Shown in pieces: positions 1 through 64,000 of a stretch of DNA of 64,000 bases. The stretch comes from Telmatospirillum siberiense. Its GTDB lineage: Bacteria > Pseudomonadota > Alphaproteobacteria > Rhodospirillales > Magnetospirillaceae. The translations under genes and the position numbers were made by a program. The stretch's first letter is position 1; every line of letters starts with the position of its first letter. Location of the stretch: assembly GCF_002845745.1 (NCBI RefSeq), contig NZ_PIUM01000002.1, forward strand, positions 124,001 to 188,000, in the 5' to 3' direction. The notes beneath the pieces were generated by a model that was not told where the DNA came from, did not search any database, and worked only from the letters and a program-made list of their open reading frames with translations.

Positions 1-1
1 G

Positions 2-1006
2 GGCGATTTCGCCGATCTGCAGGTCGAGGGCGTGCGGCGTGGCGCCTTGCGGGCTCACCATTCGGCGACCCATCTGCTGCATGCTGCGCTTCGCCGACAT
101 CTGGGTGAGCATGTGACGCAAAAAGGCTCTCTGGTCGCGCCCGACCGCCTGCGCTTCGACATCAGTCATAACAAGGGATTGTCGCCCGAGGAGATTCGTC
201 TCGTCGAAGATGACGTCAATCTTCACGTCCGGGCCAATTTGCCGGTCGACACTCGCCTGATGACTCCCGATGCCGCCATTACCGCCGGCGCCATGGCGCT
301 TTTCGGCGAAAAATACGGTGATGAGGTCCGTGTCGTTTCGATGGGCGAGGGCCCCGACACCTATTCGGTCGAACTGTGCGGGGGGACCCATGTCCGGCGC
401 ACGGGCGATATCGGTTTGTTCAAGCTGGTCGCGGAAAGCGCCGTCGCCGCCGGAGTGCGTCGCATCGAAGCCGTCGTCGGTGCCGCGGCGGAGTCCTGGG
501 TGGTCGAACAGTCCGATCTGCTGGGCCGCGCCGCCCAATCCTTGAAGGCGACGCCGGGTGAATTGCCGGTCCGTATCGAGACCCTGATCGAAGACCGGCG
601 CCGGTTGGAGCGCGAGCTTTCCGAGCTTCGCCGCCAGATGGCAACCGGGGGAGCCCAGGCGGCGGCCAACAAAACGGTGGCGGGCGTAACCTTTGCCGCC
701 CGTAAGCTGGATGGCGTGCCGGCCAAGGATCTCAAGGGCATGGCCGACGAAATCAAGAAACAGATCGGATCCGGAGTGGTCGCCCTGGTCGGTGCCGCGG
801 ACGGAAAGGCTTCCCTGGTGGTGGCGGTAACGGATGATCTGACGTCCCGGTTCTCGGCCGTGGATCTGGTTCGTATCGGCTCCGAGGCGCTGGGAGGCAA
901 GGGTGGCGGTGGCCGGCCCGATATGGCCCAGGCCGGCGGTCCCGACAATGGACAAGTGGAAAAGGCCCTGTCGGCCATAGAAGAGGCCTTGGCCGCCTCG
1001 GCCTGA
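2..1006 (+). CDS. alaS: Alanyl-tRNA synthetase, C-terminal part
   Basis: The frame is open from the left edge, so only the last ~334 residues are present. They carry the AlaRS editing domain with its zinc-binding HSATHLLH motif near the start and the later CGGTH motif, then a charged coiled-coil stretch ([15 protein letters not shown]) and the C-terminal DHHA1-type Gly-rich segment ([16 protein letters not shown]). In the family the enzyme charges tRNA-Ala in the cytoplasm, and this half hydrolyses Ser- and Gly-tRNA-Ala. The catalytic class II core lies outside the window. The reading frame is intact to TGA at 1004-1006. Confidence 0.97.
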
Positions 1007-1022
1007 AGATAAGGATGTCGGC

Positions 1023-1059
1023 CAAGGGTATTTTTGTGCACTGCACAAAAATACCCTTG
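1023..1059. promoter_or_regulatory. 37-bp perfect palindrome, probable PhaR-type operator
   Basis: Two 18-bp arms (1023-1040 and 1042-1059) are exact reverse complements around the single base 1041. The core at 1034-1048 reads TTGTGCACTGCACAA. A one-base centre is poor for a hairpin loop and no T-run follows, so a protein-binding dyad is more likely than an alaS terminator. TGC-rich dyads in front of phasin genes are the known targets of the PHB-responsive repressor PhaR, and the next gene is a phasin. The regulator assignment is inference. Confidence 0.6.
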
Positions 1060-1089
1060 CAACCGGAGGAAGAATTGATATTCTCTCCA

Positions 1090-1104
1090 TTGTGCAGTGC
1101 AGCA
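1090..1104. promoter_or_regulatory. Second TGC-rich site upstream of the phasin gene
   Basis: TTGTGCAGTGCAGCA matches the core of the palindrome at 1034-1048 at 12 of 15 positions. It lies 57 bases before the phasin start. Paired strong and weak sites are plausible for PhaR-type repression, but no regulator gene is in the window. Confidence 0.45.
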
Positions 1105-1161
1105 TAAGCGATCGGGGATTACCCGCGCGTTGCCATTATCGCCCCCAGGAGAGGTGCCGTC

Positions 1162-1512
1162 ATGACCGTTCAGAATTTCGATCAGATCGTCGCTTTCAGT
1201 AAGGAAAATGTCGAGGCGTTGGTGAAAAGCGGTTCTTTGGCCGTAAAAGGCCTCGAAGAACTGACCAAGGCCTATACGACCCTGGCCAATCAGTCGATCG
1301 AGCAGACCTCCAGCGCCGTCAAGGCGTTGACGTCGGCCAAAAATCCCGGCGAATTTCAAAGCATCTACGGTGATCTTGCCAAGAGCAATTTTGAGGCCCT
1401 GTTTTCGGAAAGCCGCAAGATCCAGGAATTGGCCAACAGCGTGGTGACCAGCAGCTTCGCGCCGCTGAACGCCCGCGTCCAGGCTCTGTCCGGTATTTTC
1501 AAGGCCGCTTGA
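1162..1512 (+). CDS. Phasin family protein
   Basis: A 116-residue, almost entirely helical protein of the Phasin_2 type: heptad-like amphipathic helices with a serine/threonine-rich middle (TLANQSIEQTSSAVKALTSAK) and no signal peptide. Phasins coat polyhydroxyalkanoate granules in the cytoplasm and control their size and number. The start is supported by AGGAGAGG at 1147-1154. It is a single-gene unit with its own upstream dyads and a hairpin downstream. No PHA synthase or depolymerase lies nearby, so the granule role rests on the family. Confidence 0.85.
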   Translation: MTVQNFDQIVAFSKENVEALVKSGSLAVKGLEELTKAYTTLANQSIEQTSSAVKALTSAKNPGEFQSIYGDLAKSNFEALFSESRKIQELANSVVTSSFAPLNARVQALSGIFKAA

Positions 1513-1582
1513 CCGGTCTTCGCGGTGTTCCGTCATCGCGAGTTTGGCTGCGGTTGGCGCCTAATTTGCGCGGGATGAAAAG

Positions 1583-1608
1583 GGACACCGGCCTTCGTGC
1601 CGGTGTCC
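1583..1608. terminator. Hairpin between convergent phasin and HD-GYP genes
   Basis: A 10-bp GC-rich stem (GGACACCGGC, 1583-1592, with GCCGGTGTCC, 1599-1608) closes a CTTCGT loop. On the minus strand the stem is followed by TTTT, so it best fits termination of the minus-strand gene. It may also stop the phasin transcript. Confidence 0.6.
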
Positions 1609-1675
1609 GCCGCTCCGTTGCCTGACCTGAAAAAGCGCGCAAACGGCGAGGGGCAAATATAGGGATTAATCTCCG

Positions 1676-3481
1676 CTATTGTGCCGCCGTCTTCACATAT
1701 TGGCCGATATCGACCTCGTCGATCTGCTCGGGCTGCAAGAAGGCCTCGGCATACTGTTTGTAGACGCCCGAGGTGAGGAACAGTTCGAAAAGATCGGGGT
1801 CCAGATGGTTGTCCTTTTTCATGAAGGACATGATCCTGATGCATTCGGACAATTTCTTCGGTGTCTTGTAAGGGCGGTCGCATGCGGTCAGGGCCTCGAA
1901 GATATCGGCAATGGCGATGATACGGGCCGGGACGCTCATCTGTTGGCGGGTCAGGCCCTTCGGATAGCCGCTTCCGTCCATTTTCTCGTGATGTCCGCCC
2001 GCCCATTCGGGGACGCGCTTCAGGGTCTTGGGGAAGGGCAGCGCTTCCAGCATCATGATGGTCTGGACGATGTGGTCGTTGATATGGAAGCGGTCCTCGG
2101 CGGTCAGGGTTCCCCGGCCGACCGACAGATTGTAGAGCTCTCCCAGATTGAATTTATGCGGCGGTGGCTTGACGACGAATCCCCTGGAGGTGTCCTCGCC
2201 CAAGGTCGGTTCGTCCCAGGCGATGATATGTTCGGGTTTATCGGCCAGCAGGAACTCGGTGGCTGGCAGGGGCGCCTTTTCCGCCGGCTTGCGATGGGCT
2301 TCCTCCCATGACAGGCCGATGTCGTCGTCCAGCGTGCGCTGCCAGGTGACGGCCGCAATGATTTTCAGACGCTCGATCTTGTCGGGCGCCATGAATTCCC
2401 CGCCAAGGTTGCATTCGGCGACGAAACCGTAGTCCGCGTCGATTTCGGCCAATCTGCGGTTCCGCTCCTCCGCCAGCGCCGCCGCGTCGCCACCCGCTGC
2501 GACCGCCTTCCAATAGGCGATCTCGACGTCGCGCTTGACCACCTCGAAGCGCATGCGGATTTCATGCAACCGGTTGTAAAGGGTTTCCAATTTGGTGGAT
2601 TTGTCGACCACATATTCCGGGGTCGTCACCTTGCCGCAATCATGCAGCCCTCCCGCGACCTCAAGGGCGTACCATTCATCCTCGGACAGGCGGAAATCGG
2701 CGAAGGGGCCTCTGGTCGCGGCGGAAGCGGCGCGAGCCAGCATATTGGTCAACTCGGGAACCCGGCGGCAATGTCCTCCGGTATAGGCGGATTTCGCGTC
2801 GATGGCGTTGGCGAGAACCTGAATGAAGGCTTTGAACAGATCTTTCTGCGCGTCGAGCAGCATTTGATTGTCGAGCGCTACCGCCGCGTGACTGGCCAAG
2901 GCCTCGATGAGGGGAGCGACGTCGGACGAAAATGGAATCGTCCCACCGGACGGATCGCGGGCATTGATCAATTGCAGCACGCCGACCACGTCGGCGTCGT
3001 GATTCTTTAGGGGAACGGTAAGAAACGAGGTCGAACGGTAGCCGTTCTTGGCGTCAAAAGCCTCGGTGCCGGTGAAGTCGAATATGTCGGTATCGTAGGC
3101 GTCGGCGATGTTGACCGTGCTGCCGCTGAGGGCTGCATGGCTCGATACATTCTGATGGTTGGGGCGGCCGGCCTCGTCGAACAGGCGAACCGGGGGAAGG
3201 GGGACGGGCTGTCCGGTGGTACCGCCGAGGGCGATCCCGAGGCTGTCGTTTCTCACGATCTCGAAGCGGAGCTCACATCCCGTCTCATCGGTCAGATAAA
3301 GCGTCCCCCCATCGGCGTTGGTCAATTCCTTGGCGCCGAGCAGGATCATTTCCATCAGAAGGTTGTGATCGCGCTCCGCCGACAGGGCGATCCCCAGTTC
3401 GATCAGACGCCGATAGCGGAATTCACGCATGTCGGTGCCCGGTTCCGTCGTCGGCGACGTCATACGTTCGACCCCCTGCAA
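1676..3481 (-). CDS. GAF / HD-GYP domain protein, putative c-di-GMP phosphodiesterase
   Basis: A 601-residue soluble protein. A GAF sensor domain spans about residues 25-205. An HD-GYP domain follows, with the HD pair at 280-281 (GGLHDCGKV) and HHEKMDGSGYPKGL near 497, then VPARIIAIADIFEALT and DRPYK. In the family, HD-GYP domains hydrolyse c-di-GMP with a bi- or tri-nuclear metal site, here presumably controlled by the GAF domain. About 150 residues (300-451) are inserted between the HD pair and the conserved middle helices (TLTAEDRFHINDHI). M7 at 3463 is an alternative start. It stands alone between convergent phasin and divergent ubiD genes. Confidence 0.85.
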   Translation of the reverse strand: MQGVERMTSPTTEPGTDMREFRYRRLIELGIALSAERDHNLLMEMILLGAKELTNADGGTLYLTDETGCELRFEIVRNDSLGIALGGTTGQPVPLPPVRLFDEAGRPNHQNVSSHAALSGSTVNIADAYDTDIFDFTGTEAFDAKNGYRSTSFLTVPLKNHDADVVGVLQLINARDPSGGTIPFSSDVAPLIEALASHAAVALDNQMLLDAQKDLFKAFIQVLANAIDAKSAYTGGHCRRVPELTNMLARAASAATRGPFADFRLSEDEWYALEVAGGLHDCGKVTTPEYVVDKSTKLETLYNRLHEIRMRFEVVKRDVEIAYWKAVAAGGDAAALAEERNRRLAEIDADYGFVAECNLGGEFMAPDKIERLKIIAAVTWQRTLDDDIGLSWEEAHRKPAEKAPLPATEFLLADKPEHIIAWDEPTLGEDTSRGFVVKPPPHKFNLGELYNLSVGRGTLTAEDRFHINDHIVQTIMMLEALPFPKTLKRVPEWAGGHHEKMDGSGYPKGLTRQQMSVPARIIAIADIFEALTACDRPYKTPKKLSECIRIMSFMKKDNHLDPDLFELFLTSGVYKQYAEAFLQPEQIDEVDIGQYVKTAAQ

Positions 3482-3604
3482 ACGTCATAGTTGCGGCACG
3501 TTATCATGGAGTTGGGCGTCATGGCTGGGAAATCCAAGGCATCCCTTGACGGCGGCGGACATTGGCCGTCCAATGTCGTTCCCTTGACGGCTAGACGACG
3601 AAAC

Positions 3605-5128
3605 ATGCCCTATTCCTCATTGCGCGATTTTATGGCCCGTCTCGAAAAAGAAGGGCGCCTGGTGCGCGTCTCCGAACCGGTTTCTCCGGTTCTGGAGATT
3701 ACCGAGATCCAGACCCGTCTCCTGGCGGAGGGCGGACCGGCCGTCCTGTTCGAAAACGTCGTCGGCCCCGATGGCAGGCGTTACGAGATGCCGGTGCTGG
3801 TCAACCTCTTCGGGACCATCGAACGGGTCGCGTGGGGCATGGATCGGGAGCCAGGCCAATTGCGTGAAGTCGGCGAGACGCTGGCTTTCCTCAAGCAGCC
3901 GGAGCCTCCGGGGGGCTGGCGGGAGGCCATCGAGATGCTGCCGCTGTTGAGAACCGTCATGGCCATGCGGCCGAAAACGGTGGGATCGGCGCCTTGCCAG
4001 GAGATCGTCCTGACGGGAGACGACATCGATCTGTCGCGGCTGCCGATCCAGTCCTGCTGGCCGGGTGAGCCGGCGCCGCTGATCACCTGGCCGGTGGTGG
4101 TGACCCAAGGGCCGCGCGCGTCCGGCAGTGACGCCGATCGCCGGGACTCGTTCAATCTGGGCATCTATCGGATGCAGGTGACGGGGCCACGGACGACGTT
4201 GATGCGTTGGCTGCGCCACCGTGGCGGTGCCCAGCATCATCAGCGCTGGGCTCGCGAGAAAGCCGAGCCTCTTCCCGCCGCCGTCGTCATCGGGGCCGAT
4301 CCCGCCACCATCCTGGCCGCCGTGACGCCGGTCCCCGATACGCTGTCGGAATATCAGTTCGCCGGTCTGCTGCGTGGACGCAAAGTCGATCTCGTCGATT
4401 GTAAGACCGTGCCGCTCAAGGTGCCCGCGCAGGCGGAGATCGTCCTCGAAGGCCATGTCTCGCTGACCGATTATGGCGATGAGGGGCCCTATGGCGACCA
4501 CACGGGCTATTACAACGCCGTCGAGCAGTTTCCCGTCTTCACCGTTTCGGCGATCACCATGCGCCGGGACCCCATCTATCTCTCCACCTTCACCGGCCGT
4601 CCTCCCGACGAGCCCTCGGTGCTGGGCGAGGCGTTGAACGAGGTGTTCATCCCTCTGCTGACCCAGCAGTTTCCCGAGATCGTCGATTTCTGGTTGCCGC
4701 CGGAAGGATGTTCCTACCGGATCGCCGTGGTCTCCATCCGCAAGTCCTATCCGGGCCATGCCCGGCGCGTGATGATGGGGGTCTGGTCGTTCCTGCGGCA
4801 ATTCATCTACACCAAGTTCGTCATCGTGGTGGACGACGATATCAACGCCAGGGACTGGAAGGATGTGATGTGGGCCATATCGACCCGCATGGATCCCGCC
4901 CGCGATATCATGGTGATTGAAAACACCCCGATCGATTACCTCGATTTCGCTTCGCCCGACTCCGGGCTTGGTGGCAAACTGGGTATGGATGCCACCAACA
5001 AGATGCCGCCCGAAACCCACCGCGATTGGGGCGTCAAGATCCGAATGGACGAGAAGGTGATCGAGGAGGTCACCGACAAATGGTCCCGCTACGGCTTGCC
5101 CGGCAGTGGTCGTCCCATTTGGAAATGA
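3605..5128 (+). CDS. ubiD: UbiD-family decarboxylase
   Basis: A 507-residue protein, the usual UbiD length. [22 protein letters not shown] is the typical family N-terminus and fixes the start at 3605, although the frame is open back to 3491. Visible family features are the [10 protein letters not shown] segment of the prenylated-FMN site and the acidic [15 protein letters not shown] stretch. In ubiquinone synthesis UbiD removes the carboxylate of polyprenyl-4-hydroxybenzoate with the UbiX-made cofactor; other members act on other aromatic acids. No ubiX is in the window, so the substrate is not settled. Confidence 0.88.
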
Positions 5129-5199
5129 CCGGCCGCTGTCCTATCTGAATCGATAGTTCGAATTTAAATTTATCGTCCGAGACGTTAAGGAGCCCGAAT

Positions 5200-6543
5200 A
5201 TGGTCGCCGAGGAAGCCCTCAGCCTGTTGACCGATCTCATCGCCAAAGCCAAGACATTGGGGGCCGACGCCGCCGATGCCCTGCTGGTCGATCAGGCTTC
5301 GCTGTCGGTGGCCTATCGTCTTGGCCAGCCGGAAAAAGTCGAACGCTCGGAGTCCGGAGATGTCGGGCTCCGCGTTTTCATCGGCAAGCGTCAGGCCCTG
5401 GTGTCGTCGTCCGACCGCGGCCGCCAGGCCCTCGATGACCTGGCCGATCGTGCCGTCGCCATGGCCAGGGCGGTGCCCGAGGATCCTTTTTGCGGTTTGG
5501 CCGATCCCTCGCAACTGGCGCGTGATCTGCCGCCGCTCGATATCTGCGACGCCGTCGAGCCGGCACCCGAGACGCTGGTCGACTGGGCGCAGCGCGCTGA
5601 AGAGGCGGCCCGCGCCGTTCCGGGCGTGACCAATTCGGAAGGGGCGGAAGCCGGGTGGGGAAAAAGCATGGTGGCTCTCGCCGGGTCGAACGGCCTGGCC
5701 CATAGTTACAGCGTCAGCAGCGTGCAGATTTCCGCAGCGGTGCTGGCCGGCGACGCCAAGGGCGGCATGGAGCGGGACTATGATTTCTCTTCGGCGGTTT
5801 ACGCCTCCGATCTGCGTTCGCCGGAGGACGTCGGTCATGGCGCCGGCCATCGGGCGGTGCGCCGGTTGGGCGCTCACAAGGTCAAGACGGCACGGGTGCC
5901 GGTGATTTTCGATCCGCGGGTTTCGCGCGGTCTGCTCGGCCATTTGTCCGGGGCGATCAACGGAAGCTCCATCGCCCGCGGGACCAGTTTCCTGAAGGAT
6001 AGTTTGGGAAAACAAATCCTTCCGGCCGGCGTGACGGTCATCGACGACCCGCACCGGCAGCGGGGGCTTCGCTCCAAGCCCTGCGACGGCGAGGGGGTGG
6101 CCAACCGGCGCCGCGCCATCATCGAGAATGGCGTTCTGACCACATGGTTGCTCGATCTGCGGTCGGCCCGGCAACTTGGCCTGGAAACCACCGGCCACGC
6201 CTCACGGGGCGTGAGTTCCCCGCCCTCGCCGTCGGTGACCAATCTCTGGCTGGAGCCGGGGGCCGTCACGCCCGCCGAATTGCTGTCCGACATCGCCGAC
6301 GGCTTTTACGTGACCGAATTGTTCGGCATGGGCGTCAATGGCGTCACCGGCGATTATTCGCGGGGGGCGGCGGGTTTCTGGATTTCCGGCGGCGAGATCG
6401 CCTATCCGGTCAGCGAGGTGACGGTGGCGGGCAATCTCAAGGAGATGTTCCTCAATCTGACGCCGGCCAACGATCTCGTCTTCCGTTACGGCATGGACGC
6501 GCCGACCGTGCGTATCGACGGCTTGACCGTCGCCGGGGCGTGA
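5200..6543 (+). CDS. pmbA: PmbA/TldE subunit of the TldD/TldE protease
   Basis: A 447-residue protein of normal PmbA length. The C-terminal half shows the family pattern FGMGVNGVTGDYSRGAAGFWISGG followed by IAYPVSEVTVAGNL. It lacks an HExxxH zinc motif, as expected for PmbA (TldE); in the known heterodimer the metal is held by TldD. The pair processes modified peptides such as microcin B17 and degrades CcdA. AAGGAG sits just before the ATG. No tldD lies in the window. A complex hairpin follows the stop. Confidence 0.93.
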   Translation: MVAEEALSLLTDLIAKAKTLGADAADALLVDQASLSVAYRLGQPEKVERSESGDVGLRVFIGKRQALVSSSDRGRQALDDLADRAVAMARAVPEDPFCGLADPSQLARDLPPLDICDAVEPAPETLVDWAQRAEEAARAVPGVTNSEGAEAGWGKSMVALAGSNGLAHSYSVSSVQISAAVLAGDAKGGMERDYDFSSAVYASDLRSPEDVGHGAGHRAVRRLGAHKVKTARVPVIFDPRVSRGLLGHLSGAINGSSIARGTSFLKDSLGKQILPAGVTVIDDPHRQRGLRSKPCDGEGVANRRRAIIENGVLTTWLLDLRSARQLGLETTGHASRGVSSPPSPSVTNLWLEPGAVTPAELLSDIADGFYVTELFGMGVNGVTGDYSRGAAGFWISGGEIAYPVSEVTVAGNLKEMFLNLTPANDLVFRYGMDAPTVRIDGLTVAGA

Positions 6544-6544
6544 G

Positions 6545-6612
6545 CGGAGCAATCAGCTAGGGGGGCATGGCCCCCCCTTGATGGGAGGCTTAAGGCTTCT
6601 CCCATTGCTCCG
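6545..6612 (+). terminator. Nested inverted repeats after pmbA
   Basis: CGGAGCAAT (6545-6553) pairs with ATTGCTCCG (6604-6612). Inside lies a near-palindromic G-run/C-run around 6559-6578. The structure begins two bases after the pmbA stop. It has no clear U-run, so it may be a terminator or an RNA-stabilising structure. Confidence 0.5.
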
Positions 6613-6649
6613 GTTCCCAATGGCTTGAAAGGCAATCCCGGATATTTTG

Positions 6650-6792
6650 AACCACCAAGGCACCAAGACACCAAGGCGCCTTTCGGATCATCCGGCGGCG
6701 GCCAATCTGCGCCGCAGGCATTCGGCCTACAGCCGGTGACCGGACGGGAAAAGGCCGGTGGCACACTCCGCCACCTTGGTGCCTTGGTGGTT
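6650..6792. repeat. MITE-like inverted-repeat element
   Basis: Perfect 18-bp inverted repeats, AACCACCAAGGCACCAAG at 6650-6667 and its complement at 6775-6792, bound a 143-bp segment in the 358-bp gap between pmbA and the LysR gene. The ends are built from repeated CACCAAG words, like the ACCaCCAAG repeats scattered in many bacterial genomes. No convincing gene lies inside. No target-site duplication is obvious, so the mobile nature is inference. Confidence 0.5.
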
Positions 6793-6902
6793 AATCAAAA
6801 GCCGGAGCGCGCCGGAAGCATCAAGAGGATGAAAAGCATCTGGCCAATTGCCAATGTCCAAACGTCAGTACACGGCTTCAGGACTGCTTCGCACCCTTTG
6901 CC

Positions 6903-7832
6903 TTAATTTGTCCCGGGCAAAGTCCCTCCTTCGTCATCCATGAGGGCCTGGCGTATCCATCTGGCCGCCGGGCCCAGGATGTCGTCGCGCCGATAGGCCA
7001 GGTGCATCGGAAGCGGGCGGCACCAGTCGCTATCGGTAACGCCTTCGGCTTCCAGCCGGACCAGTCGTCCCGCGTCCAGATCCGCCCGGGCGAGGGCAAG
7101 CGGCAGGCGCCCCCATGCCAGTCCGCTGAGAATGGCGTTTTTCTTGAAGCCCATGTCGTTGATCCGCCAGATCACGCCTTCCGGTGAATTGAACATCCGC
7201 TGCCTGGGGTGCCGCGAGGCGTTGGCCATGACGATCTGCACCTGTTCGCGGAAAGCCTCCGGCGGAATGGGGCCGGTCATGAGGCCGAGCGGGTGATCCG
7301 GGGCCGCCACGGGAACCCGCGCGATCATGCCGATGGGGTGGCTGGCCAGTTCGGGGAACTGCGCGATGACGGGGCCTGCGATGCCCAGGGTGGCGGTCCC
7401 GTCGACGACGGCCATGGCCACCGCATGCAGCGAATCGATCGTGATGCGGGCCCGAACGATGGGGAATTCTCGGTTGAAGCGCGCCAGAACCGCAATGAGA
7501 CGGGCTGTCGGGAAGGCGCAATCGACGGCCAGCAGCAATTTTCGTTCGATGCCCTGGGCCATGCTGTCGGCCGACCGTTGCAGGGTGCGCATCTCCAGGG
7601 CCAGGCGTCGGGCCATCGGCACCAGGGCCCGTCCCTCCGTCGTCAGGATGGGCAGTCTGGCCGAGCGGTCGAACAATGTGATCCCCAGATCGGTTTCCAG
7701 CTTCTGAATAGCGTAGGTCACGCTCGATTGGGGGCGGTTCATCATCTTGGCGGCGGCCGAGAAATTGCCGTGTTCGACGACCGCAAGAAAGGTCGTGATC
7801 TGATCAATGGAAGGAAGAGATGCGCTCATCAT
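6903..7832 (-). CDS. LysR-family transcriptional regulator
   Basis: About 309 residues. The N-terminal winged helix-turn-helix is clear (SIDQITTFLAVVEHGNFSAAAKMMNRPQSSVTYAIQKLE), followed by a LysR substrate-binding domain (DSLHAVAMAVVDGTATLGIAG). I place the start at the MMSASLPS methionines at about 7832; the frame is open to 7889. It is divergent from the siderophore-receptor operon across a 427-bp gap, so it may control that operon or itself. The inducer is not visible. Confidence 0.85.
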   Translation of the reverse strand: MMSASLPSIDQITTFLAVVEHGNFSAAAKMMNRPQSSVTYAIQKLETDLGITLFDRSARLPILTTEGRALVPMARRLALEMRTLQRSADSMAQGIERKLLLAVDCAFPTARLIAVLARFNREFPIVRARITIDSLHAVAMAVVDGTATLGIAGPVIAQFPELASHPIGMIARVPVAAPDHPLGLMTGPIPPEAFREQVQIVMANASRHPRQRMFNSPEGVIWRINDMGFKKNAILSGLAWGRLPLALARADLDAGRLVRLEAEGVTDSDWCRPLPMHLAYRRDDILGPAARWIRQALMDDEGGTLPGTN

Positions 7833-8203
7833 GGCTCTTCTATCAAAAAACATGATGGAAATGCGTGGTTTTTTGGGGATTGTCCACACATTATTCCTCG
7901 GGTTATTGTCTTTTCGTGTCGGGTGGTGCCGGTTGTTATTGTGGTAATTGTTGAATACATCGACATGTTTTTATGTGTTGTCTAAGTCGTGGTCGGGTAG
8001 ATCGGTGGCTGCCTTCAGTATTGAGGCCGTCTTCCGACGGTGGCGCAAACAATGCTGCAAGTCGTTTCGGCGGTGGTTCCCCGGATTTTAGTTGATAATG
8101 ATGTGCAATTGCAATTTGAGGACCGTTTCCATATGCGTTGAATCTTAGCGTCGGGACCGCCCGGATTATTGGCCGAGAGGCGGGCTTCAGGGGGTGTTTC
8201 CGG
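7833..8203. other. Intergenic region between LysR gene and TonB receptor
   Basis: No gene is supported in this stretch. The AT-rich half near 7850-7985 is the likely LysR promoter zone. GATAATGAT at 8094-8102, followed by TGCAATTGCA at 8104-8113, looks like a degenerate Fur-type half site. Confidence 0.4.
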
Positions 8204-8233
8204 TTAACAAATGCGAATAAGACGCATTATACT
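8204..8233 (+). promoter_or_regulatory. Sigma-70-like promoter with Fur-box-like dyad in the spacer
   Basis: TTAACA (8204-8209) and TATACT (8228-8233) are 18 bp apart. The spacer is filled by the dyad AATGCGAATAAGACGCATT (8210-8228), with 6-bp arms AATGCG/CGCATT. The same 19-bp form recurs at 16029-16047 and, degenerate, at 14285-14303. All three precede iron-uptake units, so an iron repressor (Fur or Fur-like) is inferred. Confidence 0.6.
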
Positions 8234-8259
8234 TATCCGTTGGTAAGGGGTCGTGAGTG

Positions 8260-10416
8260 ATGAAGCAGGTGGCGATGCGTCCGGTGGTGGCCGGTATTGC
8301 GGGGGTGGCGATGATGGTCGGGGCCTCGGGTTTCGGGCAAAGCGTGGTCGCGGAGGAGGCTTCCTCGGCATCCGATGCGATCGCGCTGCCGGCCGTCGCG
8401 GTGGAAGGGGCGAAGACGGACGACGGTGCGACGGGGGCGGTGACCGGATTCGTCGCCCAGGGAGGTCGCAGCGCGACCAAGACCGCCACCGATCTGGTCG
8501 AGACGCCGCAAGCCATCACCGTGATCAGCCGGGATCGGTTGGATGCGACCAACAGCCGGAGCGTTGCCGATGCCATCCGCTATACCGCCGGCGTCAGCGA
8601 TTACGGCGGGCGCGATGACCCTCGCGGTTACGGCGGAACCATTCGCGGCTTTTCCGCCGACACCTATCTCGATGGCCTGCGTCTGCCGGATGCCTCCGCC
8701 TCCCAGACCTTCGATCTCGAGCCTTATGGGCTGGAGCGGTTGGAGGTGCTGCGCGGCGCCAGTTCAGCACTCTATGGTGGCGGCAGTCTGGGCGGCATCA
8801 TCAACGGCGTGAGCAAGGTGCCGCGCGCCGACCAGGTCAACGAGTTGGCAATCCAAAGCGGGTCGTTCAACCGTATCCAGGGGGCTGCGGATCTGGGCGG
8901 TGACGTCAGCGCGGACGGCTCGCTGTTGTGGCGCCTGAATGCCCTGGTCCGCGATTCCGATACCGACTTCAATGATATCAAGAACAATCGACTCTATGTG
9001 GCACCATCCCTGAAATGGATCGGCGATAAATCCAGCTTTACGCTTCTGGCCAGTCATACCCAGATCGACGCCGGGTCGTCGGCGCAGTTCCTGCCGGCGC
9101 TGGGAACGGTCCTATATAATCCGAAAGGTAAGATCGCCCGCGATTTCCTGGTGGGCGATCCCAATTTCGACATTTATTCAAAACGGCAGACCTCGGTCGG
9201 CTATCAGTTCGAACATCAGTTCAATCCAGACCTGAGTTTCCGGCAGAATGTCCGCTTCGCTCACATGGATCTGAATTATCGCTTCGTCACCGCGGTGGCG
9301 TTGCTTTCCGACAATCGGACCCTGACCCGCCAGGCGCTGTTGCAGTCGTCGACCTACAACAATGTCTCGATGGACAATCAAGTGGAATACAAGGTCAATA
9401 CGGGCCTGGTTTCCCATGATTTCCTGGCCGGTCTCGACTTTTCCTCGCAATTCATCGCGCTTCGGCGCGGCCAGGGCACGGCGCCATCGCTGGATATCTT
9501 CAATCCGGTCTACCGCGCGGTCACCTCTCCCGGCTATGCCAATAAGATCAACACCAATCAGACGGAATCGCAGACCGGCCTCTATGGCCAGGACCAGATC
9601 GGCCTCGGCAACTGGCGTCTGATTCTGACCGGCCGGCAGGATTTCGCTGACAGCGATCTCGTCAACAACAACAGCCATACCACGACCCAAAGCAGTCCCC
9701 AGGCGTTCACCTACCGGACGGCGTTGCTCTATGCCTTCCCGGTCGGTATTTCGCCCTATGTCGCCTATGCCACGTCGTTCCAGCCGCAGAGCGGCACCGA
9801 TGTCAGCGGATCGCCGTTTTCGCCGCTGACCGGCGATCAGGTGGAACTTGGCGTCAAATATCAGCCGCCGGGAAGCTCGACGCTGTTCTCCGTCGCCACT
9901 TACGATCTGACGCAGCAGAACGTGCTGACGACCGATCCCAACAATTCGAGCTACAACGTCGAAACCGGAGAAATCCGGACGCGCGGTGTCGAATTCGAGG
10001 TTTTGGGCAGCCTGGCCGAACAGGTCAATTTCATCGCGGCCCTGACCTTCCAGGATCCCCGGATCACCAAAAGCAATGTGGCGGGAGAGGTCGGCAACCG
10101 GCCGACCACGGTGCCCAGCCGGATGGCCTCGCTCTATCTGGACAAGACCTGGGCACTCGACGAGCGTGTGGCGGTCGGCCTTGGCGGCGGGGTTCGCTAC
10201 CAGGGTACGACCGAAGGCACCGATCCGAACACTTTCGAGGTGCCCAGCCAGACCGTTTTCGATCTCAACGGCCATGTCGATTACGAGCGCTGGCGCTTGC
10301 AGGTCAATGCCACCAACGTGACCGACGAGACCATCTACGCGGCCTGTACCCGAACGGTCTCCTGCTCCTATGGAACGGGGCGGGCGGTGTTCGCCACCCT
10401 GTCCTATCGGTGGTAA
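8260..10416 (+). CDS. TonB-dependent siderophore receptor without N-terminal signalling domain
   Basis: A 718-residue outer-membrane receptor. It has a signal peptide (VVAGIAGVAMMVGASGFGQSVVAEE), a plug domain (TPQAITVISRDRLDATNSRS ... IRGFSADTYLDGLRLP ... LERLEVLRGASSALYGGGSLGG) and a beta-barrel ending in the classical aromatic terminus ATLSYRW. No STN domain precedes the plug, so it should transport but not signal. A Cys pair near the C-terminus (ACTRTVSC) is shared with the second receptor at 16066. GTG at 8257 is an alternative start; TAAGGGG lies at 8243-8249. It heads an operon with a complete ferri-siderophore ABC importer. Confidence 0.93.
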   Translation: MKQVAMRPVVAGIAGVAMMVGASGFGQSVVAEEASSASDAIALPAVAVEGAKTDDGATGAVTGFVAQGGRSATKTATDLVETPQAITVISRDRLDATNSRSVADAIRYTAGVSDYGGRDDPRGYGGTIRGFSADTYLDGLRLPDASASQTFDLEPYGLERLEVLRGASSALYGGGSLGGIINGVSKVPRADQVNELAIQSGSFNRIQGAADLGGDVSADGSLLWRLNALVRDSDTDFNDIKNNRLYVAPSLKWIGDKSSFTLLASHTQIDAGSSAQFLPALGTVLYNPKGKIARDFLVGDPNFDIYSKRQTSVGYQFEHQFNPDLSFRQNVRFAHMDLNYRFVTAVALLSDNRTLTRQALLQSSTYNNVSMDNQVEYKVNTGLVSHDFLAGLDFSSQFIALRRGQGTAPSLDIFNPVYRAVTSPGYANKINTNQTESQTGLYGQDQIGLGNWRLILTGRQDFADSDLVNNNSHTTTQSSPQAFTYRTALLYAFPVGISPYVAYATSFQPQSGTDVSGSPFSPLTGDQVELGVKYQPPGSSTLFSVATYDLTQQNVLTTDPNNSSYNVETGEIRTRGVEFEVLGSLAEQVNFIAALTFQDPRITKSNVAGEVGNRPTTVPSRMASLYLDKTWALDERVAVGLGGGVRYQGTTEGTDPNTFEVPSQTVFDLNGHVDYERWRLQVNATNVTDETIYAACTRTVSCSYGTGRAVFATLSYRW

Positions 10417-10420
10417 GGCC

Positions 10421-11395
10421 ATGAGCATGCCCAGCCTTCGTCACCATCTGTCGCTGCTTGCCGCCGTCTTGTGCCTATTGGCGGCGGCGATCCATCCGCT
10501 CCGCGCCGAGACGGCATTGCCCGGGGGCGAAGGCGGCGCTCAGCCGGACGGAGTGTTCCCGCGCCAGCTTCGCCATCCGTTCGGTGAAACCCGGATTCCC
10601 TCGGCGCCATCCCGTATCGTCGTCCTGTCCACCGGACAGATCGATGCGGCTTTGACCTTGGGCGTGGTTCCTGTCGGCGCCACCCGCGTCGAGGGGCGGG
10701 GCCTTTACGGCGCCTATCTTGCGGATGCCTTCGCTTCCCAGCGGGCGAAACTCGATGCCATGGCCGATCTCGGCGGACGGGCCAGTCCCGATGTGGAGGC
10801 GATCGCCCAGCTTCATCCCGATCTTATCTTGATGAATGCCGCCCTGCTGAAGCGGGATCTCTATGAGCGGTTGTCCCGGATCGCTCCCACCGTGGTCACG
10901 CATGGCACGGGGGTCAATTGGCAGGTGGATTTCCTGCTGCTGGCCGACGCGCTGGGCAAACGCGGAACGGCGGAGGCCTTTCTCGATCGCTTCCACGCCG
11001 ACGCGCGCGCCGATGCGGTCCGATGGCGCGATCATCCTCCGGCGGTGTCCTTTTTGATGTCTCTCGCCGGTCGGACGCGGGTCTTCGGGGTGTCCTCCTT
11101 TGCCGGGGGCATTGCACAGGAACTCGGGCTGGTGCGACCCGCGGATCAGCGGTTTTCCGAAACGTCGCAGGATATCAGTGCCGAACTGCTGGATCGTGCC
11201 GATGCGGACTGGATCTTTTTCGCGGGACGCGGAGGAGCGCGTGAGGGCGTCGCCGCCTCGCCCCTCTGGCCCACCTTGAATGCCGTTCGCGCGAGGCATG
11301 CCGTTGCCGTCGACCTTGATGCCTTTTATCTGAATGCCGGCCCGACCGCCGCCCGTCATGTTCTCGATACCGTTGCCTCCGCGATCGGCCGCTGA
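10421..11395 (+). CDS. Iron-siderophore ABC transporter, periplasmic binding protein
   Basis: 324 residues with a signal peptide (LSLLAAVLCLLAAAIHPLRAE) and a Peripla_BP_2 (FecB/FepB/FhuD-type) fold: RIVVLSTGQIDAALTLGVVPVGA, DLGGRASPDVEAIAQLHPDLILMN and a C-terminal half with SFAGGIAQELGLVRP. It starts four bases after the receptor stop, so it is co-transcribed. It should deliver ferric siderophore from the receptor to the permeases that follow. The siderophore itself cannot be told from sequence. Confidence 0.9.
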   Translation: MSMPSLRHHLSLLAAVLCLLAAAIHPLRAETALPGGEGGAQPDGVFPRQLRHPFGETRIPSAPSRIVVLSTGQIDAALTLGVVPVGATRVEGRGLYGAYLADAFASQRAKLDAMADLGGRASPDVEAIAQLHPDLILMNAALLKRDLYERLSRIAPTVVTHGTGVNWQVDFLLLADALGKRGTAEAFLDRFHADARADAVRWRDHPPAVSFLMSLAGRTRVFGVSSFAGGIAQELGLVRPADQRFSETSQDISAELLDRADADWIFFAGRGGAREGVAASPLWPTLNAVRARHAVAVDLDAFYLNAGPTAARHVLDTVASAIGR

Positions 11396-11399
11396 TCCC

Positions 11400-12407
11400 A
11401 TGGCGCGGGGAAGGCCCTCCACGTCCGGCTCTCGCCTGGCCGGCCTGCTCGGCCTCGGCTGCCTGCTGCTGGTTCTGCTGGCCGCCAGCATCGCCGTCGG
11501 GGCGAGAACCCTGTCCCTGTCCGATCTTTGGCATGTCCTGCTGCATGCCGATGACGGGCGGACGTCGGTCATCGTCTGGCAACTTCGTTTGCCACGGACC
11601 TTGATGGGGGCCGTCGTCGGAGCGGCATTGGGAACCGCGGGGGCGTTGACCCAGGCGCTTTGCCGCAATGCGCTGGCCGAACCGGGGCTGCTGGGGATCA
11701 ATGCCGGAGCGGCCTTGGCCGTGGTCCTGGGGATGGCGCTGTCCGTTGCGCCCGGTCTGGCCGGACAGGCCGGGCTTGCCCTTTTCGGGGCGATGATCGC
11801 GGCTCTTGGCGTTCACGCCCTCGACCGTATTGCTCCCGGCGATCGCCGTGGGGTGCATCTGGTGCTGACGGGCGCCGCGGTCTCGGCGTCGATCCGTGCC
11901 TGTACCGGGATCATCACCATGTCCGACAGCGGGGTTTTCGATAATTACCGCTTCTGGGTGGTCGGCTCGCTCAGTCGACCGCTCCCGGTGGGGATCAATG
12001 CCGTTCTGGTTATTCTGCTTCTGCTCGCGGGGCTGTCCTCGTTATGGGGTGGGCGGCTGAACGCGCTGGCCCTGGGCGAGGAGCCGATGCGTGCGCTTGG
12101 GCTGCGGCCGGGGGCGACGCGTCTCGGGCTGTTCGGCGCCATCGTCCTGCTTTGCGGCCTGTCGACGGCTCTGGTCGGACCGATCGCCTTCCTCGGCCTC
12201 GTCGTGCCGCATTCCGCCCGTCTGTTGATCGGGGGCGATTGGCGGTGGATCCTGCCTTATTCGGCGGTGCTGGGGGCTTTGCTGCTGATCGCTGCCGATA
12301 TCTTGGGCCGCCTCATCGTTTCTCCGGGCGAACTGGAGGCGGGAATCGTCATCGCCTTCCTTGGAGCGCCGTTGTTGCTGTGGCTGGTGAACCGGCGGCC
12401 GATATGA
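11400..12407 (+). CDS. Iron-siderophore ABC transporter permease, FecC-type
   Basis: 335 residues with about nine hydrophobic helices and FecCD-family signatures: VIVWQLRLPRTLMGAVVGAALGTAGALTQ, RNALAEPGLLGINAGAALAVV and GPIAFLGLVVPHSARLLIGGDWR. It begins four bases after the binding-protein stop. An upstream in-frame ATG at 11334 would overlap the previous gene and is less likely. It pairs with the next permease to form the membrane channel. Confidence 0.92.
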   Translation: MARGRPSTSGSRLAGLLGLGCLLLVLLAASIAVGARTLSLSDLWHVLLHADDGRTSVIVWQLRLPRTLMGAVVGAALGTAGALTQALCRNALAEPGLLGINAGAALAVVLGMALSVAPGLAGQAGLALFGAMIAALGVHALDRIAPGDRRGVHLVLTGAAVSASIRACTGIITMSDSGVFDNYRFWVVGSLSRPLPVGINAVLVILLLLAGLSSLWGGRLNALALGEEPMRALGLRPGATRLGLFGAIVLLCGLSTALVGPIAFLGLVVPHSARLLIGGDWRWILPYSAVLGALLLIAADILGRLIVSPGELEAGIVIAFLGAPLLLWLVNRRPI

Positions 12408-13429
12408 TGCGCCATTCCCTATCGGTTCCAGCCGGCGGCGCGGCGCGGGGGCGCCGGGGAGCCGTTTCCGCGGCCCTCGGTCTTCTGGCGGTCGCCCTGA
12501 GCATCGCGGCGCTCAGTCTCCTTCGCGGTAGTTATGGACTGTCTGCCGATCAGGTCTGGCTGGCATTAAACGGCCAGGCCGACGCCATGGGGCATCTGAT
12601 CATTCTGGAGATGCGGTTGCCGCGCCTGATCGCCGCCGTGGTCGTGGGGATCTGTCTCGGAGTGGCCGGCGCGATCTTTCAAGGCCTGTGCCGCAATCCC
12701 CTGGCCAGTCCCGACGTCATGGGTTTCACCACCGGCGCGGCCACCGGCGCTTTGGCAGGCATCCTCCTGTTGGGCGCCTCAGGCACCGCGATTGGCGCTC
12801 TGCTGGGCGGAGCGGGGGCGGGACTGCTGGTTCAACTGGTGAGCCGGGGCCGGCTGCGCGGCGATTCTTTCATTCTGAGCGGTGTGGGCGTGACCGCGAT
12901 GCTTGCCGCTTTCAACGAATATCTGGTGACCAGGGTCGATCTTGAAAAAGCCGAGATGGCGAAGACCTGGCTGTTCGGCAGTCTGGCCGGCGCGTCCTGG
13001 AGCCATCTTGTCCTGGCGGTGCCGGCGATGATCATCCTGTTGGTGGCGGTTGCCGTGCTCTGGCCGCGCATGCGGCTGCTGGCGATGGGTGACGACCTCG
13101 CCACCGCGCTTGGTTTGCCGACCCGGTCGAGCCGCCTGTGGCTGACGGTCTTCGGAATCTGTCTGACCGTTCTGGCCACCACGCTGGCCGGGCCTGTGCA
13201 TTTTCTGGCGCTTGCCGCTGCGCCCCTGGCCCGCCGCCTGTTCCGCACCCCCGACAGCGGCCTGGCCGGGTCGGCGGCGATGGGGGCGGTGTTGATGATG
13301 TTCGCCGACTTCCTGGCGCAGCGGCTGATGGCTCCGTTCCAGATCCCGGTCGGTCTGATTACCGGCGCGGTCGGCGGTGTTTATCTCGTGGTGTTGTTGT
13401 CCTGGTCGCGTCGGAAGGGAAAAGTCTGA
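12404..13429 (+). CDS. Iron-siderophore ABC transporter permease, FecD-type
   Basis: 341 residues of the FecCD family: LEMRLPRLIAAVVVGICLGVAGAIFQ, RNPLASPDVMGFTTGAATGAL and GPVHFLALAAAPLARRLF. Its ATG overlaps the stop of the preceding permease (ATGA), a sign of translational coupling. It forms the second half of the inner-membrane importer. Confidence 0.92.
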   Translation: MMRHSLSVPAGGAARGRRGAVSAALGLLAVALSIAALSLLRGSYGLSADQVWLALNGQADAMGHLIILEMRLPRLIAAVVVGICLGVAGAIFQGLCRNPLASPDVMGFTTGAATGALAGILLLGASGTAIGALLGGAGAGLLVQLVSRGRLRGDSFILSGVGVTAMLAAFNEYLVTRVDLEKAEMAKTWLFGSLAGASWSHLVLAVPAMIILLVAVAVLWPRMRLLAMGDDLATALGLPTRSSRLWLTVFGICLTVLATTLAGPVHFLALAAAPLARRLFRTPDSGLAGSAAMGAVLMMFADFLAQRLMAPFQIPVGLITGAVGGVYLVVLLSWSRRKGKV

Positions 13430-14256
13430 TGTCATGTGATTCCGCCCCGTTCGGATCGCTCCCGTCCCGCCTGGGCGCGCGGCGGATCACCGTCGCCTAC
13501 CGCGACCGGGTGGTTCTCGACCAACTGTCTCTCGATATCCCGGATGGCGCCTTCACCGTGATTATCGGCGCCAACGGCTGCGGAAAATCCACATTGCTGC
13601 GGGCTCTGGCCCGCATCGTCGCGCCGGCGGGGGGATCCGTGCTGCTCGACGGCGCCGAGATCGCCGGCTATCACACCAAGGAGGTCGCCCGGCGCCTGGG
13701 ACTGCTTCCCCAGGACTCGGTGGTCCCGGACGACATCACGGTGTTCGACCTGGTGTCGCGGGGGCGCTATCCCCATCAGGAATTTCTGCGGCGCTGGTCG
13801 GCGGCCGACGATCGCGCCGTCGCCGAGGCGTTGGCGGCGACCGGACTCGGCGAGCTTGCCGATCGGTTCGTCGATGAGCTGTCGGGCGGGCAGCGCCAAA
13901 GAGCCTGGATCTCCCTGGTGCTGGCGCAGCAAACGCCGTTGATGCTGCTCGATGAGCCGACTCGCGCGCTCGACATTGCCCATCAAATCGAATTGCTCGA
14001 TTTGATGGGACGACTTAATCGCGATCATGGCCGTACGCTGGTCGCGGTCCTGCACGATCTCAACCAGGCTTTTCGCTATGCCGATCACCTGATCGCCATG
14101 CGCAACGGCGCGATCGTCGCCCAGGGCACCCCGGCGGAATTGGTGTCGGCGGCATTCATCGAGCAGTTGTTCGGTCTGCGCAGTGTGGTCATCGATGATC
14201 CGGTTTCCGGCCGTCCGCTGGTCATTCCGGTGGGGGAGGCTCATTCCGGAACATAA
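13429..14256 (+). CDS. Iron-siderophore ABC transporter ATP-binding protein
   Basis: 275 residues with every ABC ATPase motif: Walker A GANGCGKST, Q-loop LLPQDS, signature LSGGQRQRA, Walker B LMLLDEPT and H-loop VLHDLN. It resembles FecE/FepC/FhuC. The start overlaps the FecD-type stop (TGATG), so the four importer genes and the receptor form one operon. It powers import of ferri-siderophore from the periplasm. Confidence 0.95.
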   Translation: MSCDSAPFGSLPSRLGARRITVAYRDRVVLDQLSLDIPDGAFTVIIGANGCGKSTLLRALARIVAPAGGSVLLDGAEIAGYHTKEVARRLGLLPQDSVVPDDITVFDLVSRGRYPHQEFLRRWSAADDRAVAEALAATGLGELADRFVDELSGGQRQRAWISLVLAQQTPLMLLDEPTRALDIAHQIELLDLMGRLNRDHGRTLVAVLHDLNQAFRYADHLIAMRNGAIVAQGTPAELVSAAFIEQLFGLRSVVIDDPVSGRPLVIPVGEAHSGT

Positions 14257-14284
14257 CGGCGCGGGAGGGGATCTTCCGCCTCTT

Positions 14285-14303
14285 AATGCGCTTGCGAATC
14301 ATT
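14285..14303. promoter_or_regulatory. Degenerate iron-box dyad upstream of the ECF sigma gene
   Basis: AATGCGCTTGCGAATCATT keeps the AATGCG left arm of the two other dyads, with ATCATT as right arm. The overlapping GCGAATCATTATCATCT also resembles the classical Fur box half ATCATTATC. It sits 60 bases before the sigma gene start, which fits iron control of FecI-type sigma factors. Confidence 0.5.
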
Positions 14304-14362
14304 ATCATCTAACATAGGGTTTGTTTTCCCGGCATGCCGCCGGAGAAGGGAGAGCAGCGCCG

Positions 14363-14893
14363 GTGGGGCCACCTCGTCTGGATATCGGGCATTTGTTCAG
14401 CGCGCATCGCAAGGAATTATTGAGGTTTCTTCAGCGTTGCCTGGGGGAACGGCCCGAGTTTCGCGAGACGGCCGCCGATCTGGTGCAGGACAGCTTCCTG
14501 AGGCTCTCCGCCGCCCGGGGAGACACTTCGGATCTGATCGAGAACCCTCGAGCCATGCTGTTTCGCATCGCCCGCAATCTTGCCACCGATACCTTGCGCC
14601 ACGAGCGCGTGACGGCAAATCTGTTCGACCCCGGCGGCATGGACGATACCCTGGTGGCGGCGGACCCTTCACCGGAGAGGCAGGTCCTGGACCGTGATCT
14701 GCTGTCCCGCCTGCATCTCGCCATGGGCGAGCTTTCGCCGTTGCAGCGTCAGGTCCTGACCCTGAAGCGACTGCATGGTCTCAGCCATGCGGAAATCGCC
14801 GCGCAAACGGGGCTCAGTCCGGCGGCCATCGAAAAGACCCTGACCCGGGCCCTGCAACGGTTGCGCCGGGTCTTGGGGGACTCTTTCCCATGA
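14363..14893 (+). CDS. FecI-type ECF RNA polymerase sigma factor
   Basis: About 176 residues: sigma region 2 (HRKELLRFLQRCLGERPEFRETAADLVQDSFLRL ... LFRIARNLATDTLRHER) and region 4 (LSPLQRQVLTLKRLHGLSHAEIAAQTGLSPAAIEKTLTRAL). I choose GTG at 14363 because GAAGGGAGAG precedes it; the frame opens further upstream with TTG at 14321. In the FecI/FecR/FecA paradigm it transcribes the receptor gene when ferric ligand is bound outside. The anti-sigma gene and the transducer follow in order. Confidence 0.9.
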   Translation: MGPPRLDIGHLFSAHRKELLRFLQRCLGERPEFRETAADLVQDSFLRLSAARGDTSDLIENPRAMLFRIARNLATDTLRHERVTANLFDPGGMDDTLVAADPSPERQVLDRDLLSRLHLAMGELSPLQRQVLTLKRLHGLSHAEIAAQTGLSPAAIEKTLTRALQRLRRVLGDSFP

Positions 14894-14984
14894 CTTTCGG
14901 CCAAGCCTTTGGTCCGGGTCCGGGTCCGTCCGCTTCGTCCGTCATAGATGACGGAACTTTCCGAATTCCGTCGATGTGTGTCCC

Positions 14985-15983
14985 ATGAGTATTGTGCCGT
15001 TATTTTCATCTGACCACCCGGAATCGGTGAGCGACACGGCTCTGGAATGGCTTGTCCTCCTCGACGATGGGGGGGCGCCCGCCTTGCGGGAGGCTTGCGC
15101 GGCCTGGCGGGCGGCCGATCCCGCCCACGAGCGTGCCTGGCAAGAGGCGCTCGCGCTGTGGCGCAGTCCGGAATTGGCGGTCGCGCTGGCTGTCGATCGG
15201 CCGTTGCGGCGGAGGGAACCGGCGGGTTCGATCCGGCGACTGACGGCTTTGGCGGCGATGCTGGCCTTGGCGATTTTCGGCGCGGCCTGGTCGATCCCCT
15301 CGCCGATCGCGCCGCTGCGCTGGGCCTTGGCCGATTTGCGCGCTCCCTTGCATGATCTGCGGGCGCTCACCTTGCCGGATGGCACCCGGATCACGCTCGA
15401 TGCGGCGTCTGCGGCGGACATGGCATTCACGCCCGACCGTCGCCGGTTGCGTCTTCAAGGCGGACGCATGGTGGTCGAGGCCGCCCATGATGCGTCCCGT
15501 CCCCTGGAGGTTGAAACCGACCTGGGAGTGGTCACCGTGGTCGGGACCCGTTTCCTGGTCGATACCGCGCCGGGGGAATTGAGCGTCGCCGTGCAGGAGG
15601 GGCGCGTCGCCGTGGAAAGCCGGGCCGGAAACGTTTTGTTGACGCCCGGGCAGCGATTGCGCCTGGAGGACGGCGCGGAAGGCGGCGCGCCGCCGTCGTC
15701 CGTCGTTGAACCGGTCGATCCCGATCTCGTCGCCGATGCGGCCGGTGGCTGGCGGAATTTCAAGGGAACCCCCCTGGCTGAGGTGCTGGCCGAGATCGGA
15801 CGCTATCGCTGGGCGCCGATCCTGCTTGCCGACCATGCGCTCGACGCCCTGCCGGTGACCGCGCGGCTCCAGGTGGCGGCGCCCGAGCGGGCGCTCGCGG
15901 CGCTTGCCTCGACCATGCCGGTGAGTTTCGAGGCGTGGCCCGGCGGGGTGTTGCTGGCCGCCCCTTCCAATCCGCCGAAATAA
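14985..15983 (+). CDS. FecR-family anti-sigma / sigma regulator
   Basis: 332 residues. The cytoplasmic N-terminus has the DUF4880-type pattern ALEWLVLLDDGGAP ... FxxW-like AACAAWRAADPAHERAW. A single membrane segment follows (LTALAAMLALAIFGAAWSI), then a periplasmic FecR domain (RALTLPDGTRITLDAASAAD ... VVTVVGTRFLVD ... VQEGRVAVE) and an STN-like C-terminal part. It relays the receptor state across the inner membrane to the sigma factor at 14363. GTG at 14976 is an alternative start. Confidence 0.9.
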   Translation: MSIVPLFSSDHPESVSDTALEWLVLLDDGGAPALREACAAWRAADPAHERAWQEALALWRSPELAVALAVDRPLRRREPAGSIRRLTALAAMLALAIFGAAWSIPSPIAPLRWALADLRAPLHDLRALTLPDGTRITLDAASAADMAFTPDRRRLRLQGGRMVVEAAHDASRPLEVETDLGVVTVVGTRFLVDTAPGELSVAVQEGRVAVESRAGNVLLTPGQRLRLEDGAEGGAPPSSVVEPVDPDLVADAAGGWRNFKGTPLAEVLAEIGRYRWAPILLADHALDALPVTARLQVAAPERALAALASTMPVSFEAWPGGVLLAAPSNPPK

Positions 15984-16028
15984 ATTACCGACGCCGCTGT
16001 CCGGGTTTGCTCGGTTCCCCCGTCATAT

Positions 16029-16047
16029 AATGCGAACGATACGCATT
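16029..16047. promoter_or_regulatory. Fur-box-like dyad upstream of the transducing receptor
   Basis: AATGCGAACGATACGCATT matches the dyad at 8210-8228 at 15 of 19 positions, with identical 6-bp arms. It lies 18 bases before the receptor start. It may act with sigma-factor control from the FecI-type protein. Confidence 0.6.
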
Positions 16048-16065
16048 TGCATAAATGGGGATGAC

Positions 16066-18567
16066 ATGAAGATTTCGGTTTGTAGGCCGGCGGAACGGTT
16101 GTTTCGGGCGGTCGTCTTGGCGGGGGCATCGGGACTGGTCCTGATGGCGGCGTTGGAGCGGGGCCTTGCGGCCGAGCCGCCGGTCCAGCCGGTTTTCGCC
16201 GCGCAGCGTTTTTCTTTCGATTTACCCGCCCAGCCGCTGACCGAGGCCCTCAATGCCTTCAGCCGGATCACCGGGCTGCAGTTGGTGCTCACCGGGACGC
16301 GCCTGGAGGGGCGGCGGTCCTCGTCCGTGAAGGGCGATCTGACGGCCGACGAGGCGCTGCGGGCGCTGCTTGCCGGCAGCGGCCTGAGCTATCGCCTGGG
16401 TGGCGGCGATACGGTCAGCCTGGTGGAAACGCCGCAGAGCGGCGACGCCACCATCCTGGCGCCGATCAGCGTCGAGGGGCAGGTGGCGGATCGGGAAACG
16501 GCATGGGGTCCCGTCAGCGGCATGGTCGCCAACCATGCCGCCGGCGGCACCAAGACGGATACACCACTGATCGAGACGCCCCAATCCGTTTCCGTGGTGA
16601 CCCGTGACGAGATGGATGTGCGGAAGGCCCATAGTCTGGCCGACGCGTTGGGCTATACCGCCGGCGTGCGGGCCGGCACCATGGGCGATTCCAACGGTTA
16701 TGGCGGCGACAGCACATCGATTCGCGGCTTCGGCGGCGATGGCACCACCGGTCCCTCCGACAATGAATATCTCGACGGCATGCGCTTCGGCGGCAGCGGC
16801 TATGTGGTCTCCGGCCTCGATCCCTTCATGTTCGAACGGATCGAGGTTTTGAAGGGGCCCGCCTCGGTGCTTTACGGACAGAGCACGCCGGGCGGCATCG
16901 TCAATATGGTGAGCAAGCGGCCCACCGATCAGCCGCAGGGCGAGGTCGAGTTCCAGACGGGAAGCTACGGCCGTCTGCAGGGCAGCTTCGATGTCAGCGA
17001 CCGTGCCGACCCGGATGGCAAATTGCTCTATCGGGTGTCGGGCATTGGTTGGGATACGGATTCGCAAACCAAATTTTCCCACCGAATGCGTCTGGCCATT
17101 GCGCCCGCCGTTACGATCCGCCCCAACCCCGATACCTCTCTGACCATTCTCACGCGCTATCAGAAGGATGACTTCGGAGGGTCGCCCCTCAACTGGCTTC
17201 CCGCCTACGGCACCGTGCTTTCCAATCCCAACGGCAGGATTTCACGCGAATTTTTTGCCGGTGATCCCAATTACAACAAGTGGCGGCGTGAAAATGTCGG
17301 GGCTGGATATCTGTTCGAGCATCATGTCAGCGATGTCTGGACGGTCCGTCAGAATGCCCGTTACATGCACAACTCGCTCGATTTCGCCAATGTCTATATC
17401 AGCACCCTGTCCAGCCTGACGACCGCCAAACGCCAGGCTTTCGGCATGGTCGAACATTCCAACGACGGGACCATCGATAATCAGGCGGAGGCGAAATTCG
17501 CCACCGGCATCCTGGCCCATAAAGTTTTGTTCGGCGTTGACGACCAGATCTTTCGCAACGACACCAATCGCGTCTGGCAGTCGTCGGCCGCCACCATCAA
17601 TCTCTATGACCCCAGCTATTATCTGAGCTTCAACCCCAAGCCCTACCAGAAGAGCAGGACCGCAGCGAACCAGAACGGCCTTTATCTGCAGGACCAGATC
17701 ACGCTGGGCCGGGTGATCGGTGTTTTCGGGTTGCGTCAGGATTGGTTCGACAGCCGTACCGACAATCAGTTGACAGGGACGCATACCAATCAGAGCAGCG
17801 ACGCCCTGACCAAAAAGGCCGCGGTGATGTATCGCTTCGACAGCGGCGCCGCCCCTTATTTCAGCTATTCGGAATCCTTCGATCCGACGGTCGGCACCTA
17901 TCTGGTGGGCGGCATTCCCGCCAAGCCCAGCGACGGCAAGCAGTACGAACTGGGGGTCAAGTATCAGCCACCCGGATATAACAGCCTGCTTACGGCCTCG
18001 GTGTTCGATCTGTTCCGCACCAACGTCGCCACCACCGATCCCAATAATCCCGGTTACGCGGTGCAAAGCGGCGAGGTCGAATCGCGCGGCTTGGAATTGG
18101 AGGGCAAGGCAAGCCTGGCCGAGGGTCTGAACGCGACCGCCGCCTATACCTATCTCGACGCCAAGGTGACGTCGAGCAACGACACCGCCACGGGAATCGA
18201 CGGCGTCACCGTTACCCAGAAAGGCAAGCGTCCGGCACGGATCCCCGAACATTCCGCCTCGTTCTGGCTCGATTACGCGGTACAGGGCGGTCAATTCCGA
18301 GGGGTCGGTTTCGGCGGCGGGACCCGCTATGTCGGGCCGACCGAGGGCGACGACGCCAATAGTTTCCGGGTTCCCGGATTTTTGCTGTTCGATGCGATGG
18401 TGCAATATGACCTCGCCGGCCTCGGGTCGTCATTCCGTGGCTGGTCGACCAGCGTGACGGCGACCAATCTGGCTGACACCCGATATGTCTCCTCCTGCTT
18501 GGCCGCGGTTCGCTGCTATTACGGCGCCGGACGGACGGTTTATGCCGCGTTGAAATACCGATGGTAG
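16066..18567 (+). CDS. TonB-dependent siderophore receptor with STN signalling domain (FecA/FpvA type)
   Basis: 833 residues. After a signal peptide comes an STN domain (FDLPAQPLTEALNAFSRI ... VKGDLTADEALRALLAGSGLSYRL), then the plug (TPQSVSVVTRDEMDVRKA ... LERIEVLKGPASVLYGQ-like, here FERIEVLKGPASVLYGQSTPGG) and a 22-strand-type barrel ending in ALKYRW. The STN domain is what contacts FecR proteins, and the sigma/anti-sigma pair is immediately upstream, so this is the signal-transducing receptor. ATG at 16066 is preferred for its signal peptide and the upstream TGGGG. The last loop contains SSCLAAVRCYYG, a probable disulfide. Confidence 0.93.
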   Translation: MKISVCRPAERLFRAVVLAGASGLVLMAALERGLAAEPPVQPVFAAQRFSFDLPAQPLTEALNAFSRITGLQLVLTGTRLEGRRSSSVKGDLTADEALRALLAGSGLSYRLGGGDTVSLVETPQSGDATILAPISVEGQVADRETAWGPVSGMVANHAAGGTKTDTPLIETPQSVSVVTRDEMDVRKAHSLADALGYTAGVRAGTMGDSNGYGGDSTSIRGFGGDGTTGPSDNEYLDGMRFGGSGYVVSGLDPFMFERIEVLKGPASVLYGQSTPGGIVNMVSKRPTDQPQGEVEFQTGSYGRLQGSFDVSDRADPDGKLLYRVSGIGWDTDSQTKFSHRMRLAIAPAVTIRPNPDTSLTILTRYQKDDFGGSPLNWLPAYGTVLSNPNGRISREFFAGDPNYNKWRRENVGAGYLFEHHVSDVWTVRQNARYMHNSLDFANVYISTLSSLTTAKRQAFGMVEHSNDGTIDNQAEAKFATGILAHKVLFGVDDQIFRNDTNRVWQSSAATINLYDPSYYLSFNPKPYQKSRTAANQNGLYLQDQITLGRVIGVFGLRQDWFDSRTDNQLTGTHTNQSSDALTKKAAVMYRFDSGAAPYFSYSESFDPTVGTYLVGGIPAKPSDGKQYELGVKYQPPGYNSLLTASVFDLFRTNVATTDPNNPGYAVQSGEVESRGLELEGKASLAEGLNATAAYTYLDAKVTSSNDTATGIDGVTVTQKGKRPARIPEHSASFWLDYAVQGGQFRGVGFGGGTRYVGPTEGDDANSFRVPGFLLFDAMVQYDLAGLGSSFRGWSTSVTATNLADTRYVSSCLAAVRCYYGAGRTVYAALKYRW

Positions 18568-18617
18568 GAGGGCTTTTGCGCGCGTCGGGGGGGACCCGGC
18601 GCACGACCGGGGCAGGC

Positions 18618-18887
18618 ATGCGCTCCAGACTGGGGCCGGCGGTTCTCGGCGGTTATCCGCTGGCGGCGGCCTGGGTCATGGCCGTGCCGGTCTTGTGGGC
18701 GGCCATTTATCCGGACGATCCGTTCAGGCTGGCGGACGGCGTGCTGATCGGTTCGATGAGCGCTTTCGCGGTTTGTGCCCTGGCCGTCCTGTGGGCGTTC
18801 GCCGCGCCGACGGCGCGGCATGCCTGGATCGGCCTTTTGGGGCCGGCGTTCCTGTTGGCCTTGATGGCGGGGCTGGGTGCGCCATGA
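18618..18887 (+). CDS. DUF3649-type small membrane protein
   Basis: About 89 residues with three hydrophobic helices (LGGYPLAAAWVMAVPVLWAAIY, LIGSMSAFAVCALAVLWAFA, WIGLLGPAFLLALMAGLG). It matches the size and pattern of DUF3649 proteins found in iron-uptake operons. An in-frame ATG at 18561, overlapping the receptor stop, would add 19 residues; GGGGCAGG before 18618 favours the shorter form. Its stop overlaps the next start (ATGA). Its biochemical role is unknown. Confidence 0.75.
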   Translation: MRSRLGPAVLGGYPLAAAWVMAVPVLWAAIYPDDPFRLADGVLIGSMSAFAVCALAVLWAFAAPTARHAWIGLLGPAFLLALMAGLGAP

Positions 18888-20392
18888 GGCACGGCTTCCG
18901 ACAGGCGATGGCTCTCTTGCATAGCTGGGCGGGATTGGTGCCGGGCTGGCTTCTGTTCGCTGTCTTTCTCACGGGAAGCCTCAGTTATTTCCGGCCCGAG
19001 ATTTCCCAATGGACCAGGCCCGAACTGCCGTCCGGCGCGATGTCGGATCCGGGCCGCGACGTCCGGGCGGCGCAGGATTATCTGACGAGGACCGCACCGG
19101 ACGCGACCCGCTGGCTGATCGAAATGCCATTGGCCCGTCTGCCTCTGACCGGCGTCACGCTCTGGAGGGAGCGGGGTGCGGGGCCGCACTACCGCCATGA
19201 CCTGCTCGATCCGCGCCAAGGCATGCCGATCGCGGCGCGGGCCACGCATGGTGGAGACTTTTTCTATTACTTCCATTTCGATCTACATATGCCCTGGCGT
19301 CTCGGTCGTCTCATCGTCGGTTTCTCGGCCATGGCCATGCTGGTTGCCCTGCTGACCGGTCTGATCGTGCATCGGCGTCTGTTCGCCGATTTCTTCACTT
19401 TCCGGCCGGGGAAGGGGCCGCGTTCCTGGCTTGACGCCCACAATGCCTGCGGCGTCCTCGCCTTGCCCTACCATGTGATGATCACCTATTCGGGGCTGGT
19501 GATTCTGATGTCGCTTTACCTGCCCTGGGGCATCGATCTCCTGTATGGGACGGACCGCGCCCGCTTTTTCGCCGAGGCGGGCCAGAACTTCCGGCCGCCG
19601 CCGGCCGCCGGTGTCCCTGCCGGACTGGTCGATCTGGCATCCCTGATGCCGGAGGCGGCGCGTCGTTGGCCGGGCGAGGCGGTCGGTCGGATCGACGTCT
19701 ATGGACCGGGGGACGCGGCGGCACGGGTGGTTTTCACCGTGGCCGACGACGCGCGTCTGTCCCATGCGCGGGCACGGCTGATTTTCGACGGCGTCGGCGG
19801 AACCCTGCTGTCGGAACCGGAAAACGGCTTGCCCGGCCCGGCCCGGTTGGAACGCGCCCTCTATGGGATGCATCTCGGTCGTTTCGGCGGCCCCCTTTTG
19901 CACGCCCTGTTCTTCTGCTCGGGTTTGTTGGGGGCGGCGATGGTGGGGGCCGGTCTGATTCTCTGGACGGGCAAGCGGCGGGCGGCGGGGGAAACCCATC
20001 CCGTCGCCGAGGCGCTCAATTTGGCCGTGATCGGGGGACTGCCGATCGCCATTGCCGCCTTCTTCTGGGCCAATCGCCTGCTGCCGGTGGGATTGGCCGC
20101 GCGGGCCGATCGGGAAGGGCTTTGTTTTTTCGCAGCCTGGATGGTGGCGGGCATTCATGCCGCCCTTCATCGTGACGCCGCCGCCTGGAGGACGCAGTTT
20201 CGATGTGCCGCGGGGCTTTTTCTGGCGTTGCCCGTGCTGGACGGCCTGACCACAAGCCATGGCTTGCCGGTCAGCCTGCCGGCCGGGGACTGGCTGTTCG
20301 CCGGTTTCGATCTGGCTTTTCTGGCGGGGGGAGGGGGAATGGCCGGCTTGTCCCTGTTGTCCCGCCGCAACCGTCGCCGGGTGGCGAAATGA
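18884..20392 (+). CDS. PepSY-domain inner-membrane protein, putative ferri-siderophore reductase
   Basis: 502 residues of the PepSY-associated TM family. Four main membrane spans are visible, with paired histidines close to or in them (LLHSWAGLVPGW, FHFDLHMPWRLGR, WLDAHNACGVLALPYHVMITYSG, GMHLGRFGG), a pattern that suits haem or electron-carrier binding. FpvG of Pseudomonas aeruginosa belongs to this family and reduces iron in ferripyoverdine. The start overlaps the DUF3649 stop. Together with its neighbours it likely releases iron from the imported siderophore; this function is inferred. Confidence 0.85.
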   Translation: MRHGFRQAMALLHSWAGLVPGWLLFAVFLTGSLSYFRPEISQWTRPELPSGAMSDPGRDVRAAQDYLTRTAPDATRWLIEMPLARLPLTGVTLWRERGAGPHYRHDLLDPRQGMPIAARATHGGDFFYYFHFDLHMPWRLGRLIVGFSAMAMLVALLTGLIVHRRLFADFFTFRPGKGPRSWLDAHNACGVLALPYHVMITYSGLVILMSLYLPWGIDLLYGTDRARFFAEAGQNFRPPPAAGVPAGLVDLASLMPEAARRWPGEAVGRIDVYGPGDAAARVVFTVADDARLSHARARLIFDGVGGTLLSEPENGLPGPARLERALYGMHLGRFGGPLLHALFFCSGLLGAAMVGAGLILWTGKRRAAGETHPVAEALNLAVIGGLPIAIAAFFWANRLLPVGLAARADREGLCFFAAWMVAGIHAALHRDAAAWRTQFRCAAGLFLALPVLDGLTTSHGLPVSLPAGDWLFAGFDLAFLAGGGGMAGLSLLSRRNRRRVAK

Positions 20393-20715
20393 CGCTGCTG
20401 GCTTTCGCGCTGACCTATGGCGGGTGGTGGGCGCTGGCCGCCGGGATGGCCCGGCACGGGGGGCCGATGCTGGGAAGGGGGGCCTTCCCGGCGGTGCTGG
20501 CGCCAGTTCTGCGCGCCACCGGCGGCGGTCTTCTCGTCCTGTCGTTTTTCACGGCCGCCGGAGAATATGGCTGGGACATCGGTCCGGTTGCCTGGTGCGG
20601 ACTTGGCAGCGTCGGCGCGGTACCGCTGGTGCTGATGCTGGCGTGGCGGCCGGCGCTGGCGGCGTTGCCGGTCGCGCCGCTTCTGGCGATCGGCTGGTGG
20701 CTGTCCGGCTTTTAG
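20389..20715 (+). CDS. DUF3325-type small membrane protein
   Basis: 108 residues with about three hydrophobic segments (LLAFALTYGGWWALAAGMARH, APVLRATGGGLLVLSFFTAAGEYGW, ALPVAPLLAIGWWLSGF). The N-terminal Ala-rich helix and G-W pattern match DUF3325 proteins, which commonly follow DUF3649 and PepSY genes in iron operons. It overlaps the PepSY stop by ATGA and ends the operon. Molecular role unknown. A dispersed repeat begins at its stop codon. Confidence 0.75.
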   Translation: MTLLAFALTYGGWWALAAGMARHGGPMLGRGAFPAVLAPVLRATGGGLLVLSFFTAAGEYGWDIGPVAWCGLGSVGAVPLVLMLAWRPALAALPVAPLLAIGWWLSGF

Positions 20716-20842
20716 GCTCTGGGCCGAAACAATCGCTCCAGAGCCTAAGGGTTTATATGATGCCTGCGCCTCCGGCTTCGGCCGGCTCATGCGCCGCTCG
20801 GGCTTCAGGGCTTGGAGCGATCATTTCGCCCCAAGCCCTTAG
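20713..20842. repeat. Dispersed two-hairpin repeat, copy 1
   Basis: The element starts at the TAG stop of the DUF3325-type gene. Hairpin 1 pairs TAGGCTCTGG (20713-20722) with CCAGAGCCTA (20738-20747). Hairpin 2 pairs AGGGCTTGG (20807-20815) with CCAAGCCCT (20831-20839). Between them lies a conserved CG-rich segment (20759-20803). The same layout and sequence recur at 49412-49540. It may terminate transcription as well as being a repeat. Confidence 0.75.
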
Positions 20843-20863
20843 GACAAAAATAGAGAACGACGA

Positions 20864-21787
20864 TCAGGCCGGAACGATCAGTTCCAATGTTTCCACCGCG
20901 ACGGAAATCTCCACCGGCAAGGTGGCGATGATGTCGCCATCCCCTTGTACCGGCAGCCCGTTCTGCCCGTCGATCCTGATCACGCGGCCCGACAGGATCC
21001 GCACATCGGGCAATCTCGACAGGCGGCCCAGTATCAGGGCCGCGCCGTAGCGCAGGGCGTGCGCCCAGCCGCCCCGTTCGAGAAGGCAGACCTGGAAGAC
21101 GGGCATTTCCAGACTGGCCTCGGGGGCGGCGATGAACGGGCCGCCGTAGTGGCGTCCGTTGCAGACCACCACCGAACAGGCGTCGAATGTCCGGCCGTCG
21201 ATGCCGACCCGGCAGGGGGGGAAGCCATAGCGAAGCGCCTGGGTCAGCGTTTCCAGGACATAGGCGATCTTGCCGGTGTGGCGTTTCAAGGCGAGGTCGA
21301 CATTGGCCACCACATGGGCATCGAAACCGACGCCGGCCATCATGATGAAGTGGCGCCCGTTGGCCTTGCCCAGATGAACCCTTTGCCGCCCGCCGGAAAC
21401 GATCGCTTTCGCGATGATCGGGGGTTGACCGCGCAGGCCGATCTCCTGGGCCAGGACGTTGGCGGTGCCCAAGGGGATGATGGCCAGCGGCGGCACCGGC
21501 CCCCGCGCCTTGATCAGGCCGTTGGCCACCTCGTTGATGGTTCCGTCACCGCCAGCCGCCACCACCACGTCGTAATCGGTGGCGGATAATCCTTCGGCGG
21601 TGCTTTCGGCGTCGCCGGGGCGGGTCGTCTCATGCAAGGTCAGTTCGCCGCCCAGGATCTCAAGATCGCGCAACGTCGCCTTCAGGCGACGACGGCGCCA
21701 TTGGCCGGCGGACGGATTGTAGATCACCAGAATGCGCCGTCGGGGCGCGCCTTCTTCCGATCGGGCCTGAGTGGTCGTCATATGCAT
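20864..21787 (-). CDS. Diacylglycerol-kinase-type lipid kinase (YegS/BmrU family)
   Basis: 307 residues with the DAGK catalytic domain: ILVIYNPSAGQWRRRRL at the N-terminus, the nucleotide motif GGDGTINEVANGL and IIPLGTANVLAQEIGL. It should phosphorylate a lipid hydroxyl, such as diacylglycerol, at the inner membrane. It is divergent from the phosphoesterase/glycosyltransferase pair at 21949-23827, with a 161-bp AT-rich gap between. That context suggests turnover of diacylglycerol made by its neighbours; the exact lipid is not visible. Confidence 0.85.
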   Translation of the reverse strand: MHMTTTQARSEEGAPRRRILVIYNPSAGQWRRRRLKATLRDLEILGGELTLHETTRPGDAESTAEGLSATDYDVVVAAGGDGTINEVANGLIKARGPVPPLAIIPLGTANVLAQEIGLRGQPPIIAKAIVSGGRQRVHLGKANGRHFIMMAGVGFDAHVVANVDLALKRHTGKIAYVLETLTQALRYGFPPCRVGIDGRTFDACSVVVCNGRHYGGPFIAAPEASLEMPVFQVCLLERGGWAHALRYGAALILGRLSRLPDVRILSGRVIRIDGQNGLPVQGDGDIIATLPVEISVAVETLELIVPA

Positions 21788-21948
21788 GGAGCCCGTCTAT
21801 ACCTGGAGCCACAATGAATGAAGCATGAAACTTGCGTTACAATATTTTGTCTATTTTGTGAAATAATAAATCAGAGACACTATCCTTATGTACAGATGAT
21901 TGCTCGAACTACTATAAGAAGATTTTAGAGTAATAAGTTTTTTGGTGT

Positions 21949-22758
21949 ATGGGCGTGGTGGCGATGACGGTGATGTCCGGCGTGCAGAATTACCGCGCGA
22001 TCTGGATCTCCGACGTGCATTTGGGCACACGGGGCTGTAAGGCCGAATTTCTTCTCGATTTCCTGAAGAATACCGAATCCGACTATCTTTATCTTGTCGG
22101 CGATATGATCGACGGTTGGCGGCTTCGGCGATCCTGGTACTGGCCGCAGGCCCATAACGACGTGGTGCAGAAGCTGCTGCGCAAGGCCCGGAAGGGAACC
22201 AAGGTGTTCTTCATTCCGGGCAATCACGACGAATTCGCCCGCGACTACCTTGATTTCAATTTCGGCGAAGTGGTGGTGCTGAACGAAACCATCCACCAGA
22301 TGGTCGACGGCCGGCGGTTCCTCGTCATGCATGGCGATCAGTTTGACGGGGTGGTCAAATACGCCAAGTGGCTGGCTCATCTGGGGGACCATGCCTACAC
22401 CATCGCGCTGGCCGTGAATCATTGGTTCAATTGGGCCCGGCGTAAACTGGGTTACGAATATTGGTCGCTGTCCGCCTATCTCAAGCACAAGGTGAAGAAC
22501 GCCGTACAGTTCATCGCCAAATTCGAGGAGGCGATGACCGACGTGGCGCGTTACCGCGGAGTGGACGGCGTCATTTGCGGCCATATCCACCATGCCGAGC
22601 TCAGGCAGTTCGGAGACATTTGCTACGGCAATGACGGCGACTGGGTCGAAAGCTGCACGGCGCTGGTGGAACATTTCGACGGACGGCTGGAAATCCTCCG
22701 CTGGACCGAGACCCGCCAGCTTTCGCTGTTCGAAGACCATATGGCGGCCTCTCCCTGA
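21949..22758 (+). CDS. Metallophosphoesterase, LpxH-like / PlcP-like
   Basis: 269 residues with the complete calcineurin-type metal site: ISDVHLG (DxH), LVGDMIDGW (GDxxD), IPGNHDEF (GNHD), VMHGDQFDG and GHIHHAE (GHxH). Database names for such proteins are usually UDP-2,3-diacylglucosamine diphosphatase. A close alphaproteobacterial branch is PlcP, the phospholipase C used in phosphate-starved lipid remodelling, and plcP genes often sit beside a GT4 gene as here. ATG at 21964 or 21973 are alternative starts. Function between lipid A synthesis and phospholipid breakdown is open. Confidence 0.85.
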   Translation: MGVVAMTVMSGVQNYRAIWISDVHLGTRGCKAEFLLDFLKNTESDYLYLVGDMIDGWRLRRSWYWPQAHNDVVQKLLRKARKGTKVFFIPGNHDEFARDYLDFNFGEVVVLNETIHQMVDGRRFLVMHGDQFDGVVKYAKWLAHLGDHAYTIALAVNHWFNWARRKLGYEYWSLSAYLKHKVKNAVQFIAKFEEAMTDVARYRGVDGVICGHIHHAELRQFGDICYGNDGDWVESCTALVEHFDGRLEILRWTETRQLSLFEDHMAASP

Positions 22759-22777
22759 ACCGATTGCGGGATCTCTC

Positions 22778-23827
22778 ATGCGAATTCTTGTGGTGACCGA
22801 TGCTTGGTATCCTCAGGTCAACGGCGTGGTGCGCACGCTGGGGACCTTGCGCGACGAACTGACGCGGTTCGGGCACGAGACGATCTTCGTGACACCCGAC
22901 CAATTCCGTTCACTGCCCTGTCCGACTTATCCCGAGATCCGTCTGGCCATCCGTCCCGGCCGGCGCATGGCGAGAACGATCGAGGCCAATCAGCCTTGCG
23001 CCATCCATATCGCCACGGAAGGGCCCCTCGGCTGGGCCGCCCGGCGCTATTGCCTGAAACGGCGGGTTCCTTTTACGACGGCCTATCATACCAAGTTTCC
23101 CGAATATATCCGGGCCCGCTTCCGGGTGCCGCTGCCCTTGAGCTACAAGGTGATGCGGCGGTTCCATGCGCCGTCCTCGACCATCATGGTGGCCACCCAG
23201 ACCATTCAAAGCGAGTTGGAGACCCGTGGTTTCCAGCGGATCAGGCGTTGGTCGCGGGGGGTCGACACGACATTGTTCCGCCCTCGCAGTCGAGAGGAGC
23301 TAAAGGGTCTGGTGCCAGACCTGCTCGCTTTGCAAAAGCCGATCTTCCTCTATGTCGGGCGCGTCGCCGTCGAAAAGAACATCGCCGCCTTCCTCGGGGC
23401 CGATCTGTCGGGAACGAAGGTCGTGGTGGGGGATGGGCCGCAGATCGACGAGCTTCGCCGCCGGCATCCCGATGTGCTGTTCACCGGCGCCAAGCAGGGC
23501 GAGGAATTGGCCGCCCATTACTCCGCCGCCTCGGTCTTCGTCTTTCCCAGCCGGACGGATACCTTCGGACTGGTTCTGCTGGAGGCGCTGGCCTCGGGCG
23601 TTCCGGTCGCCGCCTATCCCGTGCCGGGCCCGCTGGATGTCATCGGGAATTCACCTGCCGGCGTCCTCGATCGCGATCTGGCCGTCGCCGCCCGTGCCGC
23701 CCTGGGGATTTCCGCCGACGTTTGCCGTGCCCACGCCCTGTCCTTTTCGTGGGAGGCCTGTACCCATCAATTCCTCGACAATCTTTCGCCTTTCGACCCT
23801 CTCGCCCTGATCGAGAGCGGTTCATAA
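22778..23827 (+). CDS. GT4-family glycosyltransferase
   Basis: 349 residues with GT-B architecture. The N-terminal half has ILVVTDAWYPQVNGVVRTL and TEGPLGWAARRYC; the C-terminal half has FLYVGRVAVEKNI, VVVGDGPQ and the donor-site motif FPSRTDTFGLVLLEALASGVPV. It follows the phosphoesterase by 19 bases. Members of this branch next to PlcP-type genes (Agt) attach sugars to diacylglycerol to make glycolipids. That role is inferred from synteny; a lipopolysaccharide or mannosyl role is also possible. Confidence 0.87.
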   Translation: MRILVVTDAWYPQVNGVVRTLGTLRDELTRFGHETIFVTPDQFRSLPCPTYPEIRLAIRPGRRMARTIEANQPCAIHIATEGPLGWAARRYCLKRRVPFTTAYHTKFPEYIRARFRVPLPLSYKVMRRFHAPSSTIMVATQTIQSELETRGFQRIRRWSRGVDTTLFRPRSREELKGLVPDLLALQKPIFLYVGRVAVEKNIAAFLGADLSGTKVVVGDGPQIDELRRRHPDVLFTGAKQGEELAAHYSAASVFVFPSRTDTFGLVLLEALASGVPVAAYPVPGPLDVIGNSPAGVLDRDLAVAARAALGISADVCRAHALSFSWEACTHQFLDNLSPFDPLALIESGS

Positions 23828-23883
23828 AGTCCACCGCGACTTCCAGGAGATCGATGACGTCATAGCCGGGTAGACCCTTGAGG

Positions 23884-23927
23884 GATGGCCGTGGCGGAGT
23901 TGCTCTGCTACCGTGCCATCAGTTTTT
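23884..23927 (+). terminator. Possible terminator between GT4 and pgi genes
   Basis: GATGGC (23884-23889) pairs with GCCATC (23915-23920), with weaker inner pairing (GTGG/CCGT), and TTTTT follows at 23923-23927. The stem is imperfect. Confidence 0.4.
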
Positions 23928-23949
23928 GTCGATCCTGGTGGAATCAGCC

Positions 23950-25587
23950 ATGCGCTCATTGACCGCCTTGCCGGCCTGGCAAGACCTCGCCCGGCATTTC
24001 GAAACCGTCCAATCCCTTCATATGCGAGATCTGTTCGCCAAGGATGCGGAGCGCTTTCAGCGCTTTTCGCTACGGCTTGACGATCTGCTGCTCGATTACT
24101 CGAAGAATCGCGTCACGCGGCAGACCATGGACCTGCTGGTCGGTCTTGCCGTCGAAAGCGGTGTCGAGGAGCGTCGCGCCGCCATGTTCGACGGCCAGCG
24201 CATCAATGTCACCGAAAACCGTGCCGTGCTGCATGTGGCGTTACGCAATCGTTCGGACCGGCCAATTCGCGTCGATGGGGTCGACGTGATGCCGGAGGTG
24301 CGCCGTGTGCTGGAGCAGATGCGCGTCTTTTCGGAGGCGGTGCGGAGCGGTGCATGGCGGGGCGCCAGCGGCCAGCGGATCACCGACGTGGTCAATATCG
24401 GCATCGGGGGATCCGATCTGGGGCCGGTGATGGTGACCGAGGCCTTGAAACCCTTCGCCCAGGATGGGCTCGCCTGTCATTTCGTCTCCAACGTCGATGC
24501 CAGCCATATCCATCAGGTGCTGAAGGGCTGCCGGCCGGAAACGACCTTGTTCATCGTGGCCTCGAAGACCTTCACCACCCAGGAAACCCTGGCCAATGCT
24601 CAAACCGCCCGGGCCTGGACGGTGGCGGCGCTGGGTGAGGACGCGGTGGCCCGGCATTTCGTGGCGCTTTCGACCAACCGGGAGGCCGTCGCCGCCTTCG
24701 GCATCGACACCGACAATATGTTCGCCTTCTGGGATTGGGTCGGCGGCCGCTATTCGCTGTGGTCGGCCATCGGATTGTCGATCGCCATCTCCGTCGGGTT
24801 CGGGCGTTTCGAGGAGCTGCTGGCCGGCGCCTACGACATGGACGAGCATTTCCGGACGGCGCCGCTGGCCGCCAACATGCCGGTGATCATGGCGCTGCTG
24901 GGTGTCTGGTATATCGACTTCTTCGGCGCCACCACCCTCGCGGTGTTGCCCTACGATCAATATCTGCATCGCTTTCCCGCCTATCTCCAGCAGGCGGACA
25001 TGGAAAGCAACGGCAAAAGCGTCACCTGTGATGGACGGGCGGTGGACTATCAGACCGGTCCGGTGCTCTTCGGCGAGGCGGGAACCAACGGACAGCATGC
25101 CTTCTATCAACTGATCCACCAGGGCACGCGGCTGGTACCGGCCGATTTTCTCGCCGCGGCGAAAAGCCAGAATCCCATCGGCGATCACCATCGTTTGCTG
25201 TTGTCCAATTTCTTCGCTCAGACGGAGGCCCTGATGACGGGAAAGCCGGCCGAAGCGGTGCGCGCCGAACTGACCCGGCAGGGCCTTTCCGGTCAGGCGC
25301 TGGAGGAGGCCATTCCACATCGGACGTTTGCCGGTAACCGCCCGACCAATTCCCTGCTTTACGCCGAATTGTCGCCACGCACCCTGGGGCGTCTGATCGC
25401 GCTTTACGAACATAAGATTTTCGTGCAGGGCGTGATCTGGCAAATCAACAGCTTCGACCAGTGGGGGGTCGAGTTGGGCAAGCAACTGGCGAAAGTCATC
25501 CTGCCGGAGTTGGGGGGCGCGCAGCCGGTTTCCTCGCACGACAGTTCGACGAATGGGTTGATCGGGCATTATAAGGCGCTGCGTTAG
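23950..25587 (+). CDS. pgi: Glucose-6-phosphate isomerase
   Basis: 545 residues, normal for the long bacterial form. Family signatures are [59 protein letters not shown] and [19 protein letters not shown], with the C-terminal [13 protein letters not shown]. It interconverts glucose-6-phosphate and fructose-6-phosphate in the cytoplasm. The chosen ATG at 23950 matches the usual N-terminus; the frame is open further upstream without support. Confidence 0.97.
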
Positions 25588-25707
25588 GCTTCTTTCCCGT
25601 TTCGATGGATGTCGGGCGCCATTCCGCTCGGTTCGGAATTCCTCGCGCCGATCAGCGCGGAGAGGTATTACGCAGACGATATATTTCTGGAGCAAGGTGC
25701 CGCCCCG

Positions 25708-27519
25708 ATGACCATCCGTCTTCTTCCTTCCAATCTGGTCAATCAGATTGCCGCCGGCGAGGTGATCGAACGGCCGGCCTCGGCGGTCAAGGAACTGGTG
25801 GAAAACGCCATCGACGCCGGTGCCAGCCGCGTCGATGTGGTGTTGGCCGAGGGAGGGCAGGCGCTGATCTCGGTGACCGACGACGGCAGCGGTATGGCGG
25901 CGGATGAACTCAGCCTGGCGCTGGAACGCCACGCCACTTCAAAATTACCCGAGGATGATCTGGCCCATATCCGCCATATGGGTTTTCGTGGCGAAGCCTT
26001 GCCTTCCATCGGTTCGGTATCCCGGCTCCGGATGACCAGCCGGCCGAAAGGCGCGGACACCGCCTGGACGGTTCTGGTGGAGGGGGGGCTGAAAGGACAG
26101 CCCGAGCCGGCCGCCCATCCCGCGGGCACGCGCGTCGAGGTGCGGGACCTGTTCTTCGCCACCCCGGCCCGCTTGAAATTCCTCAAGCATCCGCGGACCG
26201 AACTGATCCATGCCCGCGAAGTGCTGGAGCGCCTGGCCATGGCGCATCCACGCGTCGCCTTCACCCTGTCCGACGAGGCGCGTTCGATTCTGAAGCTGCC
26301 GGCTTGCGGCGGCGATGACGAAACGGCCCGTCTCGAGCGGCTGATCGCCGTGCTGGGGCGTGAGTTTGGGCCGGCTTCGCTGGAGGTTCTGGCCGATCGC
26401 GAAGGTGTCCGCCTGTCGGGCCGGATCGGTTTGCCGACCTTCAACAAGGCGACCTCGGCCGCGCAATATCTGTTCGTCAACGGGCGTCCGGTGCGGGATC
26501 GCCTGTTGGGCGGCGCCGTGCGCGCGGCCTATCAGGACGTGCTGGCCCATGATCGCCATGCCGTGGTGTCGTTGTTTCTCGACCTGCCCTCCGATGCCGT
26601 GGACGTCAATGTGCACCCGGCCAAGGCCGAGGTGCGGTTCCGCGACCAGGGACTGGTGCGCGGTCTGATCGTCAGCGCCCTGAAACATACCTTGGCCGGC
26701 GCGGGGCATCGCGCCGCCGCGCCCTCCGGCAATCTGGGCGCTTTGGGCGCCTTTCATGCGCCGGAAATCCGGCTTCCGATGCATGGTGGCGGCGCTTCCG
26801 GCTGGCAGCCGCCCTTCCGGCCGCGGCAGGACGATTTCGATCGCGCGTCGTTGGCTCAGGCGCCGTTGGGATTTTCCGACGTCGCTCCGCAGGGCCGACC
26901 GTTCGTTCCCGATCGGACGGAAGAGGAAACGGCGGTTTCCTATCCGCTGGGTGTGGCGCGGGGGCAGGTTCACGATACCTACATCATCGCGCAGACCGCC
27001 GATGGCTTGGTCATCGTCGACCAGCACGCCGCCCATGAGCGACTGGTCTACGAACGCATGAAGGATGCCATCGCCGCCGGTGGTATCGCCCGCCAGGGGT
27101 TGCTGATTCCGGAAGTCGTCGAAATGGAGGAGATCGCTTGCGCCCGCCTGTTGCCCCGTGCTTCCGAACTGGCCGCGCTGGGACTGGTGCTGGAGTCCTT
27201 CGGGCCGGGGGCGGTGGTGGTACGGGAGGTTCCGGCTTTGTTGGGCGATTGCGACGTGCAGGGGCTGGTCCGCGACCTGGCCGACCAATTGGCCGAATGG
27301 GGCGAGGCCTTGGCATTGCAGGATCGCCTGGCCCATGTCTGCGGAACCATGGCCTGTCATTCCAGCGTTCGGGCCGGGCGCAAGCTCAACGGAGCGGAGA
27401 TGAACGCTCTTCTTCGCCAGATGGAGGCGACGCCCAATTCAGGCCAGTGCAATCACGGGCGGCCGACCTATGTCGAATTGAAGCTGGCCGATATAGAAAA
27501 ATTGTTCGGTCGCAGGTAG
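25708..27519 (+). CDS. mutL: DNA mismatch repair protein MutL
   Basis: 603 residues. The N-terminal GHKL ATPase shows [35 protein letters not shown] and GFRGEAL. The C-terminal dimerisation domain contains [12 protein letters not shown] and CNHGRPT near the end; the segment [12 protein letters not shown] is also typical. It couples MutS mismatch recognition to strand removal. The start is the [18 protein letters not shown] methionine at 25708 with GGAG about 18 bases upstream. It precedes the convergent, AT-rich glycosyltransferase gene. Confidence 0.97.
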
Positions 27520-27585
27520 TGGATTCTGATGGGTTTCCCATTCTTTTGGCAATTCCGGGTCCCGATTTTACGATTCTCGTAATCG

Positions 27586-28980
27586 TTAAAAGCCATTTAT
27601 CACTTTAAGACAATCACGGAAAATATTGGGAAAACCGTAATCGACGAACAGGCTTTCGCAATATTGTGAGAAAAAATCTTTTCTATAGGCAATCAAGGAG
27701 CTGTCGGCATTTATTAGGTGGTATTCGTCAATAAGCTGCCCTTGAAGTGCCCATTTATCAAAATCCTGCATTCCGGAATAACAAAACTCTAAGATGAGCG
27801 GCTTGGTTCCGGATAGTAATATGCGATTGAATATTTCAATCTTATTGTCAAACTCGTTGAATGATATGACGTCTGGACATTTATTTTCATGATATGATAA
27901 TAATTCTGATATATCAACCTGATATTGTTTGTTATTTTCCTTTGACGCGGTCGGCGTCGCATTTACAATTTTAACGTTATTATTATTTGAGTAGTTCTTT
28001 TCCAATTTTTGGAAGAGAACCGTATCCGCTTCAGCCAATAACGCCGTTGGATCGTAGTTGATCATAACAGGCCGGAGAGCGTTGTTCCGTATTCCGTCCC
28101 CGGCGCCAAGCTGCCAGAGAATGGCGGACGGGTTGGTGGTCAGAAGATATGAGCATGTCTTAAAGAGATCAAAGTAACGAGGATTTGTCGGTGAAATGAT
28201 GTGGCCGAGTAAGGCATTCTTGGCCAACCGAAGTTCGTTCCGCCGAAAATTGCGCAGTTCTCTGACAAAATTAATTATTTCTGTTTTCGCTCCACATTCC
28301 GGAAAATATTTGAGCATATTTTCCGATTCCGTCGCATCGCTGTGAAGAAGTTTCTGCACGGATTTGAGGATTTTTTGCTCATCGGACGCCCAGCTTCCTC
28401 CCCACACATGGATGCCGAAAACTTTGCCGAGATCTTTCTCCCAGATCGAGGAAAAGGGCTTGTCAAAGCCGTAAGGGTAAAACGTTTCAGCGGGGAGCTC
28501 CGTATAACGCTCTTCCTGCAAAAGCCTCCCCAAGAAGAAGGGGCCTGTCTGGTGATTCGGAGGGTTCTCATTGATGTCGGACATCTGATTTATTGCATCG
28601 GAAGCCCGCTTCATCGTGGGGTTGCGCGCCGTCGATGCCATGAAGGCGTTCGAACAGAAGGTGCCTGGCTCGACATCGCAAAGTAAAAGATCGCCGGGAT
28701 AGTCGGTGTGATCAAAATAATTCAGCGGCATCATATCGCAGTCGAGATAGATACCGCCATGTCTGTACAAAATTTCGTACCGCGCAACGTCCGCTTTCCT
28801 AGCAGGGCTGTCCGCTTCCCGAATTTTTGTTATGGATGAAAAATCCTTAACATTGTCATCACCCCATGTCGTGAACTCGTAGGATGGAAATTGCCGCTGC
28901 CAAGCATTCCACCAATTTTCATATTCTTCAGGAATATCGGAAGGGCCGAACCAAATGCGATGTATTTGACGAGGGATCAT
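27586..28980 (-). CDS. GT32-type glycosyltransferase fused to an FkbM-like domain
   Basis: 464 residues. Residues 1-205 are a sugar-binding DXD (GT32/OCH1-like) domain: IPRQIHRIWFGP, then ADVARYEILYRHGGIYLDCDMMP with D80-x-D82. From about residue 280 a Rossmann-like part resembles FkbM methyltransferases (ILWQLGAGDGIRNNALRP, LEKNYSNNNNVKIVNA, PDVISFNEFDNKIEIF, LINADSSLIAYR). Base use is visibly AT-richer than mutL and rsmD on either side, and many codons end in A or T, which suggests transfer. The likely job is building a surface polysaccharide; acceptor and donor are unknown. Confidence 0.8.
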   Translation of the reverse strand: MIPRQIHRIWFGPSDIPEEYENWWNAWQRQFPSYEFTTWGDDNVKDFSSITKIREADSPARKADVARYEILYRHGGIYLDCDMMPLNYFDHTDYPGDLLLCDVEPGTFCSNAFMASTARNPTMKRASDAINQMSDINENPPNHQTGPFFLGRLLQEERYTELPAETFYPYGFDKPFSSIWEKDLGKVFGIHVWGGSWASDEQKILKSVQKLLHSDATESENMLKYFPECGAKTEIINFVRELRNFRRNELRLAKNALLGHIISPTNPRYFDLFKTCSYLLTTNPSAILWQLGAGDGIRNNALRPVMINYDPTALLAEADTVLFQKLEKNYSNNNNVKIVNATPTASKENNKQYQVDISELLSYHENKCPDVISFNEFDNKIEIFNRILLSGTKPLILEFCYSGMQDFDKWALQGQLIDEYHLINADSSLIAYRKDFFSQYCESLFVDYGFPNIFRDCLKVINGF

Positions 28981-29118
28981 ATCTCTTTATCTACCTGGCT
29001 AAGTCAGGTATCTCCTTCTCGGAAGGCCCGTAATTAATTTACCATATGTGCGTAGATAGAGGGGCTGGGATTCTTTCACGATGGTGACGCATATTGTTCA
29101 GTCTGAGATCGCTTCCCG

Positions 29119-29144
29119 GCGTAATGAAGATTAAGGCATTACGC
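29119..29144 (-). terminator. Hairpin after rsmD
   Basis: GCGTAATG (29119-29126) pairs with CATTACGC (29137-29144) around a 10-base loop, directly after the rsmD stop at 29146. There is no long U-run in the minus direction. It is placed to end the puuD-like/rluB/rsmD transcript. Confidence 0.5.
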
Positions 29145-29145
29145 T

Positions 29146-29712
29146 TTAAACGCAGGACGCTTCACTGGTGAAGCGCAGGAAGATCAGTCTGGCGGCGCCG
29201 TACTTGCGTTCGTCGACGATGGACAGATTCCCGATCGGCGAGGAGAAAGGTTCTCCCGCCGCGACTTCGACCACCACCAGGGCGTCGGGCGCGACCCAGC
29301 CCTGGGCAAGCAGGGCCGGCAGGGCGGCCTGGGCCAGGCCGCTTTTGTATGGGGGGTCCATCAGCACGATCCGGCATGGCGCGGGGGCCTTGGGGGGCTT
29401 GGTCGCGTCATTGCGCAGGATCGACACCTGCTTGTCGACGCCCATCTTCCGGACATTGGCGTGAATGACGGCAAAGGCGCTGCCGTCGGTTTCCAGGAAG
29501 CTGGCCCGCGCGGCGCCGCGCGAAAGGGCTTCCAGCCCCAGGGCCCCGGAACCGGCGAATGCGTCCAGGACATGGGCGTCCTGCAACGGCGGCTCCCCGT
29601 GCCCCAGGATGTTGAACAGGGCTTCACGGGCCCGGTCAGAGGTCGGACGGGTGGCTTGTCCCTCGGGGGCGAGCAGCACGCGCCCCTTATGACGGCCGGC
29701 GACGATCCGCAT
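29146..29712 (-). CDS. rsmD: 16S rRNA (guanine966-N2)-methyltransferase RsmD
   Basis: 188 residues: MRIVAGRHKGRVL and TRPTSDRAREALFNIL at the N-terminus, the SAM-binding loop VLDAFAGSGALGLEALSRGA and the catalytic VLMDPPY. It methylates G966 of 16S rRNA during 30S assembly. Its start overlaps the 3' end of rluB by 26 bases, so the two RNA-modification genes are co-transcribed. Confidence 0.95.
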   Translation of the reverse strand: MRIVAGRHKGRVLLAPEGQATRPTSDRAREALFNILGHGEPPLQDAHVLDAFAGSGALGLEALSRGAARASFLETDGSAFAVIHANVRKMGVDKQVSILRNDATKPPKAPAPCRIVLMDPPYKSGLAQAALPALLAQGWVAPDALVVVEVAAGEPFSSPIGNLSIVDERKYGAARLIFLRFTSEASCV

Positions 29713-30586
29713 GGGTCTTGGTCCTGCTCCGGGGGGATGAGGGGGTGGTATGATCCTGTCTGTCGCTTTTCGGCTTGCTGCTTCTCAGGCGTCCGGGTTT
29801 CGGCGATGGGGCCGGCTCTTCCCCCGGGGCTCCGGCCTTGGTGGAACCTCTGTCGCCCAATTGCTCCTTGAGGACGCGGGAGGGAACTTCGTCAGCCATG
29901 CCCGGTTCCAAAAGACCGAGTTGAAAGGGGCCGTAGGCGATCCGGATCAATCGGCTGACCGTCCAGCCGAGATGCTCCATCACCTTGCGGATTTCCCGGT
30001 TCTTGCCCTCTTTGAGGCTGACGGTGAGCCAGGCATTGGAACCTTGCTGTCGATCGAGCAGGGCCTTGATCGGTCCATAAGCGACCCCTTCAACGGTGAC
30101 GCCCCGTTCCAACTCGGCCAATTGCTTCAGATCGGGCGTTCCATGGACTCGCACGCGATAACGGCGGACCCAGCCGGTGGTCGGCAGTTCCAGGCGCCGG
30201 GCGAGTTCGCCGTCGTTGGTCAGCAGGAGCAGTCCTTCGGAATTGAGATCGAGGCGCCCGACCGAGATGACGCGGGGTATTCCTTCGGGGAGGCGGTCGA
30301 AAACGGTCGGTCTGCCTTGCGGATCCTTGTGACTGGTTACCAGTCCGGTAGGCTTGTGATATCGCCACAGGCGGGTTCGCTCGGCCTCGGGCAGGGGCTT
30401 GCCGTCAACGATGATGATGCTCGATTCGGTGACGGTGACTGCGGGCGAGGTGAGCTTCTGGCCATCGACGCTGACGCGCCCATCGGCGATCCAGCGTTCG
30501 GCGTCGCGTCGCGAACAGAGTCCCGCCCGGGCCAGGCGTTTGGCAATGCGTTCGCCCTTGGCGGCGTCGTGAGGTGCGTCGGTCAT
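29687..30586 (-). CDS. rluB: 23S rRNA pseudouridine synthase, RluB-type
   Basis: 299 residues: an S4 RNA-binding domain (RIAKRLARAGLCSRRDAERWIADGRVSVDG), then a pseudouridine synthase domain with the catalytic aspartate in SVGRLDLNSEGLLLLTNDGELA and GKNREIRKVMEHLG. The last ~60 residues are a basic, Pro/Ser-rich tail. The family isomerises a uridine in 23S rRNA helix 89; RluE/RluF-like specificity cannot be excluded. Its ATG overlaps the stop of the upstream amidotransferase gene. Confidence 0.92.
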   Translation of the reverse strand: MTDAPHDAAKGERIAKRLARAGLCSRRDAERWIADGRVSVDGQKLTSPAVTVTESSIIIVDGKPLPEAERTRLWRYHKPTGLVTSHKDPQGRPTVFDRLPEGIPRVISVGRLDLNSEGLLLLTNDGELARRLELPTTGWVRRYRVRVHGTPDLKQLAELERGVTVEGVAYGPIKALLDRQQGSNAWLTVSLKEGKNREIRKVMEHLGWTVSRLIRIAYGPFQLGLLEPGMADEVPSRVLKEQLGDRGSTKAGAPGEEPAPSPKPGRLRSSKPKSDRQDHTTPSSPRSRTKTHADRRRPS

Positions 30587-31332
30587 GGGCGGGAGGCCTC
30601 AATGAAGGCGTGAAAAAGAGCCGTGTCGGCGGGATTGATTGCGAATTCCGGGTGCCATTGAACACCGAGACAGAAACGGCGTCCAGGAACCTCGATTCCT
30701 TCTATCACGCCGTCGGTGGCGATGGCATTCACAATGACCTCCTCGGGCAGCGTCTTGACCGCCTGATGATGGGAGCTATTGACGGCTAATGTCCGGCAAT
30801 TGGCGATTGCGGCCAATCGAGAGCCTTCGGTGATGGTGATCTCATGACCGGCCTGATTGCGCGGATTGGACTGCTCGTGGGCGAGGGGCGCGGGAATTTC
30901 GTCGGGAATATGCTGAATGAGCGTGCCGCCCAGGGCCACGGCCAGCAACTGTTCGCCGCCGCAAATACCGAAGATGGGAAGATTCCGCTCCAGCGCTCCG
31001 GTGATCATGGCCAGTTCGAATTGTGTGCGTCGTTCCTTCAGCCTGACGCGATCATGATGGACGGTCGCGCCGAACAGGGTGGGATTGACGTCGAAGGCTC
31101 CTCCGGTGACGATCAATCCGTCGAGACGATCGAGATAGTCGCCGGCGAATTCGGGATGATGGGGTAGTGGCAGCGGCAGGCCGCCGGCCCGGCCGACAGC
31201 GTCGCAATAGTTCCTGCGCAGCGCATACCAGGGAAATGCCGAGTAGCCGCCAGGCTCTTCGCTGTCCAACGTGATGCCGATGGTGGGAAAGGTCATGGCT
31301 GCCACTTTAGCGTCCATTTCCCTGCCTGTCAT
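30583..31332 (-). CDS. Class I glutamine-amidotransferase-like hydrolase (PuuD/peptidase C26 family)
   Basis: About 249 residues. The N-terminus (FPTIGITLDSEEPGGYSAFPWYALRRNY) and the catalytic elbow FGICGGEQLLAVALGG with its cysteine, plus VQWHPEF carrying His/Glu, are typical of gamma-glutamyl-GABA hydrolases. PuuD cleaves gamma-Glu-GABA in putrescine catabolism, but no other puu gene is present. The start at 31332 is chosen for AAGGGG six bases upstream; 31296 is an alternative. ATGA overlap couples it to rluB. Confidence 0.85.
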   Translation of the reverse strand: MTGREMDAKVAAMTFPTIGITLDSEEPGGYSAFPWYALRRNYCDAVGRAGGLPLPLPHHPEFAGDYLDRLDGLIVTGGAFDVNPTLFGATVHHDRVRLKERRTQFELAMITGALERNLPIFGICGGEQLLAVALGGTLIQHIPDEIPAPLAHEQSNPRNQAGHEITITEGSRLAAIANCRTLAVNSSHHQAVKTLPEEVIVNAIATDGVIEGIEVPGRRFCLGVQWHPEFAINPADTALFHAFIEASRP

Positions 31333-31457
31333 CCATCGCCCCTTTGAGAAAAATAATGGCGTTTCCATCCGGAATTACGGTCGAACTTTACACATTTCGT
31401 TGACATTTTGTTCGCATATGAGCACACAGGGCGGCGCATATTGCTTGAGGAATGCCG

Positions 31458-31874
31458 ATGTTCGTCTCCGTCCAGCCGAAACCGCATTCGATTTTCTCCT
31501 TCGTATTCGGATTCGCTCTTTTGCCCTTCGCCGCTTTGGCGGCCGATCAGCAACAGCACTGTCCGGTGCCCAGTGCCGTGAACGACCACGTCGTCTGCCG
31601 CAAGGGATGCGATCCCAACGCCGACAAGCAGTATCTCGAAAAATTGGCAAAGGATATCCAGAAGGCCAAAGCGCCGGTTTGCCTTCTCGCTCTGGTCGAT
31701 CCCAGGGATCGAGGTTATTCGAAGAAGCTGGCGATCAAGAGAGTTCTCTGGGTGAGGGACACCCTGGTCGAGAACGGGGTTTTGCTTAATACCATCGCGG
31801 TCGAATTGCGTCCTCTGCAAGCCGATGCCCAGAAGGCGGGACTGCAAAGCGTCGATGTCATTCTGGGCCATTGA
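31458..31874 (+). CDS. Small secreted protein of unknown function
   Basis: 138 residues. A signal peptide is clear (HSIFSFVFGFALLPFAALAADQQQ), so the ~115-residue mature protein is periplasmic. It has three cysteines after the signal (HCPVP, VVCRKGC) and one later (APVCLLALVD). The C-terminal part (KKLAIKRVLWVRDTLVENGVLLNTIAVELRPL) faintly recalls periodic helical segments of OmpA-type domains, without the key residues. I do not recognise the family. GAGGA at 31447-31451 supports 31458 rather than the ATG at 31452. Confidence 0.65.
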   Translation: MFVSVQPKPHSIFSFVFGFALLPFAALAADQQQHCPVPSAVNDHVVCRKGCDPNADKQYLEKLAKDIQKAKAPVCLLALVDPRDRGYSKKLAIKRVLWVRDTLVENGVLLNTIAVELRPLQADAQKAGLQSVDVILGH

Positions 31875-31879
31875 AGGAC

Positions 31880-31907
31880 GGGGTAATCGGGTGAACCCGA
31901 TTACCCC
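31880..31907 (+). terminator. Strong hairpin terminator after the small secreted protein
   Basis: A perfect 12-bp stem, GGGGTAATCGGG (31880-31891) with CCCGATTACCCC (31896-31907), closes a TGAA tetraloop five bases after the stop codon. GCATTAAATTTT follows, giving a weak U-tract. Confidence 0.8.
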
Positions 31908-32100
31908 GCATTAAATTTTGTCCCTCACGCGCCGGGCGGCGGACATCCGTCCGCCTGGGCTTCCTCCGCTGACGCTGCGGGGCGCTCAGTGCGCCAACGC
32001 GACGGGAAGCATCTTCGGAAGAGCAACGCCCGCGCGTTCACCCGATCACCCGGCATTGAAGGACGGCGACGGCGATCCCGGCGCGTGATAGATCTTTTCC

Positions 32101-32541
32101 ATGAATCCGTTTCTGGCGATTGCCATTGCCGAAGCCGAGGCTGCCGGCATGCGTGGCGAAGTCCCGGTGGGCGCCGTTGTGGTGAAGGCCGGAGAGGTGC
32201 TGTCGCGTGCCGGCAATCGGGTCGAGGAGCGTGCCGATCCGACGGCTCACGCCGAAATCCTCGCTCTCCGCGCTGCCGCCGAGAGGCTGGGCGAGCCGCG
32301 TCTGGAGGAATGTGATCTCTGGGTGACGCTTGAGCCTTGTCCGATGTGCGCCGCCGCCATTTCATTCGCGCGGATCCGCCGGCTTTATTTCGGCGCCTAC
32401 GACGCCAAGGGGGGGGGGGTCGATCATGGGCCGCGAATATTCGACCATCCGACCTGTCACCATCGTCCCGAGGTGGTGGGCGGGATGGAGGAAAGCCGGA
32501 TGGCGGAATTGCTGAGGGCGTTCTTTCGCGAACGGCGTTGA
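32101..32541 (+). CDS. tadA: tRNA-specific adenosine deaminase TadA
   Basis: 146 residues with the cytidine/deoxycytidylate deaminase zinc site: TAHAEILALR (HAE) and LEPCPMCAAAI (PCxxC). VGAVVVKAGEVLSRAGNR and RIRRLYFGAYDAKGGGVDHG match TadA. It makes inosine at position 34 of tRNA-Arg(ACG). A run of nine G at 32409-32417 encodes KGGGV and is slippage-prone, but the frame is intact here. No good ribosome site precedes the ATG. Confidence 0.94.
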   Translation: MNPFLAIAIAEAEAAGMRGEVPVGAVVVKAGEVLSRAGNRVEERADPTAHAEILALRAAAERLGEPRLEECDLWVTLEPCPMCAAAISFARIRRLYFGAYDAKGGGVDHGPRIFDHPTCHHRPEVVGGMEESRMAELLRAFFRERR

Positions 32542-32554
32542 CGGGAAGCGCCGG

Positions 32555-33829
32555 TCAGCGCTTGATGGCGCGCCAGCCGATGTCCCGCCGGCAGAACCCT
32601 TCCGGCCAGCGGATCCGGTCGATGGCCTGATAGGCTCGCGTCTGCGCCTCGGCCACGGATGCGCCGCTTGCGGTGATTCCGAGAACGCGCCCGCCGGTGG
32701 CGACGATTTGGCCCCGGGCGTTCCGTTCGGTGCCGGCATGAAGGACCCGCACCCCCTCCACTTGGTTCGCCTGGTCCAGGCCTTCGATGACGCTGCCTTT
32801 GCGGTAACTGCCCGGATAGCCCTTTGCCGCCATGACCACGACCAGAGCCGGGTCGTCGGACCATTCCACCGTTTTTCCCGCCAATTGGCCCTCGGCCGCG
32901 GCCAGCATCAAGGCGACGATGTCCGAGGCGAGGCGGGCCATCAGCACTTGGCATTCGGGATCGCCGAAGCGGACGTTGTATTCGAGCAGCTTCGGCTCGC
33001 CCTCGTCGATCATCAGGCCGGCGAACAGGATGCCGCGATAGGGGCGGCCCTCGGCGGCCATTCCCCGCACGGTCGGCAGGATGCAGCGTTCCATCACCTT
33101 GGCCTCGATGTCCGGCGTAACGACGGGGGCCGGTGAATAGGCGCCCATGCCGCCGGTGTTAGGGCCGGTGTCTCCATCGCCCACCCGTTTGTGATCCTGT
33201 GCCGCGGCCAGGGGGAGGGCGGTGGTTCCATCGACGATGGCGAAAAAGCTGGCCTCTTCCCCAGTAAGGAACTCCTCGATGACCAATTCGTCGCCGGCCG
33301 CGCCGAACAATTTGTCGCCCATCATCGCATCGACCGCCGCCAGGGCTTCATCGAGGCTGGTCGCCACCACCACGCCCTTGCCTGCGGCCAAGCCATCGGT
33401 CTTGACGACGATCGGGGCCCCCTTGGCGCGAATGAACGCCTTGGCAGCGTCGGCGTCGGTGAAACGGCCGTAGCCGGCGGTGGGAATATCGTATTTGGCC
33501 AGGATATCCTTCATGAAGCCCTTGGACCCTTCCAAGGCCGCCGCCGCGGCGCTGGGCCCGAAGGCTTTGACGCCTGCCGCCGCCAGCTTGTCGGCCAGCC
33601 CGAGCACCAGGGGCGCCTCGGGCCCGATCACCACGAAATCGACGGCGTTGGTTCGGGCGAAGGCGGTCAGATCATCGACCTGTTCGACGCCGATGGGGAC
33701 CAGGGTGGCGAATTCGGCGATGCCGGCATTGCCCGGCGCGCACAGCAATTCAGTGCAGAGCGGTGAACGACGGATCGCCCAGCACAGTGCATGTTCGCGT
33801 CCACCGGAACCAACGACCAGAATTTTCAT
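32555..33829 (-). CDS. purD: Phosphoribosylamine-glycine ligase (GARS)
   Basis: 424 residues, normal length. It begins [23 protein letters not shown] and contains the ATP-grasp elements [70 protein letters not shown] and [13 protein letters not shown]. It joins glycine to phosphoribosylamine in purine synthesis. It is convergent with tadA, and the GT90 gene lies upstream on the same strand. Confidence 0.97.
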
Positions 33830-33900
33830 ATCGGCACTCCCCTCGTTCGGCGCGCTTTTAGCACAAATGTCGCCGGGCGCGGAGAGGGGATTGTTTCAGT

Positions 33901-34992
33901 TCAGATTCGCCGCCAATTTCCGATCAGCGTGGCCTGGGCCTCGGCCCAGGCCGCCGGCAGTTGAATTGTTGCGGCCAGCGCGGCGCCGTTGGCGGCGATC
34001 CGCTCGCATTCTGCGGGATGTGTCAGCGCCCATTCCATCTTTTCGTCGAGATCGGAAAGGTCCGCCGCGATGGGAATATGGGTATCCCAATCCTTCAAGC
34101 GATCATAGTACCACTGACGAAAGCCCTCGGCGGAACGCACCTTGAACACCGTCGAGCCCATGATGAATTTCTCGATCAGGCTCCATGAGTTCGTATGGCC
34201 GTCGATATCGATCTGATATTTGTAATCGCAGAAATCCTTTTTCGCGATCGGGTCCCCCAGCAGCCCCGCCGAGGTGATGGCTTGCCGCAAGTGGGGTTCG
34301 CCGATCTGCCCCATTTCGGTGATGGCGATATCCATATGGTCTGCGAATCTGCTCGCCCGGCTGGCGGCGCACAGATGCAGGCGGGGAAGCCAATCCCAGG
34401 CGGGCGAGGTGTCGGCGGCCGGCGTATAGCTTCTCCGCCCGGTCGTCGTGCCGCGCCAGAACAGAACGTTCTTTCGGTTAGTCCATGGTTGTGCCTGGCT
34501 CGCCGCATGCACTCTCAGTCCATCGTAATTCTGAAAAATATAGAGATAGGGGTCTAAAATGAGCCCTGTCTGTGGAAGTGCCGACGAATAGGCGAAGCGG
34601 TAGTATGGGCCTTCGTCGAAGCCGTCGCCGGTATCGAAGACGCATTGATAGGTTTCCGGCCCGGAAATGAAGCGGGCAACGTCGGAGCAGAGGTGGCCGA
34701 GCATGGGCATGCGCCGGAAGTCGCTGCAGGGGCGGGCGATGAATTCCAGCATCGCGATAAAGGTGATCTCGCTTTGCGAGATGTTGGCGATGATATGTTC
34801 TTCGGAGGCGAGATGCGGGAGCGAATCTCTCGTCACCAGCTTGAAGGAAATGGGGAGCGCGCTATGGGCCGCGACGAGGCAGGTATAGGTCTGCTCGAAT
34901 AATTCCTTTGCCTCGGCAAATCGGTTGTCGTCGATCGCTTCCTGGGCGAGTTGAGCCAAATGTTGCGCCGTGGCCATGGGGTCCGCAGTCAT
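33901..34992 (-). CDS. GT90-type (CAP10-like) glycosyltransferase
   Basis: About 363 residues. The C-terminal half has the CAP10/GT90 pattern: NVLFWRGTTTGRRSY, DYKYQIDIDGHTNSWSLIEKFIMGSTVFKV and WYYDRLKDWDTHIPI followed by DLSDLDEKMEWAL. The N-terminus is helical and TPR-like (LAQLAQEAIDDNRFAEAKELFEQTYTC). I place the start at MTADPM (34992) because the open frame further upstream overlaps the next small gene. Members add xylose or similar sugars to surface glycans; the product here is unknown. Confidence 0.78.
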   Translation of the reverse strand: MTADPMATAQHLAQLAQEAIDDNRFAEAKELFEQTYTCLVAAHSALPISFKLVTRDSLPHLASEEHIIANISQSEITFIAMLEFIARPCSDFRRMPMLGHLCSDVARFISGPETYQCVFDTGDGFDEGPYYRFAYSSALPQTGLILDPYLYIFQNYDGLRVHAASQAQPWTNRKNVLFWRGTTTGRRSYTPAADTSPAWDWLPRLHLCAASRASRFADHMDIAITEMGQIGEPHLRQAITSAGLLGDPIAKKDFCDYKYQIDIDGHTNSWSLIEKFIMGSTVFKVRSAEGFRQWYYDRLKDWDTHIPIAADLSDLDEKMEWALTHPAECERIAANGAALAATIQLPAAWAEAQATLIGNWRRI

Positions 34993-35051
34993 GGAACTCG
35001 TCAGTCTTTCGAAAAGAGGTGCGTCGAAGTGCGCCCTGGTAAGGGCGTAGG

Positions 35052-35267
35052 TTATATCTTCTTCTTGTAAGCGTTGCCGGCGAAGGGGGTTTGGCTTAAA
35101 GGTGCCGCGCCATCGTCGGTTTTCAGCGAATTCGCATATTGCTCCCGCCATTCCCGGTCGGTTTGGCCGGAACGTTTTCGTGCCTGCGACTTCTTGACGC
35201 AGTCTTCGATCATCTTGGCCATCGGGTCGGGTTTTTTCGTTGGTGTCGGCTTCTTTTTCCTGGGCAT
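35052..35267 (-). CDS. Small lysine-rich protein of unknown function
   Basis: 71 residues, strongly basic at both ends (MPRKKKPTPTKKPDP at the start, NAYKKKI at the end), with a helical middle (MAKMIEDCVKKSQARKRSGQTDREWREQY). There is no signal peptide or membrane segment. An excellent AAGGAGA just upstream of the ATG supports translation. It sits between two glycosyltransferase genes on the same strand. I do not recognise the family. Confidence 0.65.
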   Translation of the reverse strand: MPRKKKPTPTKKPDPMAKMIEDCVKKSQARKRSGQTDREWREQYANSLKTDDGAAPLSQTPFAGNAYKKKI

Positions 35268-35434
35268 GCGGGAATCTCCTTCATGACCGTCGGGGAGGAA
35301 GGAAAGAAGGTACCTGGACGGGACTCCAGAATGGCCGGCCGGCGAGCCGAAGTCCATGGTGACGGTATCGTGGCCGCGACAGGGGATCGCCTGTTCAAGC
35401 GGATCTCGCCCCACGCCATTCGTCAATCAGGGAT

Positions 35435-36259
35435 TCATATATAGAGAAAATTCGATGACAGAGCGAGTTTCAACAGATCGGCAAAAGCCGCCGTCTCGCG
35501 GTCAACTAATTTCTGGTCGAGATCGGCCAGTGCTTCCTGAATCTCTTCTACGGAACGTTCCGCCCAGATAAGTTTCCGGAAGAGATCGCAGGTCAGATCC
35601 GTGATTGCTTTCTTTTGATTTTGTATTTGAGAGCTCTGAGATAATGGGGATCCCGTCGTGACGAATGGGAATGTCACGCAAGCGTTTATTTTCTGATCCC
35701 AAATCAATTGGCGCAGGACCATGTCATAGGGGGTGTCAAAATTTTTAACGGACGTCAATAAGTTGAGTAATTTTCCTTTGGATGATCCATTTATTACGTA
35801 AGCGGCAGAGCCCGCAAATGTCGGCATCTGTCTCAGATTCATAACCGTAACGAGATCATTTTTAAATTGAGCGCGGCGCACCTTGTAGAGAAGGATCATC
35901 TCGTGAATATCTGTGATTATAACATCAGTATACATCATATCCCAGGACAGTGGATCCAATGTGTTGATTAAATTATCTATGATGTTCTGCGTTTTCTGTC
36001 CCATAATGCTGTCGTCTTCAATAATCATCACGGGGCCTGGGTATTTTTCAGACTTTTTCAGGGCTCCGATATGGCTGAGAAAACAGGCTTTCTCCGCTGG
36101 CTGGCTTTTCCCCTTTATTTCTTGTTCGTGGACGAATTTCGTGTCTACGGCTTCGTATCTTTTGAGTGTCCAATTGTTCTGATTATTTTTTAAAAAATTA
36201 GCCTCCAGGGCATGGCGTCGATCCAGTTGCTCCGCGAGGTTGATATAAATGCAATGCAT
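35435..36259 (-). CDS. GT25-family (LPS-type) glycosyltransferase
   Basis: 274 residues. Motifs of glycosyltransferase family 25 are present: IYINLAEQLDRRHALEANF, KACFLSHIGALKKSEKYPG and the acidic MIIEDDS site. Such enzymes add galactose or other sugars to lipooligosaccharide. The gene is AT-rich, with many Asn/Ile/Lys residues, unlike xseA and purD beside it, which suggests transfer. It is divergent from xseA and lies upstream of the small basic protein and the GT90 gene. Confidence 0.82.
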   Translation of the reverse strand: MHCIYINLAEQLDRRHALEANFLKNNQNNWTLKRYEAVDTKFVHEQEIKGKSQPAEKACFLSHIGALKKSEKYPGPVMIIEDDSIMGQKTQNIIDNLINTLDPLSWDMMYTDVIITDIHEMILLYKVRRAQFKNDLVTVMNLRQMPTFAGSAAYVINGSSKGKLLNLLTSVKNFDTPYDMVLRQLIWDQKINACVTFPFVTTGSPLSQSSQIQNQKKAITDLTCDLFRKLIWAERSVEEIQEALADLDQKLVDRETAAFADLLKLALSSNFLYI

Positions 36260-36416
36260 ATTCGATTCCTTAATCGACTATTCCCACTACGTTAACTTGG
36301 GAGCGCTCCGTGGTGAAGGGGGCTTTCCATCGTGGCGTGACTTGCGGTAGGAGTGCCGTCTCCCTATCCTCTGGCGGAAGCCTCGCATGGGGCCTCGTTT
36401 CGAGCAGCGAGAGGTC

Positions 36417-37940
36417 ATGGCCGAAATAACCGATGACGTTCCGGCGTCGCACAATTTTCCGGAATATTCCGTCAGCGAGATCTCCAACGCGCTGAAGCGT
36501 ACCGTCGAACAGACTTATGACAATGTGCGGGTGAAGGGGGAGATCTCGGGGTTCAAACGGCATAGCTCGGGACATCTCTATTTCGCCCTCAAGGATAGCG
36601 AGGCGGTGCTCGATGCCGTTTGCTGGCGCGGTTCCGCCGGGCGGCTGTCGATCCGGCCGGAGGACGGGATGGAGGTGGTGGCCACCGGTCGCCTGACCAC
36701 CTATCCCGGTCGATCGAAATATCAGATGGTGATCGAGCGGCTGGAATTGGCCGGACAGGGCGCCCTACTCAAACTGCTGGAGGATCGCAAGCGGCGCTTG
36801 GCCGCCGAGGGGGTGTTCGATCAGGCGCGAAAAAAGGCGCTGCCTTTCCTGCCCGAGGTGATCGGTGTGGTGACCTCGCCGACCGGGGCGGTGATTCGCG
36901 ATATCTTGCATCGCTTGGCCGACCGTTTTCCCCGGCATGTGTTGTTGTGGCCCGTCGCCGTGCAGGGCGAGGGGGCGGCCGAGCAGGTGGCCGCCGCCAT
37001 CGCCGGGTTCAATCGGATCCAAGCCGGTGGTCCGGTTCCCAGGCCCGACCTTTTGATCGTCGCGCGCGGTGGCGGTTCGCTTGAGGATTTATGGGCCTTC
37101 AATGAAGAGGTGGTGGTGAGGGCCGTCGCCGCTTCGGAGATTCCGCTGATTTCCGCAGTCGGTCACGAGACGGACACCACATTGATCGATTTCGTCTCCG
37201 ACCTCAGGGCGCCGACGCCCACCGGAGCCGCCGAAATGGCTGTGCCGGTGCGCCGTGACCTGATGCTGCAGACCATCGAGCTGGGGCGACGGTTGATCTT
37301 CGCGGTCGGACGCATGGTCGAGGAGCGCAGGACCCGTCTTGAGGGGCTGTCCCGGGGGTTGCCGGACCTTCGCCGCCGTATCGAGGATCTGATGCGCATT
37401 CTCGATGATCGCGCCGAACGTCTGGCCAATGCGCTTCCCAATGATCTGGCGCGCCGTCGGGCCTCCATGATGCATATCTCGGCGCGTCTGCGCCACCCGC
37501 GCGAACAGATCGCGCAAAAACGCCACGCCCTGGAGCAGCAGTCAACCCGGCTCGAAGCGGCCGTCCGCGCCGTTCGCGCCGCCGAGGCGGCGCGTCTGGA
37601 ACGGCAGGATCTGGCCTTGCGTCAAATGGCGTCTCGTCTCGGCGCCGCATGGCCCCGATTGATCGAGGCGCGGCGCGGCCAGATCGAGCGATCCGGGGCT
37701 TTGCTGGACAGCTTTTCCTACGAACAGGTGCTGCGGCGTGGTTTCGCCCTGGTCCGCGATGCGGCGGGCGAGGCGGTGACGGCGGCGGAGAAGGCGCATC
37801 CCGGCGATCATTGGACCATCACATTTCAGGGCCAGCAATCGGTGCCGGTGGTCGTCGACGGGGAGCATGAACCGGCGAAGTCTACCCCTCGGAAACCGTC
37901 CGGCAAGGGGGCTGACGTCCGCCAGGGGACGCTGCTGTAA
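36417..37940 (+). CDS. xseA: Exodeoxyribonuclease VII large subunit
   Basis: 507 residues: an N-terminal OB domain (YSVSEISNALKRTVEQTYDNVRVKGEISGF) and a catalytic core with VTSPTGAVIRDILHRL, VARGGGSLEDLWAFNEE and SAVGHETDTTLIDFVSDLRAPTPTGAAE, then a long coiled-coil. With XseB it degrades single-stranded DNA to oligonucleotides. GAGAGG before ATG 36417 fixes the start; an in-frame ATG at 36387 lacks one. xseB is not in the window. Confidence 0.96.
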   Translation: MAEITDDVPASHNFPEYSVSEISNALKRTVEQTYDNVRVKGEISGFKRHSSGHLYFALKDSEAVLDAVCWRGSAGRLSIRPEDGMEVVATGRLTTYPGRSKYQMVIERLELAGQGALLKLLEDRKRRLAAEGVFDQARKKALPFLPEVIGVVTSPTGAVIRDILHRLADRFPRHVLLWPVAVQGEGAAEQVAAAIAGFNRIQAGGPVPRPDLLIVARGGGSLEDLWAFNEEVVVRAVAASEIPLISAVGHETDTTLIDFVSDLRAPTPTGAAEMAVPVRRDLMLQTIELGRRLIFAVGRMVEERRTRLEGLSRGLPDLRRRIEDLMRILDDRAERLANALPNDLARRRASMMHISARLRHPREQIAQKRHALEQQSTRLEAAVRAVRAAEAARLERQDLALRQMASRLGAAWPRLIEARRGQIERSGALLDSFSYEQVLRRGFALVRDAAGEAVTAAEKAHPGDHWTITFQGQQSVPVVVDGEHEPAKSTPRKPSGKGADVRQGTLL

Positions 37941-38031
37941 GCGGGGCGGAAGAAAGCGGTTCCGCCTCCGGACGCTCCGTTGTAAGAAAGGGCGCTTTTT
38001 GGTTTTCGACGGTCAGGATAGTTGAGACGCA

Positions 38032-38781
38032 ATGTCCGATAAGGATCTTTCCCCACCCCGGATCGCCGTGGTGGTACCGGTCAAGAACGAGGCCGATAAC
38101 ATCCTGCCGCTGTTGGGCGAAATCACGGCGGCCCTGTCCGACCGCTGGCCGTTCGAGATCGTTTATGTCGATGACGGCAGCGACGACGAAACTCCGGCGG
38201 TTCTTGCCGCCGCCAAACGGGATTTCCCCCAGCTTCGGCTTGTCCGGCACCGTGAGAGCTGCGGACAAAGCCAGGCCGTGGCCACCGGCGTAAAGGCCGC
38301 CCGCGCGCCTTATATCGCGACGCTGGACGGTGACGGGCAGAACGATCCGGCCGATATTCCGGCTTTGTTCGAGCGTTTTCTGTCCGCCTCGGAAAGCGAC
38401 CGGGATCTGCTCCTGATCGCCGGTTTCCGCCAGAAACGTCAGGACAATGGTCTGCGCCGGCTGTCTTCGAAGGTGGCCAACGGTATCCGCGCCTCCCTGC
38501 TGAACGACGCGACCCCGGATTCGGGATGCGGCCTCAAGCTGTTCAGCCGTGACGCCTTCCTCGATATGCCACGTTTCAATCACATGCACCGGTTCCTGCC
38601 GGCCTTGATGATCCGGCGCGGCGGCGACGTCGTTTCCGTGCGGGTCAATCATCGCCCGCGCGAGCGGGGCGTTTCGAAATATGGTCTGTGGAATCGTCTT
38701 TGGGTCGGGATCGTCGATCTCTTCGGTGTGATGTGGTTGCAGCGCCGGGCCAGCGTTCCGATCATCGACCGTCGGGACTGA
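38032..38781 (+). CDS. GT2 glycosyltransferase, dolichol-phosphate-mannose-synthase-like
   Basis: 249 residues: IAVVVPVKNEADNILPLL, IVYVDDGSDDET, ATLDGDGQNDPADIP (donor-binding aspartates) and the acceptor-side motif HMHRFLPALMIRRGG with RPRERGVSKYGL. These match family 2 enzymes that move a sugar to polyprenyl phosphate on the inner face of the membrane. It lacks the C-terminal membrane helices of longer members. A VTT membrane protein follows by seven bases, likely co-transcribed. Confidence 0.87.
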   Translation: MSDKDLSPPRIAVVVPVKNEADNILPLLGEITAALSDRWPFEIVYVDDGSDDETPAVLAAAKRDFPQLRLVRHRESCGQSQAVATGVKAARAPYIATLDGDGQNDPADIPALFERFLSASESDRDLLLIAGFRQKRQDNGLRRLSSKVANGIRASLLNDATPDSGCGLKLFSRDAFLDMPRFNHMHRFLPALMIRRGGDVVSVRVNHRPRERGVSKYGLWNRLWVGIVDLFGVMWLQRRASVPIIDRRD

Positions 38782-38788
38782 CGCTCCG

Positions 38789-39505
38789 ATGAGCGAGGAA
38801 TCGCACGAAGTGACGGTGGCGGGAGTGAAGCTTCGGCTGCTGGTCAAAGGGCTCACCGTGATGGTCACCCTCGTCCTTCTCGGTTGGGGACTGAAGGTCT
38901 CCGGGCTGGGCGAAATGCTCGATACCCATTGGGTCGATTCGGAGATTCGCGGCCATGGATTGGCCGGCGAGGCGATCTTCCTGGCAATCGGCAGCCTCGT
39001 CATCGCCGTGGGATTGCCACGGCAAGCGGTCTGTTTTCTGGCCGGTTACGCCTTTGGTCTGGGGGGCGGCACAGTTTGGGCGTCGCTGGCTTCGATTGTC
39101 GGCTGCATGGGGTGCTTTCTGTATGCGAGAGTGCTTGGCCGCGATCTTGTCATGCATAAATTCGCCGGGCGGGTTCGGCGCATCGACGAGTTTTTGCGCG
39201 ATAATCCCCTGACGATGACGGTGTTGATACGGTTTCTGCCGGTCGGCAGCAATCTGCTGACCAATCTGATGGCCGGAGTGTCCTCGGTGCGACCATGGCC
39301 CTTTTTCGCCGGATCGATCCTGGGCTATTTGCCGCAGACCGTGGTTTTCGTCTTGTTGGGGAGCGGCATTCAGGTCGATCCGGTGCAGCGCGTCTCCCTG
39401 AGTGTCCTGCTGTTCGTCGCTTCGGCGATTCTCGGGGTCTATCTCTATAAGCGGCTGCGCCACGGTCGCAGCCTCGATGCGACGATCGATCAGGAAATGG
39501 AATGA
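38789..39505 (+). CDS. VTT-domain (TVP38/TMEM64, DedA-like) membrane protein
   Basis: 238 residues with about six hydrophobic segments. The VTT core is visible: IAVGLPRQAVCFLAGYAFGLGGGTVWASLASIVGCM, then FLRDNPLTMTVLIRFLPVGSNLLTNLMAGVSSVR and FFAGSILGYLPQTVVFVLLGSG. Related DedA/VTT proteins move lipids or undecaprenyl phosphate across the membrane. Placement after a polyprenyl-phosphate-type GT2 fits a lipid-carrier role. Substrate not known. Confidence 0.85.
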   Translation: MSEESHEVTVAGVKLRLLVKGLTVMVTLVLLGWGLKVSGLGEMLDTHWVDSEIRGHGLAGEAIFLAIGSLVIAVGLPRQAVCFLAGYAFGLGGGTVWASLASIVGCMGCFLYARVLGRDLVMHKFAGRVRRIDEFLRDNPLTMTVLIRFLPVGSNLLTNLMAGVSSVRPWPFFAGSILGYLPQTVVFVLLGSGIQVDPVQRVSLSVLLFVASAILGVYLYKRLRHGRSLDATIDQEME

Positions 39506-39629
39506 TACCGGCGAGCTGTTGATCAGACTTGTTCGCGGATATGACCGGTCATCCGTCGAAATTCCCTGGCGAAACAAAAAATTAACGGCGGAAAGTTGCC
39601 GTTTCTCGGCTTTGCGAGGGGGAATCGGC

Positions 39630-39657
39630 TTGACAGATGAGGGGGCTCCCCTTAGAT
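39630..39657 (+). promoter_or_regulatory. groESL promoter
   Basis: TTGACA (39630-39635) and TTAGAT (39652-39657) are 16 bp apart, preceded by C to give the CTTGAC also used by alphaproteobacterial RpoH. The CIRCE operator starts three bases downstream. Confidence 0.65.
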
Positions 39658-39659
39658 CG

Positions 39660-39686
39660 TTGGCACTCACCCGATGAGAGTGCTAA
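39660..39686. promoter_or_regulatory. CIRCE operator (HrcA binding site)
   Basis: TTGGCACTC (39660-39668), nine bases, then GAGTGCTAA (39678-39686). This matches the CIRCE consensus TTAGCACTC-N9-GAGTGCTAA with one change. It places groESL under HrcA repression. hrcA is not in the window. Confidence 0.93.
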
Positions 39687-39744
39687 TAACACCCTTCATT
39701 TGGTGTTCCTTTTTTTAGTAAACGAATATTGACGGAGGTTGTGA

Positions 39745-40032
39745 ATGAGTTTCAGACCGCTCCATGACCGCGTTGTGGTCAAGCGTCTCGAGCAGGAAGA
39801 GAAGACCGCGGGCGGCATCATCATTCCCGACACGGCCAAGGAAAAGCCCTCCCAGGGCGAGGTCGTCGCAGTCGGTCCGGGTGCGCGGGGTGAGGACGGC
39901 AAGCTGGTTGCTCTTGATGTCAAGGCTGGCGACCGGGTGCTGTTCGGCAAATGGTCCGGCACCGAGGTGAAGATCGACGGACAGGATCTGTTGATCATGA
40001 AGGAATCGGACATTCTCGGCATTATCGCCTAA
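39745..40032 (+). CDS. groES: Co-chaperonin GroES
   Basis: 95 residues: [38 protein letters not shown] with the mobile loop, then [15 protein letters not shown] and the C-terminal [13 protein letters not shown]. It forms the heptameric lid for GroEL. GGAGG lies upstream of the ATG; groEL follows after 18 bases. Confidence 0.98.
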
Positions 40033-41694
<1,662 letters not shown>

Positions 41695-41731
41695 GTCCGG
41701 GTTCCCGAAGCCAGCCTTCGAACTACAAGGC

Positions 41732-41757
41732 AGGGCCGCGTCGAAAGACGCGGCCCT
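41732..41757 (+). terminator. Terminator after groEL
   Basis: AGGGCCGCGTC (41732-41742) pairs perfectly with GACGCGGCCCT (41747-41757) around a GAAA tetraloop, followed by TGCTGTTTGT. It lies 38 bases past the groEL stop. Confidence 0.85.
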
Positions 41758-41965
41758 TGCTGTTTGTGGTGGTGGGATGTGTGAGAGGGGACGTTCCTTC
41801 CCGCATGGCCGATTCGCGGCTCCTCATTGCGGGTGATTCTTGGGTAACCTGGACCTTCGGCATAGATAACTATGACCGTCGGTAGGTTTCATCCCTCCTA
41901 TCAACGGGGGCACTATGAATAACCGTTGATATAAGGGACGGATCTACTGGGGTTTGTGTGAAGCG

Positions 41966-42412
41966 ATGGTTGAGGTAGGGGAAACAGCCAAAGGGTTGGC
42001 GGACGACGGTCTGCGGTCCGTTCCGGTTAGCGGGCTCGCCCCGTTGGTGGCTGTGGTCGAAGACGAAACGATCGTCATGATCGGCTATCAGATGTTGTTC
42101 GAGAGTTGGGGGTATCGGGTGGTTGCCGCGGGGGCTGCGGCGGATGTGCTGGCGGGCTTATCGCCGGGAGATTCTCCGGATGTGATTATCGCGGACTATC
42201 GCTTGCGCGACGGACAGACAGGTGTCTCTGCGATCCGAGCGATCCAGGGGGCTTTTCGGAAGTCGATACCGGGTATTCTGATTACCGGGGATACCGGCGC
42301 TGAACGGTTGCGCGAGGCCGCCGCAAGCGGTCTGCCGATCCTGCATAAGCCGGTGAATGGTTCGCAATTACGCGAGTTGTTGAAACGCAGTCTGGCGCAA
42401 GGCGAGGAATAA
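41966..42412 (+). CDS. Stand-alone response-regulator receiver protein
   Basis: About 148 residues, one receiver domain only. The acidic pair is in VAVVEDETIV, the phospho-acceptor aspartate in DVIIADYRLRDGQTG, the Thr in ILITGDTG and the Lys in ILHKPVNG. There is no output domain. The sequence style (ADYRLRDGQTGVSAIRAI) is that of receivers normally fused to HDLRQPL-type hybrid kinases, and such a kinase without receiver lies at 43682-44722. TTG at 41954 is another possible start. Confidence 0.83.
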   Translation: MVEVGETAKGLADDGLRSVPVSGLAPLVAVVEDETIVMIGYQMLFESWGYRVVAAGAAADVLAGLSPGDSPDVIIADYRLRDGQTGVSAIRAIQGAFRKSIPGILITGDTGAERLREAAASGLPILHKPVNGSQLRELLKRSLAQGEE

Positions 42413-42572
42413 GCCGCGCAAGGAGGCCCGGCCCGTCTGATTCAAGGGCAATCGGATGAAGCGATTGCCCTGTTTTCTTGCGTCCGGCACGGGCACACAA
42501 GAAAACAGGCCGACGATGTCGGCCTGTAGGATGTTTCCCCATTGTTCTTCTTGTTTGGCGGAGTCTCGGACG

Positions 42573-43247
42573 TTAGCGGCTGAACGATGCCGTATCTGTT
42601 TTCGTCAGACCCAATTGCGAAGCCGCGACGACCGCTCGTGTCCGGTTGTTGACGTTCAACGCTTTCAGAATGGCGGTAACATGCAGTTTGACCGTACCTT
42701 CGGCCAATTGCAGGACTCGGGCGATTTCCTTGTTCGATTTGCCCTGTCCCAGAAGAGTAAGGACCTCGCGCTGCCGTGGCGTCAGGAAGGAGGCGTTGTT
42801 TTCCTGGCCGGCATTGCCGATGGGTTCGGAAAGGGCATTGTCGCTGCTTTGATCGAGAAGAGCCGGCGGCAGATAAACGCCTCCGGAAAGCACCAGCTTG
42901 AGGGCGCTCAGCATGACACGGCTGCTCGACGTTTTCGGAATGAAGCCGGCGGCTCCCAGGTTGACCGCCTGCAGGACATGGCGGCGATCATCGGACGCCG
43001 ACAAAACGATGATCGGTACGTCGCTAGGCAAGGTCTTGCGTAAATTTTGCAATCCCTCGCTCCACGGCATGCCGGGCATTCCCAAATCGAGCAGGACTAT
43101 GCCAACGTCGCTTTCCGTTTCCGCCAGTGTGATCGCCTGCGGATAATCGCAGGCCTCGACAATGGATACGGTTCCATCAAGTTGGGTCAGAACGTGACGC
43201 AGGCCATCACGAAATAATTCGTGGTCGTCGGCAATTAAGATTTTCAT
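42573..43247 (-). CDS. NarL/FixJ-type LuxR-family response regulator
   Basis: 224 residues: an N-terminal receiver (MKILIADDHELFRDGLRHVL, phospho-Asp in VGIVLLDLGMPGM, VLSASDD, GFIPKTSS) and a C-terminal LuxR helix-turn-helix (LTPRQREVLTLLGQGKSNKEIARVLQLAEGTVKLHVTAILK). It should bind DNA when phosphorylated. The frame is open to 43298, but the receiver starts at 43247. It lies downstream of the kinase at 43682 on the same strand, with a 434-bp AT-rich gap between. Confidence 0.9.
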   Translation of the reverse strand: MKILIADDHELFRDGLRHVLTQLDGTVSIVEACDYPQAITLAETESDVGIVLLDLGMPGMPWSEGLQNLRKTLPSDVPIIVLSASDDRRHVLQAVNLGAAGFIPKTSSSRVMLSALKLVLSGGVYLPPALLDQSSDNALSEPIGNAGQENNASFLTPRQREVLTLLGQGKSNKEIARVLQLAEGTVKLHVTAILKALNVNNRTRAVVAASQLGLTKTDTASFSR

Positions 43248-43681
43248 GGGTTTGTCACCAAGCTGCACGGCGTTCCACCCTTTCGTCAATTCGCCCATTT
43301 AACCCCCACCACCTTTAGGATATCGCATCGCCTTACATGAGGCGAATCGCTTTTTTCCGCTACGTAGTATAAGTAGCACACCCGCTTATGCAAAAAGACC
43401 TTTGGTATTGAACTTATAGCGATATAACGAAGATTATTATTCAACTAAAAAAGGAATTTTGCGGAACTGAATGGGTGTGAATCGGGAGATAATATTCATC
43501 CTACAATAGGGGGGCTTTCGTGTCGACCCCACAGAAACCGCCGCTTGCTTGGTATCTATCGAGACACCATGGAAATCCAGCCCAGATGGAGGGCTTTTGA
43601 AAAAATCGTATATTGAATATAACTGGTTGGTTCACGAGGGTTATCTTTACGAGTTTAAATCTAGCACAACTTATAATTGCG
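43248..43681. other. AT-rich gene-free gap between response regulator and kinase genes
   Basis: No convincing gene is seen on either strand; the short open frames here lack ribosome sites and family features. Around 43360-43378 GCTAC and GTAGC form a dyad (centre TACGTAGTATAAGTA), possibly part of a promoter or regulator site for the response-regulator gene. Base composition is clearly lower in GC than the flanks. Confidence 0.4.
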
Positions 43682-44722
43682 CTACTCGGCGTGAATTGCC
43701 GATGTCGGATTCCTTGTTCGCTCATACAGGTGCGCCGATGCCGGAAGAATGATAGCGAACATCGAGCCTTTGCCGACCAGGGACCGCACTTCGATCTGCA
43801 AGCCTAAGAGCTGGCTCAGCCGCTCGACGATCGCCAATCCGAGACCCAATCCTTGCCGTTCGGTGCCGACGCCGCGGGACAACTGGCGAAATTCCCGGAA
43901 TATTTCTTTCTGGTCTTCCTGTGCGATGCCCATGCCGCTGTCCCAAATTTCCACGCGCAATGCCTTGTTCCGTCTGAGGCATCCCACCAATACCCCACCT
44001 GACCGCGTATAGCGGATGGCGTTCGACAGAAGATTGCGCAATATCCGTTCGAGCAGGGCCGGATCACTGCGGACGACGGCACTGGTCCTGATGACCCGGA
44101 AACGAAGCCCTTTGCGTTCGGCCAGTGGTTCGAATTCCAAGGACATCCTATCGAATAGGCTTTGCAACGGAAAGGCGACCGAGTGGGCCTCGACTGCGCC
44201 GGCGTCCAGGCGCGAAATGTCGAGGAGTCCATCCAGCAAATGTTCCAGGGCTTCAAGCGAGCCTTCGATCTTGTCGACGATATTTTTGATATCGGCGGGG
44301 AGTTGCCGTTGCGCCAATGTGGCGACGAACAGCCCCAAAGCCTGCAATGGTTGGCGCAAATCATGACTGGCCGCCGCCAGGAAGCGTGTTTTGCTATGGT
44401 CGGCCAGTTGAGCGGCCTCTCGTTCCGTTTCGCGCTCGGCGATGACGACGGCGAGACGCCGACGCGTCTCGTCGAGATCCCGGCTCAATGCGGCGAGGAG
44501 CGTCGCTACATCGTCGGGGCGCATCCGCAGAATGGCGGCTTGATCGTTGTTGGCGTCGGACGAGGCCGTCAGTGCCTCGCAGACCCGGCGCATATGGCGG
44601 CGCAGCCGCAACCAAAGAAGAGCGAAGCCCAATGTCGAAAAAGCGAAGAGCAGCGCCGGAAGCCACATCGGGCTATCCGCTAAATCTCGAATTAAACTAT
44701 TTATTCCGCTCGCTAGATCCAT
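43682..44722 (-). CDS. Sensor histidine kinase (HDLRQPL-type, no fused receiver)
   Basis: About 346 residues. One N-terminal membrane helix (MWLPALLFAFSTLGFALLWLRLR) is followed by a coiled linker, a HisKA domain with RFLAAASHDLRQPLQALGLF (His acceptor) and an ATPase domain: NLLSNAIRYT (N box), IWDSGMGI (G1) and RQGLGLGLAIVERL (G2). The start at MDLASGINS (44722) excludes an unsupported 37-residue extension. It probably signals to the NarL-type regulator downstream and the lone receiver at 41966. No periplasmic sensor domain is visible. Confidence 0.88.
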   Translation of the reverse strand: MDLASGINSLIRDLADSPMWLPALLFAFSTLGFALLWLRLRRHMRRVCEALTASSDANNDQAAILRMRPDDVATLLAALSRDLDETRRRLAVVIAERETEREAAQLADHSKTRFLAAASHDLRQPLQALGLFVATLAQRQLPADIKNIVDKIEGSLEALEHLLDGLLDISRLDAGAVEAHSVAFPLQSLFDRMSLEFEPLAERKGLRFRVIRTSAVVRSDPALLERILRNLLSNAIRYTRSGGVLVGCLRRNKALRVEIWDSGMGIAQEDQKEIFREFRQLSRGVGTERQGLGLGLAIVERLSQLLGLQIEVRSLVGKGSMFAIILPASAHLYERTRNPTSAIHAE

Positions 44723-44959
44723 ATTGAATCTCCGGTAGCGAAATTGAGCGCCATATCCATTATGGATGTTTTCCGGGAGATCTTGACTTTCTGATCCTAG
44801 CATCGAGAGACTGCTTATAGGCGATGATAGCACCTGCTCGACAATCTAGGAATGAAGTCGTTATAGCATTGAAATGTTTTGCAGGGAGAACTTTGCGTCG
44901 CCCGCGCCATATAAAGATTGCTTGCTTTTTTTATCGCAAACCTGGAAAACCGCGACACC

Positions 44960-46546
44960 ATGACTGCCTTGTCCGATGCCGTTGCTCTCAGGCGCACGTT
45001 CGCCATCATTTCCCATCCCGACGCCGGTAAGACGACGCTGACCGAGAAACTTCTGCTTTTCGGAGGCGCCATCCAGATGGCCGGGGCCGTCCGTGCGCGC
45101 GGAGAACAGCGCCGGGCGCGTTCGGACTGGATGTCGATCGAGCGTGAGCGGGGAATTTCCGTCACCGCATCGGTCATGTCCTTCGAACATGGCGGCTTGT
45201 CGTTCAATTTGCTCGACACGCCCGGCCATGAGGATTTCAGCGAGGATACCTATCGAACCCTGACGGCGGTCGATTCCGCCGTGATGGTTCTCGATGCCGC
45301 CAAGGGCATCGAAACCCAGACCAGGAAATTGTTCGAGGTCTGCCGCCTGCGCGACGTGCCCATCGTGACCTTCATCAATAAGGTGGATCGCGAAGGCCGC
45401 GAGACGTTCGACTTGCTTGATGAAATCGAAAAGACCCTCGCTTTGGATGTTTGTCCGCTGACATGGCCGATCGGCATGGGGCGCGATCTGAAGGGGGTTT
45501 ATGACCTGACCGCCGATCAGGTCGTCCTGTTCGAGCAGACCCGGGGTGACCATCTGCCCGAGGGGATCGACATGCCCCTGGAGGATCCGCGATTGGACGG
45601 CCTTGTCGGTGCCGATGCCGCGGCCCGGCTTCGGGAGGAAGTGGAACTGGTGCGCGGCGCTTGTCCGTCGTTCGACCTGGAGGCCTTTCGCGCGGGACAT
45701 TTAAGCCCGGTCTTCTTCGGCTCGGCCTTGCGAAACTTCGGCGTCCGGGAACTGTTGAACGGCATCGGCCGGCTGGCGCCGCCGCCCAGGCAGCAGTCCG
45801 CCGATCCGCGCGTTATCGACCCCCTCGAAGAGACGGTCAGCGGTTTTGTCTTCAAGGTGCAGGCGAACATGGATCCCAATCACCGGGATCGGATCGCCTT
45901 CTTTCGCCTTTGCTCGGGCCGTTTCAAGCGTGGCATGAAATTAAAGCACGTCCGTTCCGGCAAATTGATGGCGATCGGCAACCCGGTTTTCTTCCTGGCC
46001 CGCGATCGCGAACTGGCCGAGGAAGCTTTTCCCGGTGATATCATGGGTATTCCCAATCATGGCGCGCTCAGAATAGGCGATACCCTGACCGAGGGAGAGG
46101 ATGTCCGTTTCAACGGAATTCCCAGCTTCGCTCCGGAAGTGCTGCGTCGCGTTCGTTTGGACGATCCCATGAAAGCCAAGCAGTTGCGCAAGGCGTTGGA
46201 AGATCTGGCGGAAGAGGGGGTGAGCCAATTGTTCAAACCCCTGAACGGGGCCAGTTGGATCGTTGGCGTGGTCGGGCAACTGCAGTTCGAGGTGATCGCC
46301 AATCGGATCGAAAGCGAATATAGCCTGAAGGCCGGTTTTGAAGAGGCTCCGTTCGAGACGGCGCGATGGGTTCACAGCGAGGATAAGCTGCTGATCAAGC
46401 GCTTTGTCGAGGCCAACACCTCCTCGATGGCTGAAGACCGGGATGGCGCGTTGGTTTTCCTGGCCCGCAATTCGTGGGCCTTGGGACGTGCCCAGCAGGA
46501 TTTTCCGGACATCGTCTTCTCTGCGACCCGCGAGCAGCACGGTTAG
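44960..46546 (+). CDS. prfC: Peptide chain release factor 3
   Basis: 528 residues, a translational GTPase: G1 ISHPDAGKTTLTEKLL, switch I near RGISVTASVMSF, G3 LLDTPGHEDFSEDTYRTL and G4 TFINKVDREG, then RF3-specific domains (RSGKLMAIGNPVFFLARDRELAEEAFPGDIMGIPNHG). It recycles RF1/RF2 from the ribosome after termination. The ATG at 44960 matches the family start. It stands alone, divergent from the kinase gene. Confidence 0.96.
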   Translation: MTALSDAVALRRTFAIISHPDAGKTTLTEKLLLFGGAIQMAGAVRARGEQRRARSDWMSIERERGISVTASVMSFEHGGLSFNLLDTPGHEDFSEDTYRTLTAVDSAVMVLDAAKGIETQTRKLFEVCRLRDVPIVTFINKVDREGRETFDLLDEIEKTLALDVCPLTWPIGMGRDLKGVYDLTADQVVLFEQTRGDHLPEGIDMPLEDPRLDGLVGADAAARLREEVELVRGACPSFDLEAFRAGHLSPVFFGSALRNFGVRELLNGIGRLAPPPRQQSADPRVIDPLEETVSGFVFKVQANMDPNHRDRIAFFRLCSGRFKRGMKLKHVRSGKLMAIGNPVFFLARDRELAEEAFPGDIMGIPNHGALRIGDTLTEGEDVRFNGIPSFAPEVLRRVRLDDPMKAKQLRKALEDLAEEGVSQLFKPLNGASWIVGVVGQLQFEVIANRIESEYSLKAGFEEAPFETARWVHSEDKLLIKRFVEANTSSMAEDRDGALVFLARNSWALGRAQQDFPDIVFSATREQHG

Positions 46547-46550
46547 AGCT

Positions 46551-46577
46551 GGGAGCATTTCGACCGAAACGCTCCCT
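46551..46577 (+). terminator. Hairpin after prfC
   Basis: GGGAGCATTTCG (46551-46562) pairs with CGAAACGCTCCC (46566-46577) with one mismatch and a three-base loop, starting five bases after the stop codon. TTGAGG follows, so there is no real U-run. Confidence 0.55.
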
Positions 46578-46680
46578 TGAGGCCTAACGGCGTCCAAGTT
46601 TCCAAAGTCTGACGTTCCGCACCGAGGAAAACGGGCCGTGGCGCCTACGCCCGGTATTTTCGGACGAAGCCGAATTGGCG

Positions 46681-47163
46681 TCAGCGGCCGGGTCGCAGGT
46701 TTTCCCCCGGGGCGTAGAGAAGTGCCAGAATCTTTTCGATTCTGCGAATTTGGGGATCGTCCGGCGGATTGTGCCGTTGAAAGAACGCCAAGCGCTCCTC
46801 CCATTCCCGAACCATGTCGCGCGGCCGGTCCGGGGCCGCGGGGCGGCCGGTCAGGGCTGCGACGGTGGTATTGTAGTCGGGATGCAATTCGACGTGGAAT
46901 CCGGCCACGCGATAATCGGGCCAGTTCAGATCTCCGCTGAGATACCTCTCATGCGCCCATTCGGCCAGCTGTCTGGGCGACATGTGGCGACCGCCGGAGG
47001 CCCCCGGAGGGGGGAGCGCGGGCCTGATCAAAGCATCACTTGGGCGGCTGGCGGAAGAAAACGGATTTCCCGAATCGTCTAGAGGGGCCTCGAGTCGTGG
47101 ATCCTTGCGGTTGAGACGTGGCTCTTCGAGACTATGTTTATTAAACAAAAAATCGAGTTTCAT
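46681..47163 (-). CDS. Conserved-looking protein of unknown function
   Basis: About 160 residues, cytoplasmic. The first 60 residues are polar and proline-rich, likely disordered. The rest is compact: SPRQLAEWAHERYLSGDLNWPDYRVAGFHVELHPDYN, then DMVREWEERLAFFQRHNPPDDPQIRRIEKILALL. I do not recognise the family. The codon pattern and composed C-terminal domain argue for a real gene. No strong ribosome site is seen. It is convergent with prfC and divergent from the DUF1849 gene. Confidence 0.6.
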   Translation of the reverse strand: MKLDFLFNKHSLEEPRLNRKDPRLEAPLDDSGNPFSSASRPSDALIRPALPPPGASGGRHMSPRQLAEWAHERYLSGDLNWPDYRVAGFHVELHPDYNTTVAALTGRPAAPDRPRDMVREWEERLAFFQRHNPPDDPQIRRIEKILALLYAPGENLRPGR

Positions 47164-47436
47164 TTGCAATCGGCCAAGCTTACAGCCACATCTAAAGCCT
47201 CAAAGGGATCTTTGCGGCGCAAGCGCCGTGCCACGAGTTTAAGACTAGGATTTCCGCGTGTTTGAGGCGAAAGAGACACCGAAAACTCCGCCGATGGACG
47301 GGCAATGATTGCCGGGTATCGGGTAATTTTGACCGAGAGGCGTTTTCAAGTGAATATTTATAAAAGTCGGTGCCTGACTATCGCTTCTTTAATAATTTTG
47401 TATAATGTCGCCGCTCTGATGCGGTGGAGGTGCGCA

Positions 47437-48273
47437 ATGATGTCGCGGGTTGCTGGTTTGGCGCTGGGTGGTCTTTTCGCGGCCTGTGTGGCCGGCGAAG
47501 CCCTGGCCGCGCCGGCCGGAGCGGAGTTGGCGCCGCATCGGGCTGTTTATGCGATGGCGCTTAACGCCACCAAGCCTGGCGGCGGGGTGACCGGCGCTTC
47601 CGGCGCCATGACCTATAAGTTCGGCGACTCCTGTGATGGCTGGACCGTTGAAAATCGCACGGCCCTGACATTTGCCTATAGTGACGGTGCGCCGGTGGCC
47701 ACGACCTGGGATTTCGTCACGTGGGAATCCAAGGATGGGTTGCATTACCGTTTCCGCGTTCGCAGCACCCGCGATGGCGTCGTCAGTGAGGAAATCGACG
47801 GTGTCGCCAACCTGGATGGACAGGGCAAGGGTGGTGTCGCCAAGTTTTCGTTGCCAGAGCAGAAAACCATGCGTTTGCCCAAGGGGACGCTGTTCCCGAC
47901 CGAGCATACCATTCGCCTGCTTGAGCATGCGCAGCGCGGCGAGCATATGCTTGAGAGGGTGCTGTTCGACGGCACCGGCTCCGATGGCCCGTTCGACGTG
48001 AACGCCGTCATCGGCAAGCTGTTTCCGGCCAATGCCAATATTTCTCCCGCCGCGGCCAATCCGGCGGTGAATTCGGCCCTCCTTTCGGCTCCGTCCTGGC
48101 GTATGCAGATGGCTTTCTTCGCGCCCGCCGCCAACGAGCCGACCCCTGATTATGAAGTGGCGTTGCGTTATTATCTGAATGGTGTGGCCGACGAGGTCGT
48201 ACAGTCCTTCGGCAATTTCAGCCTGAAGGGAACCTTGCAAAAATTGGAACCCCTGCCCAAGCCGGATTGCTGA
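47437..48273 (+). CDS. DUF1849 / EipB-like envelope-integrity protein
   Basis: 278 residues with a signal peptide (VAGLALGGLFAACVAGEALAAPAG). The mature part matches DUF1849: LAPHRAVYAMALN, GAMTYKFGDSCDGWTVENRT, TTWDFVTWESKDGLHYRFRV and LPKGTLFPTEHTIRLLEHA. Cysteines occur at DSCDG and at the very C-terminus (KPDC), the pair that forms the conserved disulfide of Brucella EipB, a periplasmic protein needed for envelope stress resistance. GGAGGT precedes the ATG at 47437. A diguanylate cyclase gene follows after seven bases. Confidence 0.85.
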   Translation: MMSRVAGLALGGLFAACVAGEALAAPAGAELAPHRAVYAMALNATKPGGGVTGASGAMTYKFGDSCDGWTVENRTALTFAYSDGAPVATTWDFVTWESKDGLHYRFRVRSTRDGVVSEEIDGVANLDGQGKGGVAKFSLPEQKTMRLPKGTLFPTEHTIRLLEHAQRGEHMLERVLFDGTGSDGPFDVNAVIGKLFPANANISPAAANPAVNSALLSAPSWRMQMAFFAPAANEPTPDYEVALRYYLNGVADEVVQSFGNFSLKGTLQKLEPLPKPDC

Positions 48274-48280
48274 TTACACA

Positions 48281-49414
48281 ATGCAGAACCTGGTCCACGA
48301 GGTGATGGATCAGCGATTGCTCGAATTGTTGGATGCCTGGCGTGAGGCCTTTTATCCCAGCGAGTCGATCGATGACCCCAAACATCGGTTCGCCCGGTTC
48401 CTCGACCATTTGCTGGTTATTGGAATCGACGGCGTGAAAAGCCGCTATCTTCATTATGGACACAACTTCACCGAGCGGTTTGGAACGGATCTTACCGGAA
48501 AGGTTATAGATCTGTTGCCGACGGAAATCCTGCCGGCCGAGCGGCGGGGCATGCTGGCTTTCGAATATACCTATGCGCGCCGCGTGCAGCGTCCTCTCTG
48601 GCGATCCTATACGGCGGAGTTCGGCGATGGCCAGACGGAGACGTGGCAACGTCTGGTATTGCCCGCCGGCAAGGGGCGTCTCGTCGTCGGCGCTTTCGCC
48701 ACGGCGACTCCGCCACCGCACGGTGGTCCGGAACTGTTGACCGATGGGGTCGCGCTGCTGCGTTTCCTGATCGAGCGGGTTCCGGTGGTCATCGACAGCC
48801 GGGGCGATATTCTGGAACTGGCTTTGTCGCTGGAAAGTTTCAGCGATACCCAGCAGCAAATGGCCGAATTGGAGGAATGGGCGACATTGGACGCCCTGAC
48901 CGGAGTGGCCAATCTTCGTCATTTTCATCATCTGGCCGGCCTCGAATTGGACCATGCCTATCGCATGGGGCGGTCGATCTCGGTCCTGATCCTCGATATC
49001 GACCATTTCAAGAAGATCAATGACAGTTGGGGGCACGCCGTCGGTGACGAGGCTTTGAAGGCTTTCGCCGGTGCCTGTCGCAAGGCATTGCGGGAGCCTG
49101 ACATCCTCGGGCGGATCGGAGGGGAGGAATTTGCCGTCGCCCTGCCGAATACCCGGATAGACGAGGCGCAGATGATCGCCGAGCGTCTGCGCCGTCAGGT
49201 CGAGCAGGTGTCGTTGCCGCTGTCTCAGGGAGGGGTCGTCCAATTCACCGTGAGCATCGGGGTGGCGACATCCATGCGCGTAAGGGCGAGCCGTGCGGAA
49301 AGACCTGATATTCGTTCCTTGCTGGCCATCGCCGACGGGGCTCTTTACCGTTCGAAGTCAGAAGGACGGAACCGCATCAGCGTGGCCCAGGATAGCGAGG
49401 CGAAGAGCGGCTAA
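48281..49414 (+). CDS. Diguanylate cyclase with N-terminal PAS-like domain
   Basis: 377 residues. Residues ~1-180 are PAS-like (LLVIGIDGVKSRYLHYGHNFTERFG, WRSYTAEFGDGQTETWQRLVLP). A GGDEF domain follows: DALTGVANLRHFHHL, LILDIDHFKKIND and the active-site GGEEF. REPD five residues upstream fits the inhibitory RxxD I-site. It should make c-di-GMP from two GTP with product inhibition. It is probably cotranscribed with the DUF1849 gene. A dispersed repeat begins at its stop codon. Confidence 0.92.
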   Translation: MQNLVHEVMDQRLLELLDAWREAFYPSESIDDPKHRFARFLDHLLVIGIDGVKSRYLHYGHNFTERFGTDLTGKVIDLLPTEILPAERRGMLAFEYTYARRVQRPLWRSYTAEFGDGQTETWQRLVLPAGKGRLVVGAFATATPPPHGGPELLTDGVALLRFLIERVPVVIDSRGDILELALSLESFSDTQQQMAELEEWATLDALTGVANLRHFHHLAGLELDHAYRMGRSISVLILDIDHFKKINDSWGHAVGDEALKAFAGACRKALREPDILGRIGGEEFAVALPNTRIDEAQMIAERLRRQVEQVSLPLSQGGVVQFTVSIGVATSMRVRASRAERPDIRSLLAIADGALYRSKSEGRNRISVAQDSEAKSG

Positions 49415-49540
49415 GGCTCTGGGTCGAAATAATCGCCCCAGAGCCTTAGCGTATTATGACGCCTGCGCCACCGGCTTCGGCGGGCTCAAGCGCCGCTCGG
49501 GCTCAAGGGCCTGGTTCGGTCATTCCGTCCCAGGCCCTAA
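49412..49540. repeat. Dispersed two-hairpin repeat, copy 2
   Basis: Starts at the TAA of the diguanylate cyclase gene and reaches the stop codon of the convergent SDR gene. Hairpin 1 pairs TAAGGCTCTGGG (49412-49423) with CCCAGAGCCTTA (49437-49448). Hairpin 2 pairs AGGGCCTGG (49506-49514) with CCAGGCCCT (49530-49538). Several stem positions differ from copy 1 (20713-20842) in both arms, so base pairing is preserved. Confidence 0.78.
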
Positions 49541-50298
49541 CTCTTGGCCGGCAGGCGGGCCAGGAATGGGTCGGTCCAACCGGGCGGCAATATCGACATC
49601 ATCCAGATGACGAGAGCCATCGGCCAGGGGTAGGCGAGGCGGGCCCGGTTCGCATCGATGCCTCGGCGCATCAGTTGTCCGGCTTTTTCCGCGCTCATCA
49701 GGAACGGCATGGGAAAACGGTTGACCGCCGTCATGGGGGTTTCGACGAATCCCGGACAAATGACAGTGAGTCCGATGCCATCGCGGGCCAAGACACCCCG
49801 CATACCCTCGCCCCAGATCCGAACGGCGGCTTTGCTCGCGCAGTAGGCCGGCGCCGTCGGCATGCCGCGAAATCCGGCCAGGGACGCCATCAGAGCGATC
49901 TGTCCCGTCCGGCGCGGCCGCATGGCATCGATCGCCGGCAATACCGTATTGATCACGCCGTCGAAATTGACCTTAAAGATCCGGCGGGTCTGTTCCGCCG
50001 TTTCATCGCCGGTGGTTCCGGTTCCCGCGGAAATGCCGGCGTTGGCGATCACCAGATCGAGGGGCGCCGTCCCGTCGGAACGGGTGATCCACTCGGCCAT
50101 CCGTCCGGCGTCGGTGACGTCGATAAGGGCGGTACTGGCTTGTGCGCCCAAAATCCGGCAGGCATCGGCGACCTCTCCAAGGCGTGGCCCGTCGCGGCCG
50201 GACAAGAAAAGATATCCACCATCCTTGGCATAGGCGAGTGCCAACGCTCTGCCAAGGCCGCTGGAGGCTCCCGTGATCAAAACGTTGCGTCGCGTCAT
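49537..50298 (-). CDS. Short-chain dehydrogenase/reductase
   Basis: About 253 residues, classical SDR: nucleotide motif NVLITGASSGLGRALALAY (TGxxxGxG), IANAGIS (NAG), the catalytic Ser in IALMASLAG, then AYCASKAAV (YxxxK) and CPGFVETPM. The C-terminus has a hydrophobic patch (WPMALVIWMMSILPPGW) suggesting membrane contact. It reduces or oxidises an unknown alcohol/ketone with NAD(P). I start at MTRRNVLITGASSG, although the frame is open to 50352. Confidence 0.87.
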   Translation of the reverse strand: MTRRNVLITGASSGLGRALALAYAKDGGYLFLSGRDGPRLGEVADACRILGAQASTALIDVTDAGRMAEWITRSDGTAPLDLVIANAGISAGTGTTGDETAEQTRRIFKVNFDGVINTVLPAIDAMRPRRTGQIALMASLAGFRGMPTAPAYCASKAAVRIWGEGMRGVLARDGIGLTVICPGFVETPMTAVNRFPMPFLMSAEKAGQLMRRGIDANRARLAYPWPMALVIWMMSILPPGWTDPFLARLPAKS

Positions 50299-50441
50299 GG
50301 AGGGGAGAGTAGCAGGGGGGCGGGCGTGGCGGGAAGGGGGCGGATCAATCATGGGGCGCGCATTCGACCGCCCTGGAAGGTTGTTGCCCGCGGAGACACA
50401 CGGTATAACCCTGTCTTGCTTGAATATTTCGATTTGAGGAT

Positions 50442-51338
50442 ATGGCCTTGAGCGTCAACAGCATGACCGGCTACGCCCGAACGCAGGGACAAGACGACGC
50501 CGTGACCTGGATTTGGGAGGTCAAAAGCGTCAATGGCCGTGGTCTTGAGATGCGGGCACGTCTTCCCGCCGGCTATGATCATTTGGATCTGCCGGTCCGA
50601 GATGCCGTCCAGAAACGTTTCAAACGCGGCAATCTCAGTATTTCCCTCAATATCGATCGTGTGAGGAAGGATGCCCCGCTGGCCGTCAACGAGGCCGTTC
50701 TCGCCCAATATGTCGCTGTTGCCCGGCGATGGCACGAGAAGGCGCCCGACCTCGGCTTGCCGCGCATCGACGGGCTGTTGGCCCTGAAGGGCGTTCTGGA
50801 GGTCGGCGAGGAGGATGTCCCGCCGGAGGTGGAGGAACGCCGTTCGAAAGCCCTGCTGGAGGGCTTCCGGCAGACCCTTGAGGCCATGGCCGCCATGCGC
50901 GCCGCCGAAGGCCGCCGGTTGGCCGAGGTCCTCGGAGGACATCTGACGGAAATCAACGCCCTGGTCGAGCGGGCGGAATCCCTGGGGAGCTTCGATCCGC
51001 TCACCATCAAGGAGCGCCTCAGGCTGCAGATCACCGCCCTGCTTGACGCGGTGCCGGCCTTGTCGGAAGAACGGCTGGCGCAGGAGGCGGCCCTGCTCGC
51101 CGCCAAGGCCGACGTGCGCGAGGAACTGGATCGGTTGAAAGCCCATCTGGCGGCCGCCCGGGAAATGCTGGCTGCCGGTGAGGCGGTCGGCCGGAAATTG
51201 GACTTCCTGTGCCAGGAGTTCAATCGCGAGGCCAATACCCTCTGTTCCAAAGCCAATGATATCGAACTCACGCGGATCGGTTTGGCGCTGAAAGCCATCA
51301 TCGAACAGTTCCGCGAGCAGGTGCAGAACATCGAATGA
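50442..51338 (+). CDS. yicC: YicC-family endoribonuclease
   Basis: 298 residues: VNSMTGYARTQGQ at the N-terminus, EVKSVNGRGLEMRARLP and KRGNLSISLNIDR, and the C-terminal DUF1732 part (GRKLDFLCQEFNREANTLCSKANDIELTRIGLALKAIIEQFREQVQNIE). E. coli YicC is an endoribonuclease affecting RNA turnover. GAGGAT lies right before the ATG. Its stop overlaps the gmk start, the usual arrangement. Confidence 0.95.
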   Translation: MALSVNSMTGYARTQGQDDAVTWIWEVKSVNGRGLEMRARLPAGYDHLDLPVRDAVQKRFKRGNLSISLNIDRVRKDAPLAVNEAVLAQYVAVARRWHEKAPDLGLPRIDGLLALKGVLEVGEEDVPPEVEERRSKALLEGFRQTLEAMAAMRAAEGRRLAEVLGGHLTEINALVERAESLGSFDPLTIKERLRLQITALLDAVPALSEERLAQEAALLAAKADVREELDRLKAHLAAAREMLAAGEAVGRKLDFLCQEFNREANTLCSKANDIELTRIGLALKAIIEQFREQVQNIE

Positions 51339-52000
51339 CGAGCGGTTCCTCCTCTTCCCCCCTTTCGCCGCCGTCGATTCGGCGCCGTGGTCTGATGCTG
51401 GTTCTGTCGTCGCCGTCAGGAGCCGGCAAGACGACCATCTCGCGTGCCCTGCTGGCCAAGGATGCCAACATCGTCATGTCCGTTTCGGCGACGACGCGGC
51501 CTCCCCGGCCCGGCGAAGTGGAAGGCGAGGATTATTTTTTCATCGAGCGGCCCCGTTTCGACGCCATGGTGCAAGGAGGGGAGCTTCTTGAGCACGCCCG
51601 TGTGTTCGATAATCATTACGGCACGCCGCGCGCGCCGGTCGAGCGGGCTCTGGCCGACGGCCGGGATATCCTGTTCGATATCGACTGGCAGGGAACCCAG
51701 CAACTGCGGCAGAACGCCCGCGCCGATCTCGTGAGCATCTTCGTGTTGCCTCCCTCGGTGGGAGAGTTGGAGCGGCGGTTGCGCAGCCGGGGGCAGGACA
51801 GTGTCGAAGTGGTGCAAAAGCGCATGGCCAAGGCGGGTGACGAAATGAGCCATTGGCCGGAATACGACTATATCATCGTCAATGTCGACCTGGCCGGCAG
51901 CGTCGCTGCCGTCGAGGCCATCCTTGCCGCCGAGCGTCTGAAGCGGGAGCGGCAGGTTGGTCTGGCCGATTTCGTCAACGGTCTGCGGGGGCAGGGCTGA
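51335..52000 (+). CDS. gmk: Guanylate kinase
   Basis: 221 residues: P-loop LSSPSGAGKTTISRALL, GMP-binding SATTRPPRPGEVEGEDYFF and FDIDWQGTQQLR. It phosphorylates GMP to GDP. The first ~20 residues are a Ser/Pro-rich extension. It overlaps yicC by four bases (ATGA), a translational coupling. Confidence 0.97.
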   Translation: MTSGSSSSPLSPPSIRRRGLMLVLSSPSGAGKTTISRALLAKDANIVMSVSATTRPPRPGEVEGEDYFFIERPRFDAMVQGGELLEHARVFDNHYGTPRAPVERALADGRDILFDIDWQGTQQLRQNARADLVSIFVLPPSVGELERRLRSRGQDSVEVVQKRMAKAGDEMSHWPEYDYIIVNVDLAGSVAAVEAILAAERLKRERQVGLADFVNGLRGQG

Positions 52001-52042
52001 CTGTTCAGGAGACGCAGCGATAATAAACCGCTGCCACCACTC

Positions 52043-52110
52043 CGTTGTCACCGCCGCGCAAGCGGGGGACCCAGGCTGCCTGCTGGGTCCTGCTTGCGCG
52101 GGAATGACGA
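52043..52110. repeat. Palindromic intergenic repeat after gmk
   Basis: The arms CCGCGCAAGCGGGGGACCCAG and its near complement CTGGGTCCTGCTTGCGCGGG form a long imperfect stem around GCTGCCTG. The outer TCA...TGA bases resemble the TCATTCCCGCG-AAGC intergenic repeat common in Proteobacteria. It lies between convergent gmk and the cytochrome/PBP gene and may act as terminator for both. Confidence 0.6.
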
Positions 52111-52136
52111 TGTGATTCGTTTATTTCCGTGCGTCG

Positions 52137-53243
52137 CTATTTCACCGGAACGAAACTTTTTCCGACGATGGCCTGACCATCCGGGGTCAGGATGAAATCG
52201 AAGAAGCTCTTGATCGGCCCGGTGAGTTGCTGGGCGATCAGGATCAACGGGCGTTTCAGCGGATAAGCCCCCGATTGCACGGCCTCCCGGCTGGGCGCGG
52301 CGCCGTCGACGGTGATAGCCTTGACATGCGGCGTGGCGAAGGACATGGACGAGGCGGCGATGCCGCTCTCATCCTGGGCGAGGTCCTCGATACAGTCGGT
52401 GGCGTCGTCCAACTCCTTCAGGGGGCCGTATTTTTCGGTCCCCAGAACCATGTCCTGGAATGCCTTGACGGTCGCCCGCCCGCCCGTCAGTTTTTCGCTA
52501 TAGACCGTAATCGCCTTGTCGGACCCTCCGAACTGTTTCCAGTTGGTGGCTCGGCCGGTGAAGATTTCCTTCAGATCGGCCTTACTCAATCCGGTGACCG
52601 GATTCTTAGGGTTGACGAACACGCCCATCACATCGAAGCCGATGACCTCATGGACGGCGATCTGGGCCTTTTGCTGTTCGGACATTTCGCTGGCCAGTCC
52701 GCCCAACTGGGTGCGGCCTTCGAGAACGGCCTTAAAGCCCGCGTTTGCCCCAGCCCCGCCGATGGCGCCGAATGGAATGCCGGTCCGTTCGGTGAATAGT
52801 TTGCTGGCTTCGGGCAGGATTTTGGTGCCGATGGTCGTGGCGCCTTCGTAGGTGAGCGGCAGGGCTGCGGCGGAAGCCTGGGCCGCGGCGGCCTTCCGCA
52901 TCTGAAGTGTGTCTGCGGCCGCTTGCTGGAAGGTGGCGGACTGGGGCACGTCGCGGTGGCAGCCGTCACACGTCTTGAAAGCTGCTTTTCCGTTGTGGCA
53001 GGCGAAACAGGATGCGTCCTTTTTGTGATCGGCGAGGGTGATCAATCCTTTCTTTTGCGTCTGGAACAGTTGGAGATGGCAGTCGTTGCAAACATATCCT
53101 TTCGAGGCGTGCAACTGGCCATCGAAGGTGACGCGGCCTTGCCCGCCACCTCCATACAGAATGGTCTCACCGCTCGTCGCCCAGGCGCTTTGCGTGAACC
53201 CGGCGAGAGCGAGCAGGACCAGAAGGCCTGGGAGTTTTCTCAT
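52137..53243 (-). CDS. Secreted triheme c7-type cytochrome fused to PstS-like binding domain
   Basis: 368 residues. A signal peptide (residues 1-22) precedes a small haem domain with three CxxCH sites: C52-H56 (CNDCH), C79-H83 (CFACH) and C92-H96 (CDGCH), plus spare histidines H45 and H73 able to serve as distal ligands. After a linker, residues ~128-368 form a periplasmic binding domain of the PstS/PBP-like-2 type (TTIGTKILPEASKLFTERTGIPF, VFVNPKNPVTGLSKADLKEIFTGRATNWKQFGG, GGRATVKAFQDMVLG). The start overlaps the stop of the FMN dehydrogenase gene. I infer a periplasmic electron-accepting protein tied to ligand binding; the ligand is unknown. Confidence 0.85.
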   Translation of the reverse strand: MRKLPGLLVLLALAGFTQSAWATSGETILYGGGGQGRVTFDGQLHASKGYVCNDCHLQLFQTQKKGLITLADHKKDASCFACHNGKAAFKTCDGCHRDVPQSATFQQAAADTLQMRKAAAAQASAAALPLTYEGATTIGTKILPEASKLFTERTGIPFGAIGGAGANAGFKAVLEGRTQLGGLASEMSEQQKAQIAVHEVIGFDVMGVFVNPKNPVTGLSKADLKEIFTGRATNWKQFGGSDKAITVYSEKLTGGRATVKAFQDMVLGTEKYGPLKELDDATDCIEDLAQDESGIAASSMSFATPHVKAITVDGAAPSREAVQSGAYPLKRPLILIAQQLTGPIKSFFDFILTPDGQAIVGKSFVPVK

Positions 53244-54442
53244 GCCCGGACCTCGGAAATGGTATCGGGGGAGACGTTGCGCGCCGTCGCCGTCCCGGTC
53301 AACACCATGGAATCGATCAATTCCGTCCGGATGCCGTTGAGGATCAAGGCCACGCCTTCTTTTCCAGCGCCATGGGCGCCGCGCACCAGGGGGCGACCGC
53401 ACATGGTCGCATCGGCGCCCAGGGCCAGGAGTTTCAGCACGTCGGCACCGTGACGCACCGCGCCGTCGGCGATAATGGTAATCTTGCCCTTCACCCTGTC
53501 GGCGATCGCCGGAAGGATCTGCGCGACGCCCGGTGTGTGATCGAGCACCCGGCCCCCGTGATTGGAAACGCCGATGGCTCGGGCGCCGGCATCGACGGCG
53601 ATTTCCGCCTCACGAGCCGACATGACGCCCTTGATGAAGAAGGGCAGCGTCGTTGACTTGGCCAATTCGGCCAATTGCTTCGGCGTCTTCGGTTCGACGG
53701 TTTGGCCGGCGACGGCACGGGCGGCCCGTCCGGCGGAATCGATGTCGATGCCGAAGGCAACGGCCCCGGCTTCCTCGACCATGCGGATCCGCTTGATGAT
53801 CTCGTCTTGTGTCTTCGGCTTGATGATGACCACGACCTTGCCGCCATACTGCTTGACGACGGCCATTCGTCGCTGGAAGACCTCCATGGGGTCGCCGATG
53901 CCATCGGCGACCAGGCCGATCGTGCCGGCCATGCGACAGCCGCCGATGATCGCGTCGACATAGTCTTCCTCGGTCATCTTGCCGCCCATGTTGTAAGTCA
54001 CCCCGCCGGTGGCCGCAGCCATGACGGGCAAGGACAGGGTCTCGCCGAATACGACGACCGAGGCGTCGGGCTTCTTGACGTCGTGGAATGTTCGCATTTC
54101 GAGATTCAGGCGGGCCAGCGAATCGAAATTGTTCCGGAAGGCTGCGCCGGAACCGATGCCGCCGAAGCCGGGAACTTCGCCGGCGCAGGCGACACCGTTG
54201 CACTCCGGACAGACGCGACAGCGGGGATAGAGCTTCTCGCGTGCTACCCGCAGGACCTCGGCCATGGTCAAGGTGCCACCCGCCGCGGCCAGAGGCTGGG
54301 AACTTGCCGCCGCGGTTTCGGCGGCTTTGGCTTCCGCGCTGGCAACCATCGGGGCCAGCACCGCTCCGGCGCCGGCCACGGTGGCGTTCAGTAGAAAATT
54401 GCGACGGTCGAGTCCGCTCTTGTCGTGACTTTCGATACCCAT
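53240..54442 (-). CDS. Tat-exported FMN-dependent alpha-hydroxy-acid dehydrogenase
   Basis: 400 residues. A twin-arginine leader is present (LDRRNFLLNATVAGAGAVLAP, RR at 13-14, ASAEA cleavage region). The FMN barrel shows VVIIKPKTQDEIIKRI, FFIKGVMSAREAEIAVDAGARAIGVSNHGGR with the catalytic His, and IIADGAVRHGADVLKLLALGA. Cysteines C75, C78, C81 and C86 (CRVCPECNGVAC) match the Cys-rich start of clostridial-type members and could bind a metal or cluster. AAGGAGG precedes ATG 54442. Export as a folded flavoprotein next to a multihaem partner suggests periplasmic oxidation of a hydroxy acid. Confidence 0.88.
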   Translation of the reverse strand: MGIESHDKSGLDRRNFLLNATVAGAGAVLAPMVASAEAKAAETAAASSQPLAAAGGTLTMAEVLRVAREKLYPRCRVCPECNGVACAGEVPGFGGIGSGAAFRNNFDSLARLNLEMRTFHDVKKPDASVVVFGETLSLPVMAAATGGVTYNMGGKMTEEDYVDAIIGGCRMAGTIGLVADGIGDPMEVFQRRMAVVKQYGGKVVVIIKPKTQDEIIKRIRMVEEAGAVAFGIDIDSAGRAARAVAGQTVEPKTPKQLAELAKSTTLPFFIKGVMSAREAEIAVDAGARAIGVSNHGGRVLDHTPGVAQILPAIADRVKGKITIIADGAVRHGADVLKLLALGADATMCGRPLVRGAHGAGKEGVALILNGIRTELIDSMVLTGTATARNVSPDTISEVRA

Positions 54443-54847
54443 GGATTTCCTCCTTGATCGGGTGTGATGGAATGGTTCTGGACGGGAAGTCGTTGCTCGC
54501 AACGCGCGTGTTTCGTGGGGGCGGGAATGGCGAGATGATTCGATCGCTCTTTCACGTCTCCGATATATCAATCGCCATTCGGAAAAATTTGAAAATTAAA
54601 CAAATTTCTAAAATCAATACTTAAAATATCGAAAATATTAACTTTATTTACCAAGTAACATTATTAATATTTTTCATTTTATAATGATATTCAGATTTAT
54701 CATGGTGTAATGCGCATCTCGTATAGTGATCACAATTCCGTAGCCGCCGGAGGGAACCTCGCCGTAATTTATTCCTGTAAAAACATTATGGAAATAGGAA
54801 GACTTTTTGAAGCCGCCTTGTCATGATCATTGCTATCGGAATTGACG
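54443..54847. promoter_or_regulatory. AT-rich divergent promoter region with LysR-type dyads
   Basis: No gene is seen. AATAT-N5-ATATT at 54625-54639 fits the T-N11-A LysR box. AATATTAA (54634-54641) and TTAATATT (54664-54671) form a larger inverted repeat. The middle 150 bases are far richer in A+T than the flanking genes. The site likely serves the LysR gene and the divergent dehydrogenase/cytochrome operon. Confidence 0.5.
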
Positions 54848-55699
54848 ATGAACGGTCTTGCCATGTTCGATCCTGTCCTTCTCTCCACCTTCGTGGAGGT
54901 GGCTCGCGCGGGCAGCTTTTCCGAAGCTGGTCGTCGCCTCGGTTTGTCCCAGTCCACCGTCAGCGAGCAGGTCCGCCGTCTGGAGCGTCTGGCCGAGCGC
55001 CGTCTTTTCGTGCGCGATACTCATCGGGTGGCCTTGACGGCGGATGGCGATGCGATGGTCCGCTTTGCGCGCACCATTCTCGACGTCAACGAACATGCCA
55101 GGCGCTATTTCGCGGGTTCCGCCAAGCGGCAGCGGCTTCGGCTGGGGGCGTCGGAGAATTTCGTACGCAGCCGACTGCCGTCGGTCCTGCATGATTTCCT
55201 GTCCCGCACTTCCGATGTCGATCTCGAACTCACCGTTGGATTGAGCGATTCTCTTTTCGACCTGCTTGATGCGGGGGAACTGGATATGGTTCTCGGCAAG
55301 CGAAGGCCGGGGGAGGCGCGGGGCCAGTTGATCCGGCGGGAAAGGATGGTCTGGATCGGAACGCACGGCACCGTGGTCCGGCCGGAGACGCCCATTCCGC
55401 TCGTGATGTATCCCCCGCCCAGCATGTCTCGCGCCATGGCCATTGAGGCGTTGGAAAAGGCGGGACTCGCCTGGAGGATCGTCTGCACCTGCGATGGGTT
55501 GATGGGGTTGCAGGCGGCGACCTTGGGTGGCTTCGGGGTGATGGTTCAGCCGCAGAGCATGATTCCGGCGGGGCTGATCGAACTGCCGCCGTCACCGATG
55601 CTGCCCGATCTCGGGGACGTTGAGTTCGTCGTGGCTTCGGCCACCCGTCATCCCCGGGGGGCGACGGCCGAACTCACCGAGGTGCTCCTGAGGCACTGA
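54848..55699 (+). CDS. LysR-family transcriptional regulator
   Basis: About 283 residues: N-terminal helix-turn-helix (FDPVLLSTFVEVARAGSFSEAGRRLGLSQSTVSEQVRRLE) and a LysR effector domain (LRLGASENFVRSRLP ... LLDAGELDMVLGKRRPG ... LMGLQAATLGGFGVMVQP). It is divergent from the FMN dehydrogenase/cytochrome pair, the classic layout for a LysR activator and its target. ATG 54848 is chosen; 54830 and 54863 are alternatives. The effector may be the hydroxy acid used by the operon. Confidence 0.86.
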   Translation: MNGLAMFDPVLLSTFVEVARAGSFSEAGRRLGLSQSTVSEQVRRLERLAERRLFVRDTHRVALTADGDAMVRFARTILDVNEHARRYFAGSAKRQRLRLGASENFVRSRLPSVLHDFLSRTSDVDLELTVGLSDSLFDLLDAGELDMVLGKRRPGEARGQLIRRERMVWIGTHGTVVRPETPIPLVMYPPPSMSRAMAIEALEKAGLAWRIVCTCDGLMGLQAATLGGFGVMVQPQSMIPAGLIELPPSPMLPDLGDVEFVVASATRHPRGATAELTEVLLRH

Positions 55700-55704
55700 T
55701 GGCG

Positions 55705-55729
55705 TGACGCAGAAAAAACGTCATTTTTT
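55705..55729 (+). terminator. Terminator after the LysR gene
   Basis: TGACG (55705-55709) pairs with CGTCA (55719-55723) around a nine-base A-rich loop and runs into TTTTTT at 55724-55729. Confidence 0.6.
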
Positions 55730-55760
55730 ATAGAGAATCCCCGTGCCCCTCGCGAGTGAG

Positions 55761-55776
55761 ACGGGTGTTTACCCGT
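55761..55776 (-). terminator. Small hairpin after rsmA
   Basis: ACGGGT (55761-55766) pairs with ACCCGT (55771-55776) around GTTT. It lies just past the rsmA stop in the minus direction, between convergent genes. No U-run is evident. Confidence 0.4.
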
Positions 55777-55793
55777 AAGCCTTGAAAGCGGGG

Positions 55794-56624
55794 TCACCGG
55801 CGAGCGTCGAGCGCCTTGGCGAGAGCGCAAAATTCCGCGACCGTCAATTCCTCGGCGCGGACGGTCGGAGAAATGGATGCGGCCTCCAGCAACGCATCGC
55901 TGTCGCCCAGAGCCTTCAGGCTCGATCGCAACATCTTGCGGCGTTGTCCGAAAGCGGCGGCGGTGACCTTCTCCAGGCTTTCCATGCGGACCGGTGCCAG
56001 AGGGAGTGCTCTCGGCACCAGGTGAACCACCGTGCTGACGACTTTCGGCGGCGGGGTGAAGGCTTCCCGGGCAATATTGAAGAGGGGGCGGACGTCGCAA
56101 CGCCATTGCGTGATGACCGACAGGCGTCCGTAATCGGAATCGCCCGGCGCGGCGGCCAGGCGATCGACGACTTCCTTCTGGAACATCAAGGTCAGGCTTT
56201 CGAAGGCGTCGGCTTGCCGCAGCCATCCGATGAGCAAAGCCGTCGAAATGTTGTAGGGCAGGTTGGCGACGATCCGGCGTGGAGCATCGCCCAGAGTGGA
56301 CGCGTCGATCGCCAGGGCATCGCCGGCGACGACCTCAAGGCGCCCCGGATAGGCTTCGGCGATTTCCCGTTGGATAAGAACAGCCCGATCATCCCGTTCG
56401 ACGGCGATGACGAGACGGGCGCCGGCCTCCAGCAGGGCCCGCGTCAATCCGCCGGGGCCGGGGCCGATTTCAATGGTGGTTCCGGCCGACAGATCTCCGG
56501 CGGACCGGGCGATACGTCCGGTCAGGTTGAGATCGAACAGGAAGTGCTGTCCGAGAGATTTGCGCGCGGCCAAGCCATGCGCCTTGATGACGTCGCGCAA
56601 AGGGGGGAGGGGGTGTTCAGCCAC
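55794..56624 (-). CDS. rsmA: 16S rRNA dimethyladenosine transferase (KsgA)
   Basis: 276 residues: [19 protein letters not shown] at the N-terminus, SAM motif [18 protein letters not shown] and target-site NLPYNIST. It dimethylates A1518 and A1519 of 16S rRNA. It overlaps the 3' end of pdxA by eight bases and is the last gene of the lptF-lptD-surA-pdxA-rsmA operon. Confidence 0.97.
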
Positions 56625-57615
56625 GGTGGTCCGCCATTGTCCGCGCCATGGTCAGCGCGGCGATCAGGCTGTCGGGATGGGCCCGTCCGCTGCCCGCCAA
56701 ATCGAGGGCGGTGCCGTGATCGGGGGAGGTGCGGATGAAGGGCAATCCCAGCGTGACATTGACCCCGCCATCGAAGTCCAATGTCTTCAGGGGAATCAAC
56801 GCCTGATCATGGTACATGCAGAGGGCCGCGTCATATCCCGCCCGCGCCCTGGGATGGAACATGGTATCGGCGGCAAGGGGGCCGAAGGCGTCGATTCCTT
56901 GACGGCAGAGGGACTCCACCGCCGGCCTCACGATTTCCTCGTCCTCCGATCCCATGGCGCCATTCTCGCCGGCGTGTGGATTGAGGCCGGCGACGGCCAG
57001 ACGAGGGCTTGAGATGCCGAAGTCCTCCCGCAAAGCCTTGGCCGTCAAAATTCCGGTGTCGACGATCTCATCGATCGACAGCGCCGCGATGGCCGCCCTG
57101 AGCGGCAGATGGACGGTGACGGGGACGACCTTGAGCTGCGGCGCGGCCAGCATCATGACCACGCGGGGGCTTTCTGCCAGCGCGGCGAGAAATTCCGTAT
57201 GGCCGGGAAAGGGGAAGCCCGCGTCGTAAAGAACCTTCTTATGGATCGGATTGGTGACCACGGCGGCCGCTTGTCCGGACCGGGTCAGTCGCACCGCCTC
57301 TTCGATCGCGGCGATAACGGCCTGGGCGTTGGCCGGGTCGGTGATTCCTGGCCGACTGGGGGATGGCAGTGATCGGTGCAGGACGGGCAGAGCGTCATCG
57401 AAGCAGGCGAGCGCCTGCTCGGGATGGTCGATCGGTTGGATCCGCACTCCCGGATCCAACCGATCGGCAAGCCTGGTCACCCTGTCGGCATCGTCGATGA
57501 GGAAGAAGGGCGCCAGGTCCGCCGTCTTTCTGCGCCGCCAGGCGGCCAGGGCGATGTCCCCGCCGATTCCGGCGGGTTCGCCCATGGTCAGCGCCAATGG
57601 CAGGGCCTTCGTCAC
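56617..57615 (-). CDS. pdxA: 4-hydroxythreonine-4-phosphate dehydrogenase
   Basis: 332 residues: [40 protein letters not shown] with metal-site His, [11 protein letters not shown] and [43 protein letters not shown]. It oxidises 4-phosphohydroxy-threonine in pyridoxal phosphate synthesis. It is placed between surA and rsmA, as in many Proteobacteria. Confidence 0.97.
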
Positions 57616-57631
57616 GGATGAGCCTGCCTGG

Positions 57632-58903
57632 TCAGACGCGGATCTCGACGAAAGCGGCGCGTCGAAGATCCCGCAGATACCGTCTCGCCATGATGTCCAT
57701 CTGGTCGTCTTCCAGACGCGTGCGGATTTCGTCGCGCGACGGCAAGCCGCCTTTCGGGTCGATGCGTCCGCACACGGTGAACAGCCGGCGGACGTTGCCG
57801 TCGTCCATCGGCTGGCTTAGCTGGCCCTGTTTAAGGTCGAGGACCAGCGCCGCGATGGCCGGAGGAATTTCGGAACGTCTGACCTTGGCGTTCCGATTAT
57901 ATTCCGCCGTGGCGACGTTCTGCTTGAGCCGCTGTTCATAATCATCGCAGCTCTTGCCGGATGCGATGACGTCGCGCACCTGCTGCAACTGCGCATCGCG
58001 TTCAGCTGGAGTGGAGCCCGGCAGGATGGGCAATTGGATGGTCATGATGTCGTAGAACGGCTCGGTTTCTTCGCTTTGACCGGCGATGCGCTTATCGCGC
58101 AGCAGCATAATATGGTAGCCGTCCACAGTGCGGATGGGCGGGGTGATGTTGCCTTTGTCGAGCTTGGCCAAGGCGTCCGTCAGTTCGTCGTCCAGGGATC
58201 CTTGCGAAACCCAGCCGAGATCGCCGCCGGCCGCGCCGGTCTGGCTGAATTGGCGGGCCAGAGCGGGGAAGGGCGCACCCTGGCGCATCTGTTCGATCAG
58301 GCGCTCGGCCAGCGTTCTGACCTCGGTATCGCGTCGTGGGTCATCGACCGAGAGAAAAATTTCGGCGACCAGATATTCCGGTTTGCCGAGGTTGGCTTTC
58401 AGGGTGGCCAATCGGGCGTCGATCTCGGCCTCGCCGACATGCAGATCGGGGATCAACTCGTGCCGGACCACACGCACCCAGCTCATTTCGGCGTTGATCT
58501 GCTGGCGCAGGGTTTCGAGTTCGATGCCCTTGCTCTGCAGAAACGGTTCGAACGCTCCGGGCGGCATGCGGTTCTGACGTTCGATATTATTGATGCTGTT
58601 GGCGATTTCGGCGGGGGCCACGGTGATCTTGAGCCGCTTCGCCTCCTGCGTCTTCAGGCGGTCGTCGACCAGGCCGCGCAGAACCTGGGGGCCGATCCTG
58701 GTACGGGATTCCAGCGTATCGGGGAGATTGGACGAGGCCAGCGCCAGACGCATGCGCTGCTCAAGATCGTGCAGCGTGATGATGTCGTCGTTGACCACGG
58801 CGGCGACCCGTTCGGTCTCCTGGGCGGCGAGGGGAGCACTGCAGACCAGCAGGATAGCCAGGCCACGCAGAACGAGAAGGAATTGAGAGCGGATCGTCAT
58901 CAT
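57632..58903 (-). CDS. surA: Periplasmic chaperone/peptidyl-prolyl isomerase SurA
   Basis: 423 residues: signal peptide (FLLVLRGLAILLVCSAPLAAQ), SurA N-terminal domain (VAAVVNDDIITLHDLEQRMRLAL), a parvulin domain (YLVAEIFLSVDD ... ARQFSQTGAAGGDLGWVSQGSLDDEL ... GNITPPIRTVDGYHIMLLRD) and a second, degenerate C-terminal one. It escorts outer-membrane proteins such as LptD through the periplasm. It begins three bases after the lptD stop. Confidence 0.93.
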   Translation of the reverse strand: MMTIRSQFLLVLRGLAILLVCSAPLAAQETERVAAVVNDDIITLHDLEQRMRLALASSNLPDTLESRTRIGPQVLRGLVDDRLKTQEAKRLKITVAPAEIANSINNIERQNRMPPGAFEPFLQSKGIELETLRQQINAEMSWVRVVRHELIPDLHVGEAEIDARLATLKANLGKPEYLVAEIFLSVDDPRRDTEVRTLAERLIEQMRQGAPFPALARQFSQTGAAGGDLGWVSQGSLDDELTDALAKLDKGNITPPIRTVDGYHIMLLRDKRIAGQSEETEPFYDIMTIQLPILPGSTPAERDAQLQQVRDVIASGKSCDDYEQRLKQNVATAEYNRNAKVRRSEIPPAIAALVLDLKQGQLSQPMDDGNVRRLFTVCGRIDPKGGLPSRDEIRTRLEDDQMDIMARRYLRDLRRAAFVEIRV

Positions 58904-58906
58904 GGT

Positions 58907-61249
58907 TCAGAATACGTCCACAGGGAATTGGGCCAAAGTCTTGAAGTTGATGCTGAGCGTGAAATAGTGCCCCGCAGTGAAGGTCTTGACGGTGGTGTGG
59001 CTGGAACCGGCGTTGGCGGTTATCTGGAAACACTCGTCTTCGTAAATCACCCTGACGCCCGTCTGTAGCGGGGCGGCGCCGGCGCCAAGATTCTGCGTAG
59101 TGTATAGCTGTGTCGACCAATAATGCGAAGCCTGCACCGACAGGGTCCCGGTCAGTTGTTCTCGCGCGTCGAACAGGCTGGTGGGATTCAACCGATCGTA
59201 AAAAACATAACTCGTCTGCAAATTCAACGGCTTCGGTCCGATGGACGTGTTGATCTCGCTGCGCCGCAGGGTCAGGCTGTCCTTATCCATCCTGAAGCCG
59301 TATTGCACGGTGAAATTGGAGGACGGCGAAACCCCGGCCCGTCCGACGATATCCGAGACATGATGGTCGAGACCACTGCCTTGTGGGAATACCGCCTCCG
59401 GATGCACCTGGTAGGACTGTCCGAGCACGACATCCGCCGTTCCCATGCCGCGATTGACGATGGTGTATTGTCCACCATAGGCCACGCGCGGCCCGGTCAG
59501 CACACGATCATATCCCGTGCCGGGATTGGCTTTGAAGATGTTGGTGTCGTCCAGTTCGAAATCGAGGCTGTCCTCGTTCGGGATCTTGCTGGTGTTGCCG
59601 CCATAAGGGCTGGCCGTCGCGACGACGATCGGCGAAATGGTTTGAGAGGAATGTTCTCCCAGCCGGGTGAATGGGTAGCGCCAATCGACGGATGCCATGG
59701 GAATCGATCGGGCCCGGTTATATTGTTTGTTGTCGTCGGTTGTGACGTGGTCGCTGTTGTAGCCGTCGGCCCGGACCGACGCGCTGATCTTGTAGATCTC
59801 GCCGTCGGCGGCGGTATAGGGCAGGTTCCAGCCCGTCAAGGTATTGACCCGCCGGCTGTTAACCCCGTCCTGGCGGGTGATCACCGCGGCGTGGGTGTCG
59901 AAATTCCAATAGCTGCCGTAGCGGCCGGGATTGCCTACATAGCTGTAGGTGGCCATCGGGAAGACCACCGGCGACTTCGGGGTGGTTGAGGTGGGCGTGC
60001 TCAGGCTTTGGAACGAATAGGCCTCGAAAGCCGTATAACTCCGTTCGTCGAAGCCTTCCAGGTAGGGGCGGGAGGTCAGATAGGGCTGGGGCGTGTGGTA
60101 ACCGAAGGTGGTCAGGTAATAGCGGTCGGAGGCCCGCTGGACCGCATATCCCGCTCTCCAGGTGTCGTCCAGGTCGAAACGGCCGTAGGCATCCACATGC
60201 CAACCGACCGTCGCCTTGGTTTCGACGGTCGATTCCGGCATGTTGGTGACGCTGAACGTCGTCTTGGTGCCGCCGTAAATGTTCCGCCAGCGATGAACGA
60301 GGGCCAGTTGCTCGTAATTGCCGTCGTTGCTGGAGCTTGAACTGCTGCTGCTGCTGCTGCTGCTGCTGCTCAATCCGCTGACGGTCGCCATGGGGGTCAA
60401 GGTGATGTCCTGATAGGGATCGATCACCTGGAAATAAGGGATGCGGATGCCAGTGCCGACGATGGTGTTATTGAGAACGGACGGCGGCAGCAATCCGCTT
60501 TTGCGTTTTATCGTCGGATCGGCGTGCGAGAGATAGGGGGTATAGGCGACGGGGACGCCGTCCATCTCCAGCCAGGCATCGTTATATTCGATGAGATGTT
60601 CGATTTCATCGTGGGTGATGCGGTTGGCTTTCATCTGCCAGAGCGGTGGCGATCCGCTATTGTCGGCGCAGGGCTTGCAGGCCGTGTAGACGCCTTTCTC
60701 GAAGACGCTGCGGTCGCCGGCGACCCGGTTGCCGCTGTTGGCGGCGATACGCGAGTCATCGACCATCAGGATGCGGATGCCCTTCGTCGTCGCGGTCTTC
60801 ATATCGCCGGTGAGTTCGATGTAATCGGCGAAGGTTACGTCACCCGTGGTCTCGGTCAGGCTGACGTTGCCGGTGGCGATGATCACGTCCTGCTTCAAAT
60901 TGTAGGACAAGGCGTCGGCCAGCAGGATCCGCTCGCCCTGATCGACCTCGACGTGACCGCGGGCGGTTACCGTGTTGAGATCGCGATCATGGACGATCTG
61001 ATCGGCGGTGATCAGGGCCGGCTGGTTTTCGTTCTGCGAGCTCTTGCGCTTTGGGCGCGTGGTGGCTCGCTGCCGCTGGGAACCGCTTCCGGTGGCCGTC
61101 GCGGCGTCGGGACTGGCGTCAGCGCTGCTTTTATCCGTTCCGCCCGTCGGCGTGGAGCCGTCAGCGGTGGATTGCTGAGCGTCTGCGGGCAGGCCGAAGG
61201 CGACGACGGAGGCGACGGCAAGCATTACGGAGGAAAGACGGCGGGACAA
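58907..61249 (-). CDS. lptD: LPS-assembly outer-membrane protein LptD
   Basis: 780 residues: signal peptide ending PADAQQ, a Ser/Thr-rich low-complexity stretch, an LptA-like beta-jellyroll (LITADQIVHDRDLNTVTARGHVEVDQGERILLADALSYN), and a large barrel ending in INFKTLAQFPVDVF. Cysteines CKPC and a C-terminal CFQ could form the usual disulfides. It inserts LPS in the outer leaflet with LptE. A run of about a dozen serines, coded by a CTG/AGC microsatellite, lies near residue 300. Neighbours surA and lptF belong to the same pathway. Confidence 0.93.
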   Translation of the reverse strand: MSRRLSSVMLAVASVVAFGLPADAQQSTADGSTPTGGTDKSSADASPDAATATGSGSQRQRATTRPKRKSSQNENQPALITADQIVHDRDLNTVTARGHVEVDQGERILLADALSYNLKQDVIIATGNVSLTETTGDVTFADYIELTGDMKTATTKGIRILMVDDSRIAANSGNRVAGDRSVFEKGVYTACKPCADNSGSPPLWQMKANRITHDEIEHLIEYNDAWLEMDGVPVAYTPYLSHADPTIKRKSGLLPPSVLNNTIVGTGIRIPYFQVIDPYQDITLTPMATVSGLSSSSSSSSSSSSSSNDGNYEQLALVHRWRNIYGGTKTTFSVTNMPESTVETKATVGWHVDAYGRFDLDDTWRAGYAVQRASDRYYLTTFGYHTPQPYLTSRPYLEGFDERSYTAFEAYSFQSLSTPTSTTPKSPVVFPMATYSYVGNPGRYGSYWNFDTHAAVITRQDGVNSRRVNTLTGWNLPYTAADGEIYKISASVRADGYNSDHVTTDDNKQYNRARSIPMASVDWRYPFTRLGEHSSQTISPIVVATASPYGGNTSKIPNEDSLDFELDDTNIFKANPGTGYDRVLTGPRVAYGGQYTIVNRGMGTADVVLGQSYQVHPEAVFPQGSGLDHHVSDIVGRAGVSPSSNFTVQYGFRMDKDSLTLRRSEINTSIGPKPLNLQTSYVFYDRLNPTSLFDAREQLTGTLSVQASHYWSTQLYTTQNLGAGAAPLQTGVRVIYEDECFQITANAGSSHTTVKTFTAGHYFTLSINFKTLAQFPVDVF
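60342..60370. repeat. Trinucleotide microsatellite inside lptD
   Basis: CTG is repeated nine times plus CT, read as AGC (Ser) on the coding strand. It extends the serine run to about twelve residues. Changes in copy number keep the frame, so only loop length would vary. Confidence 0.85.
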
Positions 61250-61264
61250 GATTCAGCGCTCTCC

Positions 61265-62386
61265 TCAGCCTGGCGGTAATCTGACCGCCGGAGCAGCCTT
61301 TTTGAACGACGGCGCCAGCAATACCCAGGCTCCGATCACCGAAGGCAGCATGGGGGCCAGGTACATGAGGGGAATCAGGGACAGGTTCCTGGTGGCCAAA
61401 TTCGAAACGCCCAGTGCCATCGCTTGAATCAGCACCATCAGGATGATGGCGAGAATCAGGCGGTCCATCTGGCCTCGCCGATTGAACCACCCGGACAACA
61501 GGCAGGCCGTCGCCAGAAAGGCGAAGGAAAAATGATAAAGCGGAGAAGACAGGCGTTGGTGTCCCTCGACGCGGAATTGACGAAATGCGGTTGAGCCCAC
61601 TTGCGCCTCGGTGACAGAAAAAAGTTCTTTTGTCGGCCGCTCGCGGGCATCGCGCGAGCGTTCCTCCGTTGGATCGGAGGAGTCATTGAATTCCATCGCA
61701 TAATTGTCGAAATATAGCAACGAAAGGCGATCGGATCCGCGCGTTACCTGTTCTCTGGTGCCATTGATCATCAAGACCTTCGGCGTGCCGTTGTCGGTCT
61801 TGATCAGAGCACCCCGTTCCGCCATCAAAGTGATGGTGTTCATCGGATTGCGCCGGTCATAGACGATGATGCCCAACAACTCGCCGGCGGGGCTGCGGGC
61901 CTTGACATAGACGGTGAGGCCGGTGCCGATCTGATTGAACTGGCCCTCCTGCAGCATGACGTTGGTCGCACTGGAGCGGAGCGCCCACTGTAACTGGTGG
62001 AACTCCTCCACGGCCCGCGGGATGACCCAGATATTGAATACGAAACCGATGACCGTGCTGATGCCGGCGAGGAGCAGCGCCGGTTGGGCGAGGGTCCAGT
62101 GGCTGAGCCCCGCGGCGCGCAGAACTACGAGTTCCCGGTCGGCGATCAGCTTGTTGTAGGTGAACAAGACGACGGCGAACAGTGAGACTGGCAGAATGAC
62201 GGTCAGCAGGTTGGGCATCACCAGAAGCGTCAGCTTCAGGAAAATGCCGACCGAAGCCCCCTTGTTGACGGTCAGTTCAACAAAGCGCAGTGATTGCGTC
62301 AGCCAAAGGATCGTGGTCAGACCGATGGTGACCAGCACCATGCCGACGGCGAGTTGACGCAGGATATAGCGGACGATTCCCAGCAT
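61265..62386 (-). CDS. lptF: LPS export ABC transporter permease LptF
   Basis: 373 residues with six membrane helices, three at each end, and a periplasmic jellyroll in the middle. The N-terminal pattern WLTQSLRFVELTVNKGASVGIFLKLTLLVMPNLLTVILPVSLFAVVLFTYNKLIADRELVVLRAAGLS identifies LptF rather than LptG. It forms half of the LptB2FG extractor in the inner membrane. In most relatives lptG follows; here lptD starts after 15 bases. Confidence 0.9.
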   Translation of the reverse strand: MLGIVRYILRQLAVGMVLVTIGLTTILWLTQSLRFVELTVNKGASVGIFLKLTLLVMPNLLTVILPVSLFAVVLFTYNKLIADRELVVLRAAGLSHWTLAQPALLLAGISTVIGFVFNIWVIPRAVEEFHQLQWALRSSATNVMLQEGQFNQIGTGLTVYVKARSPAGELLGIIVYDRRNPMNTITLMAERGALIKTDNGTPKVLMINGTREQVTRGSDRLSLLYFDNYAMEFNDSSDPTEERSRDARERPTKELFSVTEAQVGSTAFRQFRVEGHQRLSSPLYHFSFAFLATACLLSGWFNRRGQMDRLILAIILMVLIQAMALGVSNLATRNLSLIPLMYLAPMLPSVIGAWVLLAPSFKKAAPAVRLPPG

Positions 62387-62524
62387 GCGGCCGGATTATG
62401 ACGGCGGACTGTGACGAAGAACAGGCAAAACCTGGGTGCGCTGTCGTTTTCCCGACGGCGTTCGGCCGTTTGTCCCGCGGATGAGTATGGTGCGTCGGGT
62501 CAAGATCTCGAAATCCGCGTCCGC

Positions 62525-63934
62525 TTATACGATTTTGCCGGGATTCATCAGGCCGCGAGGGTCGAAGGCCGCTTTGATCCGTTTCATCAGATCCAACTCC
62601 AATGGCGCCTTGTAATGTGCCAGTTCGTTTTTCTTCAATTGGCCGATGCCATGTTCGGCGCTGATCGACCCCTGTATGCCGACGACGATGTCGTGAACGA
62701 TTCTGTTCATGCGGGCCCATTCGCCGATATAGGCCTGTTTGTCGGCGCCGATCGGCTGGCTCAGATTGAAGTGGATATTGCCGTCGCCGACATGACCGAA
62801 GGGCACGGGGCGGATGCCGGGGATGGCGGCTTCCACGGCCAGGCTTGCCTGGCGGATGAACTCGGGGACCGCCGAAATCGGGACGGAGACATCGTGCTTG
62901 ATGCTTCCCCCCTCACGTTTCTGGGCTTCCGGGATGCCTTCGCGGATGCGCCACAGGGCCTGCTGCCGTTCGGACGAGGAGGCAATAACGGCATCGACCA
63001 CCTCGCCTTCCTCCATGGCGTCACCGAGCAAGGTTTCGAGGCTCTCCTGGAGATTGGCGTCGGCGCGCGACGAGGACAGCTCCATCAGGACGTACCAGTC
63101 ATGACGCTCGGCCAGGGGGTCGGTTACTCCATGGACGTGTTTCACGGCTATTTCGAGTCCGATCCGGGGGATCAGCTCGAATGTGGTGACGCTGTCGCCG
63201 GTGGCCGCGCGGGCGCGCGACAGGAGGGCAAGCGCCGCGTCGAGGGAGCCGAGCGCGCAGAACGCCGTCTGGATGTCCGTGGGTTTCGGGAACAGCTTGA
63301 GTACCGCGGCGGTGATGATGCCCAGGGAGCCTTCGCTGCCGATGAACAGATGCTTGAGATCGTAACCGGTGTTGTCCTTGCGCAGGGTGCGCAGCCCGTC
63401 CCAAATCCGCCCATCGGGAAGAACCACCTCAAGACCCATGACCAAGTCCCGGGCATTTCCGTAACGCAGAACACCCGCGCCGCCGGCATTGGTGGCGATG
63501 GTCCCGCCGATTTGAGCGCTGCCCTCGGCACCGAAGCTCAGGGGATAGAGGCAATCTGCGTCGCTGGCCGTGTCCTGCACCGTCTGCAAGATGACGCCGG
63601 CTTCGACCGTCATGGTGAAATTCACCGGATCGATAGCGCGGATCTTGTTCATCCGCGACACATTGAGAATGATTTCCGAGCCTGTGGTGTCGGGGGACGC
63701 ACCACCGCAGAGGCCGGTATTGCCGCCCTGCGGCACGATGCCGATACCCTGTTCGGCGCAAAGGCGAACGACCGCCGCCACTTCCTCGGTGGATCCGGGA
63801 CGGACGACCGCGAGAGCCTTTCCGTGGAAAAGGCCGCGCTGCTCTTCCAGATATGGGGCCATCTCGGATGCGCCGGTCAGCAAGCCTTGCGGTCCGACGA
63901 CGGCGGCGATGCGCGCCAGAATGTCTTGGGTCAT
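62525..63934 (-). CDS. FAD-binding (D-2-hydroxyglutarate/glycolate-type) dehydrogenase
   Basis: About 469 residues. FAD_binding_4 domain: VVRPGSTEEVAAVVRLCAEQGIGIVPQGGNTGLCGG, GGTIATNAGGAGVLRYGNARDLVMGLEVVLPDG and KHLFIGSEGSLGIITAAVLKL. C-terminal FAD-oxidase_C: VPFGHVGDGNIHFNLSQP (metal-site His) and GSISAEHGIGQLKKNEL. Such enzymes oxidise D-2-hydroxy acids and feed electrons to a quinone or flavoprotein. The start at MTQDILARIAAVVG is chosen over 63955. It lies upstream of lptF, separated by 138 bases. Confidence 0.9.
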   Translation of the reverse strand: MTQDILARIAAVVGPQGLLTGASEMAPYLEEQRGLFHGKALAVVRPGSTEEVAAVVRLCAEQGIGIVPQGGNTGLCGGASPDTTGSEIILNVSRMNKIRAIDPVNFTMTVEAGVILQTVQDTASDADCLYPLSFGAEGSAQIGGTIATNAGGAGVLRYGNARDLVMGLEVVLPDGRIWDGLRTLRKDNTGYDLKHLFIGSEGSLGIITAAVLKLFPKPTDIQTAFCALGSLDAALALLSRARAATGDSVTTFELIPRIGLEIAVKHVHGVTDPLAERHDWYVLMELSSSRADANLQESLETLLGDAMEEGEVVDAVIASSSERQQALWRIREGIPEAQKREGGSIKHDVSVPISAVPEFIRQASLAVEAAIPGIRPVPFGHVGDGNIHFNLSQPIGADKQAYIGEWARMNRIVHDIVVGIQGSISAEHGIGQLKKNELAHYKAPLELDLMKRIKAAFDPRGLMNPGKIV

Positions 63935-63952
63935 GGTTCCAGCATTTAACGC

Positions 63953-63980
63953 CAACAGCGCTTGGAGACAAGCGTTGTTG
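63953..63980. terminator. Hairpin at the right edge
   Basis: CAACAGCGCTTG (63953-63964) pairs with CAAGCGTTGTTG (63969-63980) with one G-T pair around GAGA. It could terminate a gene beyond the right edge or be a regulatory dyad upstream of the FAD dehydrogenase. Confidence 0.4.
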
Positions 63981-64000
63981 GGGGCTCCGTCCGCGGTGTC

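Follow-up and report, generated by a model that had tools for sequence, protein, structure and literature searches.

Flavocytochrome b2, the yeast L-lactate dehydrogenase, lies in the mitochondrial intermembrane space, where electrons leave its FMN-dependent dehydrogenase (FMN_dh) domain by way of a haem partner and then reach a c-type cytochrome; the haem partner is a single b5-type haem in the same chain as the FMN domain. In NapC proteins the usual direction of electron flow is outward, away from quinol. We analyzed a 64,000 nucleotide stretch of the Telmatospirillum siberiense genome ("the window") in which a predicted exported FMN enzyme is encoded beside a triheme cytochrome c7 fused to a PstS-like solute-binding domain (PBP). 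By sequence comparison the FMN-c7 two-gene kit is not peculiar to this peat bacterium and is also present in unrelated bacteria.

Organization and conservation of the locus

The features of the locus are collected in Table 1. A preliminary description of this DNA had reported two genes with a four-base overlap and a LysR gene divergent from them across an AT-rich gap, and both observations are accurate; the overlap is ATGA (53240–53243) when the fusion is read from its ATG start, and the gap is 405 bp with 39% GC (61% in the window), ending at the LysR ATG. The LysR protein matches PF00126 (HTH_1, E 1.6e-19) and PF03466 (LysR_substrate, E 1.3e-23). LysR-type dyads had also been claimed in the gap, but the best T-N11-A dyad was matched or bettered in 64–79% of 1000 mononucleotide shuffles of each of the intergenic regions of the three genomes with the fusion, and this claim is not upheld. 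The hairpin just 3′ of the fusion gene is a possible transcript end, and a repeat family around 52053–52102 shows no excess over chance.

Table 1. Features of the FMN-c7 locus in window coordinates
Feature	Position	Strand	Remarks
Strong hairpin just 3′ of fusion gene	52047..52108	-	Fold z-score -4.5 for 52040-52136
c7-PBP fusion gene	52137..53243	-	368 aa; Sec-type leader ~residues 1-23 (read by eye)
PstS-like binding domain	52185..52883	-	Fusion residues 121-353; PF12849; canonical phosphate-site motifs altered
Triheme cytochrome c7 domain	52953..53132	-	Fusion residues 38-97
Haem motif 3, CDGCH	52956..52970	-	Fusion residues 92-96
Haem motif 2, CFACH	52995..53009	-	Fusion residues 79-83
Haem motif 1, CNDCH	53076..53090	-	Fusion residues 52-56
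Tat-leader FMN-dependent dehydrogenase gene	53240..54442	-	400 aa
SNHGGR active-site motif	53549..53566	-	Residues 293-298 of FMN enzyme
C-x2-C-x2-C-x4-C motif	54185..54220	-	Residues 75-86 of FMN enzyme; invariant in 58/58 aligned subfamily members
AT-rich divergent promoter region	54443..54847	.	39% GC
LysR-type regulator gene, divergent	54848..55699	+	283 aa; PF00126 + PF03466; orthologues in L004, L005

Two other genomes, L004 and L005, contain orthologues of all three genes (74–87% protein identity) with the fusion and the gene order kept. The cassette genes are under purifying selection; dN is well below dS, with dN/dS 0.10–0.18 overall (for LysR from the L004 comparison only) and about 0.14–0.18 for the fusion. 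These orthologues and ratios indicate that the locus is more than chance. The full fusion was found in only three Rhodospirillales genomes, two of them MAGs, as might be expected of a chance adjacency or a functionless gene-fusion artefact, but the shared fusion and gene order and the low dN/dS make such an origin exceedingly improbable, and it was ruled out largely on the dN/dS values and the three orthologues.

The FMN enzyme

The flavoenzyme with an SNHGGR active site is as described: it matches PF01070 (FMN_dh) with E 1.4e-58 in a profile search, and its predicted fold (pTM 0.70) is a TIM barrel for which Foldseek finds hydroxy-acid oxidases (best E 3.5e-19), so that profile and fold both place it in the PF01070 family. 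It scores below the models for the L-lactate dehydrogenase LldD (PRK11197, 132.1 versus a cut-off of 376) and lactate oxidase (TIGR02708, 108.1 versus 645.5), and MftD-type and IPP-isomerase-type models match it in part, below their cut-offs. In the alignment His295, Arg298, Lys271, and Asp235 are invariant in 58/58 subfamily members; they correspond to the catalytic His, the substrate Arg, and the Lys and Asp of the family. Classical members have an active-site Tyr on strand 4 and another in an N-terminal loop. Judged by strand position, Lys208 replaces the former in all 58 members; the latter is not evident in the FMN enzyme, where the Cys motif sits in this poorly modelled loop. Residue 239 is Arg in 11/11 copies with a Tat leader and Leu or Ile in 47/47 leaderless members. 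These comparisons place the enzyme in a branch of the lactate oxidase family that has four added cysteines and a Lys instead of the active-site Tyr, so that its substrate and direction are predictions. The oxidation of a hydroxy acid, as originally proposed, agrees with the retained His, Arg, Lys, and Asp and disagrees with the Lys at the Tyr position; oxidation is what we infer.

Lys208 and the four added Cys in 58/58 members, the Arg239 difference between leader and leaderless proteins, and the partial MftD-type and IPP-isomerase-type scores would also suit a subfamily acting on a substrate other than a 2-hydroxy acid, in which case the link to c7 would be real and the named chemistry wrong. 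The lactate/glycolate-type neighbors of some relatives (below) and the retained His, Arg, and Lys argue against such a substrate, which we regard as unlikely but still a serious contender.

The reported twin-arginine leader is present as DRRNFLL, together with a hydrophobic stretch, and RR occurs in all 11 leader copies. The window enzyme is barely above the TIGR01409 (NCBIfam) cut-off (17.0 versus 16.7 bits) and the L084 relative reaches 25.9 bits; the Tat assignment is made from the RR motif, the hydrophobic stretch, and this score.

The fusion of cytochrome and binding protein

A secreted chain with three CxxCH sites and a binding domain had been claimed, and PF14522, TIGR04257, and PF12849 are indeed matched in one chain. 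The c7 domain (PF14522, E 8.2e-11; TIGR04257, 51.0 bits, cut-off 40) encloses all three CxxCH motifs and is predicted to carry three c-type haems. The other domain matches PBP_like_2 (PF12849, E 1.5e-21) and is PstS-like as described, but a PstS proper would overstate it, as it falls below the curated PstS-family cut-off (TIGR02136, 121.7 versus 206.6 bits). Alignments show GATT, ASE, and TGGR in place of GST, ASR, and SGT, the phosphate-site motifs of PstS. No Pst permease was seen by eye among window ORFs from 48000 to 60000, in L004, or in L005 from 3000 to 9500. The ligand is probably something other than phosphate. Plasmid searches with the fusion gave 25 records, all with less than 80% query coverage, and the 20 listed all match the PstS-like part alone. 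An AlphaFold2 model of the fusion (7-row alignment, pLDDT 35, pTM 0.22) offered no usable contact surface and was set aside.

The FMN-c7 pair in other bacteria

A c7 protein is encoded directly downstream of the FMN gene in 11/11 Tat-leader copies, including that of the window, and in 0/47 leaderless four-Cys relatives (within the flanking sequence available). The adjacency is thus not unique to this genome, and support for the proposed coupling of flavoenzyme to haem protein extends well past the window. A strict script count gave 9/11 Tat copies and 0/48 others, the latter being the 47 leaderless four-Cys proteins and the classical family member L043; the window and L004 copies were missed because the longest-start ORF of their fusion genes overlaps the FMN gene by >60 bp; read from the ATG, both overlap it by only 4 bp, and a recount recovers the c7 in all 11. 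In the strict count the L031 copy (the same gene as in L035) was scored on its NapC gene; a stretch of N breaks up its c7, leaving 2/3 haem motifs whole. Downstream sequence is short at three leaderless loci (<150 bp in L075 and L085, 544 bp in L029), four of 34 matches in one genome search had no loci and were left out of the neighbor counts, and the searches scored the best few candidates per genome, so copy numbers are lower bounds.

The Tat-leader copies form one clade in the tree (support 100/99), which looks like a single origin, and the 11 pairings are not 11 independent events. They occur in Rhodospirillales, in one gammaproteobacterial MAG, and in genomes whose phyla are those of a "Deltaproteobacteria" MAG and a "Nitrospirae" MAG. 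Haem and FMN domains are on separate genes in all 11. A virus collection searched with the FMN alignment gave 15 stretches, none a relative, and 17 phage records matching FMN (5 listed) were taken as host sequence.

A binding protein is present in 4/11 module loci. Beyond the three genomes with the fusion, L103 encodes one next to the pair, with FMN enzyme, c7, and PstS-like protein as three genes; the fusion suggested for a search across genomes was seen in three genomes only. The L103 protein groups with other PBPs, apart from the fusions (99/98). On this ground we abandoned the idea that the binding domain of the fusion came directly from it. By the tree the associations in L103 and in the fusions look independent, L103 being a single case, and the binding domain is probably an add-on to the FMN-c7 core, recruited twice. 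To the question whether LysR always adjoins the pair the answer is no: of the 11 loci, those of the three fusion orthologues alone were seen to have it, several of the others being cut by contig ends.

A PBP is present in so few of the module loci that the core reaction must do without it elsewhere. The domain might make the fusion a docking piece or a sensor of redox state or solute, in which the bound ligand alters the haem potential or the way the protein meets a membrane partner; turnover would be secondary. The restriction of LysR to fusion forms and the altered phosphate motifs would fit such a role, but no membrane sensor partner adjoins the window cassette by eye in the ORF list and the FMN pairing is kept in every copy; we consider it improbable.

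Gene neighbors and direction of electron flow

In 3/11 copies, all from one MAG, the gene next after c7 encodes a NapC-type quinone-linked cytochrome (PF03264 in all three, E 1.9e-51 in L007). In the window genome PF03264 is matched twice, both times on a contig other than that of the cassette; the L004 genome, a MAG, has no match. Among leaderless relatives, the FMN gene of L100 directly adjoins a glcF-type gene, next to which lies a fragment of a glcD-type gene, and L036 has glcF and glcD types and a putative lactate permease (by eye) 3.4 to 7.4 kb upstream. A distant glcF-type relative lies in the flanks of L055, L056, L057, and L064, and most leaderless relatives have no glcF-type neighbor in the flank available. 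Neither lactate permease nor GlcDF was seen by eye adjoining the window cassette. L103 has an upstream LytS/LytTR pair, of a type known for pyruvate sensing.

The NapC/NrfH-type genes directly after c7, the usual outward direction of NapC proteins, and the replaced Tyr would be compatible with the reverse flow, in which the FMN enzyme receives electrons from quinol via c7 and a NapC-type protein and reduces a 2-oxo acid or something else in the periplasm. It would then be an anaerobic terminal reductase comparable to the periplasmic fumarate or urocanate reductases. However, oxidation-type catalytic residues are kept, lactate/glycolate-dehydrogenase-type genes lie beside some leaderless relatives, and we know of no terminal reductase from the FMN_dh family; reversal appears rather doubtful.

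Proposed role

We slightly favor a periplasmic 2-hydroxy-acid (lactate-like) dehydrogenase with its own electron acceptor, a PstS-like domain holding substrate or product, and LysR control. Tat would export the folded FMN enzyme and Sec the cytochrome, which would receive three c-type haems. A small 2-hydroxy acid of the lactate or glycolate type would give hydride to FMN, and electrons would leave singly, perhaps via a metal center that the four invariant cysteines bind. Their acceptor would be the triheme c7, followed by a NapC-type cytochrome or some other carrier in the periplasm. The fused domain in Telmatospirillum and its two relatives would most likely hold substrate or product near the enzyme rather than serve an ABC transporter, and LysR would control the operon. 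The transporter input or extracellular route first suggested is not favored in particular by anything tested.

Counted for the periplasmic dehydrogenase were the pairing contrast, the single clade, NapC in three copies, the L103 triplet and its LytS/LytTR pair, the invariant His/Arg/Lys/Asp, the hydroxy-acid-oxidase fold, the lactate/glycolate-type context, and dN/dS. Counted against it were Lys208 for Tyr, the N-terminal Tyr that is not evident, a NapC that could equally feed electrons in, L004 without PF03264, no lactate permease or GlcDF seen by eye at the window cassette, a majority of leaderless relatives without a glcF-type neighbor in the available flank, the apparent independence of the L103 PBP, the poor fusion model, and the likely single origin of the 11 pairings.

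A bolder and fairly unlikely version makes the ABC-type binding domain a substrate-catching subunit that captures scarce hydroxy acid and presents it to the FMN dehydrogenase, with the fused triheme taking the electrons; capture, oxidation, and electron export would be joined in one unit without uptake, binding proteins having been recruited twice to the FMN-c7 core.

In one open-access library, no paper on the FMN-c7 module was recognized by title or abstract start among the matches listed, and no earlier description of a triheme c7 fused to a solute-binding domain was found. The comparison defines a small, predicted exported redox module, a Tat FMN enzyme and a triheme c7, common to distant bacteria, and the fixed electron partner makes part of the four-Cys branch testable. 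Should the role proposed for the fusion be correct, binding proteins can directly serve respiration, and bacteria living in peat could oxidize fermentation acids periplasmically without uptake.

Comparison with known systems

The FMN enzyme matches flavocytochrome b2 in sequence (1szf, E 2.4e-23) and like it has an FMN_dh domain outside the inner membrane (predicted here) and a haem partner, but the partner is a separate triheme c7 protein, and the Tat leader and four-Cys motif are not shared. The leaderless "alpha-hydroxy-acid oxidizing protein" of anaerobes (for example L044, L099, L036) shares the Cys motif, SNHGGR, and the invariant Lys208-Pro209 (IKP in most) but differs in having no leader, no c7 neighbor in the available flank, and Leu or Ile replacing Arg239. 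NapC/NrfH quinone-linked cytochromes adjoin c7 in three copies but not the window cassette. The PstS-type phosphate-binding proteins 4gd5 and 4q8r match the fusion domain-wide (E about 1e-30), whereas the fusion has altered GST, SR, and SGT motifs, a haem domain, and no Pst permease seen beside it. The window protein resembles the triheme c7 of the Geobacter periplasm (PpcA family) and the TIGR04257 domain in having a c7 domain according to PF14522 and TIGR04257, but it is far under the cut-off of the Geobacter c7 equivalog (16.9 versus 120 bits), is apparently dedicated to an FMN enzyme, and is fused to a binding domain.

The cassette in the window

The FMN gene and the fusion gene overlap by four bases, as the preliminary description had it; the shared bases are ATGA. 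The flavoenzyme's twin-arginine leader, claimed there together with its active-site motif, scores 17.0 bits for TIGR01409 (cut-off 16.7), and the fusion is indeed one chain, probably secreted: a leader judged by eye to be of Sec type is followed by a cytochrome c7 domain with three CxxCH motifs, an Ala/Gln-rich linker and a PstS-like binding domain (PBP). The LysR gene is divergent from the FMN gene across an AT-rich gap of 405 bp (39% GC), also as described; the LysR-type dyads reported in that gap are no better than those in shuffled sequence. Inspection by eye showed no permease gene around the cassette. The hairpin beyond the fusion gene is perhaps a transcript end shared with gmk. The genome comprises 81 contigs and 6,200,830 bases.

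Features of the cassette and its flanks (window positions)
Feature	Position	Strand	Remarks
gmk	51335-52000	+	flank; name by eye from translation
hairpin	52047-52108		between fusion gene and gmk; strong, GC-rich, z -4.5
fusion gene	52137-53243	-	PF14522/TIGR04257 and PF12849 domains
FMN gene	53240-54442	-	PF01070, E 1.4e-58; SNHGGR
ksgA/pdxA/surA/lptD	55794-61249	-	other flank; names by eye from translations

Pairing of the FMN enzyme with cytochrome c7

Another Tat FMN enzyme (50% identity) is encoded in the window genome, with a stand-alone c7 directly after it. In the gammaproteobacterial MAG bog_1200 (G747) this branch is represented by three FMN genes, and after every one of them come a c7 and then a NapC/NirT-type gene. 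Searches of 385 class genomes (E <= 1e-60) and 398 phylum genomes (E <= 1e-70) gave no extra member outside the window genome, and 296 genomes of the order of bog_1200 gave none outside that MAG. FMN matches occur in 34 of 297 genomes in the phylum of G748 ("Deltaproteobacteria") and 17 of 198 in that of G750 ("Nitrospirae"). Four of the 49 loci from these two phylum searches (L053, L054, L083 and L084) have a textbook RRDF leader, all four with a triheme c7 of 100-101 aa about 20-70 bp downstream; in none of the other 45, nor in the clostridial relatives L042 and L044, does an RR motif precede the Cys motif, and their examined flanks contain no ORF (at least 50 aa) with at least three CxxCH. 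Leaderless L098 has a 64-aa ORF with two CxxCH in its flank. Overall, c7 pairing is found in 11/11 Tat copies versus 0/47 leaderless relatives, and a separate re-check found FMN and c7 genes adjoining in every module locus. Since the Tat copies form a single clade (support 100/99), the pairing looks like one old linkage retained across wide divergence rather than 11 events.

In L102 the FMN and c7 genes are followed (1882-4361) by a class III cytochrome with four CxxCH, a ResB gene (PF05140) and a gene resembling ResC by eye. A Nitrospirae protein (L010, 5215-6711) carries, within a single chain, both a NapC-like N-terminus and repeated c7-like triheme units.

Partners of the module: binding domain and LysR

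A scan of the species-genome collection matched seven loci, five of them only in the c7 part. The full fusion is present in L004 (Rhodospirillales MAG bin_346) and L005 (Telmatospirillum MAG CA127), each with FMN, fusion and divergent LysR genes. Among 11 matches (E <= 1e-12) in the draw of 385 class genomes, none outside the window genome spans both parts. For the FMN, fusion and LysR genes, dN/dS is about 0.10-0.18, with LysR compared against L004 only. A gene resembling a transposase by eye lies directly past the L004 fusion gene (7337-8557), and the LysR-side neighbours in L005 differ from those of the window; the cassette may therefore have been relocated.

Of the constant FMN and LysR neighbourhood raised at first, the FMN side stands, with c7 adjoining throughout; LysR accompanies only the three fusions among the 11 module loci, some of which end at contig ends. 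Within the same limits, a relative of the PBP part occurs only in the fusions and L103 (G1522), where LytS, LytTR regulator, FMN, c7 and a separate PstS-like protein (PF12849, E 1.7e-22) follow one another close to where a contig of 5.4 kb ends. In a 15-row tree this protein joins two other PBPs (99/98), apart from the fusions, and thus the two PBP associations look independent on this small set of sequences. In its c7 part the fusion is 58% identical to FMN-partnered c7s in three genomes and 51% in G1222, against 31-47% for other c7-type matches of those four genomes and 39-49% in three genomes that gave no Tat FMN match. The PstS phosphate-site motifs are changed in all three fusions. Two PstS-like genes lie in tandem in L013 (1357-3038), from the window's family. 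The LytS/LytTR two-component pair of L103 (4-2488), of a kind that senses pyruvate in E. coli, immediately precedes the Tat FMN gene. LytS-type kinases are described as binding pyruvate in that species (PMC10653868).

Enzyme subfamily and predicted reaction

All 58 aligned members, with leader or without, keep C-x2-C-x2-C-x4-C, Lys208 (after strand 4, in the place of a Tyr in classical FMN_dh-family members), Asp235, Lys271, His295 and Arg298. That the four cysteines hold a metal centre is a guess. Residue 239 is Arg in 11/11 Tat copies versus Leu/Ile in 47/47 leaderless relatives, and so marks the Tat clade. The window enzyme's model (pTM 0.70, pLDDT 66; N-terminus and Cys loop below 50) matches glycolate and mandelate oxidases.

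In some leaderless relatives the neighbouring genes suggest lactate or glycolate. The FMN gene of L100 adjoins one of glcF type, with part of a glcD-type gene next to it; L036 has glcF and glcD types (Pfam) and a lactate permease (by eye) 3.4 to 7.4 kb upstream. A distant relative of glcF type (31-39% identity) occurs in L055, L056, L057 and L064, on the opposite strand in all but L064. The other leaderless loci gave no match to glcF, glcD or permease genes within the flank examined.

The best reading of the window enzyme is a periplasmic 2-hydroxy-acid dehydrogenase with a dedicated c7 and a predicted substrate. Electrons would pass from the FMN enzyme via c7 to quinone or to a different carrier in the periplasm, or might flow the opposite way, since NapC proteins can work in both directions and the genome of L004, a MAG, gave no NapC-type match. 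The PBP, not found in 7/11 module loci, is dispensable for the core reaction and should therefore tune substrate supply or docking.

Relation to known systems

For a Telmatospirillum MAG, a goethite study reports that its search at a cut-off of 1e-20 gave no match to cytochrome c7 (PMC6933298); a c7, with its roughly 80 residues, might easily fall short of that threshold. No description of the FMN-c7 module was found among the papers listed from one open-access library. The two-gene redox module is real and conserved, its fused binding domain is rare, and its substrate is a prediction.
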